Made by a program: the position numbers and the translations under genes
DNA from: a virus
DNA: 42,352 nt
Direction: 5' to 3' (one strand)
Virus record (IMG/VR): IMGVR_UViG_3300030116_002717
Coordinates: 1,773-44,124 of that record
The notes under the pieces: generated by a model
The model's database searches: none
What the model was told of the DNA's origin: nothing
What the model saw: only the letters and a program-made list of their open reading frames with translations
Shown: positions 1 through 42,352 of the stretch, one piece after another
Position numbering within the stretch: the stretch's first letter is position 1
Layout of the letters: the number at the start of each line of letters is the position of its first letter

Positions 1-35
1 AGATTGTGCCGTAGTTTAGAATAGTTAGATACATA

Positions 36-227
36 TTACTCTGGTATGTAGCAAAAGCCTTTGAATGCAAACCATTCGCTGATGCCATATTTAACAATGT
101 CGCCGTCTGCGTCACGCTCGTGAGCAATGCAACCGAATGATGGTGGTAAATCACCGATACAGTATGGCTTGTAAGTTACGCCATTGAGCTGTATTCTTTT
201 GTCTTTGAGGAATTGTATTGTATTCAT
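36..227 (-). CDS. Small hypothetical leftward protein, 63 aa
   Basis: Last gene of the leftward cluster in this window. The function is not recognised. It is a soluble-looking small protein with three cysteine or aromatic-rich patches (PYCIGDLPP, SFGCIAHERD, FKGFCYIPE) and no membrane segment. An in-frame ATG at 242 would give 68 aa. However, that ATG overlaps the GGATAAT element of the promoter-like motif at 234-266, and the ATG at 227 lies exactly six bases from GATAAT, as in the gene at 648-953. I therefore prefer 227. The reading frame is open and the gene is preceded by its own motif copy. Whether it is a real gene rests mainly on that context. Confidence 0.6.
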   Translation of the reverse strand: MNTIQFLKDKRIQLNGVTYKPYCIGDLPPSFGCIAHERDADGDIVKYGISEWFAFKGFCYIPE

Positions 228-233
228 ATTAAT

Positions 234-266
234 ATTATCCATAGCAGTTCGTGTTTAGTTTGTTAA
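234..266 (-). promoter_or_regulatory. Leftward promoter-like motif, copy A
   Basis: Plus-strand reading: ATTATC, nine bases, TCGTGTTTAGTTTGTTAA. On the minus strand this is TTAACAAACTAAACACGA, nine bases, GATAAT, then six bases to the ATG at 227. Three more copies with identical internal spacing lie at 960-992, 1730-1762 and 1951-1983, each upstream of a leftward gene. The GATAAT block resembles a -10 element. If so, the transcript would start at or very near the ATG and be leaderless. Promoter activity is inferred; the repeat itself is seen directly. Confidence 0.6.
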
Positions 267-524
267 TGACTGCTCTTGAAACTCGCCGTGTAGTCTGCCA
301 ATTACTTCAACTAGTAAAGCTTGAGTGTGCTCACACACATGTCTACCATTAAACTTGTCTTCGTTTAACCACGAATCAACTTCCATTAAGTCGTCAATAA
401 TATTAGCTAATTCTATTCTGTTAATACATATAGAATCTCTGTCGTGTGAGTGAGGTCCGTCAATCTGAGCGAACATCGCTGTTGGCATTAGTAATACTGC
501 CGCTGTTTTAATTAATTTCTTCAT
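255..524 (-). CDS. Small secreted or periplasmic hypothetical protein, 89 aa
   Basis: Residues 1-20 (MKKLIKTAAVLLMPTAMFAQ) look like a Sec signal peptide: a basic start, a hydrophobic core, and likely cleavage after MFA with Gln at +1, as is frequent in Bacteroidota. The mature part is helical and acidic, with two His-rich spots (GPHSHDRD and RHVCEHTQ). No family is recognised. Its start overlaps the end of the upstream 47-aa gene (508-651) by 17 bases, which suggests translational coupling. Its stop overlaps the promoter-like motif of the next leftward gene. A phage-encoded exported protein could act on the envelope, but nothing in the sequence settles that. Confidence 0.7.
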   Translation of the reverse strand: MKKLIKTAAVLLMPTAMFAQIDGPHSHDRDSICINRIELANIIDDLMEVDSWLNEDKFNGRHVCEHTQALLVEVIGRLHGEFQEQSLTN

Positions 525-651
525 ATTGTATAGTTATTTCTTCGTTAGATATAGCGACAATATCCCAAGTAGAGTTTACCCAGCCTTGCCAGCCTTGATT
601 TATTTCTGCATTAAATACTAAGCAGAGTGCGATAATTGATAGTAATCTCAT
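508..651 (-). CDS. Small hypothetical protein with hydrophobic N-terminus, 47 aa
   Basis: Read from the minus strand: begins MRLLSIIALCLVFNAEINQG and ends IQYEEIN. The N-terminus resembles a short signal peptide or membrane anchor, followed by a Trp-rich stretch (QGWQGWVNSTW). The start is supported by a four-base ATGA overlap with the stop of the 101-aa gene upstream (648-953). Its end overlaps the start of the 89-aa signal-peptide gene by 17 bases. This tight coupling on both sides is the main evidence that so small an ORF is real. The function is unknown. A short export or membrane role is possible. Confidence 0.6.
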   Translation of the reverse strand: MRLLSIIALCLVFNAEINQGWQGWVNSTWDIVAISNEEITIQYEEIN

Positions 652-953
652 AGTAATTTCATTAGTGCGTTAACAACTTCGTTAGCAGGTGCTGTGTAGT
701 CGACGTTTAAGTCTGTTGAGTAATGATAGTTATCGAAACATTCCCACTGATGCTCTTCAAACTGCCAGTCGCCATACATACTACACGTAAGTAATGTTTC
801 ACGTAGACAGTGAGGATTTGAGTGCCATGTGAGTTGTATTTCACTGTCACCAATTAGAGTTAAGTCATGATTTGGCAAGTGATGCTTGAGTAGTTGATGT
901 ATTGCATCACGCTGTATTTTTACTTCAGCTCGTAGTTCTTTATCGAATATCAT
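648..953 (-). CDS. Hypothetical leftward protein, 101 aa
   Basis: No family is recognised. The protein is rich in His, Trp and Cys (HHLPNHDLTL, WHSNPHC, DWQFEEHQWECFDNYHY) and acidic overall. It has no signal peptide or membrane segment. The His/Cys density could support metal binding, but no classical motif is seen. The start at 953 lies exactly six bases downstream of GATAAT in promoter-like copy B, with no room for a ribosome-binding site, so a leaderless message is likely. Its TGA stop overlaps the ATG of the 47-aa gene (ATGA). Confidence 0.7.
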   Translation of the reverse strand: MIFDKELRAEVKIQRDAIHQLLKHHLPNHDLTLIGDSEIQLTWHSNPHCLRETLLTCSMYGDWQFEEHQWECFDNYHYSTDLNVDYTAPANEVVNALMKLL

Positions 954-959
954 ATTATT

Positions 960-992
960 ATTATCCTTAGTGGTTCGTAATTAGTTTGTAAT
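960..992 (-). promoter_or_regulatory. Leftward promoter-like motif, copy B
   Basis: Plus-strand reading: ATTATC, nine bases, TCGTAATTAGTTTGTAAT. Conserved positions and spacing match copies A, C and D. GATAAT on the minus strand is six bases from the ATG at 953, exactly as in copy A. The motif overlaps the stop codon of the 57-aa gene upstream. Confidence 0.6.
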
Positions 993-1165
993 TACTTTAC
1001 CATTGTTAAACGCTTGCTATCATTTACATTATACTTAGCAATGTATTGCTTAGCCTCATCGATTGTTGTACAACTCGGCACTCTATCATAAGTGTCGTCA
1101 GTGTACCACAACTTGTTTAATTCTGGAGCGTACTTGTGTCGCTCTAATCCGTATACTTCTTTCAT
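992..1165 (-). CDS. Small hypothetical protein, 57 aa
   Basis: Minus-strand frame beginning MKEVYGLERHKYAPELNKLW and ending NDSKRLTMVK. It is charged and soluble-looking, with a central TIDEAKQYIAKYN helix-like stretch. It matches no family I recognise. The start is supported by an exact ATGA overlap with the stop of the upstream 49-aa gene (1162-1311). The stop lies inside promoter-like motif B, so the next gene has its own promoter. Confidence 0.6.
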   Translation of the reverse strand: MKEVYGLERHKYAPELNKLWYTDDTYDRVPSCTTIDEAKQYIAKYNVNDSKRLTMVK

Positions 1166-1311
1166 AGCGTTAATGCTTTTAAGTAAGTTTTAATTAGTTT
1201 AGTGTAAGAGTATTGAAACATGTGATTGATATGTTGCACTCTTAAGTACTTTGCTACTGGTACACGCTTCTTGTATTGCTTAGCGATTTGCTTGATGATA
1301 AATGCTTTCAT
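1162..1311 (-). CDS. Small basic hypothetical protein, 49 aa
   Basis: Minus-strand frame beginning MKAFIIKQIAKQYKKRVPVA and ending LIKTYLKALTL. It is strongly basic with alternating hydrophobic residues, consistent with a small amphipathic helical peptide that could bind nucleic acid or membrane. No family is recognised. Its TGA stop overlaps the ATG of the 57-aa gene by four bases. Upstream lies the structured segment 1335-1455 rather than a copy of the 33-bp motif. Confidence 0.55.
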   Translation of the reverse strand: MKAFIIKQIAKQYKKRVPVAKYLRVQHINHMFQYSYTKLIKTYLKALTL

Positions 1312-1334
1312 AATTTCTATTATTATATTGTTAG

Positions 1335-1455
1335 TAGTAGCTTGCGAATCGAACGCAACTCGGCACCATGACTACTATATGTGAGTATTCATATTTGATT
1401 TACGAGGAAATACTCAACTAACTCGACTATATGTTGAAGAGTAGTTATGCTACTA
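1335..1455 (-). other. Folded segment with tRNA-like acceptor and T-arm pairing
   Basis: On the minus strand TTGCG-TTCGATT-CGCAA (1358 to 1342) is a perfect five-bp stem with a canonical seven-base T-loop. It is followed at once by GCTACTA (1341-1335). That heptamer pairs perfectly with TAGTAGC (1455-1449), as an acceptor stem would. Inside lie ACTACT/AGTAGT pairing (1440-1445 with 1371-1376) and an eight-bp stem (1409-1416 with 1382-1389, 19-base loop). At 121 nt, with no GG D-loop and no clear anticodon arm, it is not a normal tRNA. It could be a tRNA-like RNA, an attachment-site remnant, or chance. It overlaps the last codons of the 81-aa gene. Confidence 0.3.
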
Positions 1456-1690
1456 CTGCTTCAGTTTCACGCAACACTTTTGGTATATTGTTACTTGCAG
1501 TGTATGACTTGTACTTTGCCCAACATGGCATTGCTTCAAGTGACTTTTGCATTATAGTGAATGCTTTGTCGTGATTGTAAGTAACTGTTTTGCCATTTTT
1601 GAAGTTGACAGTAATGATTGTATTTTTACCAATTAATGACTTACGTAATACAAAACGCTTTGAAGTTAATGTGTTATTATTATTTGACAT
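1445..1690 (-). CDS. Hypothetical leftward protein, 81 aa
   Basis: No family is recognised. After a polar start (MSNNNNTLTSK) the body contains a likely beta hairpin (NTIITVNFKNGKTVTYN) and then a helix (KAFTIMQKSLEAM), ending in a short acidic/Ala tail. It has no signal peptide. A promoter-like motif (copy C, 1730-1762) lies about 40 bases upstream of the ATG, giving a leader of A/T-rich sequence. The last codons are part of the base-paired segment 1335-1455. Confidence 0.7.
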   Translation of the reverse strand: MSNNNNTLTSKRFVLRKSLIGKNTIITVNFKNGKTVTYNHDKAFTIMQKSLEAMPCWAKYKSYTASNNIPKVLRETEAVVA

Positions 1691-1729
1691 GATAAGTAAT
1701 TTTAAATGTTTATTAGTTTTCTTATTTAT

Positions 1730-1762
1730 ATTATCGAATGAGTGTCGTATTTAGTTTGTAAA
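1730..1762 (-). promoter_or_regulatory. Leftward promoter-like motif, copy C
   Basis: Plus-strand reading: ATTATC, nine bases, TCGTATTTAGTTTGTAAA. It is the copy closest to the consensus. It precedes the 81-aa gene by an A/T-rich leader of about 40 bases, unlike copies A and B. Confidence 0.55.
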
Positions 1763-1766
1763 AGAG

Positions 1767-1784
1767 TATACTTTGTTTAGTATA
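1767..1784. other. Short palindrome beside promoter-like copy C
   Basis: TATACT and AGTATA form a six-bp inverted repeat around TTGTTT. It sits immediately upstream of promoter-like copy C, between that motif and the 29-aa gene. It could be an operator half-site pair or a weak terminator for the 29-aa gene. The stem is too short to be sure. Confidence 0.25.
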
Positions 1785-1834
1785 TAATTTTACTTGAGTA
1801 GTATTCTCCAACTCGTGTGAGTGTGTAATATTAT

Positions 1835-1924
1835 TTAACTTAGTATTGCAGTGAGTGTAATTGCTACAATGATTAGTAAATAAGATTTGAGTGCGAGCAT
1901 TAATAGTTTATCTTGTGTAGTCAT
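1835..1924 (-). CDS. Possible 29-aa single-span membrane peptide
   Basis: Minus-strand frame MTTQDKLLMLALKSYLLIIV followed by AITLTAILS. Almost the whole peptide past residue 7 is hydrophobic, as for a one-pass membrane protein. It is preceded by promoter-like copy D (1951-1983) and a leader ending in an A-rich stretch. It is too short for confident calling; the motif upstream is the main support. Confidence 0.4.
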   Translation of the reverse strand: MTTQDKLLMLALKSYLLIIVAITLTAILS

Positions 1925-1950
1925 GTTGTATTGTTTTTAGTTACATATAT

Positions 1951-1983
1951 AGTATCGAGACATAGTCGTATCTGCCTTGTAAA
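1951..1983 (-). promoter_or_regulatory. Leftward promoter-like motif, copy D (divergent)
   Basis: Plus-strand reading: AGTATC, nine bases, TCGTATCTGCCTTGTAAA. It is the most diverged copy (TTAG replaced by CTGC), but it keeps all spacing and both end blocks. It is the outermost leftward promoter candidate and faces away from the rightward genes. Confidence 0.5.
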
Positions 1984-2069
1984 AATATACATGTAAAAAC
2001 GCAAAAATTCTAAACAAAATCGATATAAAAGGGGGCCCGTGGGGCTAAACACAATCGTTTTTCGTAACA

Positions 2070-2084
2070 GGCTGGTAGCCAGCC
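2070..2084. other. GGCTGG-TAG-CCAGCC hairpin
   Basis: A perfect six-bp GC-rich inverted repeat with a three-base spacer, standing out in AT-rich surroundings. There is no T-run on either side, so it is not a standard terminator. It may be a protein binding site or part of the leader RNA. Confidence 0.4.
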
Positions 2085-2123
2085 AGGTAGGGGGAACACA
2101 AAATCCCTATATTTATAACACGT

Positions 2124-2182
2124 AAAAATGTGACAATAGGTAGTTAATAGTATCCTAGTAGTAGGCTTGTGTCACACTTTTT
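2124..2182 (+). terminator. Terminator-like or attenuator-like inverted repeat
   Basis: AAAAATGTGACA (2124-2135) pairs with TGTCACA-C-TTTTT (2170-2182): seven perfect pairs plus an A5/T5 extension across one unpaired C. The long interior also contains CCTA-GTAG-TAGG. The T5 tail follows the stem in the rightward direction, 33 bases before the first ATG. It could terminate transcripts entering from the left or act as an attenuator in the late leader. The large loop makes the call uncertain. Confidence 0.35.
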
Positions 2183-2215
2183 AAATTAGCTCTTTACTAT
2201 GTGATTATATCAAGT

Positions 2216-2485
2216 ATGGCATTTAAGATGAAATACACTGGGAATAAATCATTTCCATTTAAGCACTCAGAGGATACTGCTGGGTATTCACACAACGAAC
2301 CTCATCCTGAGATGTCTGAACAAGGTGATGCTGTTCAAAAAGCAATGCGCGATCACGAGAGTAAAGAGGCTGCTAAGAAGACTAAAAAAGAACAGAAGGC
2401 AGAATACAAGAAGGCTAAGAAAGATTGGAAGAAAAGTGGTAAAGTAGGTGATAAACCAGAGAAGACATGGCGAAACAAAAACTAA
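2216..2485 (+). CDS. MAFKMK-type small Lys-rich protein, 89 aa
   Basis: First gene of the rightward structural cluster. It starts MAFKMKYTGNKSFPFKHSED and is followed by a long KKTKKEQKAEYKKAKKDWKK run, so it is very basic and probably disordered or a charged helix. A GTG start at 2201 would add MIISS. I prefer the ATG at 2216 because the MAFKMK beginning recurs in at least three other genes here. A role as an internal virion protein that binds DNA or the scaffold is an inference from charge, the shared N-terminus and position. It overlaps the next gene by 19 bases. Confidence 0.7.
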   Translation: MAFKMKYTGNKSFPFKHSEDTAGYSHNEPHPEMSEQGDAVQKAMRDHESKEAAKKTKKEQKAEYKKAKKDWKKSGKVGDKPEKTWRNKN

Positions 2486-2703
2486 CACCAACAGCACGCC
2501 GCATGAAAGCTATACGTGATAAACGAGCAGCAATGACAGATGATAGGCGTAATAAAAAAGCAGAAAACCAACGTAAGCGTCGAGCAGCCAAAAAAGCTGG
2601 TCATGACATCGAAGGAAAAGATTACGATCACAAAGATAAAAAGTTTAAATCAATCAAGCTTAACCGCGGCAACGACGGCGAAGGCACTAAAAAAGAAAAA
2701 TAA
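2467..2703 (+). CDS. Small Lys/Arg-rich hypothetical protein, 78 aa
   Basis: It begins MAKQKLTPTARRMKAIRDKR and continues with RRNKKAENQRKRRAAKK, then GHDIEGKDYDHKDK and a Gly/Asp tail (LNRGNDGEGTKKEK). It is basic in its first half and mixed-charge in the second, likely helical then disordered. The function is unknown. A nucleic-acid-binding structural role is plausible from charge alone. The GHDIEGKDYDH stretch resembles GHDVDGRDIVD in the next protein, hinting at a shared short module. It overlaps its upstream neighbour by 19 bases and its downstream neighbour by one (TAATG). Confidence 0.65.
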   Translation: MAKQKLTPTARRMKAIRDKRAAMTDDRRNKKAENQRKRRAAKKAGHDIEGKDYDHKDKKFKSIKLNRGNDGEGTKKEK

Positions 2704-3485
2704 TGGCATTTAAAATGAAGCGCCCTATGTTCGCAGGGACAGCCGCGCACAAAGCAGCTCTGAAATCTACTAGAGCAAGACACTTAGCAGAGGGTACAGA
2801 TCCAGATCACGGTAAAGGACATGACGTCGACGGAAGAGATATTGTAGATTCCGGCAAAGGAGGTAAAGGTAAAGACAAAACAACACTCTTCGTTAATGAA
2901 AGGAAGGATGGAGAAAAAAGAAAAGGAGACGACGAAGTGAGAAGGATGGTTGAAGAGGGAACTAAATTAAAAGACAATAAAGCTCCAGATATGACTGGGC
3001 CTGACAGGAAAAATGATGGAACCACCCGTACCGCGCCAAAAAGTGATTACGACAAAGCTAAAGAAAAAGACAAGGATATAGATAAGTACATACGAATTAG
3101 AGACGACAAAAACGCAAGTGAGGAAGAAAGAGCCGATGCTCAAGACAAAATCAACGAGGCGTATGGCAAAGGTCCTACTGATAGAGGTGATAAAGTAAGA
3201 AAGAAGAAAGAAGAAGAGAAAAAGGCAGATAGTTCTAAGCCTACTGAAAAAGCTGATACTTCAAAAGATACTAAAACAGATAAAATCGCTAAAGGTGAAA
3301 AGCCAGAAGGAACTGAAAAAGCTAGTGGCAGAATGAAGCCTGGAGATCCAGGTTACATGAAACTACCTGAGTCTGAAAAACTAAAAATTCAAAGAGCTGC
3401 TAAAGCAAGACACCAAAAAGCTCTTGATGCTTGGAGAAAAGGTGGAAAAGAAGGTAAGAGACCAAAAAGAAAAGACTATTACTAA
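2703..3485 (+). CDS. MAFKMK-type large charged disordered protein, 260 aa
   Basis: It starts MAFKMKRPMFAGTAAHKAAL. Nearly the whole chain is Lys, Asp, Glu, Gly and Ser with few hydrophobic residues, so it is predicted to be intrinsically disordered. A GHDVDGRDI segment near residue 40 echoes the upstream protein. The end is again basic (RHQKALDAWRKGGKEGKRPK). No enzyme motif is visible. The shared N-terminus, the neighbours and the composition suggest a packaged internal head protein or assembly cofactor. That function is inference. A hairpin (3498-3512) follows the stop. Confidence 0.65.
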   Translation: MAFKMKRPMFAGTAAHKAALKSTRARHLAEGTDPDHGKGHDVDGRDIVDSGKGGKGKDKTTLFVNERKDGEKRKGDDEVRRMVEEGTKLKDNKAPDMTGPDRKNDGTTRTAPKSDYDKAKEKDKDIDKYIRIRDDKNASEEERADAQDKINEAYGKGPTDRGDKVRKKKEEEKKADSSKPTEKADTSKDTKTDKIAKGEKPEGTEKASGRMKPGDPGYMKLPESEKLKIQRAAKARHQKALDAWRKGGKEGKRPKRKDYY

Positions 3486-3497
3486 ATAGAAATAACG

Positions 3498-3512
3498 TAG
3501 GGAAAATCCCTA
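3498..3512. other. TAGGGA-AAA-TCCCTA palindrome
   Basis: A perfect six-bp inverted repeat with a three-base loop, in the short gap before the gene at 3544. The string AAAATCCCTATA from this element also occurs at 2100-2111 in the divergent region, preceded there too by GTAGGG. The function is unknown; a phage regulatory element is possible. Confidence 0.35.
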
Positions 3513-3543
3513 TACCACAAATATAACCTAAAAACCAAAAACA

Positions 3544-3834
3544 ATGACATATTTGTACTATAAGACGTCAAGTACGACGCACACAGCAAGGCCAAATAAA
3601 CAAGAAATAGACGAGTGGACGCACATGTCTGCAAAATCTAACTGGCGAATTACCCAATTACCTAACGGATTTTACCAAACAGAGGTATCTAACCCAAAAA
3701 ATGAAGAAAGTTGGCATGCGGTTACGCGCAGAGAGACGCTAGAAGGCGCCGAAACTGCAATTGACGGCAGCATCGACTACTTTTCAAAAAAATTAGAGGC
3801 CACAAAAGGGCCAAAAGTAGTAAAAACATTTTAA
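3544..3834 (+). CDS. Hypothetical protein, 96 aa
   Basis: No family is recognised. A compact mixed sequence with a likely beta segment (NWRITQLPNGFYQTEVSNP) followed by a helix (RETLEGAETAIDGSIDYFSKKLEA). It is soluble with no signal peptide. It lies between two MAFKMK-type genes but does not carry that start. It is preceded by an A-rich leader without a Shine-Dalgarno site. A minor structural or assembly role is possible from context only. Confidence 0.6.
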   Translation: MTYLYYKTSSTTHTARPNKQEIDEWTHMSAKSNWRITQLPNGFYQTEVSNPKNEESWHAVTRRETLEGAETAIDGSIDYFSKKLEATKGPKVVKTF

Positions 3835-3844
3835 AATAGATAAT

Positions 3845-4099
3845 ATGGCGTTCAAAATGAAGGGTTTTAGCCCATTTGATGATAATCACGATAAAAGACC
3901 TAAAGGTGCTGAAGGTGATAATCAAAAAAATGTAATGGGTACAGGGCGTTTTGCAGGTATAGACTTAAAAACTTTCGACCAGCGTGTTAACGAAGAAAGA
4001 AAATCTCTTGGTGACGATCAAGCTGAAATCGAAAGATTTAATATACGGCAAGCAAAGCTCAGAGAAATGTTTCTAAAAAACGCTAAGCCTATAGAATAA
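3845..4099 (+). CDS. MAFKMK-type small protein, 84 aa
   Basis: It starts MAFKMKGFSPFDDNHDKRPK, followed by a charged linker and a likely helix (DQAEIERFNIRQAKLREMFL). It is the member of the MAFKMK group next to groEL. The function is unknown. The shared N-terminus with neighbouring genes and with the scaffold C-terminus suggests it is directed to the assembling head. A 37-base A/T leader containing TAATTTAATTTAATT separates it from groEL. Confidence 0.65.
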   Translation: MAFKMKGFSPFDDNHDKRPKGAEGDNQKNVMGTGRFAGIDLKTFDQRVNEERKSLGDDQAEIERFNIRQAKLREMFLKNAKPIE

Positions 4100-4112
4100 A
4101 CCACAACCACTA

Positions 4113-4129
4113 TAATTTAATTTAATTTA
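4113..4129 (+). promoter_or_regulatory. A/T leader repeat before groEL
   Basis: TAATTTAATTTAATTTA sits eight bases before the groEL ATG. The same 15-base core, TAATTTAATTTAATT, lies directly before the ATG at 9417. Bacteroidota use A/T-rich leaders instead of Shine-Dalgarno pairing, so this may set translation level. Its role is inferred. Confidence 0.35.
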
Positions 4130-4136
4130 CTAAAAT

Positions 4137-5708
4137 ATGGAATTTAACTTACCTAGTGAGTTGATCAAACAATTAGACTTTGGTCAAAACGCTAAAGAGA
4201 AAGTAATTGCTGGCGTAACAAAGCTAGCACAAGCCGTAAAAAGCACATTAGGCGCATCGGGTAAATGCGTTATATATGAAGATGCTCGCGGCAAACCGGT
4301 CATAACAAAAGACGGAGTAACCGTTGCCCAAAGCGTAGTCTTATATGATCCGGTCGAAAATATAGGCGCAACATTAATTAAGGAAGCGGCTAGTAACACA
4401 GTGAAAGAAGCAGGTGACGGTACCACAACGGCTACCGTACTTGCTGAAGCACTTTTAAAAGAAGTAAACAAAGAAAAATATGCTGATGAATCTATTAGAG
4501 AAATCAAAGCAGGTATTAGCTCAGGCCTGGACAAAGTTATGCAACATTTGGAAGGACGGGCTATTGAAGTTGAAGGGAGCATGCTTAGCGCTGTTAGCGC
4601 GATTAGTTGCAATAATGATCAAGCCCTTGGAAGCATTATTGCAGAAGCTTACGAAAAAGTAGGTAAAAACGGTGTCGTACTCATGGAGGGAGGTGACACT
4701 GATGAAACGCATGTCGAGTTAGTTGACGGGGTGCAGTTTGACTGCGGGCTTACGTCGCCGCACTTCGTCACTAACACTGATAAACATCTAGCTGAGCTAG
4801 ATAACCCATACGTGCTAGTCGTATCAAGTGAGATACCTAATGTACGTAAAATACAAGGTGTATTAGAGCACGTTATTAAAAAAGGTAGAGCTTTACTTAT
4901 AGTTGCTCCAGTGGCTCAAGGTGTTAAGTCTGCTCTTATGATGAATAAGGTTAAAGGTAATATTAAAGTCAATATTATTGATTTACCAGGATTTGGCCCT
5001 ACTAAAAAGGATGCCACTGAAGATTTAGCTATAATGACAGGTGCTACTGTTATTAACGAAGAGCTGGGTGATGATTTAGATCTTATTACGCCAGAGCATC
5101 TTGGCGAAGCTGAGTATGCTGTAACGAGTGATACCAACACTGTTATTACTCTTGAAGAAATGACAGAGGAAATTAACGAGCGTATAGACCAAGTAAATAA
5201 CAAAATTAAAGAAGAGAAAAACGGTTTTGTTAAAAAGAAGCTAGAAGAAAGGTTAGCTATGCTATCAGGTTCAGTAGGTATTATTAAGGTTGGAGCTGGA
5301 TCAAAGATAGAACTTAAGGAAAAGAAAGATAGGGTTGAAGATGCTATCTATGCTACTAAAGCAGCTTTGCGTGAAGGAATTATTCCTGGTGGAGGATCTG
5401 CACTATGGTGGGCATCCCAAAAAATTTCTCCCGCTAACGCGGGTGAGGAGATCCTCTTAGAGGCTATCAAAGCTCCAATGGCTACTATCTTAGATAATGC
5501 TGGTCTTTCAGACGTTCAGTGCGAGGGAGAGGACTATTGTGGTATCGATGTTATATCTGGCGAATGTACCGATATGATTGAGGCAGGTGTAGTAGACCCG
5601 GTGCTTGTAACTAAGTCTGCGTTAAAGAACGCTGTATCAGTAGTGTCAACTATTATATCAGCAGATTGTGTAATTTCAAACGTAAGAGTAGATGAGAGCA
5701 ATCAATGA
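4137..5708 (+). CDS. groL: Phage-encoded chaperonin GroEL (Cpn60)
   Basis: A 523-residue type I chaperonin with all three domains in order. The ATP site is intact: ITKDGVTVA (D59, equivalent to E. coli D52), AGDGTTTATVLA (residues 92-103) and RVEDAIYATKAA (D402, equivalent to D398). GGGSALWWA follows as in cellular GroEL. It is shorter than the usual ~548 residues and ends ISNVRVDESNQ, so the Gly-Gly-Met cavity tail is missing. It overlaps groES by 17 bases, forming a coupled pair. Full GroEL genes are rare in phages and are known from some giant Pseudomonas and Bacillus phages. Here it sits inside the structural cluster, so it may fold capsid or very large virion proteins. The identification is firm; the client is inferred. 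Confidence 0.97.
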   Translation: MEFNLPSELIKQLDFGQNAKEKVIAGVTKLAQAVKSTLGASGKCVIYEDARGKPVITKDGVTVAQSVVLYDPVENIGATLIKEAASNTVKEAGDGTTTATVLAEALLKEVNKEKYADESIREIKAGISSGLDKVMQHLEGRAIEVEGSMLSAVSAISCNNDQALGSIIAEAYEKVGKNGVVLMEGGDTDETHVELVDGVQFDCGLTSPHFVTNTDKHLAELDNPYVLVVSSEIPNVRKIQGVLEHVIKKGRALLIVAPVAQGVKSALMMNKVKGNIKVNIIDLPGFGPTKKDATEDLAIMTGATVINEELGDDLDLITPEHLGEAEYAVTSDTNTVITLEEMTEEINERIDQVNNKIKEEKNGFVKKKLEERLAMLSGSVGIIKVGAGSKIELKEKKDRVEDAIYATKAALREGIIPGGGSALWWASQKISPANAGEEILLEAIKAPMATILDNAGLSDVQCEGEDYCGIDVISGECTDMIEAGVVDPVLVTKSALKNAVSVVSTIISADCVISNVRVDESNQ

Positions 5709-5949
5709 TTATATAATAGTAGATGTAGAGAAAACAGGCCCTAAAAAAGTTGGTGGCCTACTTCTCACTGAAAAACTAGACGAAAGCAATAGGTACATCA
5801 AAGCTACAATTATCTCTACAGGTAATTTAGTTGAAGGCCTAAAAGATAACGATATTATATATTACGATAAGCATGCTGGGCATGGTATAACCTGGGCAGA
5901 TACAATGTATCATGTAATACGAGCAAGAGATGTAGTACTCGTAGAGTAA
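5692..5949 (+). CDS. groS: Co-chaperonin GroES (Cpn10)
   Basis: An 85-residue GroES. It begins MRAINDYIIVDVEKTGPKKV, matching the N-terminal beta strand of Cpn10. The mobile loop that docks on GroEL is seen as VGGLLLTEK (residues 20-28), close to the GG-I/L-V/L-L consensus. IKATIISTGN and LKDNDIIYY fit the barrel strands, and the C-terminus RARDVVLVE matches the canonical ending. It is about 12 residues shorter than E. coli GroES, with a reduced roof region. It overlaps groEL by 17 bases, so the two are co-translated. A dedicated lid for the phage GroEL is the natural reading; use with host GroEL is also possible. Confidence 0.93.
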   Translation: MRAINDYIIVDVEKTGPKKVGGLLLTEKLDESNRYIKATIISTGNLVEGLKDNDIIYYDKHAGHGITWADTMYHVIRARDVVLVE

Positions 5950-5985
5950 CTACTTCGCTAAACGTGTGATATAGATATTAGACCT

Positions 5986-6027
5986 AAACCTTAAATCACA
6001 AACCTTAAACGGTAAACATTTAAACAA
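5986..6027 (+). repeat. Three tandem 14-bp repeats in the leader of 6049
   Basis: AAACCTTAAATCAC (5986), AAACCTTAAACGGT (6000) and AAACATTTAAACAA (6014) follow each other with a 14-base period. The first ten bases are identical in copies one and two and nearly so in copy three. They lie in the 99-base gap between groES and the next gene. Repeated boxes in a leader suggest a regulator or RNA-binding protein site. Nothing identifies the factor. Confidence 0.5.
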
Positions 6028-6048
6028 ACAATTAAAAAAAAAGAAAAC

Positions 6049-6369
6049 ATGACAAGAAGTGATGAAGTCTACTGCTTTGCTCAAGTTGCAGATAATGATT
6101 CAGCTGGTTTTCCTTTGTCTAGATTAAGATCTATAAACGGAGGAACTGGAGAGCTTATTATAGCTGTTGATGAGCCATCAGGAAACGTTGACGCTATTAC
6201 GCTAACAACTGGCGCAGACGAACTTACTGCAGCACTACAATTATGTAGAGCTTTAAGTGAAGCTACTAGAAATACACAATCAAATGTTGTAGTTCTAGCA
6301 AACGCAGCCGCTGCAACAGCAACAGTGACAGTTGTTCCAGAAATTACTGGATGCAGTACTATAGCTTAA
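6049..6369 (+). CDS. Small virion-like protein, 106 aa, paralogue of next gene
   Basis: The function is not recognised. It shares a layout with the product of 6396-6680: an N-terminal strand, then PLSRLRSINGGTGELIIAVDEP against PVSRLKGMEGKDGTVDISFD. Both then have a TTGADELTA/NTSDEFQA helix start, an Ala-rich helix, and a final beta stretch (VVVLANAAAATATVTVVPEI). It looks like a small beta-plus-helix fold. Ala/Thr/Val richness fits a minor capsid or decoration protein, but this is inference. It is preceded by a 99-base leader with three tandem repeats and an A-rich run just before the ATG. Confidence 0.65.
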   Translation: MTRSDEVYCFAQVADNDSAGFPLSRLRSINGGTGELIIAVDEPSGNVDAITLTTGADELTAALQLCRALSEATRNTQSNVVVLANAAAATATVTVVPEITGCSTIA

Positions 6370-6395
6370 TTATTAACATTGTAAAATAAGAAAAA

Positions 6396-6680
6396 ATGAT
6401 AGAGAAATTTTTAGTTATGCAAACTGCTGCAAACGATGTTATGGTATATCCTGTATCTAGACTAAAAGGTATGGAAGGTAAAGATGGTACTGTTGACATT
6501 AGTTTTGACACAGTTGGAGCTGACGATATATTAACAATCAATACAAGTGATGAGTTTCAAGCAATGCAAGATATTGCTGAAGCTATAGGTGGTAACAAAG
6601 ATGGTGCTATATTACTTGGTGATGACGTAGCAGGTACTTATCTTAGTGCTAGTATTACGTCTATTGGTGATTCAGCATAA
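6396..6680 (+). CDS. Small virion-like protein, 94 aa, paralogue of previous gene
   Basis: It begins MIEKFLVMQTAANDVMVYPV and follows the same pattern as the preceding gene, with conserved SRLKG, an acidic Asp/Thr middle, DEFQAMQDIAEAIG as a helix, and a last beta stretch (GTYLSASITSIG). The two probably arose by tandem duplication and have diverged strongly. It has no signal peptide or catalytic motif. The leader ends AAGAAAAA directly before the ATG, an A-rich start context also seen at the capsid gene. A virion role is likely from location but unproven. Confidence 0.65.
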   Translation: MIEKFLVMQTAANDVMVYPVSRLKGMEGKDGTVDISFDTVGADDILTINTSDEFQAMQDIAEAIGGNKDGAILLGDDVAGTYLSASITSIGDSA

Positions 6681-6683
6681 TAC

Positions 6684-7124
6684 ATGCGATTAACAGCGCA
6701 GGATCTGCGTGATATGAATATCCTTAAGTACTACAGGCTCACGCGTAAGTGGGCCTGTAAGACTTATGGGTTAACTGATGCTGATCTAGAACTACTTATA
6801 TATCTAGATCACAAGGGTAGATTTACCCGTAACGAATTTATCGAGGGTGCTTACACATATTCTTGGGATAAGAAAAGGTGGGAGAAACTCCGATCAGCTG
6901 GCTGGATAGAAGTTTGGCGACATAGAAACAGAACAAGTATTAAGTACTCTGTATATAAAACATCGTTTAAATGCTCACAGCTAGTGACACGAATATATCG
7001 CATATTGCTAGGCGAAGAAGATCTACCAACTTCTGAACGTAGCATTTTTTACAACAACAAGTCGTATACAGATAAAGTCTACAATAAAGCTATAGACGAC
7101 ATGATACGAGATAAAGACAGATAA
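6684..7124 (+). CDS. Winged-helix DNA-binding-like protein, 146 aa
   Basis: Residues about 25-85 read like a MarR-type winged helix. There is a helix (LTDADLELLIYLDHKGRFT), a second helix (NEFIEGAYTY), a recognition-like helix (WDKKRWEKLRSAGWIEVWR) and a wing (HRNRTSIKYSVY). The C-terminal part is charged and helical. It could regulate late genes, or act as a small terminase-like DNA-recognition subunit, since packaging genes lie a few kilobases downstream. The sequence does not decide between them. It is tightly packed, with one base to the next gene. Confidence 0.65.
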   Translation: MRLTAQDLRDMNILKYYRLTRKWACKTYGLTDADLELLIYLDHKGRFTRNEFIEGAYTYSWDKKRWEKLRSAGWIEVWRHRNRTSIKYSVYKTSFKCSQLVTRIYRILLGEEDLPTSERSIFYNNKSYTDKVYNKAIDDMIRDKDR

Positions 7125-7125
7125 C

Positions 7126-7599
7126 ATGCCATTTAAAATGAAAGGTACTGCCATGTATGATAAAGTAAATACAGGCAAAGGAACAACAATGCAGCTGAAG
7201 AAAGAGTTCGGCGGACCTATGGAAATGAAGTCACCTATGGATATGGGTCACTCACCTAAGAAGATGAAGTCACCTATGGATAAAGCACTAGTAGGCGATC
7301 AAGACAAACTAAACGAAGGCTTAAAAAAAGCAATTGAAGCTTCTCCAGAAAAAATGAAAGAAGACTCAGCTATGGATATGAGATCTCCTATGGATTTATC
7401 TCCAAAGAAGCTTACGCAAGATGCTGCTATGAAACTTACTTCAGAAATTAAGAAGAGCGGTATGCCACTCAAAGAAGAAGATGAATCACCTATGGAATTT
7501 GGAATCACGGGAATGGTGAAGTCAATGAGTGACAAACCAATGGGTCTAGGCCAAATGGTAATGCGTAGTGCAACAAGAGGCATGAAACGTCGTAGATAA
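7126..7599 (+). CDS. MPFKMK-type protein with SPMD/SPKK repeats, 157 aa
   Basis: It starts MPFKMKGTAMYDKVNTGKGT, joining the MAFKMK group. The body carries short repeats: KSPMD twice, RSPMD once, SPMEFG once, and SPKK twice (HSPKKM, LSPKKL). Met and Lys are very frequent and the chain is probably disordered. SPKK motifs are known minor-groove binders of AT-rich DNA in histone H1-type tails, so DNA contact inside the head is one possibility. Otherwise the repeats may bind capsid or scaffold. The C-terminus is basic (RSATRGMKRRR). It overlaps the next gene by one base. Confidence 0.65.
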   Translation: MPFKMKGTAMYDKVNTGKGTTMQLKKEFGGPMEMKSPMDMGHSPKKMKSPMDKALVGDQDKLNEGLKKAIEASPEKMKEDSAMDMRSPMDLSPKKLTQDAAMKLTSEIKKSGMPLKEEDESPMEFGITGMVKSMSDKPMGLGQMVMRSATRGMKRRR

Positions 7600-7967
7600 T
7601 GGCATTTAAACTTAATAGGTATAAGCCTATACCAGGTATAGCATCAGGAGGTAGACTAAAAAAGTCTTTAAGCTTTAAAGTAGAGCATAAAGACTTAGAG
7701 CCTGGAGTGCTAGGTGAGGCTTATCCTAATAAGGTTGTTATAAGCAAAGACGTAAAACAAAACACGCCTGAGTACGATAAAGTTATGAGGCACGAAGCTC
7801 AGCACGTGAAAGATATGCAGAGCGGTAGAGCAGGGTTTGGTGACGACTACGTTAGATGGGAAGGTAAGACATTTGCTCGTAAAAACGGTAAGATAAAGTA
7901 TAACGGTACTTGGAAAGAAGAAGGAGACAAATCGTTTCCATGGGAAAAATCAGCTAATAAAGCATGA
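7599..7967 (+). CDS. MAFKLN-type protein with HExxH zincin motif, 122 aa
   Basis: It starts MAFKLNRYKPIPGIASGGRL, a variant of the MAFKMK start. Residues 61-73 read KVMRHEAQHVKDM, a zinc-metallopeptidase HExxH with H65, E66 and H69. A third ligand could be E116 in FPWEKSANKA, in a WExxA setting, as in gluzincins. At 122 residues it is a minimal zincin. It may be a small peptidase acting in head maturation or on the host envelope, or a protein that keeps the fold only. It overlaps the upstream gene by one base and the holin gene by four. Confidence 0.7.
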   Translation: MAFKLNRYKPIPGIASGGRLKKSLSFKVEHKDLEPGVLGEAYPNKVVISKDVKQNTPEYDKVMRHEAQHVKDMQSGRAGFGDDYVRWEGKTFARKNGKIKYNGTWKEEGDKSFPWEKSANKA

Positions 7968-8392
7968 AGAAGATTAAAGACACAGGCCTAGGTAAATGGC
8001 TTAAAAATAAAGCGCCAAACGTACTTGACGTAGTAGGAGACTTTCTACCAGATCAAGGAGCGTTAGGTGTAGTTAAAAACCTTATTGATAAAGATCCAGA
8101 TGTAGATACAGAAGAAGGCATGGCTGCTGTAGATGCTGAGGTTGCTTTTCAAAATAACGTAAGCGAAAGGTGGAAAGCTGATATGGGTAGCGATGTAAAG
8201 CTAGCTAAACTCATTAGGCCACTAACGCTTATATGTTTAATGGGTATGTTCATGCTAACAATGGTTTTTGATAGCGTAGATACATTGCCTTTCAATGTTA
8301 AAGATTCATATGTAGACTTGCTGCAAATACTTATGCTTACTGCTTTTGGTGCATACTTTGCTGGTAGATCTATAGAAAAAGTAAAAAAATAA
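7964..8392 (+). CDS. Probable holin, GTA 3TM-holin type, 142 aa
   Basis: The soluble N-terminal half holds a helix (GALGVVKNLIDKD). It is followed by the SERWKADMGSDVKLAKLIRP block typical of the GTA_holin_3TM family, in which an Arg-Trp and Ser-Asp precede an Arg-Pro at the first span. Two strong membrane segments lie at residues about 86-102 (PLTLICLMGMFMLTMVF) and 118-134 (DLLQILMLTAFGAYFAG), with a basic C-terminus. Holins time lysis by permeabilising the inner membrane. No endolysin is seen next to it. The family assignment is by motif recall. Confidence 0.75.
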   Translation: MKKIKDTGLGKWLKNKAPNVLDVVGDFLPDQGALGVVKNLIDKDPDVDTEEGMAAVDAEVAFQNNVSERWKADMGSDVKLAKLIRPLTLICLMGMFMLTMVFDSVDTLPFNVKDSYVDLLQILMLTAFGAYFAGRSIEKVKK

Positions 8393-8393
8393 A

Positions 8394-8765
8394 ATGGGAA
8401 TTAATTCAACAGAAGTCTCTTATGGCTTTTCACAATTAGGTAATGCTTTCCTTAAAGGAACTGGCGCTTATGTGCCTCCAGCTGGAAAAGTTGTTGTAGC
8501 TGTACAGGTTATATCAGGCAACGCGACGTTCGCTACATTGACACCAGATACATCTGGATATGTAGACGGAACAACTGGCGCTAATCTTGAAGGAACCACT
8601 GCTTTCATAGGTACAACTAAAGTAGCTGCTAACGGAACTAACGCAGAAGTAATACCAAATGACTATCTATTTGTAAGAGGAACTGTGCTTTTTGGTAGGT
8701 TTACAGCTGTTACTTTAGGTGATGCAGACGACGCGGTTATACTTCACTTTGGACCTGCCGTATAA
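8394..8765 (+). CDS. Small beta-rich virion-like protein, 123 aa
   Basis: No family is named with certainty. It is Gly/Thr/Ala-rich with alternating beta strands (GKVVVAVQVISGNATFATLT, DYLFVRGTVLFGRFTAVTL, AVILHFGPAV), typical of small phage decoration or spike-base proteins. No signal peptide, Cys or catalytic motif. It lies between the holin and another beta-rich protein and overlaps the latter by one base (TAATG), so they are probably made together. Confidence 0.6.
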   Translation: MGINSTEVSYGFSQLGNAFLKGTGAYVPPAGKVVVAVQVISGNATFATLTPDTSGYVDGTTGANLEGTTAFIGTTKVAANGTNAEVIPNDYLFVRGTVLFGRFTAVTLGDADDAVILHFGPAV

Positions 8766-9391
8766 TGTTTGGGCTTAGCGTAGGCGCTTCAAGCGCAATA
8801 CAACCTACATCTTATATTATATCAGAGTTAATAACTGTTAGTCACACTAACGGAGCACAAACACTAGTACACAACTCTGGTCAAGGAGAATCTAACTTTA
8901 CTACATCTGGCCTTACCGCTAGTGGTATAAACGCGGTTCTTACAGGTACTTGGATGACTTTGCCGATAGCTGCTTCAATGGTAAGCTTGAATATTAAGAG
9001 CAATATTGTTGCTGATGATATTCCGGCTGGTGGACTTAAACACGCTGTAGTAATGCTCAATCAAGGTCACGTAGTTAGTTCTGGTAGTGCAACATCAGGA
9101 GTAAGGATTAATCGAAACGTAAACCAAGGAACTGCATTATCAGCAGGGCCTAGTTATAGTGCGCCAGGTAATGTTGGTGATATAGGTACATTTGAGATGC
9201 TTGGCCAGATGCCTTCTTTTAACGCGGGTCATAGAGGTTTAGTTATTGGAACAAATTATCTAGCTATGAACAACATTGTTAGTCCTGGTTATTTTAACTA
9301 CACGTTCCAAATACACGCTGATTATCCAACAAAAGATTACAAATTTATACTTGAGCTAGAAGTTAGTATGGATAGCACAGGTTTAGCTTAA
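8765..9391 (+). CDS. Beta-rich virion-like protein, 208 aa
   Basis: The function is not recognised. It has an Ala/Ser-rich start (MFGLSVGASSAIQPTSYIIS), then repeated short strands with Gly, Ser and Asn turns, ending with a cleaner beta pair (YNYTFQIHADYP-like and YKFILELEVSMDS). There is one Trp and no Cys. The composition suits a head decoration, collar or fibre component. It is followed by a short A/T leader (TAATTTAATTTAATT) before the next ATG. Confidence 0.6.
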   Translation: MFGLSVGASSAIQPTSYIISELITVSHTNGAQTLVHNSGQGESNFTTSGLTASGINAVLTGTWMTLPIAASMVSLNIKSNIVADDIPAGGLKHAVVMLNQGHVVSSGSATSGVRINRNVNQGTALSAGPSYSAPGNVGDIGTFEMLGQMPSFNAGHRGLVIGTNYLAMNNIVSPGYFNYTFQIHADYPTKDYKFILELEVSMDSTGLA

Positions 9392-9401
9392 TAAACAATT
9401 T

Positions 9402-9416
9402 TAATTTAATTTAATT
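9402..9416 (+). promoter_or_regulatory. A/T leader repeat before gene 9417
   Basis: TAATTTAATTTAATT ends directly at the ATG. It is the same 15-base core found eight bases before groEL (4113-4127). A translation-initiation leader in the absence of a Shine-Dalgarno site is the likeliest role. Confidence 0.35.
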
Positions 9417-9695
9417 ATGGGAAAAAAGAAAGAAAAGGTAGTAGACCTAAAACCTAATCGTATCACAGACGATCAGCTAAAAGAATTACAAACAGTAGTT
9501 TCAGCTGTAAACAAAGTAAAGTTTGACATTGGAACATTAGAAGCTCAAAAGCATGACGCTCTTCACGCTTTGTTTCAAGGTAATGAAAAGCTAAGAGACT
9601 TACAAGTTAAACTTGAAAAAGATTACGGTACAGCTGATATTAATATTCAGACTGGAGACATAAACTATAAAGACGATGAGCCATCTGATTCGTAA
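9417..9695 (+). CDS. Small coiled-coil protein, 92 aa
   Basis: A basic start (MGKKKEKVVDLKPN), then a long heptad-like helix from ITDDQLKELQTVVSAVNKVK through LEAQKHDALHALF to EKLRDLQVKLEKDYG, and a short acidic tail. Similar short coiled-coil proteins occur in structural clusters of marine podoviruses, but I cannot give a function. Its last 20 bases overlap the next gene, so translation is probably coupled. Confidence 0.65.
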   Translation: MGKKKEKVVDLKPNRITDDQLKELQTVVSAVNKVKFDIGTLEAQKHDALHALFQGNEKLRDLQVKLEKDYGTADINIQTGDINYKDDEPSDS

Positions 9696-9897
9696 GATCA
9701 CTGTAGGTAAAGATTATAAAAATGACGCTATGCACTATTCTGTTGGACAGGAAGTGTATGGCGGTCATACTATATGTGATATATTAGAAGAAACTGATAA
9801 GTACTCTATATATATTAGAAAAGACAAAACTGTTATTCCTTGGAAAGACTTTAATAAGAATATGGCTATATCTGTAGAATATAACTTAGAATACTGA
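9676..9897 (+). CDS. Small conserved-type phage protein, 73 aa
   Basis: It starts MSHLIRKITVGKDYKNDAMH. The pattern is KNDAMHYSVGQEVYGGHTI, then YSIYIRKDKTVIPWKDFNKN, then an IxVEYNLEY end, and suggests a small SH3-like or beta-barrel fold. I recall the same pattern in marine Bacteroidota phage structural clusters but know no function. It overlaps the coiled-coil gene by 20 bases and the next gene by one (TGATG). Confidence 0.65.
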   Translation: MSHLIRKITVGKDYKNDAMHYSVGQEVYGGHTICDILEETDKYSIYIRKDKTVIPWKDFNKNMAISVEYNLEY

Positions 9898-10487
9898 TGC
9901 AAGCGCTTTACAACTTTGTTGTAGAGCCTATAGGTGAAAGATACAACAATAGCACTAAAGTAGGTGACAAAGAGTTAATACTTAACACTGATGTATACAA
10001 CCACTATCACGTCAATAGATTAGCTAAAGTTGTATCTATACCAAAGTTAGGTGATACTGAAATACAAGTTGGTGATACTGTTATAGTTCACTTCAATGTA
10101 TTTAGACGTTGGCATGATGTAAAAGGTAGAGAGCGCAATAGTAAATCATATTACGAAGAAAACAAATACTTCGTAAATGATGATCAGATATTTTTGTACA
10201 AGCGTGACAATGATTGGATGTGTCCACAAGGTTATTGTTTTGTGCAACCTATTAAGGACAATAGCAAACTAAGTGTTGATACTGAAAAACCTTTAGTTGG
10301 CATTGTTAAACATACTGATGGCAGAGCAGAGCTAAACTCTCTTGTAGGTTTTAGACCTAATATAGAGTGTGAGTTCGTTATTGATGGTAAGCGTTTGTAT
10401 CGTATACCATCACAATTTATTACAATTAAATATGAATATCAAGGAGACGAAGAAGAGTATAATCCAAGCTGGGCAGATAGCTGTTAA
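9897..10487 (+). CDS. Protein with two GroES-like barrel halves (tentative), 196 aa
   Basis: Both halves resemble the Cpn10 strand order. In the first, ALYNFVVEPIGER is followed by a loop, then RLAKVVSIP and IQVGDTVIVHFNVFRRW, similar to the GEVLAVG and VGDIVIF strands of GroES. In the second, GYCFVQPIKD is followed by LVGIVKHTDG, NSLVGFRPNIECEFVIDGKR and a closing RIPSQFITIKYEY. No GGxxL mobile loop is clear, so a direct GroEL lid function is doubtful. It could be a co-chaperonin-fold structural protein upstream of the terminase genes. The fold call is an inference by eye. Confidence 0.55.
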   Translation: MQALYNFVVEPIGERYNNSTKVGDKELILNTDVYNHYHVNRLAKVVSIPKLGDTEIQVGDTVIVHFNVFRRWHDVKGRERNSKSYYEENKYFVNDDQIFLYKRDNDWMCPQGYCFVQPIKDNSKLSVDTEKPLVGIVKHTDGRAELNSLVGFRPNIECEFVIDGKRLYRIPSQFITIKYEYQGDEEEYNPSWADSC

Positions 10488-10710
10488 TGAGCTTATCAAA
10501 GTAGCAGAAGAAAAAATCATCACTAACACTGAAGATGATGTATCTGCTGATAGGCTTAAAAACGCTGCTGCTACAAAGAAGCTTGCGATTTTTGACGCTT
10601 TCGAGATATTAGCTAGAATCCAAGAAGAACAAAACTTACTAGATGGTAAGTCTCCAGAAGAAAAGAAAGAGCGTGTCTTCAAAGGTTTTGCTGAAGGTAG
10701 ATCTAAATAA
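10432..10710 (+). CDS. Possible terminase small subunit, 92 aa
   Basis: I chose the ATG at 10432 (MNIKETKKSIIQAGQIAVNE). A longer frame from 10369 would overlap the previous gene more deeply and add a non-conserved leader. The protein is almost entirely helical and charged (ELIKVAEEKIITNT, DRLKNAAATKKLAIFDAFEI, EERVFKGFAEG-like end). It directly precedes TerL, sharing TAATG. Small all-helical proteins in this place are often small terminase subunits, but no helix-turn-helix is clear. The first 56 bases overlap the 196-aa gene. Confidence 0.55.
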   Translation: MNIKETKKSIIQAGQIAVNELIKVAEEKIITNTEDDVSADRLKNAAATKKLAIFDAFEILARIQEEQNLLDGKSPEEKKERVFKGFAEGRSK

Positions 10711-12929
10711 TGTACGAGCAGAGTTTAGTAAAGGTTGTAGAACCAATTAAGAAAACAACTATCACGAGACTTAATCGTGGTAAAAAATGGAAATACGGTT
10801 ATGATAAAGACCATGATATCGTCGTTATATCAAAGACTGGGCAAATCGGAGAAATACTCGAAATCCAAGGCCTGCAAATCGCATTGCCGCGTGTGCCCAC
10901 CTCTAATGTGTTTAAACACCAGAAAGACAAATGGGTAAAGACTGAATATCCAAAGGAGCTTAACCGTATAAAAAATATATTCGACTGGAGAGATTATCCA
11001 GACGAACAAAAAGAAAAGTGGTACGACTATATTGACGAAGAGTTCAAACGTAGAGACGAGGGCTTTTGGTTTACAAATAAAGGCGTACCGACATACATAA
11101 CAGGTACACATTACATGTACCTGCAATGGAGCAAGATTGACGTTGGAGCTCCAGACTTTAGAGAGGCGAACAGACTATTCTTTATATTTTGGGAAGCCTG
11201 TAAAGCTGATAAGAGATGCTATGGGATGTGCTACCTTAAAAACCGTCGTTCAGGTTTCTCGTTTATGTCATCAGCTGAAACAGTTAACTTAGCCACTATA
11301 TCGAGTGATAGTAGATATGGTATACTCTCTAAGTCTGGTGCCGATGCAAAGAAGATGTTTACCGATAAGGTTGTGCCTATATCTTTAAATTATCCTTTTT
11401 TCTTCAAGCCAATACAAGACGGTATGGATCGTCCAAAGTCTGAACTTGCGTATAGAGTTCCGGCTAGTAAGTTTACTCGTAAGAAAATACAAACTAACGA
11501 ACAGCTTGAAGAAATAGTAGGTCTTGATACTACGATCGACTGGAAAAACACTGGTGATAATAGCTATGACGGTGAAAAGCTAAACTTGCTAGTACATGAT
11601 GAGAGTGGTAAGTGGGAAAGGCCTGATAACATATTAAACAACTGGCGAGTTACTAAAACCTGTTTAAGGTTAGGTAGTAGAATCGTTGGTAAGTGCATGA
11701 TGGGTAGTACCAGCAACGCGCTAGACAAAGGTGGTGATAACTTTAAAAAACTATACAATGATTCTGACGTCACACGACGAAATCGTAATGGACAAACGAA
11801 GTCTGGCTTATATTCTCTCTTTATCCCAATGGAATGGAACTATGAAGGATTTATTGACGAATACGGACTTCCAGTCTTTGATAGTAGAAGTGATGATGTG
11901 CGACGTGGACCGGACGGTGAACTAATAGACGTAGGTGTTATTGATCATTGGGAAAATGAAGCAGAAGGTTTAAAAGATGATCAAGACGCATTAAACGAGT
12001 TTTACAGACAGTTTCCACGTACTGAAGAGCACGCGTTTAGAGACGAGACTAAAAATAGTATATTTAACTTAATTAAAATATACGAGCAAATAGATTTTAA
12101 CGAAGCTAGCAGACATAGCGCTCACGTTACTACTGGTAGCTTTGGTTGGGTTAATGGTGTTCAAGATACTCAAGTTGTATTTCACCCAGATCCAGGAGGT
12201 AGATTTAAAGTTAGCTGGGTGCCACCTGCTAGCTTGCAAAATAAACAAATAATAAAAAATGGCGTTAAGTTTCCAGGCAACAGCCATGTTGGAGCATTTG
12301 GATGTGATAGTTACGACATTAGTGGTACTGTTGACGGTCGCGGCTCGAAAGGCGCTTTGCACGGATTAACAAAATTTTCTATGGAAGATGCGCCTTCAAG
12401 CACGTTTTTCTTAGAATATGTAGCAAGACCACAAACCGCAGAAATGTTTTTTGAAGATGTATTAATGGCGTTAGTGTTCTACGGCATGCCGTTATTAGCA
12501 GAGAACAATAAACCAAGATTACTCTATTATCTAAGACGTAGAGGTTATAGAGGGTATAGTATGAATAGACCAGACAAGTCTTGGAAGAAGCTATCGGCGG
12601 CTGAAAAAGAAGTTGGTGGTATACCAAACTCAAGCGAAGACATTAAGCAAGCTCACGCTGCTGCTATTGAAATGTATATACAAGAACACGTGGGTAGTCT
12701 TGGTGACGGTGAGTTTGGCACAATGTATTTTAACGATACGCTACTTGATTGGTCTAAGTTTGATATAAATAAAAGAACTAAGTTCGATGCGTCTATAAGT
12801 TCTGGCTTAGCGATTATGGCCTGCAATAGACATCTATACGCACCTAATCCTAAAAAAGAAAAAACAAAGTTGAATTTAAGTATAGCAAAATATAACAACA
12901 ATGGGTATAATTCCCAGATAATTAAATAA
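10710..12929 (+). CDS. terL: Terminase large subunit
   Basis: A 739-residue packaging motor. The ATPase domain shows a Walker A-like loop LKNRRSGFS (residues 176-184) and Walker B LNLLVHDE (291-298, D297/E298). The nuclease domain starts near GAFGCDSYDISG, where D533 would be the first RNase H-fold acidic residue. Upstream, VPTYITGTHYMYLQW and PDFREANRLFFIFW match TerL proteins of marine Bacteroidota podoviruses and crAss-like phages. The Walker A is non-canonical, lacking G-K-S/T, which is tolerated in many TerLs. It is followed two bases later by the portal gene. It acts at the portal vertex to cut and pump DNA. Confidence 0.92.
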   Translation: MYEQSLVKVVEPIKKTTITRLNRGKKWKYGYDKDHDIVVISKTGQIGEILEIQGLQIALPRVPTSNVFKHQKDKWVKTEYPKELNRIKNIFDWRDYPDEQKEKWYDYIDEEFKRRDEGFWFTNKGVPTYITGTHYMYLQWSKIDVGAPDFREANRLFFIFWEACKADKRCYGMCYLKNRRSGFSFMSSAETVNLATISSDSRYGILSKSGADAKKMFTDKVVPISLNYPFFFKPIQDGMDRPKSELAYRVPASKFTRKKIQTNEQLEEIVGLDTTIDWKNTGDNSYDGEKLNLLVHDESGKWERPDNILNNWRVTKTCLRLGSRIVGKCMMGSTSNALDKGGDNFKKLYNDSDVTRRNRNGQTKSGLYSLFIPMEWNYEGFIDEYGLPVFDSRSDDVRRGPDGELIDVGVIDHWENEAEGLKDDQDALNEFYRQFPRTEEHAFRDETKNSIFNLIKIYEQIDFNEASRHSAHVTTGSFGWVNGVQDTQVVFHPDPGGRFKVSWVPPASLQNKQIIKNGVKFPGNSHVGAFGCDSYDISGTVDGRGSKGALHGLTKFSMEDAPSSTFFLEYVARPQTAEMFFEDVLMALVFYGMPLLAENNKPRLLYYLRRRGYRGYSMNRPDKSWKKLSAAEKEVGGIPNSSEDIKQAHAAAIEMYIQEHVGSLGDGEFGTMYFNDTLLDWSKFDINKRTKFDASISSGLAIMACNRHLYAPNPKKEKTKLNLSIAKYNNNGYNSQIIK

Positions 12930-12931
12930 GC

Positions 12932-15304
12932 ATGGCTGAGTCAGTATATGTTAATTTTCCATCTCAAGCTGTACCTGATCTAGAAAAGATTAGTATAGAT
13001 TATGGTTTAAAAGTAGCGCAAGCTATCGAGCAAGAGTGGTTTAGTGATTCTTACGGTAATAGATATAACTCTGAGCAAATAAAATACAGAAACCTAAGAC
13101 TGTATGCTAGAGGTGAACAATCTATACAAAAGTATAAAGATGAGTTGTCAATTAACGGCGATTTATCTTATCTTAATTTAGACTGGAAGCCAGTACCAAT
13201 TATACCTAAGTTTGTAGATATAGTAGTAAACGGTATGTCTGAGCGTTTATTTAAAGTAAATGCTTACGCTCAAGATCAATACGGCACTAGCAAACGAACA
13301 GAGTATATGGAGTCTTTGTTACGTGATATGACGTCAAAAGATTTTAACGACATGGCGGCTGAGATGGTTGGCGTTGATCTATATGAAAATCCAAAAGCAG
13401 AACTACCTGATTCACAAGAAGAGCTAGAGCTACACATGCAGCTTAATTATAAGCAAGCTGTTGAAATAGCTGAAGAGCAAGCTATAGAAACATTACTCAA
13501 AGGAAACGACTACGATTTAACTAGACGTAGATTAATATACGATTTAACAGTATTAGGTTTAGCTTGTGTTAAAACAGATTTTAATTATAGTGAAGGCGCT
13601 AGAGTTAAGTACGTTGATCCAGCTAATATAGTTTATTCGTATACTGAATCTCCACACTTTGATGATATATATTATATAGGTGAAATAAAGACTATACCTA
13701 TTAATGAATTAGCAAAAGAGTTTCCTCATTTAACAGAGTCTGATCTAAAAGAGATATACGACAAAGGTAGTAAAAGATATTTAAGAGGTAAACGTATATA
13801 CGAGGTAGACAAAAACAAAGTTCAAGTTTTATATTTTAATTATAAAACGTATATGAACGACGTTTATAAAATTAAAGAAACAGGCACAGGAGGTTCTAAG
13901 GCTATAGAAAAACCTGATACGTTCAATCCACCACAAGAAAAACAAGGCGATTATCAAAGACTTCAAAGATCTGTAGAGTGTTTATTTGAAGGCGCTATGG
14001 TGTTAGGTACTGACATGTTGTTACAGTGGAATAAAGCAGACAATATGATGCGTAACAAATCTGACTTTAACAAAGTTAAGATGAATTACGCGCTAGTAGC
14101 TCCGCGTATGTATGAAGGTCGCATTGAGTCTTTAGTTAGTAGAATTACAGGATTTGCTGACATGATTCAGCTAACACATTTAAAGCTACAGCAAGTTATG
14201 TCTCGCATGGTACCAGACGGTGTATACCTTGACGCAGACGGTCTTGCTGAAATAGATTTAGGTAACGGAACTAATTACAACCCGCAAGAAGCTCTTAATA
14301 TGTTCTTCCAAACTGGTAGTGTAATTGGTAGAAGCTTCACGTCTGACGGAGATCCTAATCCAGGTAAAGTACCTATTCAACAGATATCTAACGGTGCTGG
14401 GCAAAATAAAATCGGTAGTTTAATAAATACATATAACTACTATTTGCAAATGATTAGAGATGTAACTGGGTTAAATGAGGCTAGAGATGCTAGTGTTCCA
14501 GATCCTCAATCGTTAGTTGGAGTACAAAAACTAGCTGCTGCTAATTCAAACGTAGCAACAAGACATATACTTCTTGGTTCAATGTATTTAACTGCAGAAG
14601 TAGCAGAAGCTTTATCGCTTAGAATATCTGACATATTAGAGTATTCACCTACAGCTGACGCGTTTGTTCAAGCTATAGGCGCACACAATGTAGCTACGTT
14701 AAGCGAGATGTCTGAGTTGTACTTATATGACTTTGGTATATTTATAGAACTAGAGCCAGACGAAGCAGAAAAACAATTATTAGAAAACAACGTTCAAACA
14801 GCACTAAGCGCAGGTTTAATAGATTTAGATGACGCTATAGATATTAGAGAGGTAAAGAACGTTAAACTTGCTAATCAATTATTAAAAATAAAGCGTAAGA
14901 GAAAATTAGAACGTGACGAAGCTCTCAAGCAAAAGAACATACAAGCGCAAGCACAAGCAAATGCGCAAGCTCAACAAGCCGCTGCTCAAGCTGAGATACA
15001 AAAAAATCAGGCAAAAGCTCAAATAGATTTATCATTAGAACAGGCAAGAACACAAGGACGACTAGCACACTTACAAGAAGAGGTTAGGTTGAAGAAAGAG
15101 TTAATGCAGTTTGAGTTTGATTTAAACAACCAAGCAAGAGCTCAAGAGCGACAATCTGCACAGCAGATAGAAGGCATGAGAGAAGCTGGTAAAGATAGGC
15201 GAGAAAATATGAAGCAAACTGCTAAAAAGTTTGAGTCTTCAGGTAATGATATACTTGGAGGCGGAGTGGGTTTAGATAAGTTTAACCCACAAGTTGGAAA
15301 TTAA
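12932..15304 (+). CDS. Portal protein
   Basis: A 790-residue protein placed directly between TerL and the scaffold. Typical portal signatures: YRNLRLYARGEQSIQKYKDE, then LNLDWKPVPIIPKFVDIVVN near residue 90, and central TGFADMIQLTHLKLQQVMSR. A later helix contains RDVTGLNEARDASVPDP, corresponding to the stem/wing junction. From about residue 655 the chain is a Gln/Ala-rich coiled coil (QAQAQANAQAQQAAAQAEIQ), an unusually long C-terminal barrel or crown that may extend into the head. It forms the ring through which DNA passes. Confidence rests on motif memory and gene order. Confidence 0.88.
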   Translation: MAESVYVNFPSQAVPDLEKISIDYGLKVAQAIEQEWFSDSYGNRYNSEQIKYRNLRLYARGEQSIQKYKDELSINGDLSYLNLDWKPVPIIPKFVDIVVNGMSERLFKVNAYAQDQYGTSKRTEYMESLLRDMTSKDFNDMAAEMVGVDLYENPKAELPDSQEELELHMQLNYKQAVEIAEEQAIETLLKGNDYDLTRRRLIYDLTVLGLACVKTDFNYSEGARVKYVDPANIVYSYTESPHFDDIYYIGEIKTIPINELAKEFPHLTESDLKEIYDKGSKRYLRGKRIYEVDKNKVQVLYFNYKTYMNDVYKIKETGTGGSKAIEKPDTFNPPQEKQGDYQRLQRSVECLFEGAMVLGTDMLLQWNKADNMMRNKSDFNKVKMNYALVAPRMYEGRIESLVSRITGFADMIQLTHLKLQQVMSRMVPDGVYLDADGLAEIDLGNGTNYNPQEALNMFFQTGSVIGRSFTSDGDPNPGKVPIQQISNGAGQNKIGSLINTYNYYLQMIRDVTGLNEARDASVPDPQSLVGVQKLAAANSNVATRHILLGSMYLTAEVAEALSLRISDILEYSPTADAFVQAIGAHNVATLSEMSELYLYDFGIFIELEPDEAEKQLLENNVQTALSAGLIDLDDAIDIREVKNVKLANQLLKIKRKRKLERDEALKQKNIQAQAQANAQAQQAAAQAEIQKNQAKAQIDLSLEQARTQGRLAHLQEEVRLKKELMQFEFDLNNQARAQERQSAQQIEGMREAGKDRRENMKQTAKKFESSGNDILGGGVGLDKFNPQVGN

Positions 15305-15321
15305 TTATATAATATTTTATC

Positions 15322-16527
15322 ATGGAACAAGACAACCAAACAGATCTTGAAGAAGTAATCAACGAGATTGAAAATGAAACACCACAAGAAGAGGTAGTAG
15401 AAGAAGTTACACCTGAACTTGATTTAGAAAAATTTAAAAGCAAAGATGACGATACTGTTGTCAAAGTAGATTTAGCAAAACCACCAACTAATGAAACTGA
15501 AGAAAGTGACTCTGACGACACAGGAGTGGCTGGAGTCGATGAAGATGCCGAGCCCGCACAAAGTGAAGACGAAGTACAACCGGAAGGAGAAGCACAAGAA
15601 GAAACACCAGTATTAGAAGAGGTAAAAGAAGAAGAAGAAGAAGTACAAGAGCTAGCTGAAGAAGCTGTAGAAGCTATTGAAGAAGCTCAAGCTACTGGTA
15701 AGCCTTTACCTGAGAATATACAAAAGCTAGTTGACTTCATGGAAGAAACTGGTGGTGATCTTGAGGATTATGTTAGGTTAAACAGAGATGTTAAAGATAT
15801 AGACGATCAAGATGCTTTGTTAGAGTACTATAAAAGAACTAAGCCTCATCTTAACTCTGAAGAAATAAACTTCATGCTTGAAGATACGTTTTCTTTTGAT
15901 GAAGATGTAGATGATGCTAAAGATATTAAACGTAAAAAATTAGCCTTAAAAGAGCAAGTTGCCGAGGCTAAAGCCTACTTAGACGGGCAAAAGTCTAAAT
16001 ACTATGAAGAAATTAAAGCTGGAAGCAAACTTACTGAAGAGCAGCAGAAAGCTATAGATTTTTTCAACAGATACAATAAAGAGTCAGAACAGACGCAGAA
16101 AGTAGCTGAAAGACAAAAACTAGTTTTTAATAAAAAGACTGAACAATTATTTGGAGACAAGTTCAAAGGTTTTGAATATAACGTCGGTGATAAAAAGTTT
16201 AGGTACAATGTTAAAAACGCAGACCAAGTAAAGAAGTCGCAAAGTGATATTAACAACTTTGTTAGAAAGTTTCTAGCAGAAGACAACACTATAGGCGACG
16301 CTAAAGGTTATCACAAAGGTTTGTTTACTGCTATGAATGCTGATGCTATTGCTCAACACTTTTATGAACAAGGTAAAGCTGACGCTATAAAAGATAGTGT
16401 AACTAAAGCTAAAAACGTAAACACTGGCGCTCGCTCTACTATGAGTGAACCACAAGGTGCTTATAGAGTAAAAGTGTTAGGCGATGATTCAAGCTCTTTT
16501 AAATTTAAAATGAAAAATAAAAAATAA
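15322..16527 (+). CDS. Capsid scaffolding protein
   Basis: 401 residues between portal and capsid genes, the usual place of a scaffold. The first ~130 residues are extremely acidic and disordered (LEEVKEEEEEVQELAEEAVE). The middle is helical and coiled (KLALKEQVAEAKAYLDGQ, ERQKLVFNKKTEQLF). The C-terminus is basic and ends SSFKFKMKNKK. Acidic scaffolds with a basic C-terminal tip that binds the capsid protein are well known. The final FKFKMK repeats the N-terminal tag of several small proteins in this window. No protease motif is visible, so removal of the scaffold would need another enzyme or simple exit. Confidence 0.8.
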   Translation: MEQDNQTDLEEVINEIENETPQEEVVEEVTPELDLEKFKSKDDDTVVKVDLAKPPTNETEESDSDDTGVAGVDEDAEPAQSEDEVQPEGEAQEETPVLEEVKEEEEEVQELAEEAVEAIEEAQATGKPLPENIQKLVDFMEETGGDLEDYVRLNRDVKDIDDQDALLEYYKRTKPHLNSEEINFMLEDTFSFDEDVDDAKDIKRKKLALKEQVAEAKAYLDGQKSKYYEEIKAGSKLTEEQQKAIDFFNRYNKESEQTQKVAERQKLVFNKKTEQLFGDKFKGFEYNVGDKKFRYNVKNADQVKKSQSDINNFVRKFLAEDNTIGDAKGYHKGLFTAMNADAIAQHFYEQGKADAIKDSVTKAKNVNTGARSTMSEPQGAYRVKVLGDDSSSFKFKMKNKK

Positions 16528-16533
16528 GAAAAA

Positions 16534-18048
16534 ATGGCAATTAATCCAGGACCTAGTTTGAATAGTGCTCCAGCTGCAAGAAAGCAGGTACTATCTACAA
16601 ACTACCTTGACTTCAACCAAGATATGGGTTGGGCTCAACAATACTTACCAGACCTAATGGAAAAAGAAGCTGAAGTGTTCGGACCAAGAACAATTTCAGG
16701 TTTCCTTTCACAAGTTGGGGCTGAAGAGTCTATGACTGCTGATCAAGTTATTTGGTCAGAGCAATCAAGACTACACCTTTCATACAAAGGTAAAATCATC
16801 GACGGAGCTGGTGGTACTACAGGTGAAACAGCTGTAAATGGACAAGCTCCTTGTAAAATCACTATCGAAAAAGATATCGATGGTCAAGATCTTCACACAA
16901 ACGGACACGGTGTTAGAATTAACGACACTGTTATTGTAGCAGACTCTACTAACGGAATCGTTAAGTGTTTAGTTGTAGGTGTTAGTACAACTACAATCAA
17001 TGTACTACCTTACGATAGAGGCGCTGCTACTTTATCTGCTTCTGCTACTTCTGAGTCTGTAACTATTTTAGTTTACGGTTCTGAGTACGGTAAAGGTATG
17101 TCTTACGTTGAAGGAACATCATCTTCAGACAGACGTGGAGCTAACGAACCTCGTTTCAAAACTTTCCATAACAAGCCAATTATCATGAAAGACTACTACG
17201 AAGTATCTGGATCAGATGCATCTCGTGTAGGCTGGGTTGAAGTTGCTGCTGAAGACGGACAGTCAGGTTACTTATGGTACTTAAAAGCTGAAGCTGATAC
17301 TCGCGCTCGTTTCATGGATTACATTGAAATGGCTATGTTAGAAGCTGAGCTTAACGATACCTCTTCTGTTATCGACGGTGCTACTGATTTCATCGCAGGA
17401 TCTGCTTCTGGTGACAATACTGTAGGTACTGAAGGTTTATTCGCAGCTATTGAAAAGCGCGGTAACGAATCTTCAGGTATCACTGGAGTTAACGCTGCTA
17501 CTGATTTAGCTGAGTTTGACGCTATCTTAGCTGAGTTTGACTCACAAGGTGCTATTGAGGAAAACATGCTTTTCCTTAACCGTGCTACATCTCTAGCTAT
17601 TGATGACATGCTTGCTTCTATGAACTCATACGGAGCTGGTGGTACTTCATACGGAGTGTTTGATAACGATGAAGACATGGCTCTAAACCTTGGATTCTCA
17701 GGTTTCCGCAGAGGTTCTTACGACTTCTACAAGTCTGACTTCCGTTACTTAAACGACAAAGCTACTCGTGGATCTATTAACGCTGCTAACTCAGCTAACG
17801 CTATTCGCGGTGTTATTATTCCAGCTGGTACTTCAACTGTATACGATCAAGCTCTAGGTAGAAACCTTAAGCGTCCGTTCTTACACGTACGCTTCCGTGC
17901 TTCTGCTACTGATGATCGTCGCTTGAAGACTTGGGTTACTGGTTCAGTTGGTGCTGCTACATCTGCGCTTGACGCGATGCAAATGCACATGCTTACTGAG
18001 CGTTGTTTAGTAGTTCAAGGTGCTAACAACTTCATGTTATTGAAGTAA
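16534..18048 (+). CDS. Major capsid protein
   Basis: 504 residues directly after the scaffold and before a strong terminator. It contains a long N-terminal arm (QQYLPDLMEKEAEVFGPRTI), a beta-rich insertion (residues ~95-190) and a spine-like helix (GYLWYLKAEADTRARFMDYI), compatible with an HK97-type fold in crAss-like relatives. Codon choice differs from its neighbours: I count 16 TTC and 3 TTT for Phe, with frequent CGT/CGC for Arg, while neighbours favour TTT and AGA. This is the usual mark of a very highly expressed gene. The leader ends AAGAAAAA at the ATG. It has no obvious cleavage site for a head protease. Confidence 0.88.
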   Translation: MAINPGPSLNSAPAARKQVLSTNYLDFNQDMGWAQQYLPDLMEKEAEVFGPRTISGFLSQVGAEESMTADQVIWSEQSRLHLSYKGKIIDGAGGTTGETAVNGQAPCKITIEKDIDGQDLHTNGHGVRINDTVIVADSTNGIVKCLVVGVSTTTINVLPYDRGAATLSASATSESVTILVYGSEYGKGMSYVEGTSSSDRRGANEPRFKTFHNKPIIMKDYYEVSGSDASRVGWVEVAAEDGQSGYLWYLKAEADTRARFMDYIEMAMLEAELNDTSSVIDGATDFIAGSASGDNTVGTEGLFAAIEKRGNESSGITGVNAATDLAEFDAILAEFDSQGAIEENMLFLNRATSLAIDDMLASMNSYGAGGTSYGVFDNDEDMALNLGFSGFRRGSYDFYKSDFRYLNDKATRGSINAANSANAIRGVIIPAGTSTVYDQALGRNLKRPFLHVRFRASATDDRRLKTWVTGSVGAATSALDAMQMHMLTERCLVVQGANNFMLLK

Positions 18049-18061
18049 ACTATATTTGACG

Positions 18062-18092
18062 AAACTACCTCACCTTCGGGTGGGGTAGTTTT
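18062..18092 (+). terminator. Strong UUCG hairpin terminator after the capsid gene
   Basis: AAACTACCTCACC (18062-18074) and GGTGGGGTAGTTT (18079-18091) form a 13-bp stem with one G-T wobble and a TTCG tetraloop, followed by T/A-rich sequence. It lies 13 bases after the capsid stop. It should define the 3' end of abundant capsid mRNA, with partial read-through to downstream genes that have no evident promoter of their own. Confidence 0.9.
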
Positions 18093-18117
18093 ATATTAAT
18101 TTTTATTATATTATATT

Positions 18118-18945
18118 ATGGCTAAAAAGAAAAAAGAAGAGGTTACAGAAGAACCTCAAGTTGAAGCTGTAGTAGAGGCGCCAGCGCCAAAGCCTACTCC
18201 AGTTGTAAAACAAAAACCAAAAAATACTTGGGAGATAAAAGATAGAATTTATTATCTTAAAGGAAATAAAAAGCCTTTATCTAAAACCATCAGAGCTTCA
18301 AACATATATTGGTTTGACGAAGAAAAAGGTTATGAGCGAGAAATTAAATACTGCTCAAATCAAAGAACACCTTTTGTAGATGAAATGGTTGGAGAGCAAA
18401 GATTAGAACACATTATTTTTAGAAGCGGTAGTTTATTCGTTCCAAAAGAAAAGACAGTGTTACAAAAACTTTTATCTATGTATCACCCTCATAGAGAAAA
18501 AATATTCTATGAATACAAACCAGTTGAGCAAGCTACAAACGAACTTGATTGGTTAGAAATGGAGATCGAAGCTCTTAGCGCGGCTAAAAATATTGATATT
18601 GATATGGCTGAAGCTATTATGAGAGTAGAGATCGGTTCTAGAGTGTCAGAGATGAGTTCTAAGGAACTTAAACGTGATTTGTTATTATACGCTAAGAAAA
18701 ACCCTGTTTTGTTCTTAGAACTTCTTAATGACGATAACGTTATGCTTAGAAACTTTGGCATTAGAGCTGTTGATAAAGGTATACTTAATTTATCAGGAGA
18801 CCAGCGCCACTTTGTTTGGACGTCAACAGGTCGAAAGATAATGACAGTACCTTTTGATGAGCATCCATATTCAGCGCTTGCCGCTTGGTTCAAGACTGAT
18901 GAAGGTATGGAAGTTTACTCTAATATAGAGAAGAGATTAAATTAA
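18118..18945 (+). CDS. Hypothetical head/connector-region protein, 275 aa
   Basis: It starts with a Lys/Pro/Glu-rich disordered arm (MAKKKKEEVTEEPQ, then APAPKPTPVVKQKPK). A compact domain follows from NTWEIKDRIYYLKGNKKPLS through IYWFDEEKGYEREIKYCSNQ. The rest is helical (LDWLEMEIEALSAAKNIDID, ELKRDLLLYAKKNPVLFLEL). I recognise no family name. The position between capsid and connector-like genes suggests a head-completion or vertex protein. It is bracketed by two TTCG hairpins (18062-18092 and 18954-18977), so its message level may be set separately from the capsid gene. Confidence 0.7.
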   Translation: MAKKKKEEVTEEPQVEAVVEAPAPKPTPVVKQKPKNTWEIKDRIYYLKGNKKPLSKTIRASNIYWFDEEKGYEREIKYCSNQRTPFVDEMVGEQRLEHIIFRSGSLFVPKEKTVLQKLLSMYHPHREKIFYEYKPVEQATNELDWLEMEIEALSAAKNIDIDMAEAIMRVEIGSRVSEMSSKELKRDLLLYAKKNPVLFLELLNDDNVMLRNFGIRAVDKGILNLSGDQRHFVWTSTGRKIMTVPFDEHPYSALAAWFKTDEGMEVYSNIEKRLN

Positions 18946-18953
18946 CTAGTTAT

Positions 18954-18977
18954 GTGACTGCCCTTCGGGGTGGTCAC
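18954..18977 (+). terminator. Second UUCG hairpin, weak terminator
   Basis: GTGACTGCCC (18954... offset one base) pairs with GGGTGGTCAC around TTCG, ten pairs with two G-T wobbles. Outer AGTT/AACT bases can extend it across two mismatches. The following sequence is TAAACTTAAAAA, with no proper T-run, so it is more likely a partial terminator or an mRNA 3'-end protector than a full stop. Confidence 0.6.
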
Positions 18978-18995
18978 TAAACTTAAAAACGAATT

Positions 18996-19778
18996 ATGGC
19001 AATAAGTGTAGATACAGTTTATCAAAGAGTTTTAACTCTAGCTAATAAAGAACAAAGAGGTTACATTACTCCGCAGGAGTTTAACTTATTAGCCAACCAG
19101 GCTCAAATGCAAATATTTGAGTCTTATTTTTATGCAAAAAATTTAAGAGATAGAAGAGAGCCCAACAGAGAAAACGTAGTAGACGAAACTAATTTAACAG
19201 AAATGTTAGATACTAAGTTGAATCCTTTTAGATCTGTGGCTGACTTAACAGCGTCTGGCAATAGCGGTACTGACGTAATAGATTTAATGCCTACTACAGC
19301 TACTGTAAATGGTGTAGCTAGAACTGTTTATCAAACTGGTAGATTATTTTACGGAGCTACAGCTGCTACTAGATACCCTATACAAAAAGTTCCTCTTGAA
19401 GAAGCAAGAAGATTTTTCAATACCGGTGCTATAAGACATAGAGGTTTAGGTGATAGCATGGCGGTATATACGGATAGCACTATAGCGGGCTCTGATGTTT
19501 TAATATATGGATCTGGTTCTACATTAGCTACTGGCAGTGCTTCTGCAGAAGTATTTGTAGTTCCACTAGATGTTAACTGGACTTATGTTGTAGTTAATGG
19601 TAAAGCTTTATACAACGCTAGTGATACATCAGGCCAAGACTTTGAGCTTCATGAATCAGAAGAAGATACTGTAGTAAATCTTATACTTGCACTAGCAGGT
19701 ATAGTTATGAATAAGATTGATTTAACTCAGTTAGCTACTAGTGTTGCTGCTGCAGAAACTAACATACAAAATCAATAA
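18996..19778 (+). CDS. Connector or ring-like structural protein, 260 aa
   Basis: The N-terminus TVYQRVLTLANKEQRGYITP, followed by QEFNLLANQAQMQIFESYFY, is a pattern I recall from head-tail connector or ring proteins of crAss-like and marine podoviruses. The rest is beta-rich (VFVVPLDVNWTYVVVNG), and a helical C-terminus ends in an Ala/Gln tail. A VPLEEARRFFNT segment lies near the middle. It sits just after the capsid block and before another ring-like gene, as expected for proteins that extend the portal. The exact ring position is not determinable here. Confidence 0.65.
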   Translation: MAISVDTVYQRVLTLANKEQRGYITPQEFNLLANQAQMQIFESYFYAKNLRDRREPNRENVVDETNLTEMLDTKLNPFRSVADLTASGNSGTDVIDLMPTTATVNGVARTVYQTGRLFYGATAATRYPIQKVPLEEARRFFNTGAIRHRGLGDSMAVYTDSTIAGSDVLIYGSGSTLATGSASAEVFVVPLDVNWTYVVVNGKALYNASDTSGQDFELHESEEDTVVNLILALAGIVMNKIDLTQLATSVAAAETNIQNQ

Positions 19779-19782
19779 TTAA

Positions 19783-20766
19783 ATGGGAATATTAACTGAA
19801 AATCCAAGCGCATATTACGATCCTAATGGCGTAAGTAGTGAGCATAGGTATGGTTTATATAGATATATAAAACTAGATGATTTTGTTGAAAGTTTTATGG
19901 CTACGTATGTAGGTGAAAACAAATTATGCAGAAACACCTACGTTAACGATGTGTTATATCACTCTAGGCGAGCTATACAAGAGCTATCATTTGACACTTT
20001 TACTTGTACTCAGTCTGTTGAGTTTACAGTTCCTTCTACGTTAGTTTTTGTTATGCCTATTAACTACGTTAATTATGTTAGCTTAGGTTGGAGTGATTCT
20101 AATGGAACTATAAGGAGAATATATCCTACTAGCAAGTCTTCAAATCCGTTTGTGCCAAGCGCTACTATACAGCCTCATGGAGGTTTAGAAGAAGGCGATA
20201 CTGCTGGATATAATCCTGAAATACCAGCTAGTGATCTTAGCGGGGTAGGTAGTGCGGCTCATGATTCTGATAGTAACTTTACGTCTACTACTGCAGAAAA
20301 TTTTAAAAACAATAACGACGTTGGGTTAGATTTAGGTAATCTTGATGCTGATGAGTTTGACAATGTTTACGGTAATATAACAGGTCAAAGATACGGACTA
20401 GATCCTCAATATGCCCAAGCTAATGGATCATTTTTTATAGACGATAGATTAGGTAAGTTTCATTTTAGCTCTAACTTAAGCGGTAAAACAATGGTGTTAA
20501 AATACATTAGTGATGGTATACCTGCTGATAGCACTGATTTAAATATTACAGACACTCAGATACCTAAGCTTGCTGAAGAAGCTATGATCAAACACACTTT
20601 GTATGGTATATTATCTTCACGTATAGACACACCTCCTGCAACACTAGCTTTGCTTAAAAAAGAAAGATTTGCAGAAACTAGAAAAGCTAAGCTTAGGCTT
20701 TCAAATATTAAGCTAGAAGAATTAACTCAAGTACTTAGAGGAGCCTCTAAAATAATTAAGCATTAA
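19783..20766 (+). CDS. Ring or tail-tube-like connector protein, 327 aa
   Basis: Recognisable blocks include YIKLDDFVESFMATYVGENK, DVLYHSRRAIQELSFDTF and FVMPINYVNYVSLGWSDSNG with TIRRIYPTSKSSNPF. Together these match a connector family I associate with crAss-like phages and related marine podoviruses. The central part (PHGGLEEGDTAGYNP onward) is variable and acidic; the C-terminus is helical and basic. It lies four bases after the preceding connector gene and three before the giant tail-hub gene, so the three are one translational block. It probably forms a ring below the portal. Confidence 0.7.
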   Translation: MGILTENPSAYYDPNGVSSEHRYGLYRYIKLDDFVESFMATYVGENKLCRNTYVNDVLYHSRRAIQELSFDTFTCTQSVEFTVPSTLVFVMPINYVNYVSLGWSDSNGTIRRIYPTSKSSNPFVPSATIQPHGGLEEGDTAGYNPEIPASDLSGVGSAAHDSDSNFTSTTAENFKNNNDVGLDLGNLDADEFDNVYGNITGQRYGLDPQYAQANGSFFIDDRLGKFHFSSNLSGKTMVLKYISDGIPADSTDLNITDTQIPKLAEEAMIKHTLYGILSSRIDTPPATLALLKKERFAETRKAKLRLSNIKLEELTQVLRGASKIIKH

Positions 20767-20769
20767 CAC

Positions 20770-23700
20770 ATGGCAGAGTTGAAGAGAAACTTCTCGCAAG
20801 CTAAGATGAACAAAGACCTTGATGAAAGGTTAGTTCCTCAAGGCCAATATAGAGAAGCAACTAATGTACAAGTAGCTACGTCTGATGCTTCAGATGTAGG
20901 AGCTTTACAAACATTACTAGGTAATGAAAAGCACAACGCTATGGCTAGCATTGCGACTGGTGTATATAATATACCAGACACAGCCACAGTAGTTGGAGCA
21001 GTTGCTGCTGCTAATATAGATAAAGTATATTACTTAATATCTGCAGGAGATCGCAATGATAATAACAATTTATTAGATACTCAAAAAGATTACATCTTAG
21101 AGTACGACACTATATACAAAACAATTAAATACGTTTTTGTAGATATATTTAGTGTTAAAACTACTGTGCAAGCAACTGTTGGTTCTAGTAATACTTTCTT
21201 TATTGACTTAGGAGCTGGTGGTGGTAGCGTTAATACTACAGGTATTAGAGTAGGTATGTCGATTATTTCTGATGCTCAGAACTACGGACAAATAAGTGAA
21301 GTTACTGTTTCAGCAATAAACTATGTAGATAACAAATGGCAGATTACGGTAGATAATCCTAATGCTACTGGTGTTAGCTTCACTGCAGGCGATGATGTTT
21401 CTTTTAAATCTAAAAGAGTATTAAACTATTCTAAGAACAGAATTATAACTGGTATTAATATACTAGATGATTTCTTGTTTTGGACAGATAATTTTTCTGA
21501 GCCAAAGAAGATAAATATAAAAAGATGTATTAAAGGTACTGGTGGCACTACAGCTTTAAATACTGTAGTTACAGATACATTTATCGGTGATACAGACAAT
21601 TTCCAAACTAGACTAGTAATAAACGCTACAGACATAGCCACTGATTTAAACGTAGCTACTAACATGGCCGGTACACAGCCTGTGTTTATGGAAGAAGATC
21701 ATGTAACAGTAATACGTAAAGCTCCAACGCAGCCGTTAGAGTTAGAAATGTCTAGAACTTTATTCGCAAGACTAGACGCTAATGGCAATAGCCACGCGCA
21801 AGGAGAGCTACTTAATTTTAATTTCTTTGCTACAAATACATCTCAATCAATTGAGCCTGGCACTATATTAACTTTGCAAAACGAAGACGGCGAAGGTTTT
21901 GTAAACCCCGTTGATTTTAGAGTTGGTGATATAATTACTTTTACGCCTGAAGGTGGCGCGGTAACTGGTATTACATCTGAAGGATATACTGTAAGAGGAG
22001 AAGTAGTTACATCATCTGCAACAAGTCCTAATAACTTAGCTACAACAGGTATACAAATACAGATATTATCGCTAGCGCTAAGCGGTGTGCCTCAAGTTCC
22101 AACTAACTGGATTGTAGAGATAGAAGAGCCAGAGCCTTTATTTCAATTTAAGTTTCCAAGATTTTCTTATAGATATAAATATCAAGATGGCGAATATTCT
22201 GCTTTTGCTCCATTTACTCAAGTAGCTTTTTTACCTGATTTCTTTAGTTATGATCCTATCAAAGGGTATAACTTTGGTATGATAAATCAGATAAGAGGTT
22301 TAAAAGTAAAAGGATATTACTCTCAAGAAAACTGCATGCCTCAAGATGTAGTTGAAATAGATATACTATACAAGGAAACAAACGATCCTACAGTTTATAC
22401 AGTTAAAACTTTAAGACCTTCTGACGGCTCACCTGTTTGGCCATTACCTGCTGACGTAATAACTGGATCAAGAGGCGTGTTTGAAATAACAACTCCTGTA
22501 GTACACGCCGTGGTAGATTCTCTTCAACTTCTTAGAACTTCTGATGCAGTACCAAGAAAAGCATTAGCGCAAGAAGTTACTGCTAACAGAATAGTTTACG
22601 GTAACTATGTACAAAACTACGATATACTTGGAGATCCTTCACCAACCATTTCCGTTGTAAGTGAAGATATAAACGACAAGTACGCTAAGCCCTCGATGAA
22701 GTCTATGCGTACATACCAAGTAGGCGTAGTGTTTAGTGACGAGTACGGAAGAGAAACACCAGTACTAACTAGTAAAAATTCATCGGTAACAATACCTAAG
22801 AGTTCATCTACTAAACAGAATAGACTAGCTGCTCAGTTTGATTTTAATAACTCTAATATACATATACCAGACTGGGCAAAGTATTATTCTTTTTATATAA
22901 AAGAAACTAGTGAAGAGTATTATACTATGGTGATGGATAGATGGTATAATGCTGCTGATGGAAATATATGGTTATCATTTGCTTCTTCTGAAAGAAACAA
23001 AGTAGATGAAGAAACTTTTATTACACTAAAAAACAAACATGGTATAAATGCAGCTGTTACTGAGCCTGTAAGATATAAAATATTAGCTATATCTAATGAA
23101 GCTCCTGACTATATAAAAACTGAAAGAAAAAGCTTAGGTATAACTGATAGCTTTGCAACTACTGAGTTTTCAAATCCTCTTGGTAATGGCGAGTCTATGC
23201 TAAATGCTGATCACGTAGTTATAGATCAAAATGTTATAACTGCTGTATATGGCGTTGAAGCTAGCGAAAGACTAGATAAAATTGATACGTTAAAACTTAA
23301 GTTTTTTGGCGGTGAAGGTGATGTATCTGGCGAGTATGAAGTCACTAAAGTAAGTACTGTAGATGCAGGCATTAGATTTAATTTAAAAGAAAATTTAACA
23401 GAAGACACTGACTTTATAACGTTTGCAGCTGATGGCGCACTAAACGCTGGTTTAGGTATTAAAATAGAATTAGTCGAAGAAGAAGTAGAAAACAAACCCG
23501 AGTTTGACGGTAGATTTTTTGTAAAAATATATAAAGACTCACAGTTAGTAGATAACGTAATATTAACTACTGGTGGTGCTGATTTAGATACTATAGATAA
23601 TCAATGGGCTTTAGGTTATTTAAATAACAACGGCTATGTTAACGCGGGTACACTTAAAGCTTTATACGCAGGTGATTACTCAGCTACTCAATATGGTCAC

Positions 23701-26700
23701 CCATGTCCTACAAATCCTAAGTACACTAGGCACTCTAAGGTTATCTCATCTTTATTGTTCGGAAACAAAAATCACAGACACCCAACTGAACACACTTACA
23801 CTGGTCTTACAGAGTATTACTGGGATAACTCTGCTGCTTTTACCAGTACTGCTGAACTTAATGCATTAAGCCCTCTTCAAGGCTGGGGATCTAATTCTCC
23901 AGCAGGGTCTGGTGGTGCAAATAGTGGTAGCACGTCCTTTTTGTCAAGGTTCGCTCAAGATCCTGTAAGAACTTTAAATGGTAATCACGCATACAGCAGC
24001 GTGGTTCAAGAAAGATGGTGGACGTGGGCTGCTGAAGAAAGACTGTTTTTTATTGACGCGTGCACAGCTTATCACTGGACTGGTAGACCAAGTGGTGTAG
24101 GAGGTTCAGCTCCTTTTATAAATGCTCCACAAAACCAATACGATTATTTTTCTTACTCTGGGCTTTTATTTAATCCAAACCCTTTAGATGCGCCAGGCAA
24201 CGAGCAAGCTACTAATACAGATCTTGGAAGTACTATAGGATTTTATCCTCTTGTGAGCTTTAGCAGCATAGCAGGAAATCAAGAAGGCTACGGGTATGGC
24301 GATATGAGATTTGGTTTAGAGTATTATACTGCTAGTTATAATTTTATAGGTACTATGTTTGGACCTGATGATGATGACTGGATTGGCGCTAGTGTTGTAG
24401 GTGAACTTATAGGTCCAAACCAATATCAAGGAACAAATTACAATAGTGGTTTAGGAACAGCCAACAGTCTTGCGAACATTGGTTTTGGCGTTAGCGCAGG
24501 TGATTTAGAGCAAACTTTAGGTAGATTAATAGGTGGCGTAAGATACTCTGGTAATCAAAGACAGATGAGAGGTCAACCTAGTAGAGGCATATGGGATAAT
24601 CCTTATCAAGAAGATAGTTCTATAATGGACATATCTTGGACAGGTATGGGTTATGGGTTACAGCAATATCAAGGTCAAACTTACAATGCAACTGGTGAAC
24701 CTGAAGCGTATACAAATTACCCTGGTGGAGCATCTCCAACATTTGAAGATGTGTTTCAGAACGCGGGCGGAGTACCTTGTAGATTGCAAGATTTATCTTA
24801 CGATTCTATTGGAGTAGAGTCACCTAATAGCTATCAAAATGCTTGGCAGTTTATACAAGATTTAACGGCTATTGGAACTAAATTTAGATTTGAAAGAGAT
24901 CCAGACGAAACAGTTTATACAGTACTAGGATTTGCAAACGTAGACAACTACGGTTACAAAAATGATAGTACAGTGGACTGGACTGGTGAGCAGCCAGATC
25001 AAGATCACATAAGCGCTGAAACATATAGCGGATGGGACGGCAAAGGTCCATGGGAAAATACTGGTGAAAACGCTATAGGTACTAATGAACGTGAAGCTGA
25101 AGGCTGCTGGGGCATAAGAAACTACAGAACTCGATGGGACTCATATCAATACTATGGTAGTAATATGAGACAAAGATGGAGTATTGTAGTAACTCCAAAA
25201 ATTGGCAGCGGACCGTCAGGATACAACCCTACAACAGGTACTGATCCTAGTGTAGAAGGCTGTGATTTTGGAGGAGAAAATCACGTAAGAGCTCTTCCGC
25301 ATGATCTCACTAAAGATCATGATAAAATACTTATATTAACATCTAGCAACGTTGAAGATGATTCTTTAGAAGGTTTAGCTACAAGCGAGCCTGGAATATG
25401 GGAAACTGAGCCAAAGCAAGATGTTGACTTAGACATATACTATCAAGCAAGTCCGTTAATTCCTTTAAACTTAAATAAAGAAACTAATGAAGAACTTATA
25501 CCTTTAGGATCAAGTTTCAAATTATTTAATGGTACTGGATCTGCAGATGAACCTCAAGGTCAATCTCAAACGAACCACACGGTATCTGGCTGGGACGAAA
25601 GAACTTTCACTTACCTAAACTCAGACGATACAACTGGAGTACCTACTGGTGCTTTCTTATACGGAAACTTAACAAGTGCATTTACAGCGCCTTTAGCTAT
25701 TAAGTTTACTAAGTACGACTATTATGATATTGAGTTGCTACCAGAGAATAATACTAATGGTCAGTTTACTCCTGGTACAAGTATACAGCTACACGGTCCT
25801 GACGAGTTTTTTGATCAGTTTCAACCAAGGTTTCAGAGGCATATTTTAAACTGGCACAATTGCTATGCGTTTGGAAATGGCGTAGAATCAGATAGAATTA
25901 GAGATGATTTTAACGCGCCTCAGTTTGACAATGGCGTTAAAGCTTCTACCGTAACTGCTGAGCCTAGAATAAGAGAGGAGAGACGAGAGTATGGTATGAT
26001 ATACTCAGGTATATACAACTCTATAAATGGTTTAAATAATACAAATCAGTTTATAATTGCAGATAAAATAACTAAAGAAATTAATCCAACTCACGGCAGC
26101 ATACAAGGTTTAGAGTCAAGAGACACTAGGTTAATTATGTTCTGCGAAGATAAAATTCTTAGAGCTGTAACTAATAGAGACGCGTTATATAATGCAGACG
26201 GAAAACCTCAGTTAGTAGCTAGCAATGCTGTAATTGGTGATGTAACTCCTTACGAAGGTAATTACGGTGTAGCTACAAATCCTGAGTCTATATCTAAAAC
26301 TCCGTATAGAATATACTTTACAGACGCTGTAAGAGGTGAAGTTTTATCTTTGTCTAGTGAAGGCGTAAGATCTATTTCTAATTTAGGTATGCGAGATTAT
26401 TTTGCAGATTTATTTAGAGACGGTGTTGTAAAATCTATAGGTTCTTATGATGCTAGAAAGAAAGAGTATAACTTAACCATATGCAAAAAACCTTTATCTA
26501 ATTATACTCAAATAGCTTCTGACAAGACAACAATATCTTTTAGTGAGTTAGGTAATGGTTGGAGCAGCTTTAAATCTTACACTCCAGATTACGGTTTAAG
26601 TTTGAATAATGATTACTTCACTTTTTACAATGGACATATTTGGAAACATCATTCTGAAACATCGTATACGTACTCGGGTTTTAAGACTGGGGATTTAACA

Positions 26701-27429
26701 GCTCAGCTTGAAAATACTAGTGGATTATTTGTTGGCATGTTAATGTCTGGTAAAGGTGTTATTGACGGTAGTATTATATCTTCTATAAGTGGCAATATAA
26801 TTACATTAACTTCAGGTAACGGTACGTCTACTTGTTTCACTGATCCGCATATATCAGGAACACCTACTGTTAGCTTTACGTTTACAGTACCTAGAAACAA
26901 CTTTTACAATACTCAATATACTTCAGATGTAACGTTAGTATTTAACGATATGCCAGAAGTAGTAAAAAGCTTTACAGCTATAAACTACGAAGGTACAAAC
27001 GCTAGAGTTGATGAGTGGGACTTTCAGTCAGCTCAACTTTTAAACAATAATTACTCTTCAACAACTAATGGAGCTGCTAACGGTTTGGAAGCTACAAGTA
27101 ACATAAGTGACAACGAGTATTATAATATAGCTGAAAACAAAAGAGGTTGGTACGTTGACAGCTTTGTAACTAATCTACAAGAGTGTGATAACATATTTTT
27201 TGTAAACAAAGAAGATAAGTACTTTGGATATCCAGTTGGTACAAGCACTATCTTATCTAACTTAGATGAAAAAGAGTTTTCTGTACAAGGATTAGCTCAA
27301 GCCACAGGAATAACACACGCTGATACTACGTTTACATTACCGCTTACAATTACAGTTCAAAACAATATAAGTACTACATACGTCGGAGACGATGGCGAAG
27401 GTAGTATTTGGGATTCAACAGCAGATTAA
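20770..27429 (+). CDS. Tail stabilisation/hub (muzzle-like) protein, 2219 aa
   Basis: It starts MAELKRNFSQAKMNKDLDER, followed by LVPQGQYREATNVQVATSDA and GALQTLLGNEK. This N-terminus is characteristic of tail-stabilisation or muzzle proteins of crAss-like and related podoviruses, though at 2219 residues this one is very long. The body is beta-rich. A later block (NQFIIADKITKEINPTHGSI, EDKILRAVTNRDALYN, ISKTPYRIYFTDAVRGEVLS) looks like a beta-propeller-type repeat. Near residues 1971-2042 and 137-217 it carries a VGM...VSFTF module that recurs in the next protein. It forms the tip of a short tail and probably contacts the envelope. It ends one base before the fibre-like gene. Confidence 0.75.
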   Translation: MAELKRNFSQAKMNKDLDERLVPQGQYREATNVQVATSDASDVGALQTLLGNEKHNAMASIATGVYNIPDTATVVGAVAAANIDKVYYLISAGDRNDNNNLLDTQKDYILEYDTIYKTIKYVFVDIFSVKTTVQATVGSSNTFFIDLGAGGGSVNTTGIRVGMSIISDAQNYGQISEVTVSAINYVDNKWQITVDNPNATGVSFTAGDDVSFKSKRVLNYSKNRIITGINILDDFLFWTDNFSEPKKINIKRCIKGTGGTTALNTVVTDTFIGDTDNFQTRLVINATDIATDLNVATNMAGTQPVFMEEDHVTVIRKAPTQPLELEMSRTLFARLDANGNSHAQGELLNFNFFATNTSQSIEPGTILTLQNEDGEGFVNPVDFRVGDIITFTPEGGAVTGITSEGYTVRGEVVTSSATSPNNLATTGIQIQILSLALSGVPQVPTNWIVEIEEPEPLFQFKFPRFSYRYKYQDGEYSAFAPFTQVAFLPDFFSYDPIKGYNFGMINQIRGLKVKGYYSQENCMPQDVVEIDILYKETNDPTVYTVKTLRPSDGSPVWPLPADVITGSRGVFEITTPVVHAVVDSLQLLRTSDAVPRKALAQEVTANRIVYGNYVQNYDILGDPSPTISVVSEDINDKYAKPSMKSMRTYQVGVVFSDEYGRETPVLTSKNSSVTIPKSSSTKQNRLAAQFDFNNSNIHIPDWAKYYSFYIKETSEEYYTMVMDRWYNAADGNIWLSFASSERNKVDEETFITLKNKHGINAAVTEPVRYKILAISNEAPDYIKTERKSLGITDSFATTEFSNPLGNGESMLNADHVVIDQNVITAVYGVEASERLDKIDTLKLKFFGGEGDVSGEYEVTKVSTVDAGIRFNLKENLTEDTDFITFAADGALNAGLGIKIELVEEEVENKPEFDGRFFVKIYKDSQLVDNVILTTGGADLDTIDNQWALGYLNNNGYVNAGTLKALYAGDYSATQYGHPCPTNPKYTRHSKVISSLLFGNKNHRHPTEHTYTGLTEYYWDNSAAFTSTAELNALSPLQGWGSNSPAGSGGANSGSTSFLSRFAQDPVRTLNGNHAYSSVVQERWWTWAAEERLFFIDACTAYHWTGRPSGVGGSAPFINAPQNQYDYFSYSGLLFNPNPLDAPGNEQATNTDLGSTIGFYPLVSFSSIAGNQEGYGYGDMRFGLEYYTASYNFIGTMFGPDDDDWIGASVVGELIGPNQYQGTNYNSGLGTANSLANIGFGVSAGDLEQTLGRLIGGVRYSGNQRQMRGQPSRGIWDNPYQEDSSIMDISWTGMGYGLQQYQGQTYNATGEPEAYTNYPGGASPTFEDVFQNAGGVPCRLQDLSYDSIGVESPNSYQNAWQFIQDLTAIGTKFRFERDPDETVYTVLGFANVDNYGYKNDSTVDWTGEQPDQDHISAETYSGWDGKGPWENTGENAIGTNEREAEGCWGIRNYRTRWDSYQYYGSNMRQRWSIVVTPKIGSGPSGYNPTTGTDPSVEGCDFGGENHVRALPHDLTKDHDKILILTSSNVEDDSLEGLATSEPGIWETEPKQDVDLDIYYQASPLIPLNLNKETNEELIPLGSSFKLFNGTGSADEPQGQSQTNHTVSGWDERTFTYLNSDDTTGVPTGAFLYGNLTSAFTAPLAIKFTKYDYYDIELLPENNTNGQFTPGTSIQLHGPDEFFDQFQPRFQRHILNWHNCYAFGNGVESDRIRDDFNAPQFDNGVKASTVTAEPRIREERREYGMIYSGIYNSINGLNNTNQFIIADKITKEINPTHGSIQGLESRDTRLIMFCEDKILRAVTNRDALYNADGKPQLVASNAVIGDVTPYEGNYGVATNPESISKTPYRIYFTDAVRGEVLSLSSEGVRSISNLGMRDYFADLFRDGVVKSIGSYDARKKEYNLTICKKPLSNYTQIASDKTTISFSELGNGWSSFKSYTPDYGLSLNNDYFTFYNGHIWKHHSETSYTYSGFKTGDLTAQLENTSGLFVGMLMSGKGVIDGSIISSISGNIITLTSGNGTSTCFTDPHISGTPTVSFTFTVPRNNFYNTQYTSDVTLVFNDMPEVVKSFTAINYEGTNARVDEWDFQSAQLLNNNYSSTTNGAANGLEATSNISDNEYYNIAENKRGWYVDSFVTNLQECDNIFFVNKEDKYFGYPVGTSTILSNLDEKEFSVQGLAQATGITHADTTFTLPLTITVQNNISTTYVGDDGEGSIWDSTAD

Positions 27430-27430
27430 T

Positions 27431-29761
27431 ATGGCACAATACTGGACAGTTACACAAGGAACTACAAACGTTACGTCTAATACTATTGTTGGAGACGATG
27501 TAGTCGTAAACCTTACAATACAAAATAATCCTGATGGCAACTATATATTAGTTGCAGAAAACTTTAAAATACAATTAGCTAATCAAACTGGAAGCACAAA
27601 CGAGTGGGTTGGAGGTAATGTTGATGAGTTTGTAGAAAAAGTAACATTCAGTACTAATAGTGATAATACTGTTAACGCAGCTGTTAAGCTTAAGCAAGAA
27701 GCACTTTTTCAAGAAGACACTACATTATTTGTAGATATAGATCAAATTGATGTGCCTCTTCAAGATAATAATAGGCAAGCGTGTCTTAAAACAAGTTGGG
27801 CTTTTGATATTGGAGACTCAGACCCTAGTAATGCAGGTGCTTTATATGGTTGGGAAGTCCATGATGTAGACGGTGGCAATATAGTAGAAACTGAATTAAA
27901 CGCTGGTAGCGCTTCAGTTCCTGTATTTTTTAAACACTCTGGCTCTGTTGCTGATGGAGAGCAAAGTCTTATAGCTGATATAACTTTTACTAGGTTAAAC
28001 AACGCCTTTTTTTTAGGTAACGACGAGTCTGAGACAGCTCCTTATGTTATATGGACTATGGTTAACCAAACAGGTTATGGGCAAAATTACGTTGAAGAAT
28101 TTACGTACACTACAGGAAACTTAAGTAGCACTGATACAACTCAAGTAATAACTTCTTTCAATGTTAAGATAAAGTATACTCCACCAGAAGAAATAGATTA
28201 TAATGATGAAGCTAGTTTTTGCTCGCTTCAACATATGGCCATAATAAAGTTTAACATACAAGCTGAATCATCTGGGATAATAGAAAACCAAATAAAAAGT
28301 GTAGATGTAACTGAAAGCTACTCTAGCGACGCGCCGACAGCTACTGTCATAGTTAGAGGCTCACCTAATACTGATTATAATATATCTGTTACTAAAACTG
28401 AAAACGAAAACTCTTCCGTAGCTGATAGCATAAGGCCTTTTTATAATTTTCATGATGGTTATTTTGGAAGCTTAAACGTTAACAAAACATTCAACACAGG
28501 ATCTTTAGGTAAATCTATACATACTATAAATTTGCCTGAAGCTACTACTAACACTAAATTTGACGTGCAAGTTTTACCAGTACCTGGAACTACTATAGCT
28601 TCTTCTGTTGGTAAAAAATCACTTGTTAAATTAGGTCCTAATTTAGCTGTTATTGATTATACAGCGTCAGGAGGTTTCACAAGTTCTAACTTTGGTGATA
28701 CAAGTTCTTCGACCACAACTACTTCAATTAAAAGAAAAAAATTATCAAAGACAGAACAAACTTTAAGCGCTGGCACGCCTGTTGTGCAAGTTAAAAACAT
28801 AGGCGCAGTAGCAACTTCTAATAAAATTATTGTTGAAGACTCTTCGAGGCTATCACCTGGTATGTTTGTATTTTCTCCGTTTACACAGTTTGATGCTGGT
28901 GGTAGTCATGGTATACCTCACAATACTAAAATTCAATCTATAAGAGGAAATCATATCGTACTAACACAGACTATTAGAGAATCTGCAGATCAAGAGCTTT
29001 TAAGCTTTGTTGCTAATAACTCTGATATAGTTCCTTTTGATTTTGATGTACCTAAAAAGTTTGTTCAACAAGTAACTAGCGGTACTACGTCTAGTAAGAA
29101 TTATGTAGATTTAGTAAGCTCTACAGGCATTGTAAACGGTATGACGGTTTTTGGAACTGGAATATCAGGTACTGTTAAAGTTACAGATGCAACAGGCGGT
29201 GGTACGCCTAATAGAGTTACTATAGACTCAACCCAAAGTGTTAGCGGTGGTGTTACTTTAACTTTTGCTTTTACGTACTCTGTAACAGCGGATAATATAG
29301 AAAATACTAAAACAGCTATAAGTGGTATTGATTCTAGTTTAGAAAAAATTTGCGACGCAGCTACTAACTCTACTACTCTTGTGCTAGATTCTACGCAGAC
29401 AGCTAGAGGCTTAGTAGAAGGTATGACATTAACTAAAACAACTGGAATACCTAGAAATACTACAATAAGTTCTATAAATTATTCTACTAGAACATTAACA
29501 CTTAACAACCCTGTTACAGTACAAGACAATGATTTTGTAGAGTTTACGGTTGAAGGTGTTAATGAAAACAGAGATAACTACTTCGTTAGTAATCTTGCTG
29601 GGTTTGGAGGAGACATAGAGCTTCTTCATTGCCAAATAGATCCTAGAGACGGTGAGTTAACTAGCGCAATGGACTTGTCTGGCTATTTGAAAGTAAACAG
29701 CGTGTCTTCAGCAAGATTAGTTTTACATTTAGACGATTTAGTAACAGTAACAAATTCATAA
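27431..29761 (+). CDS. Fibre- or appendage-like protein with three GM repeats, 776 aa
   Basis: I chose the ATG at 27431 (MAQYWTVTQGTTNVTSNTIV), one base after the hub stop. An upstream in-frame ATG at 27392 would lie inside the hub gene. The chain is Thr/Ser/Asn-rich and beta-rich. The C-terminal third holds three tandem modules, each with a GM core and a closing strand: SRLSPGMFVF...VLTQ (residues ~450-527), STGIVNGMTVFGTGISGT...LTFAF (~546-614) and GLVEGMTLTKTTGIPRNT...VEF (~637-709). Such modules are common in phage fibres and adhesins. Host-surface binding is the likely role. Confidence 0.7.
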   Translation: MAQYWTVTQGTTNVTSNTIVGDDVVVNLTIQNNPDGNYILVAENFKIQLANQTGSTNEWVGGNVDEFVEKVTFSTNSDNTVNAAVKLKQEALFQEDTTLFVDIDQIDVPLQDNNRQACLKTSWAFDIGDSDPSNAGALYGWEVHDVDGGNIVETELNAGSASVPVFFKHSGSVADGEQSLIADITFTRLNNAFFLGNDESETAPYVIWTMVNQTGYGQNYVEEFTYTTGNLSSTDTTQVITSFNVKIKYTPPEEIDYNDEASFCSLQHMAIIKFNIQAESSGIIENQIKSVDVTESYSSDAPTATVIVRGSPNTDYNISVTKTENENSSVADSIRPFYNFHDGYFGSLNVNKTFNTGSLGKSIHTINLPEATTNTKFDVQVLPVPGTTIASSVGKKSLVKLGPNLAVIDYTASGGFTSSNFGDTSSSTTTTSIKRKKLSKTEQTLSAGTPVVQVKNIGAVATSNKIIVEDSSRLSPGMFVFSPFTQFDAGGSHGIPHNTKIQSIRGNHIVLTQTIRESADQELLSFVANNSDIVPFDFDVPKKFVQQVTSGTTSSKNYVDLVSSTGIVNGMTVFGTGISGTVKVTDATGGGTPNRVTIDSTQSVSGGVTLTFAFTYSVTADNIENTKTAISGIDSSLEKICDAATNSTTLVLDSTQTARGLVEGMTLTKTTGIPRNTTISSINYSTRTLTLNNPVTVQDNDFVEFTVEGVNENRDNYFVSNLAGFGGDIELLHCQIDPRDGELTSAMDLSGYLKVNSVSSARLVLHLDDLVTVTNS

Positions 29762-29763
29762 CT

Positions 29764-30135
29764 ATGCCAGCAATAACAATAACATTTGGAGTTCCATTAA
29801 ACGTATCTTGCCAAGTTGGTGACACTGCTTATTTCGTAGAAACTAGTAGCGACGGTGGGTTTAATATTAACAACAATCAAGTTACAGAAATAGGTCAGAT
29901 CAGACAGATCACGCCTTTTAATGGTACTCAATCCAGTATAGTGTGCCATAATAACGACACACTACCAGGTAGCTTTAGCAACTCGCCAGCTAAGTTTATA
30001 TTATTTAGCAAAGATAATAAAGCTAATATGAGCTCTGTGTTAGGATATCATGCTACTGTTAAGTTTACTAACAACTCTATGTCTGAAGCAGAGCTTTTTA
30101 GCGTAGGTCTAGAAGCTGTTGAAAGTAGTAAATAA
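29764..30135 (+). CDS. Small beta-rich tail-region protein, 123 aa
   Basis: It begins MPAITITFGVPLNVSCQVGD. It is beta-rich with two Cys (SCQVGD and IVCHNND) and a final strand pair (YHATVKFTNN, AELFSVGLEAVESSK). No family is recognised. It lies two bases after the fibre-like gene, so it may cap, chaperone or attach that fibre. A 49-base A/T-rich gap follows before the ejection genes, marking a likely module boundary. Confidence 0.6.
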   Translation: MPAITITFGVPLNVSCQVGDTAYFVETSSDGGFNINNNQVTEIGQIRQITPFNGTQSSIVCHNNDTLPGSFSNSPAKFILFSKDNKANMSSVLGYHATVKFTNNSMSEAELFSVGLEAVESSK

Positions 30136-30184
30136 GAAGCAAAAAGTGTAACTATATATAAATGACTATAATAATTAAATAGAT

Positions 30185-31012
30185 ATGGGTTTATTTGCAT
30201 TAAAAGTGGGTTTGTCAATATTTAGCGCTATTAGCTCTAACAAAAGAGCTAAAAAAGCAGCTAAGCAAGCGGCTGAGCAACAAGAGCGTTTGCAAGATTT
30301 GCAAGACGAGTATGCTAACTTAGATACAAGTAATCCGTATCTTAATATAGAAAACGTATATGAAGACTTAACTATTAACCAACAGCAGGCTAATTTTTTA
30401 AGACAAACCCAGGCTCAAGCTAGGGCTAATATATTAGACAGACTTCGACAATCAGCAGGTCCGTCAGGTATAGCTTCACTAGCTCAAACGTTAGCTAACC
30501 AAGGAAGCATCGATGCTCAGAAAGCATCTGTTAGTATTGCGCAGCAAGAGCGTCAAAACGAATTACTACGAGTTAAAGAGCAGCAAAGAATACAAGGACT
30601 TGAGCGTGAAGGTGAACTCATTAGTAGGCAAGCTGAGTTTGATATACTAGAAGGACAAATGGGGCTAACAGCTGATCAGCTAGATGTAGCAAGAGATCTT
30701 GAGGCTAGAAACAGACAACAAACTAGAGCTGCTATAGGTCAAGGTATTACAGCTATAGGAGAAGGAATATCTACAGGAGCGTTTGACACAGGATTTAAAG
30801 AAAGCGGCTTTTCTGGTACGTATGCTCAGTACTTAGGTCAAGAGGGAATCGAGGCTCAAGGATTTGGATCTGGTTTAACTAATCAGTTTGGTGTTGGAGG
30901 TGGTGGTTTCTCAGGTGTCTACGATTGGACTGGAGGTAGCGGTAGTACTGGTGGAGCTCCACAAATAGGAGAAACCGCGGTATGGGATGGAACTCAATGG
31001 GTAAAACAATAA
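30185..31012 (+). CDS. Internal virion (ejection) protein, gp14-like, 275 aa
   Basis: The hydrophobic start MGLFALKVGLSIFSAISSNK is followed by a basic helix (KRAKKAAKQAAEQQERLQDL). A long Gln/Ala coiled coil follows (LRQTQAQARANILDRLRQSA, GPSGIASLAQTLANQGSIDA, QQERQNELLRVKEQQRIQGL), and the C-terminus is Gly-rich. This arrangement matches small internal virion proteins that insert into the envelope during DNA ejection, comparable to T7 gp14. It opens the cargo block of three genes that are nearly contiguous (six bases, then a one-base overlap). The role is inferred from architecture and order. Confidence 0.7.
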   Translation: MGLFALKVGLSIFSAISSNKRAKKAAKQAAEQQERLQDLQDEYANLDTSNPYLNIENVYEDLTINQQQANFLRQTQAQARANILDRLRQSAGPSGIASLAQTLANQGSIDAQKASVSIAQQERQNELLRVKEQQRIQGLEREGELISRQAEFDILEGQMGLTADQLDVARDLEARNRQQTRAAIGQGITAIGEGISTGAFDTGFKESGFSGTYAQYLGQEGIEAQGFGSGLTNQFGVGGGGFSGVYDWTGGSGSTGGAPQIGETAVWDGTQWVKQ

Positions 31013-31018
31013 AGTAAA

Positions 31019-32308
31019 ATGGCAGAACAACCAAAAACTAGAACATTACAGTTTGGGCTTAAGGACGATACTCTTGACAGAATAAAATCCTCTCAAAAAA
31101 CAGGTCTGCAAAGGCTTGAAGAAGGAGACAAGACTTTACTAGATACTCTTTCAGAAGGTATAACTACTATTGAAACATCTCAAGACCAACTGAAACAAGA
31201 TATATATGATCAGCAAGTACAGCAACAAAATTTTGACAGGTTAGTAGCGGAAGCTCAAGATAGAGGTGAGATTTTCTCTGCAAACACTAAAGACCAAATG
31301 ACGGCTATATACGAAGAAGCTAATAAAGTTTTTCGAACTGCTGACAAGCAGACTCAAGCCGCTATGATAGAGTCTATGAAAGCTCATAACACTTCAGGCA
31401 CTGCCATGGCTGAGGTGTTAGATATAGCTATACAGGCTCACGATGCTAATGCTATAAGTCCTTCTTTTCTAGCTAGTCCTGACGGCGTAGCTTTAGGAAA
31501 GATTATATCTCAACAAGATACTGAAATAAAACTTAACGAAGCTAATCAGTGGGTATTTGTTGTTGATGGTAAAACGTATACTCGTAAAGATATTGAAGGT
31601 ATGGTAGAAAAAAGTGTTGCCGTAGACTTTAAACCTAACATAACTGCGTTTGACAAAAAATGGAACTATGACACAGCGTTATCTCAAAACTCACAACTGT
31701 TTAATAAAAATAATATGGTAAGAGCTTTTGAAGATAAAGATGTGTTTGGTAATTACACTTTAAAAGACGAGATCAATAGAGTGTTAACAGCTAGAGACTC
31801 TAGTTTAGAAATACCTTTACCTGGTAACGCAGATGAAAAGTACAAAAAAGCTGACACTGATGGCGATGGTAGATTAAGTAGAAAAGAAAGACTACAGAAC
31901 TTACCTGACGAATCAGATGATGTAACGTTGAACGCTTTGATGACAGAGTTGTTTAAAAAAGACGACGAAGGTTTTTATGTTTACAATGACGAGCTAGGTG
32001 ATTTAGCAGGTATGTACTTGACTGATCTTCAAGTACAGAACGGCGCTGGAGCTGTTGAAATAGGTAGTGGTAGTGACGACGACGATGAAAAAGGTTTTAA
32101 GGGAGAAGTTTACGACATAACTACAACTGAAGGTAATCAAAAGGCCAACGCGATTTTGCCTGCACTATTTGCGAAAATGAAGAAAAATAACAGTGGTGCC
32201 ACTATGTTATACGATAGTTACGAAGATTTGTTAGCAGAAGCTGAAGACGACTTAAAAAATGTTGTCAAGTTGTTAGGTTTATCAGATAGAATTAAAATTA
32301 AAGACTAA
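31019..32308 (+). CDS. Cargo/ejection protein with EF-hand-like loop, 429 aa
   Basis: The N-terminal half is helical and charged (DRIKSSQKTGLQRLEEGDKT, LKQDIYDQQVQQQNFDRLVA). Residues 279-290 read DTDGDGRLSRKE, a perfect 12-residue EF-hand Ca2+ loop with Asp at 1, 3 and 5, Gly at 6, a hydrophobic at 8 and Glu at 12. A Ca-binding (dockerin or EF-hand) element inside a virion cargo protein could respond to seawater versus cytoplasmic calcium during entry. An acidic linker (GSGSDDDDEKG) and a helical C-terminus follow. No enzymatic motif is seen. It overlaps the giant gene by one base. Confidence 0.7.
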   Translation: MAEQPKTRTLQFGLKDDTLDRIKSSQKTGLQRLEEGDKTLLDTLSEGITTIETSQDQLKQDIYDQQVQQQNFDRLVAEAQDRGEIFSANTKDQMTAIYEEANKVFRTADKQTQAAMIESMKAHNTSGTAMAEVLDIAIQAHDANAISPSFLASPDGVALGKIISQQDTEIKLNEANQWVFVVDGKTYTRKDIEGMVEKSVAVDFKPNITAFDKKWNYDTALSQNSQLFNKNNMVRAFEDKDVFGNYTLKDEINRVLTARDSSLEIPLPGNADEKYKKADTDGDGRLSRKERLQNLPDESDDVTLNALMTELFKKDDEGFYVYNDELGDLAGMYLTDLQVQNGAGAVEIGSGSDDDDEKGFKGEVYDITTTEGNQKANAILPALFAKMKKNNSGATMLYDSYEDLLAEAEDDLKNVVKLLGLSDRIKIKD

Positions 32309-35300
32309 TGCCAGATCCAACGTTAAGCGAAATACTTGAAGGCCTAGAAGAACAAGGAGCTAGTGTAGAGTTGATGCAAAAAGTAGCTAAAAGGTATCAC
32401 GAGTCAAAAAAAGCAAGCGACCCACAAGACGACGCGCAAACTGGGTCAGATCAGCAAGCGTCAGATGGGGATACGAGTCAAGACGATGGTTTATTAAGGT
32501 CAACGTACAATCCTAGATCTGCAGACGACGAAGATCTATTTGCGGATATAACTCCTATTACGGGTGAAGGCGCTGAGTACGACGAGGCTGACGAAGCTAT
32601 ATTTCGTATTTTAAATAAAATAGATCCTAGTGTAGACGCTAAAAAACAACACGAAGAGGCTATAAATCAAGCTATACAAGAAGATATAAACAAACCTACT
32701 GAACACCAATTAAGAAGAGCGCAAGCTAGATTTGATAATCAAGGCTTAATTACAGGTGGTTTGTTCAATATGAACAAGAAGTACGCTACTCTTCAAGACG
32801 CTATCGAAGAAGTACAAATGGAAGATAGCGGAGGTCCTCAAGTAGATCCTGATAGATCGTTTAAAAACACTGATAAAGGTCACGTAACTAGAAGCGAGTT
32901 AGAAAGCGTTGGGGTTGACGAGACAAGGTATGTCAAGTTGTTAACTGAGATTTATGGTGACGATTACGAGATTACAGAATCTAACGTGATGGGTAGTTTT
33001 AACGCTATAAGGATAAAGCATAAAGAATCTGGAGCTGAAAAAACATTTGACATATCTTCTCCCAGGATGCCTGGTGATTTAGGTGGAGGCATTAGAGTGT
33101 ATCGCGGAACTTCAACAGGTGATTTAATTGGAGCAAACATAGAAAAAATAACTAGATACATTGATGGTTTTGAAAAAAATAGTGAGCAATTAACTAGAAT
33201 AAGTAACACCTCTGGCGCTGTTAATAAAGAGGTCGTATTTAAGCCAGCTCAAAATTATGGCGAAGATTTTTATAGCAACATATTTCATGACAATACAACT
33301 TCAGACTTTGGTCAGTTTAGAAGTTTTTCTGGAGGCAAAGTAGCTAACCTAGATGAAAAAGAAATAATTGCGCACGACATATTTGACGCTGGTGTTAGAG
33401 CAATACAAGGATCTAGTAGGTTTGGAGATGTTTATGAGATAGGTGATATTGAATTAATGACAGACGAAGCTTGGAGAAATTACTCTAGAGCTATGAAAAG
33501 AGGTGAAGTAGCGGGTATAACTAGAGCTACATTTGAAGATATTTTAGACTTAAATAAATCTTTACAAGAAGCGAACAACCAACTAGCAATACGTAACAGA
33601 GAAAACATGGCTCGTATGGATGTTTCTGAAATATCTCCAGAAATATTATTAGCAGATTTTAACGAGCGTACAGCTGAATACGATGCGCCAAGACGAAACA
33701 AAGCAAATGTTATAAAAAACACTATTAAGCCTCTTGAAGACGAGTTAAATATAATTGATAGCCAACTAGAGCAAGGCCTTACTACTGAAAACAAAGAGCT
33801 AACTGATGCGGCAAGAGAAAAGCTAGAAGCAAGAAAGCAAGAGATTCTAGCTGAAATGGAGATTGCTAGACAAGGTATAGAAGACGTAGCAGAAGATTAC
33901 TATTGGAGAGACGCTAGTGTTCAAGACGTAACTTCTAGATTTTTGGACTTAGGCTTTAGTCAAGCTAGAGCGGAGCGTATGGCTGAAACAGTAAAGCATA
34001 CGCAAGAAGAACTTGAAAATGAGATAGCGCTTATAAAGCAGTTTAATCCTGGCATGACTGATAGGGAGGCTATGGAAAGGTTTTATCAAACAAGAGTCCA
34101 AAATGCTATGGACATCGTTCAAGATGGTAAAAACCAAACGCTTGAATTAGACTTATCAGATCTTGATAGAACTACTCGGTATAGAGTTTCGCTTGGTCAG
34201 TATTTTGTTTATAAGCAAGAGTACGAGCAGTATAAAGAAAGTGGACAAGTACCTGGTACTGAAAACTACAAAGCCCCTAAAGAAACAGACGATACAGATG
34301 GTCCTACAATTCAAGGTACAAGCTTTGAAACGTGGCGTAACGGTCTACCTGATTGGATTAGATTTGTTGACGGTGAAATAAAAATGCCTCCAGCTGGTTC
34401 AAGGCTAGGCCAATCACTATATGACCGTGAAGATTCTGTAAAAATTACTTTTGCTGACTTATTTAACGCAGGTGTAAACGCAGATGATTTAGACGAAGAT
34501 GGCGTTGTAACTCAGCGTGGTACATCTGGAACTCTGCCTAGTGGGAAAACTGCTATAAGCAACTACGCTAACTACGAGGAAGCTAACGACATGAACGATG
34601 CTACCTTAAGGACTATGTTCGAGTTTGTCTATTTAGACCGTGATCCTAAAAATTTACGAGCTACTACAGCTGTGACTGGAGCAGCAGGAGACGTTGAAGT
34701 CACTGCTAAAAACTTCACAGGCGCTGCCGTTAAAACAGCCATGACTCAATGGTTTGGAATGAGTGATCGTGAGGCTAAAGAAGCTTTATCATCTGGCGGT
34801 ATGTTAACAGACAGAGACGCTGCTGATGATATAGAGTTGGTTTTAGCAAGGTACAACACTATGTCTGAAGACGTAGCTACTGGCAAGGTAAAACCTATAG
34901 AGCTTAGTAAAGAGCAAAAGACAGCGGTAGGCAGAAGTTTTACAGATAACGTTGCTGAAGGAGTGGGTCAATTTGTACCTACTTTAATAGAGTTTGCAGC
35001 TATAAATGCTGTTACTGGAGGCGCTATGAATATAACTGGGCTAAGTAGGTACTTACAGACAGCAGGTCGTCTTCAAAAGTTTTTAGTAGGTGCTAGTTTA
35101 GAAGAAGCTAAAACTCAATATCTAGGGTTTAAGCCTGGATCTGGTGTAGCTTTCTATACGTTTGGTGCTGCAACACCTTGGTTTAAACCTTCTAGTTTAT
35201 TTAGTAAATCTTCGTTTGCTAAAGGATTAGATCCGCTATGGAATAAAACTATTAAAGCTGGTATTGGTGGTGGTGCTGCTGCTGAGTTTGCTACTATAGT

Positions 35301-38300
35301 AGAGCTAGGTTATGAAGCGGCCGCAGGTGATGCTAACTTTAAAAACGAAATAGACGAGCTGTATGGAGACTTAGACGAAGTTCTTCAAAGATATCTAACT
35401 AACGCAGTAGTATTTGGTTTAGCTGGCCAGCATGGTAAAGGTAGAGTTACAGCTAGAGATTTTGTAATAACAAGCCAGCAGAAGTTTAAGCTTACGCAGA
35501 ATTTAGGCAAGAAAATTGAAAGACTAGGCCTTACTAAAGAAGGTAATAACGAGCTTAATAGGATAGAAAAAGAAAGCAAGCAGTTAGAAAAAGATTACAA
35601 AAACGGCGAGATTAGTGAGAAAGATTACAAAAAGAAAGTAGCCGAAAATGCTGCTGCAAAACAATCAGTTTTTGAAAATTCTAAAAGAGAGTGGGACGAT
35701 TTAACTAAGAGTGAACAGCGTAAGGTAGAGACTTTACAAAAGAATTTATTAGAAGTACAACAGCTATTTCAGTTTCAGGTAAATAGTCAAAAACTTAATC
35801 CTTATACTACAAATAATAAAGGGGAAAGAGTAGAAAACAAAGACTTTGAAAAAAATTACCAGAGTTTAGTTATAGATCCTGTCAATGCTATATTTGCTAA
35901 AGCCAATAAGGCTCATAAACCTATAACAGTTAAGTTTATAACTCCATCTGAAGCTAAGGCTGTGTTTGAAAATGAAGGAGCTGTAGCTGAATATAAAATA
36001 GAAACTAACGAAATACTATTTAATAAAGAGAATTTTACTGTAGGTATATCAAACCACGAGCTTGTACACGCAGCGCTTAGACAAGTGCTCAATAAACATG
36101 GTAAGCGTATGGAGGCTAGCTTTACTAAAAGATTAGATAAGATTTTTGAAGAAGCATATGGCTCAAAGCTAGAAGATATTATAGGTAGAGCTACGGTTGT
36201 CACGCCTGAAGGTATAGTTAAAAGAGGTGCCGAAGCTATTAACGAAGCCTATAAAGACAAGACAGAGTCTGTTAAAAGCGAAGAGTTCTTAGCTAATTTA
36301 GCAGAATTTATAACTAATCCAGAAATATATTACTCTACAGTAAACACTACGTTTATGAAGAACGCTAAGCAAGAAATAAAAAGCTTCTTAGAAGAGAACG
36401 TTCCTGGTATGGGTAAGATGTTTAAGCCTAAGTCTGCCCACGAGTTTGTAGACTTTTTAGGTAGGCTAGGGTCTGATGCTAGAAAAGGTAGAAACATATC
36501 ACACAAGGTTTTACAGTTGAGTAAAATCAAAGATATGGACTTTATGTATGTTGAGACTAGAGAAATAGCTGAAAAAGCGCTAGCTTCAAGAGACTTAGCT
36601 GCTGAAAATGCCGAGCTTAAATCTAAAAATCTTGAGTTATTTGAGCAGAAGAAAGCTGGTAAAATAACAGACCAACAATACAAAGAAGCTATTAAGCCAA
36701 ATGTTGAGAAGATAAAGAAGAACAAGGCTAACATAGAAATATCTGATCGTAACGTAGAGTTGTTTAAAGAGTACGAAGCTATAGAGCGTAGTGTTGAATC
36801 TGAAAACGTGACTGAGCAAGACAGACTTAGGTTGTCTAGAAAGTTTGATCAGATTAGAGAGAACAACTCTGGTATACTAGAAAACTATATTGGTACTAGT
36901 GAAAAGCCTGGGGCTTTTAAAGAAGTACCAGGTTCTAAAGTTACTCGTGAAATGTTTAAGAACTATGTGTACAATACAGAGTTTTTAAAGCTATTTAACA
37001 CGTATAAGAAGAGGCCAGCAGCATTAAAAGACGTAGACTTTGGAGCTTACTTACAGCTTCCTAATACTTTAAGGTTAAGAACAGGTAATATATTAAGAGC
37101 ACTTGGTCAAGAAGGTGTTTCTGACGTTTCGTTAGATGCTTTGAAAGAGTCAGGTAGAGAGTTACCTGAGCCAACAGTAGAACCAACTGAAGTTAAAGAA
37201 ACTGCTACTTTAGAAACAGATGGCTTAAAACTTATATACGAACTACCTGTTGAGCAGTCTACTATAGACGCTATATCAAACAAAGTTGAGACTGAGATTA
37301 TATCTAATATTGAAAACCTTGATTATAAAACTCTTGAAGACTTAGTTCCGTCTGCTACTAAAGCTATGTTCGGTAAATCTACTCAAGCTAAAGCTAACTT
37401 TATAGCTAATAACTGGAAAACTATATACAGTCTTTTACCTAAAAATCTTACTGAAACTACGGGCGTAGCCACAGGGGTTGAAAACAGTCTAATGACTAGG
37501 AAAAAACCTGGCGTAGGTATGCAAAACGTTTTTTATCAAAACACAGGTAAGACTGTTAAGTTTGCAGAAACTGGAGCAAGAACCGGTACGGAGATAAAAG
37601 AAGTACGTAAGCTTAATAAGTCAGAGTTTTTAGCAGAGCTTGGTATTAAAGATAATAGAACTACGCAAGAATTAAACTCAGGTGAAGGTAACGTAGATAT
37701 ATCAGGCATGAATGTTAAGGTTGATAGAAGCATAACTACGTCAGTGCTTCCAGCTCTAATAAATCAGACAGGTAAAGCCATAACAAATCAAGTTGTTAGA
37801 ACCAAGCTAAAAGATCTTGCTAAAACTAGACCTGATTTACTAGAAGTTCTTGAAACTAAAAACTTAGATACCGTTATAAACGATATAGCATCTGGTAAGT
37901 CTGATGCTTTAGCTAGTTTAGATTTAGCTAAGTCTTATAAAAAGGCTGGTCTTGAGTATAATGAACAGCTTGCTTTCCAAAGACTTGAGTTTTTTATGCG
38001 TGATATGGAAGGATTTAAAAAGTCTAATCCTAAAGAGTACGAAATAATAAAGGATGTTATTGAAGATCACGCTACATTAGAAGCTGAAATAGGTAAGCAA
38101 AACGAAATAGCTTTTACTAGAGAAACTAAAAAACTTCCTTATGATTTTTCACAAAACGGAACTTGGCTTATATCGCAAGCTAAGTTTAAACTCGCTATAG
38201 ATTTATTAAATAAATTTGAAGCTGAGTCTTTTGAAATAGCTGATTTAATACCTTTAGAAGTTGGCGCAGTACCTGGCAACATGAAAATGATGCTTGACAT

Positions 38301-41300
38301 GTTTACTGGTCACTACGGCGCTATGAAAGGTATACGGCGTATGGATCTTGTTGATAGCTCTTTTAAAGAAGGCTTACGTAAAAGATTAACTAGTGGAAAA
38401 AAGTCAAAGCTATCACCTGAGCTGCAAGAGCGTTGGAAAAATTTTGACTGGAACAAGCTTAAAAGTGCTTACGCTTCTTCTTACAAAACTGGTTATAACA
38501 AAATACGTACAACTGAAGGGCTTGAAGCGCAAAAAGAAATAGCTAGAAAAACATTTAAATCAGAAGCAGGTGAACTTCAGCTTGAGCTTTACGATCTTTG
38601 GAACAGTACTTTGTCTGAATGGGTGCACAGCGAAAAGTTTAATAGCCCTAGGTGGAACGAAAAAATGGACTATGTTGCTAGAATAAAGAAGCATAATTCA
38701 ATTATTGGAACTACAGGTGAAAGAGTTTTAGCGCCTGTGGGCTGGGTGTATTTACCAGGTAGAATTGTTGAAGGCACTATTAAGTACGAGCATTTAAAAT
38801 CTAGCAGCGAACAGTCGCACGAATCTTTGGCTCTCATAGCTGAAAATAGGTGGAGCACTGAAGGTAGAAAGTCTTTACAAAACTACGAAGGCATATACGG
38901 ATTTTTGCACGATTTTAATATTATAGATAAAGCTACTGGCAAAGTTAACAGCTCTGGTATATTCAGACTAGCAGAAACTTTAGAGTTAGCTAAAAATATA
39001 TACAGCACTAAAAGCAACTTTGAAAAAAGTCTTTACCAAGAAATCGTAGAGCAAGTTGGCGAAAAGAAAATAAAAGAGCTTTTATCTAATGAAGTTAAGT
39101 TAGAAAAGCAACACAACGATGCTATACCTAAAGCGTTTGCTAGTAAAGGTTTATCAAAAACAGAAAAGCTAGATTTATTAAATGATATACAAAAAGCTGT
39201 TACAAATAGTAGAAAAATAAAGCCTGAGCGTAAAGGTATGAGCACTTGGGACTTTGACGATACGTTAGCTAAAACTAAATCTGACGTATTATTTACAGCT
39301 CCTGATGGTACTAAGGGTAAGCTTAATGCTACTGAGTTTGCTAAGCGTGGAGCTGAGCTGTTAGACCAAGGATATAAGTTTGACTTCTCTGAGTTTAATA
39401 AAGTAACAGACGGCAAGCCTGGCCCTTTCTTAGAAAAAGCTTTAGAGCGAGCTAAGAAGTTTGGTACTAAAGATACCTATGTACTTACAGCTAGAGCGCC
39501 TGAGTCTGCTCCTGCTATTAAAGAGTTTTTAGATGCACAAGGTCTTAAACTACCTATTGAAAACATAGTTGGATTAGGAAACAGTACTGGTGCTGCTAAA
39601 GCTAGATGGATGCTTAAGAAGTTTGCTGAAGGATATAACGATATGTATTTTGCAGACGACGCTATGGCAAATGTTAAAGCAGTTAAGTTTGTTCTTGATA
39701 AGCTTGATATTAAGTCAGATGTACAGCAAGCTAGATCTTTAGCATCTCTTAACTTAAGCGAAAGCTTAAACAAAATGATTGAGCGTAAGACTGGCATTGG
39801 CGCTGAAAAAACATTTAGCGGCGCTAAAGGTAAAATGCTAGGTAAACGTAGAAAACCTCAGTCTATAGTAGTGCCTGGAGCTCAAGACTTTATGGGTCTT
39901 ATGCAAAACTTTATGGGTAAAGGAAGACAAGGTAATTTAGATAGGAAGTTTTTTGAAGATAATTTAGTCAAGCCTTTTGCAAGAGCTACTAAAGAAATGA
40001 ATGAGTCAAGACAGAGAGCATCTGAAGATCTTAAGAAGCTATACAAAGATATACCTAGTGTAAAGAAAAAACTAAACAAAAACTTACCAGGTTCTGCGTT
40101 TACTTTTGATCAAGCTATTAGATCTTATTTATGGCAAAAAGCAGGGTATGAAATACCTGAGTTGTCAAAAAATGATTTGAAAGAAATGACTGACGCTGTT
40201 AAAAACGATAGACAGTTATTAATATTTGCTGACGGATTAAGTGGCATAGCTAAAGGTCAATGGACAAAACCTACTGGTAATTGGGTGGCTGAAACTATTG
40301 TGTCAGACTTGTTTAGATTAAACAGTAAAGAACGTAGATCAGAGTATCTACAAGAGTGGCAAGAAAATGTTGACACTATATTTTCACCTGAAAATTTAAA
40401 TAAAATAGAAGCAACTCAAGGTAGTAAGTTTAGAGAAGCTCTGGAAGATAATATATATAGAATGAAGACTGGTTCTAATAGACCTACAGGTGCTAATAGA
40501 TTAACAAATCAGTTTAACAACTGGATCAATGGATCTGTTGGAGCTACAATGTTCTTGAATATGAGATCAGCTATGCTTCAGACTATATCTGCTACTAACT
40601 ATATTAACTGGTCTTTTAATAATCCTATTAAAGCAGCAGCGGCTTTTGGTAATCAAAAACAATACTGGTCTGACTTTACTATGCTATGGAACTCTGCTAT
40701 GCTTAAGCAAAGACGAGCTGGTTTAGAATACAACGTACAAGAAGCTGAGCTTGCTGCGGCCATGGCGGGTCAAAAAAATAAAGCTAAAGCAGCTATGGCT
40801 TGGTTGATTAAAAAAGGTTTTACACCTACTCAAGTTTGTGATAGCTTTGCTATATGTGCTGGTGGTGCTACTTATTATAGAAATAAATTTAAAGCTCTTG
40901 TTAAAAGAGGTATGTCACCTGCTGAAGCTAAAGAAAAAGCTTTTTTAGACTTTCAAGAGTTAACTGAAACTAATCAGCAGTCATCAAGAGCAGACCTTAT
41001 ATCACAGCAGCAAGCTTCAGGTTTAGGTAGAACTATATTAGCTTGGTCTAATACACCTATGCAGTACATGCGTATACAGGAAAAAGCAGCTAGAGATATT
41101 ATAAACGGCAGAGGTGATCTTAAAACTAATATGTCTAAGATAGCTTATTATGGAGTTGTTCAAAGCGTAATATTCTCGGCTTTACAAAACGCGCTATTTA
41201 GCTACGGTTTAGACGAGGAAGACGATCTTGATGATGACGATTTAAATAAGTCTATCGACAGAACTATAAACACTGTTATTGATTCTCAGCTTAGAGGATT

Positions 41301-42051
41301 AGGTGTAATTGGTGCAGCAACATCTGCTATACGTAACACGGTTCTTGAGTTTGAAAAACAAGAAGAAAAAGCTTACGATGATAATTATTTAAGCTCTCCA
41401 GATCACAGTAGAACAGTACTTCAGTTAACTAGTTTTTCGCCTGTTATTAGTTCTAAGCTACGTAAGTTATATTCAGCAGGTAGTGAGTGGAATTATAACA
41501 GGGCCGCTATACATGAAATGGGTTTAGATATAGATAACCCTGCTATAAAAGCTGGGGCTAATGTTATCGAGGCTACAACTAACTTGCCTGTTGCTAGATT
41601 CGTACAGAAAGTAGATAACTTGCAAGGCGCGTTAGATGACAGCAACCAAACGTGGCAGCGTATTTCTATGCTAATGGGTTATCCTAAGTGGCAGCTAGGT
41701 ATTGTAGATACAGAGGTAGAGGAAGCGGCCGCTAGAGGTAAAGAAAAAATAAAAGAAATACAAAAAGAAGCAGAGCGTCAAGCTAAAGAAGCTAAAGAAG
41801 AAACATATATACAAGATCAAGAAAAAGAAATAAAAGACGGTAAAGAAACCACTTGCGCCGGCGCTAAGTCAAACGGTGAAAGATGTACAAACAAACCTTT
41901 ACCTGGAGAAAAGTTCTGCACTATACACCAAAAAGTAGAGCAAAGAGAAGACGGTAAAGAAACTCAATGCACTTATATAAAAAGCGGCGGTAAAGGCCGT
42001 TGTAAAATGATGACAAAAAATAAATCAGGAAGATGCTACTATCACGATTAA
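32308..42051 (+). CDS. Giant polyvalent virion (ejection) protein, 3247 aa
   Basis: The last complete and largest gene. From the N-terminus: an acidic disordered start; coiled-coil around residues 470-620; a hydrophobic, Gly/Ala-rich stretch at ~884-1007 that may enter membranes. A zincin motif NHELVHA follows (H1250, E1251, H1254). A HAD phosphatase domain has motif I DFDDTLA (D2315/D2317), motif II YVLTARAP, a Lys in GAAKARWM, and motif IV FADDAM (D2450/D2451). A large-polyvalent-protein-like C-terminal region ends in a hydrophobic segment near 2940-2966. Two CxnCxnCxxH knuckles lie at 3183-3207 and 3221-3246. Such proteins are packaged and injected at infection. Domain calls are by motif; their substrates are unknown. 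Confidence 0.85.
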   Translation: MPDPTLSEILEGLEEQGASVELMQKVAKRYHESKKASDPQDDAQTGSDQQASDGDTSQDDGLLRSTYNPRSADDEDLFADITPITGEGAEYDEADEAIFRILNKIDPSVDAKKQHEEAINQAIQEDINKPTEHQLRRAQARFDNQGLITGGLFNMNKKYATLQDAIEEVQMEDSGGPQVDPDRSFKNTDKGHVTRSELESVGVDETRYVKLLTEIYGDDYEITESNVMGSFNAIRIKHKESGAEKTFDISSPRMPGDLGGGIRVYRGTSTGDLIGANIEKITRYIDGFEKNSEQLTRISNTSGAVNKEVVFKPAQNYGEDFYSNIFHDNTTSDFGQFRSFSGGKVANLDEKEIIAHDIFDAGVRAIQGSSRFGDVYEIGDIELMTDEAWRNYSRAMKRGEVAGITRATFEDILDLNKSLQEANNQLAIRNRENMARMDVSEISPEILLADFNERTAEYDAPRRNKANVIKNTIKPLEDELNIIDSQLEQGLTTENKELTDAAREKLEARKQEILAEMEIARQGIEDVAEDYYWRDASVQDVTSRFLDLGFSQARAERMAETVKHTQEELENEIALIKQFNPGMTDREAMERFYQTRVQNAMDIVQDGKNQTLELDLSDLDRTTRYRVSLGQYFVYKQEYEQYKESGQVPGTENYKAPKETDDTDGPTIQGTSFETWRNGLPDWIRFVDGEIKMPPAGSRLGQSLYDREDSVKITFADLFNAGVNADDLDEDGVVTQRGTSGTLPSGKTAISNYANYEEANDMNDATLRTMFEFVYLDRDPKNLRATTAVTGAAGDVEVTAKNFTGAAVKTAMTQWFGMSDREAKEALSSGGMLTDRDAADDIELVLARYNTMSEDVATGKVKPIELSKEQKTAVGRSFTDNVAEGVGQFVPTLIEFAAINAVTGGAMNITGLSRYLQTAGRLQKFLVGASLEEAKTQYLGFKPGSGVAFYTFGAATPWFKPSSLFSKSSFAKGLDPLWNKTIKAGIGGGAAAEFATIVELGYEAAAGDANFKNEIDELYGDLDEVLQRYLTNAVVFGLAGQHGKGRVTARDFVITSQQKFKLTQNLGKKIERLGLTKEGNNELNRIEKESKQLEKDYKNGEISEKDYKKKVAENAAAKQSVFENSKREWDDLTKSEQRKVETLQKNLLEVQQLFQFQVNSQKLNPYTTNNKGERVENKDFEKNYQSLVIDPVNAIFAKANKAHKPITVKFITPSEAKAVFENEGAVAEYKIETNEILFNKENFTVGISNHELVHAALRQVLNKHGKRMEASFTKRLDKIFEEAYGSKLEDIIGRATVVTPEGIVKRGAEAINEAYKDKTESVKSEEFLANLAEFITNPEIYYSTVNTTFMKNAKQEIKSFLEENVPGMGKMFKPKSAHEFVDFLGRLGSDARKGRNISHKVLQLSKIKDMDFMYVETREIAEKALASRDLAAENAELKSKNLELFEQKKAGKITDQQYKEAIKPNVEKIKKNKANIEISDRNVELFKEYEAIERSVESENVTEQDRLRLSRKFDQIRENNSGILENYIGTSEKPGAFKEVPGSKVTREMFKNYVYNTEFLKLFNTYKKRPAALKDVDFGAYLQLPNTLRLRTGNILRALGQEGVSDVSLDALKESGRELPEPTVEPTEVKETATLETDGLKLIYELPVEQSTIDAISNKVETEIISNIENLDYKTLEDLVPSATKAMFGKSTQAKANFIANNWKTIYSLLPKNLTETTGVATGVENSLMTRKKPGVGMQNVFYQNTGKTVKFAETGARTGTEIKEVRKLNKSEFLAELGIKDNRTTQELNSGEGNVDISGMNVKVDRSITTSVLPALINQTGKAITNQVVRTKLKDLAKTRPDLLEVLETKNLDTVINDIASGKSDALASLDLAKSYKKAGLEYNEQLAFQRLEFFMRDMEGFKKSNPKEYEIIKDVIEDHATLEAEIGKQNEIAFTRETKKLPYDFSQNGTWLISQAKFKLAIDLLNKFEAESFEIADLIPLEVGAVPGNMKMMLDMFTGHYGAMKGIRRMDLVDSSFKEGLRKRLTSGKKSKLSPELQERWKNFDWNKLKSAYASSYKTGYNKIRTTEGLEAQKEIARKTFKSEAGELQLELYDLWNSTLSEWVHSEKFNSPRWNEKMDYVARIKKHNSIIGTTGERVLAPVGWVYLPGRIVEGTIKYEHLKSSSEQSHESLALIAENRWSTEGRKSLQNYEGIYGFLHDFNIIDKATGKVNSSGIFRLAETLELAKNIYSTKSNFEKSLYQEIVEQVGEKKIKELLSNEVKLEKQHNDAIPKAFASKGLSKTEKLDLLNDIQKAVTNSRKIKPERKGMSTWDFDDTLAKTKSDVLFTAPDGTKGKLNATEFAKRGAELLDQGYKFDFSEFNKVTDGKPGPFLEKALERAKKFGTKDTYVLTARAPESAPAIKEFLDAQGLKLPIENIVGLGNSTGAAKARWMLKKFAEGYNDMYFADDAMANVKAVKFVLDKLDIKSDVQQARSLASLNLSESLNKMIERKTGIGAEKTFSGAKGKMLGKRRKPQSIVVPGAQDFMGLMQNFMGKGRQGNLDRKFFEDNLVKPFARATKEMNESRQRASEDLKKLYKDIPSVKKKLNKNLPGSAFTFDQAIRSYLWQKAGYEIPELSKNDLKEMTDAVKNDRQLLIFADGLSGIAKGQWTKPTGNWVAETIVSDLFRLNSKERRSEYLQEWQENVDTIFSPENLNKIEATQGSKFREALEDNIYRMKTGSNRPTGANRLTNQFNNWINGSVGATMFLNMRSAMLQTISATNYINWSFNNPIKAAAAFGNQKQYWSDFTMLWNSAMLKQRRAGLEYNVQEAELAAAMAGQKNKAKAAMAWLIKKGFTPTQVCDSFAICAGGATYYRNKFKALVKRGMSPAEAKEKAFLDFQELTETNQQSSRADLISQQQASGLGRTILAWSNTPMQYMRIQEKAARDIINGRGDLKTNMSKIAYYGVVQSVIFSALQNALFSYGLDEEDDLDDDDLNKSIDRTINTVIDSQLRGLGVIGAATSAIRNTVLEFEKQEEKAYDDNYLSSPDHSRTVLQLTSFSPVISSKLRKLYSAGSEWNYNRAAIHEMGLDIDNPAIKAGANVIEATTNLPVARFVQKVDNLQGALDDSNQTWQRISMLMGYPKWQLGIVDTEVEEAAARGKEKIKEIQKEAERQAKEAKEETYIQDQEKEIKDGKETTCAGAKSNGERCTNKPLPGEKFCTIHQKVEQREDGKETQCTYIKSGGKGRCKMMTKNKSGRCYYHD

Positions 42052-42352
42052 GTTTATTATTAATGCTGCTTTTTACTTGCAGCTTAACTCAAGCTCAAGA
42101 ATTAAAAAAAGCTTTTAAGTTTTCTACGTTCTATGCAGCTGTTAACGGAGGTAATTCTGTATCAGATCAAACTACCTACTCTGTTACAAATGGTTTAACT
42201 CAAGAGACTATAGCTACACCATTTGACTACAGCTTGTCTATGGGCGTGCGCAAAATCGCTAGGTTTGGTTATGAAAACAGAGCTAACGCTTTTTACGACG
42301 GATCAGAAACATCTTGGTCTGCTGACGCTAATATAGGTAAGCGTAACGGTAT
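42033..42352 (+). CDS. Secreted/outer-membrane-like protein, 3'-truncated by window end
   Basis: It starts inside the end of the giant gene (19-base overlap). I chose the ATG at 42033 because MLLSRLSLLLMLLFTCSLTQ followed by AQ gives a full signal peptide. The internal ATG at 42063 would give a shortened one. The mature part (ELKKAFKFSTFYAAVNGGNS, TIATPFDYSLSMGVRKI, RFGYENRANAFYDGS) has alternating hydrophobic and aromatic residues like an outer-membrane beta barrel. Only 106 codons are visible. A phage-encoded surface protein could block superinfection, alter the envelope, or assist lysis. The function is not shown. Confidence 0.75.
   Translation, partial: MLLSRLSLLLMLLFTCSLTQAQELKKAFKFSTFYAAVNGGNSVSDQTTYSVTNGLTQETIATPFDYSLSMGVRKIARFGYENRANAFYDGSETSWSADANIGKRNG

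Follow-up and report, generated by a model that had tools for sequence, protein, structure and literature searches.

A giant phage protein with an invariant gluzincin site and a Pnkp-like HAD domain, a candidate ejected virion cargo

Large proteins ejected ahead of the DNA have been described as cargo of phage particles (PMC10172136, PMC8954989). For the polyvalent proteins of phages, processing by zincin domains was proposed by Iyer et al. (2017, PMC5512222). No evidence of degradation was found for the HExxH-bearing virion RNA polymerase of N4 (PMC12633501), a result that counts against self-processing as the general case.

The stretch of ocean phage DNA analysed in this study (the window, 42,352 nucleotides) contains an uninterrupted ATG-started open reading frame of 3247 aa at exactly 32308-42051 on the + strand; the ORF and its motifs, reported in an earlier note made from the sequence, are real. 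It is the last gene of the operon for the phage particle. That note had placed the gene at the end of a chaperonin-bearing structural cluster, which was upheld, and the same position is repeated in relatives. Terminase and portal are encoded in the same cluster as the giant, as Iyer et al. (2017) ask of polyvalent proteins. The genes concerned are the following:

32308..42051, + strand: giant polyvalent ORF, in a slot shared with the giant genes of MW202828 and the elemo phages
31019..32308, + strand: protein of 429 aa encoded after the gp14-like gene and before the giant, a possible partner ejection protein
30185..31012, + strand: gp14-like small virion protein with a weak match to T7_gp14 (E 0.011), kept in relatives as a neighbour upstream of the giant
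10710..12929, + strand: terminase large subunit, from which the phage was placed by sequence comparison

The terminase is 46-64% identical to those of the elemo phages and MW202828, and the terminase, portal, structural proteins, muzzle and GroEL/GroES chaperonins were all matched as in elemoviruses and crAss-like phages. The best reading is a podophage lineage of roughly 60-70 kb, kin to the Flavobacterium elemoviruses and more distantly crAss-like. The elemo counterpart of the giant is annotated as 'structural protein', and the order of gp14-like gene and giant is conserved in relatives. The giant is very probably an ejected virion protein.

Searching with tblastn both halves of the giant against 50,697 phage records gave zero matches at 1e-3, and a scan of IMG/VR with the zincin region of the window as single query sequence did not find relatives. 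Relatives were recovered via the C-terminal module: the samples comprised 155 related loci, 117 non-redundant relatives and 105 relatives with complete C-termini. One scan was seeded partly on HAD peptides and another on the C-terminal module; the former inflates the share of HAD-bearing members, while the zincin count is free of this bias. Three loci (L120, L092 and L100) carry the giant in pieces, and gene fission was rejected for them because the junctions, a repeated stretch or frameshifts within conserved sequence, look like assembly or indel errors. Over the 155 loci a common design is seen, with an exchangeable front, a zincin in the middle, a HAD domain and then a helical C-terminal module that the loci have in common at residues 2481-3120 of the giant. 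In the window these parts are located as follows (all on the + strand):

32308..35487, +: variable front, residues 1-1060, delimited by the search for relatives
34948..35328, +: most hydrophobic stretch, residues 881-1007 (weak, 19-residue mean up to 1.32)
35845..36627, +: gluzincin domain, residues 1180-1440, from alignment, model and fold matches
36055..36069, +: HELVH, residues 1250-1254, with H1250, E1251 and H1254 invariant
36283..36285, +: the invariant E1326, which presumably supplies the third zinc ligand from the second helix
36628..39177, +: variable linker region, residues 1441-2290, fold not assigned
39220..39747, +: HAD domain of the Pnkp 3'-phosphatase type, residues 2305-2480, from motifs, profile and fold matches
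39250..39264, +: HAD motif I, DFDDT, with D2315 and D2317; a nested kinase is inserted shortly after it in 25 relatives
39487..39495, +: HAD motif II, TAR, T2394-R2396, from the alignment
39598..39600, +: HAD motif III, K2431, from the alignment
39655..39660, +: HAD motif IV, D2450 D2451, from the alignment
39748..41817, +: constant all-helical C-terminal module, residues 2481-3170, from alignment and model, presumed to serve packaging/delivery
41854..41928, +: first C3H zinc knuckle, residues 3183-3207, a C-x(9-10)-C-x10-C-x2-H unit
41968..42045, +: second C3H zinc knuckle, residues 3221-3246, of the same pattern

The front of the giant is mosaic. In 20 related records with terminases 72-89% identical to that of the window, identity in the front of the giant can fall as low as that of shuffled sequences, and the front two-thirds are unrecognisably different between otherwise closely related phages. 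Residues 641-1060 have counterparts in a few to about 15 relatives, while for residues 1-400 a counterpart was found in no relative. Hydrophobic regions lie where the earlier note had placed them (with peaks that start at 881-894, at about 982 and at 2941-2950). Their description as membrane-like is weakly supported, since 19-residue Kyte-Doolittle means reach no more than 1.32 and the usual transmembrane threshold is about 1.6.

The motif NHELVHA, as noted earlier, is present with its first histidine at residue 1250. In 113 of the 117 non-redundant relatives a single HExxH precedes the C-terminal module, 1217 +/- 161 aa ahead of it, where 0.013 per protein would be expected, so the motif is not due to chance. 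The zincin is near-universal in the family, with some members lacking HExxH. Among 37 aligned zincins with a mean identity of 19%, H1250, E1251, H1254 and E1326 were the only invariant columns and, as judged from this alignment, are the active-site set of a gluzincin. In the AlphaFold model the domain consists of a small sheet, the HExxH helix and the Glu helix (local pLDDT about 65-96), so that gluzincin features are found in sequence as well as in predicted fold. The VIA matches covering the domain are known zincins, at a weak Z of about 5; globin and coiled-coil rows in the fold searches were taken as helical chance matches. With good confidence, the domain is predicted to be an active metallopeptidase. 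Self-processing, rather than cleavage of a host protein, is put at slightly below even odds.

The zincin could also open peptidoglycan peptides or an envelope protein at DNA entry, replacing the transglycosylase of T7 gp16 described in PMC8954989, with the HAD domain as a minor accessory. The giant's position appears to match that of T7-like ejection genes, and Glucosaminidase or GH108 domains occur in one or more relatives in the sampled part. The relatives bearing such cell-wall hydrolases nevertheless keep the zincin, given the HExxH count above. Moreover, the drift of the zincin body to so low an identity is unexpected with a constant cell-wall substrate, and no signal was obtained for any known peptidoglycan peptidase family. 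A role in envelope passage is improbable.

The HAD motifs, which the earlier note had placed from D2315 to D2450/D2451, are D2315/D2317/T2319, T2394 (with R2396), K2431 and D2450/D2451, and they are invariant in 42 aligned relatives. The profile match is phrog_415, polynucleotide kinase (9e-5), and the top four of about 1000 aligned chains in VIA were T4 Pnkp phosphatase, Pnkp1 and two further T4 Pnkp entries (Z 10.7-9.7). The next HAD family followed at Z 8.9, a modest margin with a 958-residue model, and sequence identity to T4 Pnkp is ~15%. Among solved HAD structures, the predicted fold thus appears nearest, by this modest margin, to the Pnkp phosphatases. These closest relatives have 3'-phosphate ends of DNA or RNA as substrates. 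The domain is likely, on sequence and model, to act on nucleic-acid ends. Healing of broken ends fits it better than the general dephosphorylation of nucleotides. The HAD domain is dispensable, as it is absent in ten sampled relatives; every HAD-less member of the tree, ten in all, was recovered by the scan that started from the C-terminal module. The zincin and HAD domains together constitute two unrelated enzyme domains in one chain, which bears out the polyvalent multi-enzyme protein proposed earlier. The same note had named non-conserved catalytic residues as refuting evidence; this comparison was made, and both active sites are invariant.

In 25 of the 117 relatives, a P-loop domain resembling polynucleotide kinase is nested within the HAD domain, and its P-loop, Asp and Arg residues are conserved where the kinase is present. 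A P-loop kinase and a HAD domain in one unit is the Pnkp arrangement. For a kinase nested inside a HAD domain, no precedent was found in the literature searched. The giant of the window has no P-loop polynucleotide kinase, and so is not itself a bifunctional Pnkp. In the PDB the nested kinase matches Pnkp kinases, zeta toxin and T4 PNK. A DNA-ligase-type gene, on which the PF09414 matches fall, is present in 18 of the 20 related records and was not found in the window's own fragmentary record. As DNA ligases are common in phages, this count is only compatible with end-healing. RNA_lig_T4_1 was uninformative because it matched nowhere, controls included.

In a rival reading directed at the host, the zincin may cut a host defence or transcription factor, with the front providing host-specific targeting, and the HAD or HAD-kinase would have a nucleotide, a nucleotide sugar or a phosphorylated signal as substrate instead of nucleic-acid ends. 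Quick drift round a fixed active site together with an exchangeable front resembles an arms race, and the nested kinase exceeds the cut-off of Zeta_toxin, zeta toxin being a nucleotide-sugar kinase; a close relative in BFVD is named UDP-N-acetylglucosamine kinase. The closest HAD structures and the profile match, however, point to Pnkp, as does the joining of kinase and HAD, and this explanation is considered unlikely. Far less probable still is a mainly structural giant, an internal virion scaffold or tape with enzyme-like domains as non-catalytic relics. The very large chain, its variable front and the members without HAD or HExxH would agree with it, but in the diverged zincins fixation is confined to the zinc-peptidase residues, among them the catalytic E1251; all HAD motifs are fixed, and so are the kinase residues wherever the kinase occurs.

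The C-terminal module resembles the C-termini of many polyvalent phage giants, including ART/MuF/LPD giants, while the giant of the window itself gave no Pfam LPD, ART or RNAP match. Foldseek of the C-terminal model against the PDB gave no significant match; because of this and because VIA covered only the HAD part, no new fold is claimed for the helical module. The terminal Cys/His repeats seen earlier are confirmed as two zinc-knuckle units. One or two of them occur in 37 of the 105 relatives with complete C-termini and in 0 of 117 shuffled proteins.

Taken as a whole, a polyvalent ejected cargo delivering a predicted metallopeptidase and an end-healing phosphatase is preferred, with a probability of about 0.6. 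The constant helical module would package and deliver the chain, which would thread through portal and tail into the cell before the DNA. There the gluzincin would cut, most likely its own chain or partner ejection proteins and otherwise a host protein. The HAD domain, as a Pnkp-type 3'-phosphatase, would heal broken ends of the incoming DNA (or RNA) for sealing by ligase, and in roughly one in five of the relatives sampled the nested 5'-kinase-like domain would complete the enzyme pair. More tentatively, a constant delivery module, an exchangeable front and a Pnkp-like kinase nested in a HAD 3'-phosphatase may form an unreported build, the kinase having been lost or never gained in the window's member. 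The genome would then arrive with a repair enzyme against nucleases leaving 3'-phosphate or 5'-OH ends, plus a freeing protease. The giant may also have the takeover or counter-defence role proposed by the earlier note. If the preferred reading holds, some marine podophages bring an end-repair enzyme with them into the cell, and mending nuclease damage as the DNA enters would be an early form of counter-defence that can be tested. For the study of giant ejected proteins the family amounts to a natural experiment: the delivery module and active sites are fixed, and the remainder is swapped between phages with terminases 72-89% identical to that of the window. The nesting gives a well-known kinase/phosphatase pair an unusual topology. 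With a zincin in nearly every member, the old proposal of polyvalent-protein processing can be put to the test.

Compared with known systems, the giant shares with the polyvalent proteins of PMC5512222 the joining of several unrelated enzyme domains in one very large phage chain, the zincin HExxH with downstream Glu and the C-terminal module. The term 'phosphatase' is absent from that paper, and neither a Pnkp-type HAD nor a nested kinase is met in its available part. T4 Pnkp and bacterial Pnkp1 share the HAD motifs and fold with the window and the P-loop kinase partner with the 25 kinase-bearing relatives, but there the kinase lies beside the HAD rather than nested in it, and the HAD is not embedded in a giant virion-type protein. 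With the C-terminal domain of the N4 virion RNA polymerase (PMC12633501) the giant has in common an HExxH domain ahead of a long helical part, in N4 within a giant ejected protein and here within a probable one. No RNA polymerase domain was recognised in it by Pfam or PHROG profiles, with fold models for a minor part of its front, and the two helical parts gave no structural match in searches using models larger than the module alone. T7 gp16 and the crAss001 cargo resemble it as large cargo, presumed to be ejected before the DNA, in what appears to be the slot after a gp14-like gene (PMC8954989, PMC10172136). A sequence relation to them was not found; the giant lacks a lytic transglycosylase (Pfam), a trait that is itself phage-specific, and the crAss001 cargo of comparable size is related to RNA polymerase. 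Although gp18 of the Flavobacterium elemo phage lacks both a HAD and any relative of the C-terminal module, it is likewise a giant last gene in the same slot, and its zincin matches the family profile at 1.6e-14.

The uninterrupted ORF at 32308-42051 encodes a protein of 3247 aa (the giant), in which the motifs named in the earlier note were found at the residues assigned to them. The window covers most of its IMG/VR record of 44,124 bases, which stops shortly after the giant gene. Since the terminase (phrog_6681), portal (phrog_6547), virion proteins, crAss-type muzzle protein, GroEL and GroES could all be matched, the phage is placed by sequence near the elemoviruses of Flavobacterium and MW202828 (46 and 64% terminase identity, respectively), the crAss-like phages being more distant. 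In both annotated relatives, the same final slot of the virion operon is taken by a gene for a giant protein (3694 and 3859 aa).

4137-5708, phage-encoded GroEL
9897-10487, GroES-like gene
20770-27429, crAss-type muzzle protein, 2219 aa (crAss_MUZ and crAss_MUZ_C)
30185-31012 (+), gp14-like gene
31019-32308 (+), gene of a 429-aa protein
32308-42051 (+), giant

The muzzle protein exceeds the Pfam model length of 1224 positions. The GroEL and GroES-like genes are widely separated within the cluster, and the phrog_13932 match of the latter covers the first 125 of 196 residues. The 429-aa protein shows a canonical-looking EF-hand loop (31841-31888, DTDGDGRLSRKE), with a Pfam EF-hand E of about 0.02, below cut-off.

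Two IMG/VR scans seeded with the C-terminal part of the giant yielded 155 loci, the window's own included, with 117 non-redundant giants carrying both the front end and the C-terminal module (about residues 2481-3120). The order muzzle, small gene, gp14-like gene, giant was repeated in relatives with enough upstream sequence. As the terminase of 20 large related records is 72-89% identical to that of the window, the related records (up to about 71 kb) look like a single phage lineage. In L120, L092 and L100 the giant is split, with a repeated stretch at the junction (L120) or frameshift-like junctions, probably through assembly or indel errors. Ten contigs encoding the module (L162-L171) lie within bacterial or archaeal metagenome-assembled genomes, several of them small and in unlikely hosts; these are probably mis-binned phage contigs.

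By iterative profile search, residues 2481-3120 were detected in nearly all relatives, residues 2291-2480 in 108 and the zincin in 97, while residues 1-400 matched in none. Compared with L003, the window giant shows 74-86% identity in 2481-3120 and 21-29% in 1-2290, the latter comparable to what a shuffled control gives (19-26%). The opposite pattern was seen with L059 (43-51% in 641-2290, 35-50% in the module). Because these patterns are opposite, and L003 is the sister of the window in the module tree while L059 lies far away, the chain is, on sequence comparison, a mosaic whose parts were exchanged close to the HAD boundary.

Exactly one HExxH precedes the module in 113 of the 117 giants (0.013 expected), 1217 +/- 161 aa upstream of it. 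Across 37 aligned zincin domains (mean identity 19%) the only invariant residues are H1250, E1251, H1254 and E1326. Modelled with AlphaFold (mean pLDDT 72), the domain comprises a small sheet and two helices, one bearing HExxH and the other the Glu; domain-covering VIA matches of the model are assorted known zincins at Z about 5, supportive of a zincin fold but not decisive, and Foldseek by itself gave no significant match. In the cultured elemo phage, the giant has the zincin (1.6e-14) and lacks HAD and module. HAD and module are also absent from the MW202828 giant (L082, 741-12320), in which HExxH occurs twice (residues 1615 and 2500) and the zincin-profile match is weak. For polyvalent zincins, processing of their own chain has been proposed, either inside the head or once injected (PMC5512222). 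The zincin of the giant may likewise process its own chain, or may act on a changing host target, both of which would fit because the catalytic residues are fixed while the rest of the domain drifts. Self-processing is opposed by N4 vRNAP, for which there is no evidence of degradation although it bears an HExxH domain (PMC12633501).

The HAD motifs do not vary across 42 relatives, and the window domain has a match at 9e-5 to the polynucleotide kinase family phrog_415. When about 1000 chains were aligned to the C-terminal model, the four highest scores went to T4 Pnkp phosphatase, Pnkp1 and two entries of T4 Pnkp (Z 10.7-9.7), ahead of the next family at Z 8.9. The putative HAD activity would most likely be removal of 3'-phosphates from nucleic-acid ends. 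Shortly past HAD motif I, 25 of 117 relatives carry an insert of about 200 residues, a P-loop kinase by AAA_33 (as low as 4e-16) and Zeta_toxin (above cut-off), in which the P-loop, Asp and Arg residues are invariant. Its PDB matches are a Pnkp kinase domain at 1e-4, zeta toxin at 7e-4, Pnkp1 at 8e-4 and T4 PNK at 1.6e-3. On starred branches of the module tree the kinase label changes at least five times and HAD absence at least four; both therefore come and go, as judged from this tree. An ATP-dependent DNA-ligase family protein is encoded in 18 of 20 related records, and none in the window's own, fragmentary record. A Glucosaminidase match (1.9e-11) in at least one relative's giant and a GH108 match (1.8e-4) in one, both in alignment A6, lie ahead of the HAD. 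Stand-alone hypothetical proteins 30-40% identical to the nested kinase occur in Pelagibacter, Methylophilales and a large Agrobacterium phage, including:

L172, 2453-3115, stand-alone nested-kinase-like protein of Pelagibacter phage HTVC008M

The module is all helix in the predicted model. Besides close uncultured relatives, it resembles many giant phage proteins, which align along most of the module at 10-15% identity and TM 0.4-0.5 and some of which carry ART, MuF or LPD annotations; we infer a shared delivery module. The terminal Cys/His repeats, proposed earlier as zinc knuckles, are real tandem C3H knuckles, optional among relatives. The hydrophobic stretches of the proposed membrane-like segments stay below transmembrane levels.

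In the open-access text searched, neither a Pnkp-type phosphatase in a polyvalent giant, nor a kinase nested inside a HAD, nor a constant back with an exchangeable front within a lineage of similar terminases was found. Zincin-bearing polyvalent giants are already known. In crAss001, T7/P22-like phages and N4, large, partly unfolded cargo proteins are ejected ahead of the DNA (PMC10172136, PMC8954989, PMC12633501), and by position and architecture the giant fits as a candidate protein of this kind.
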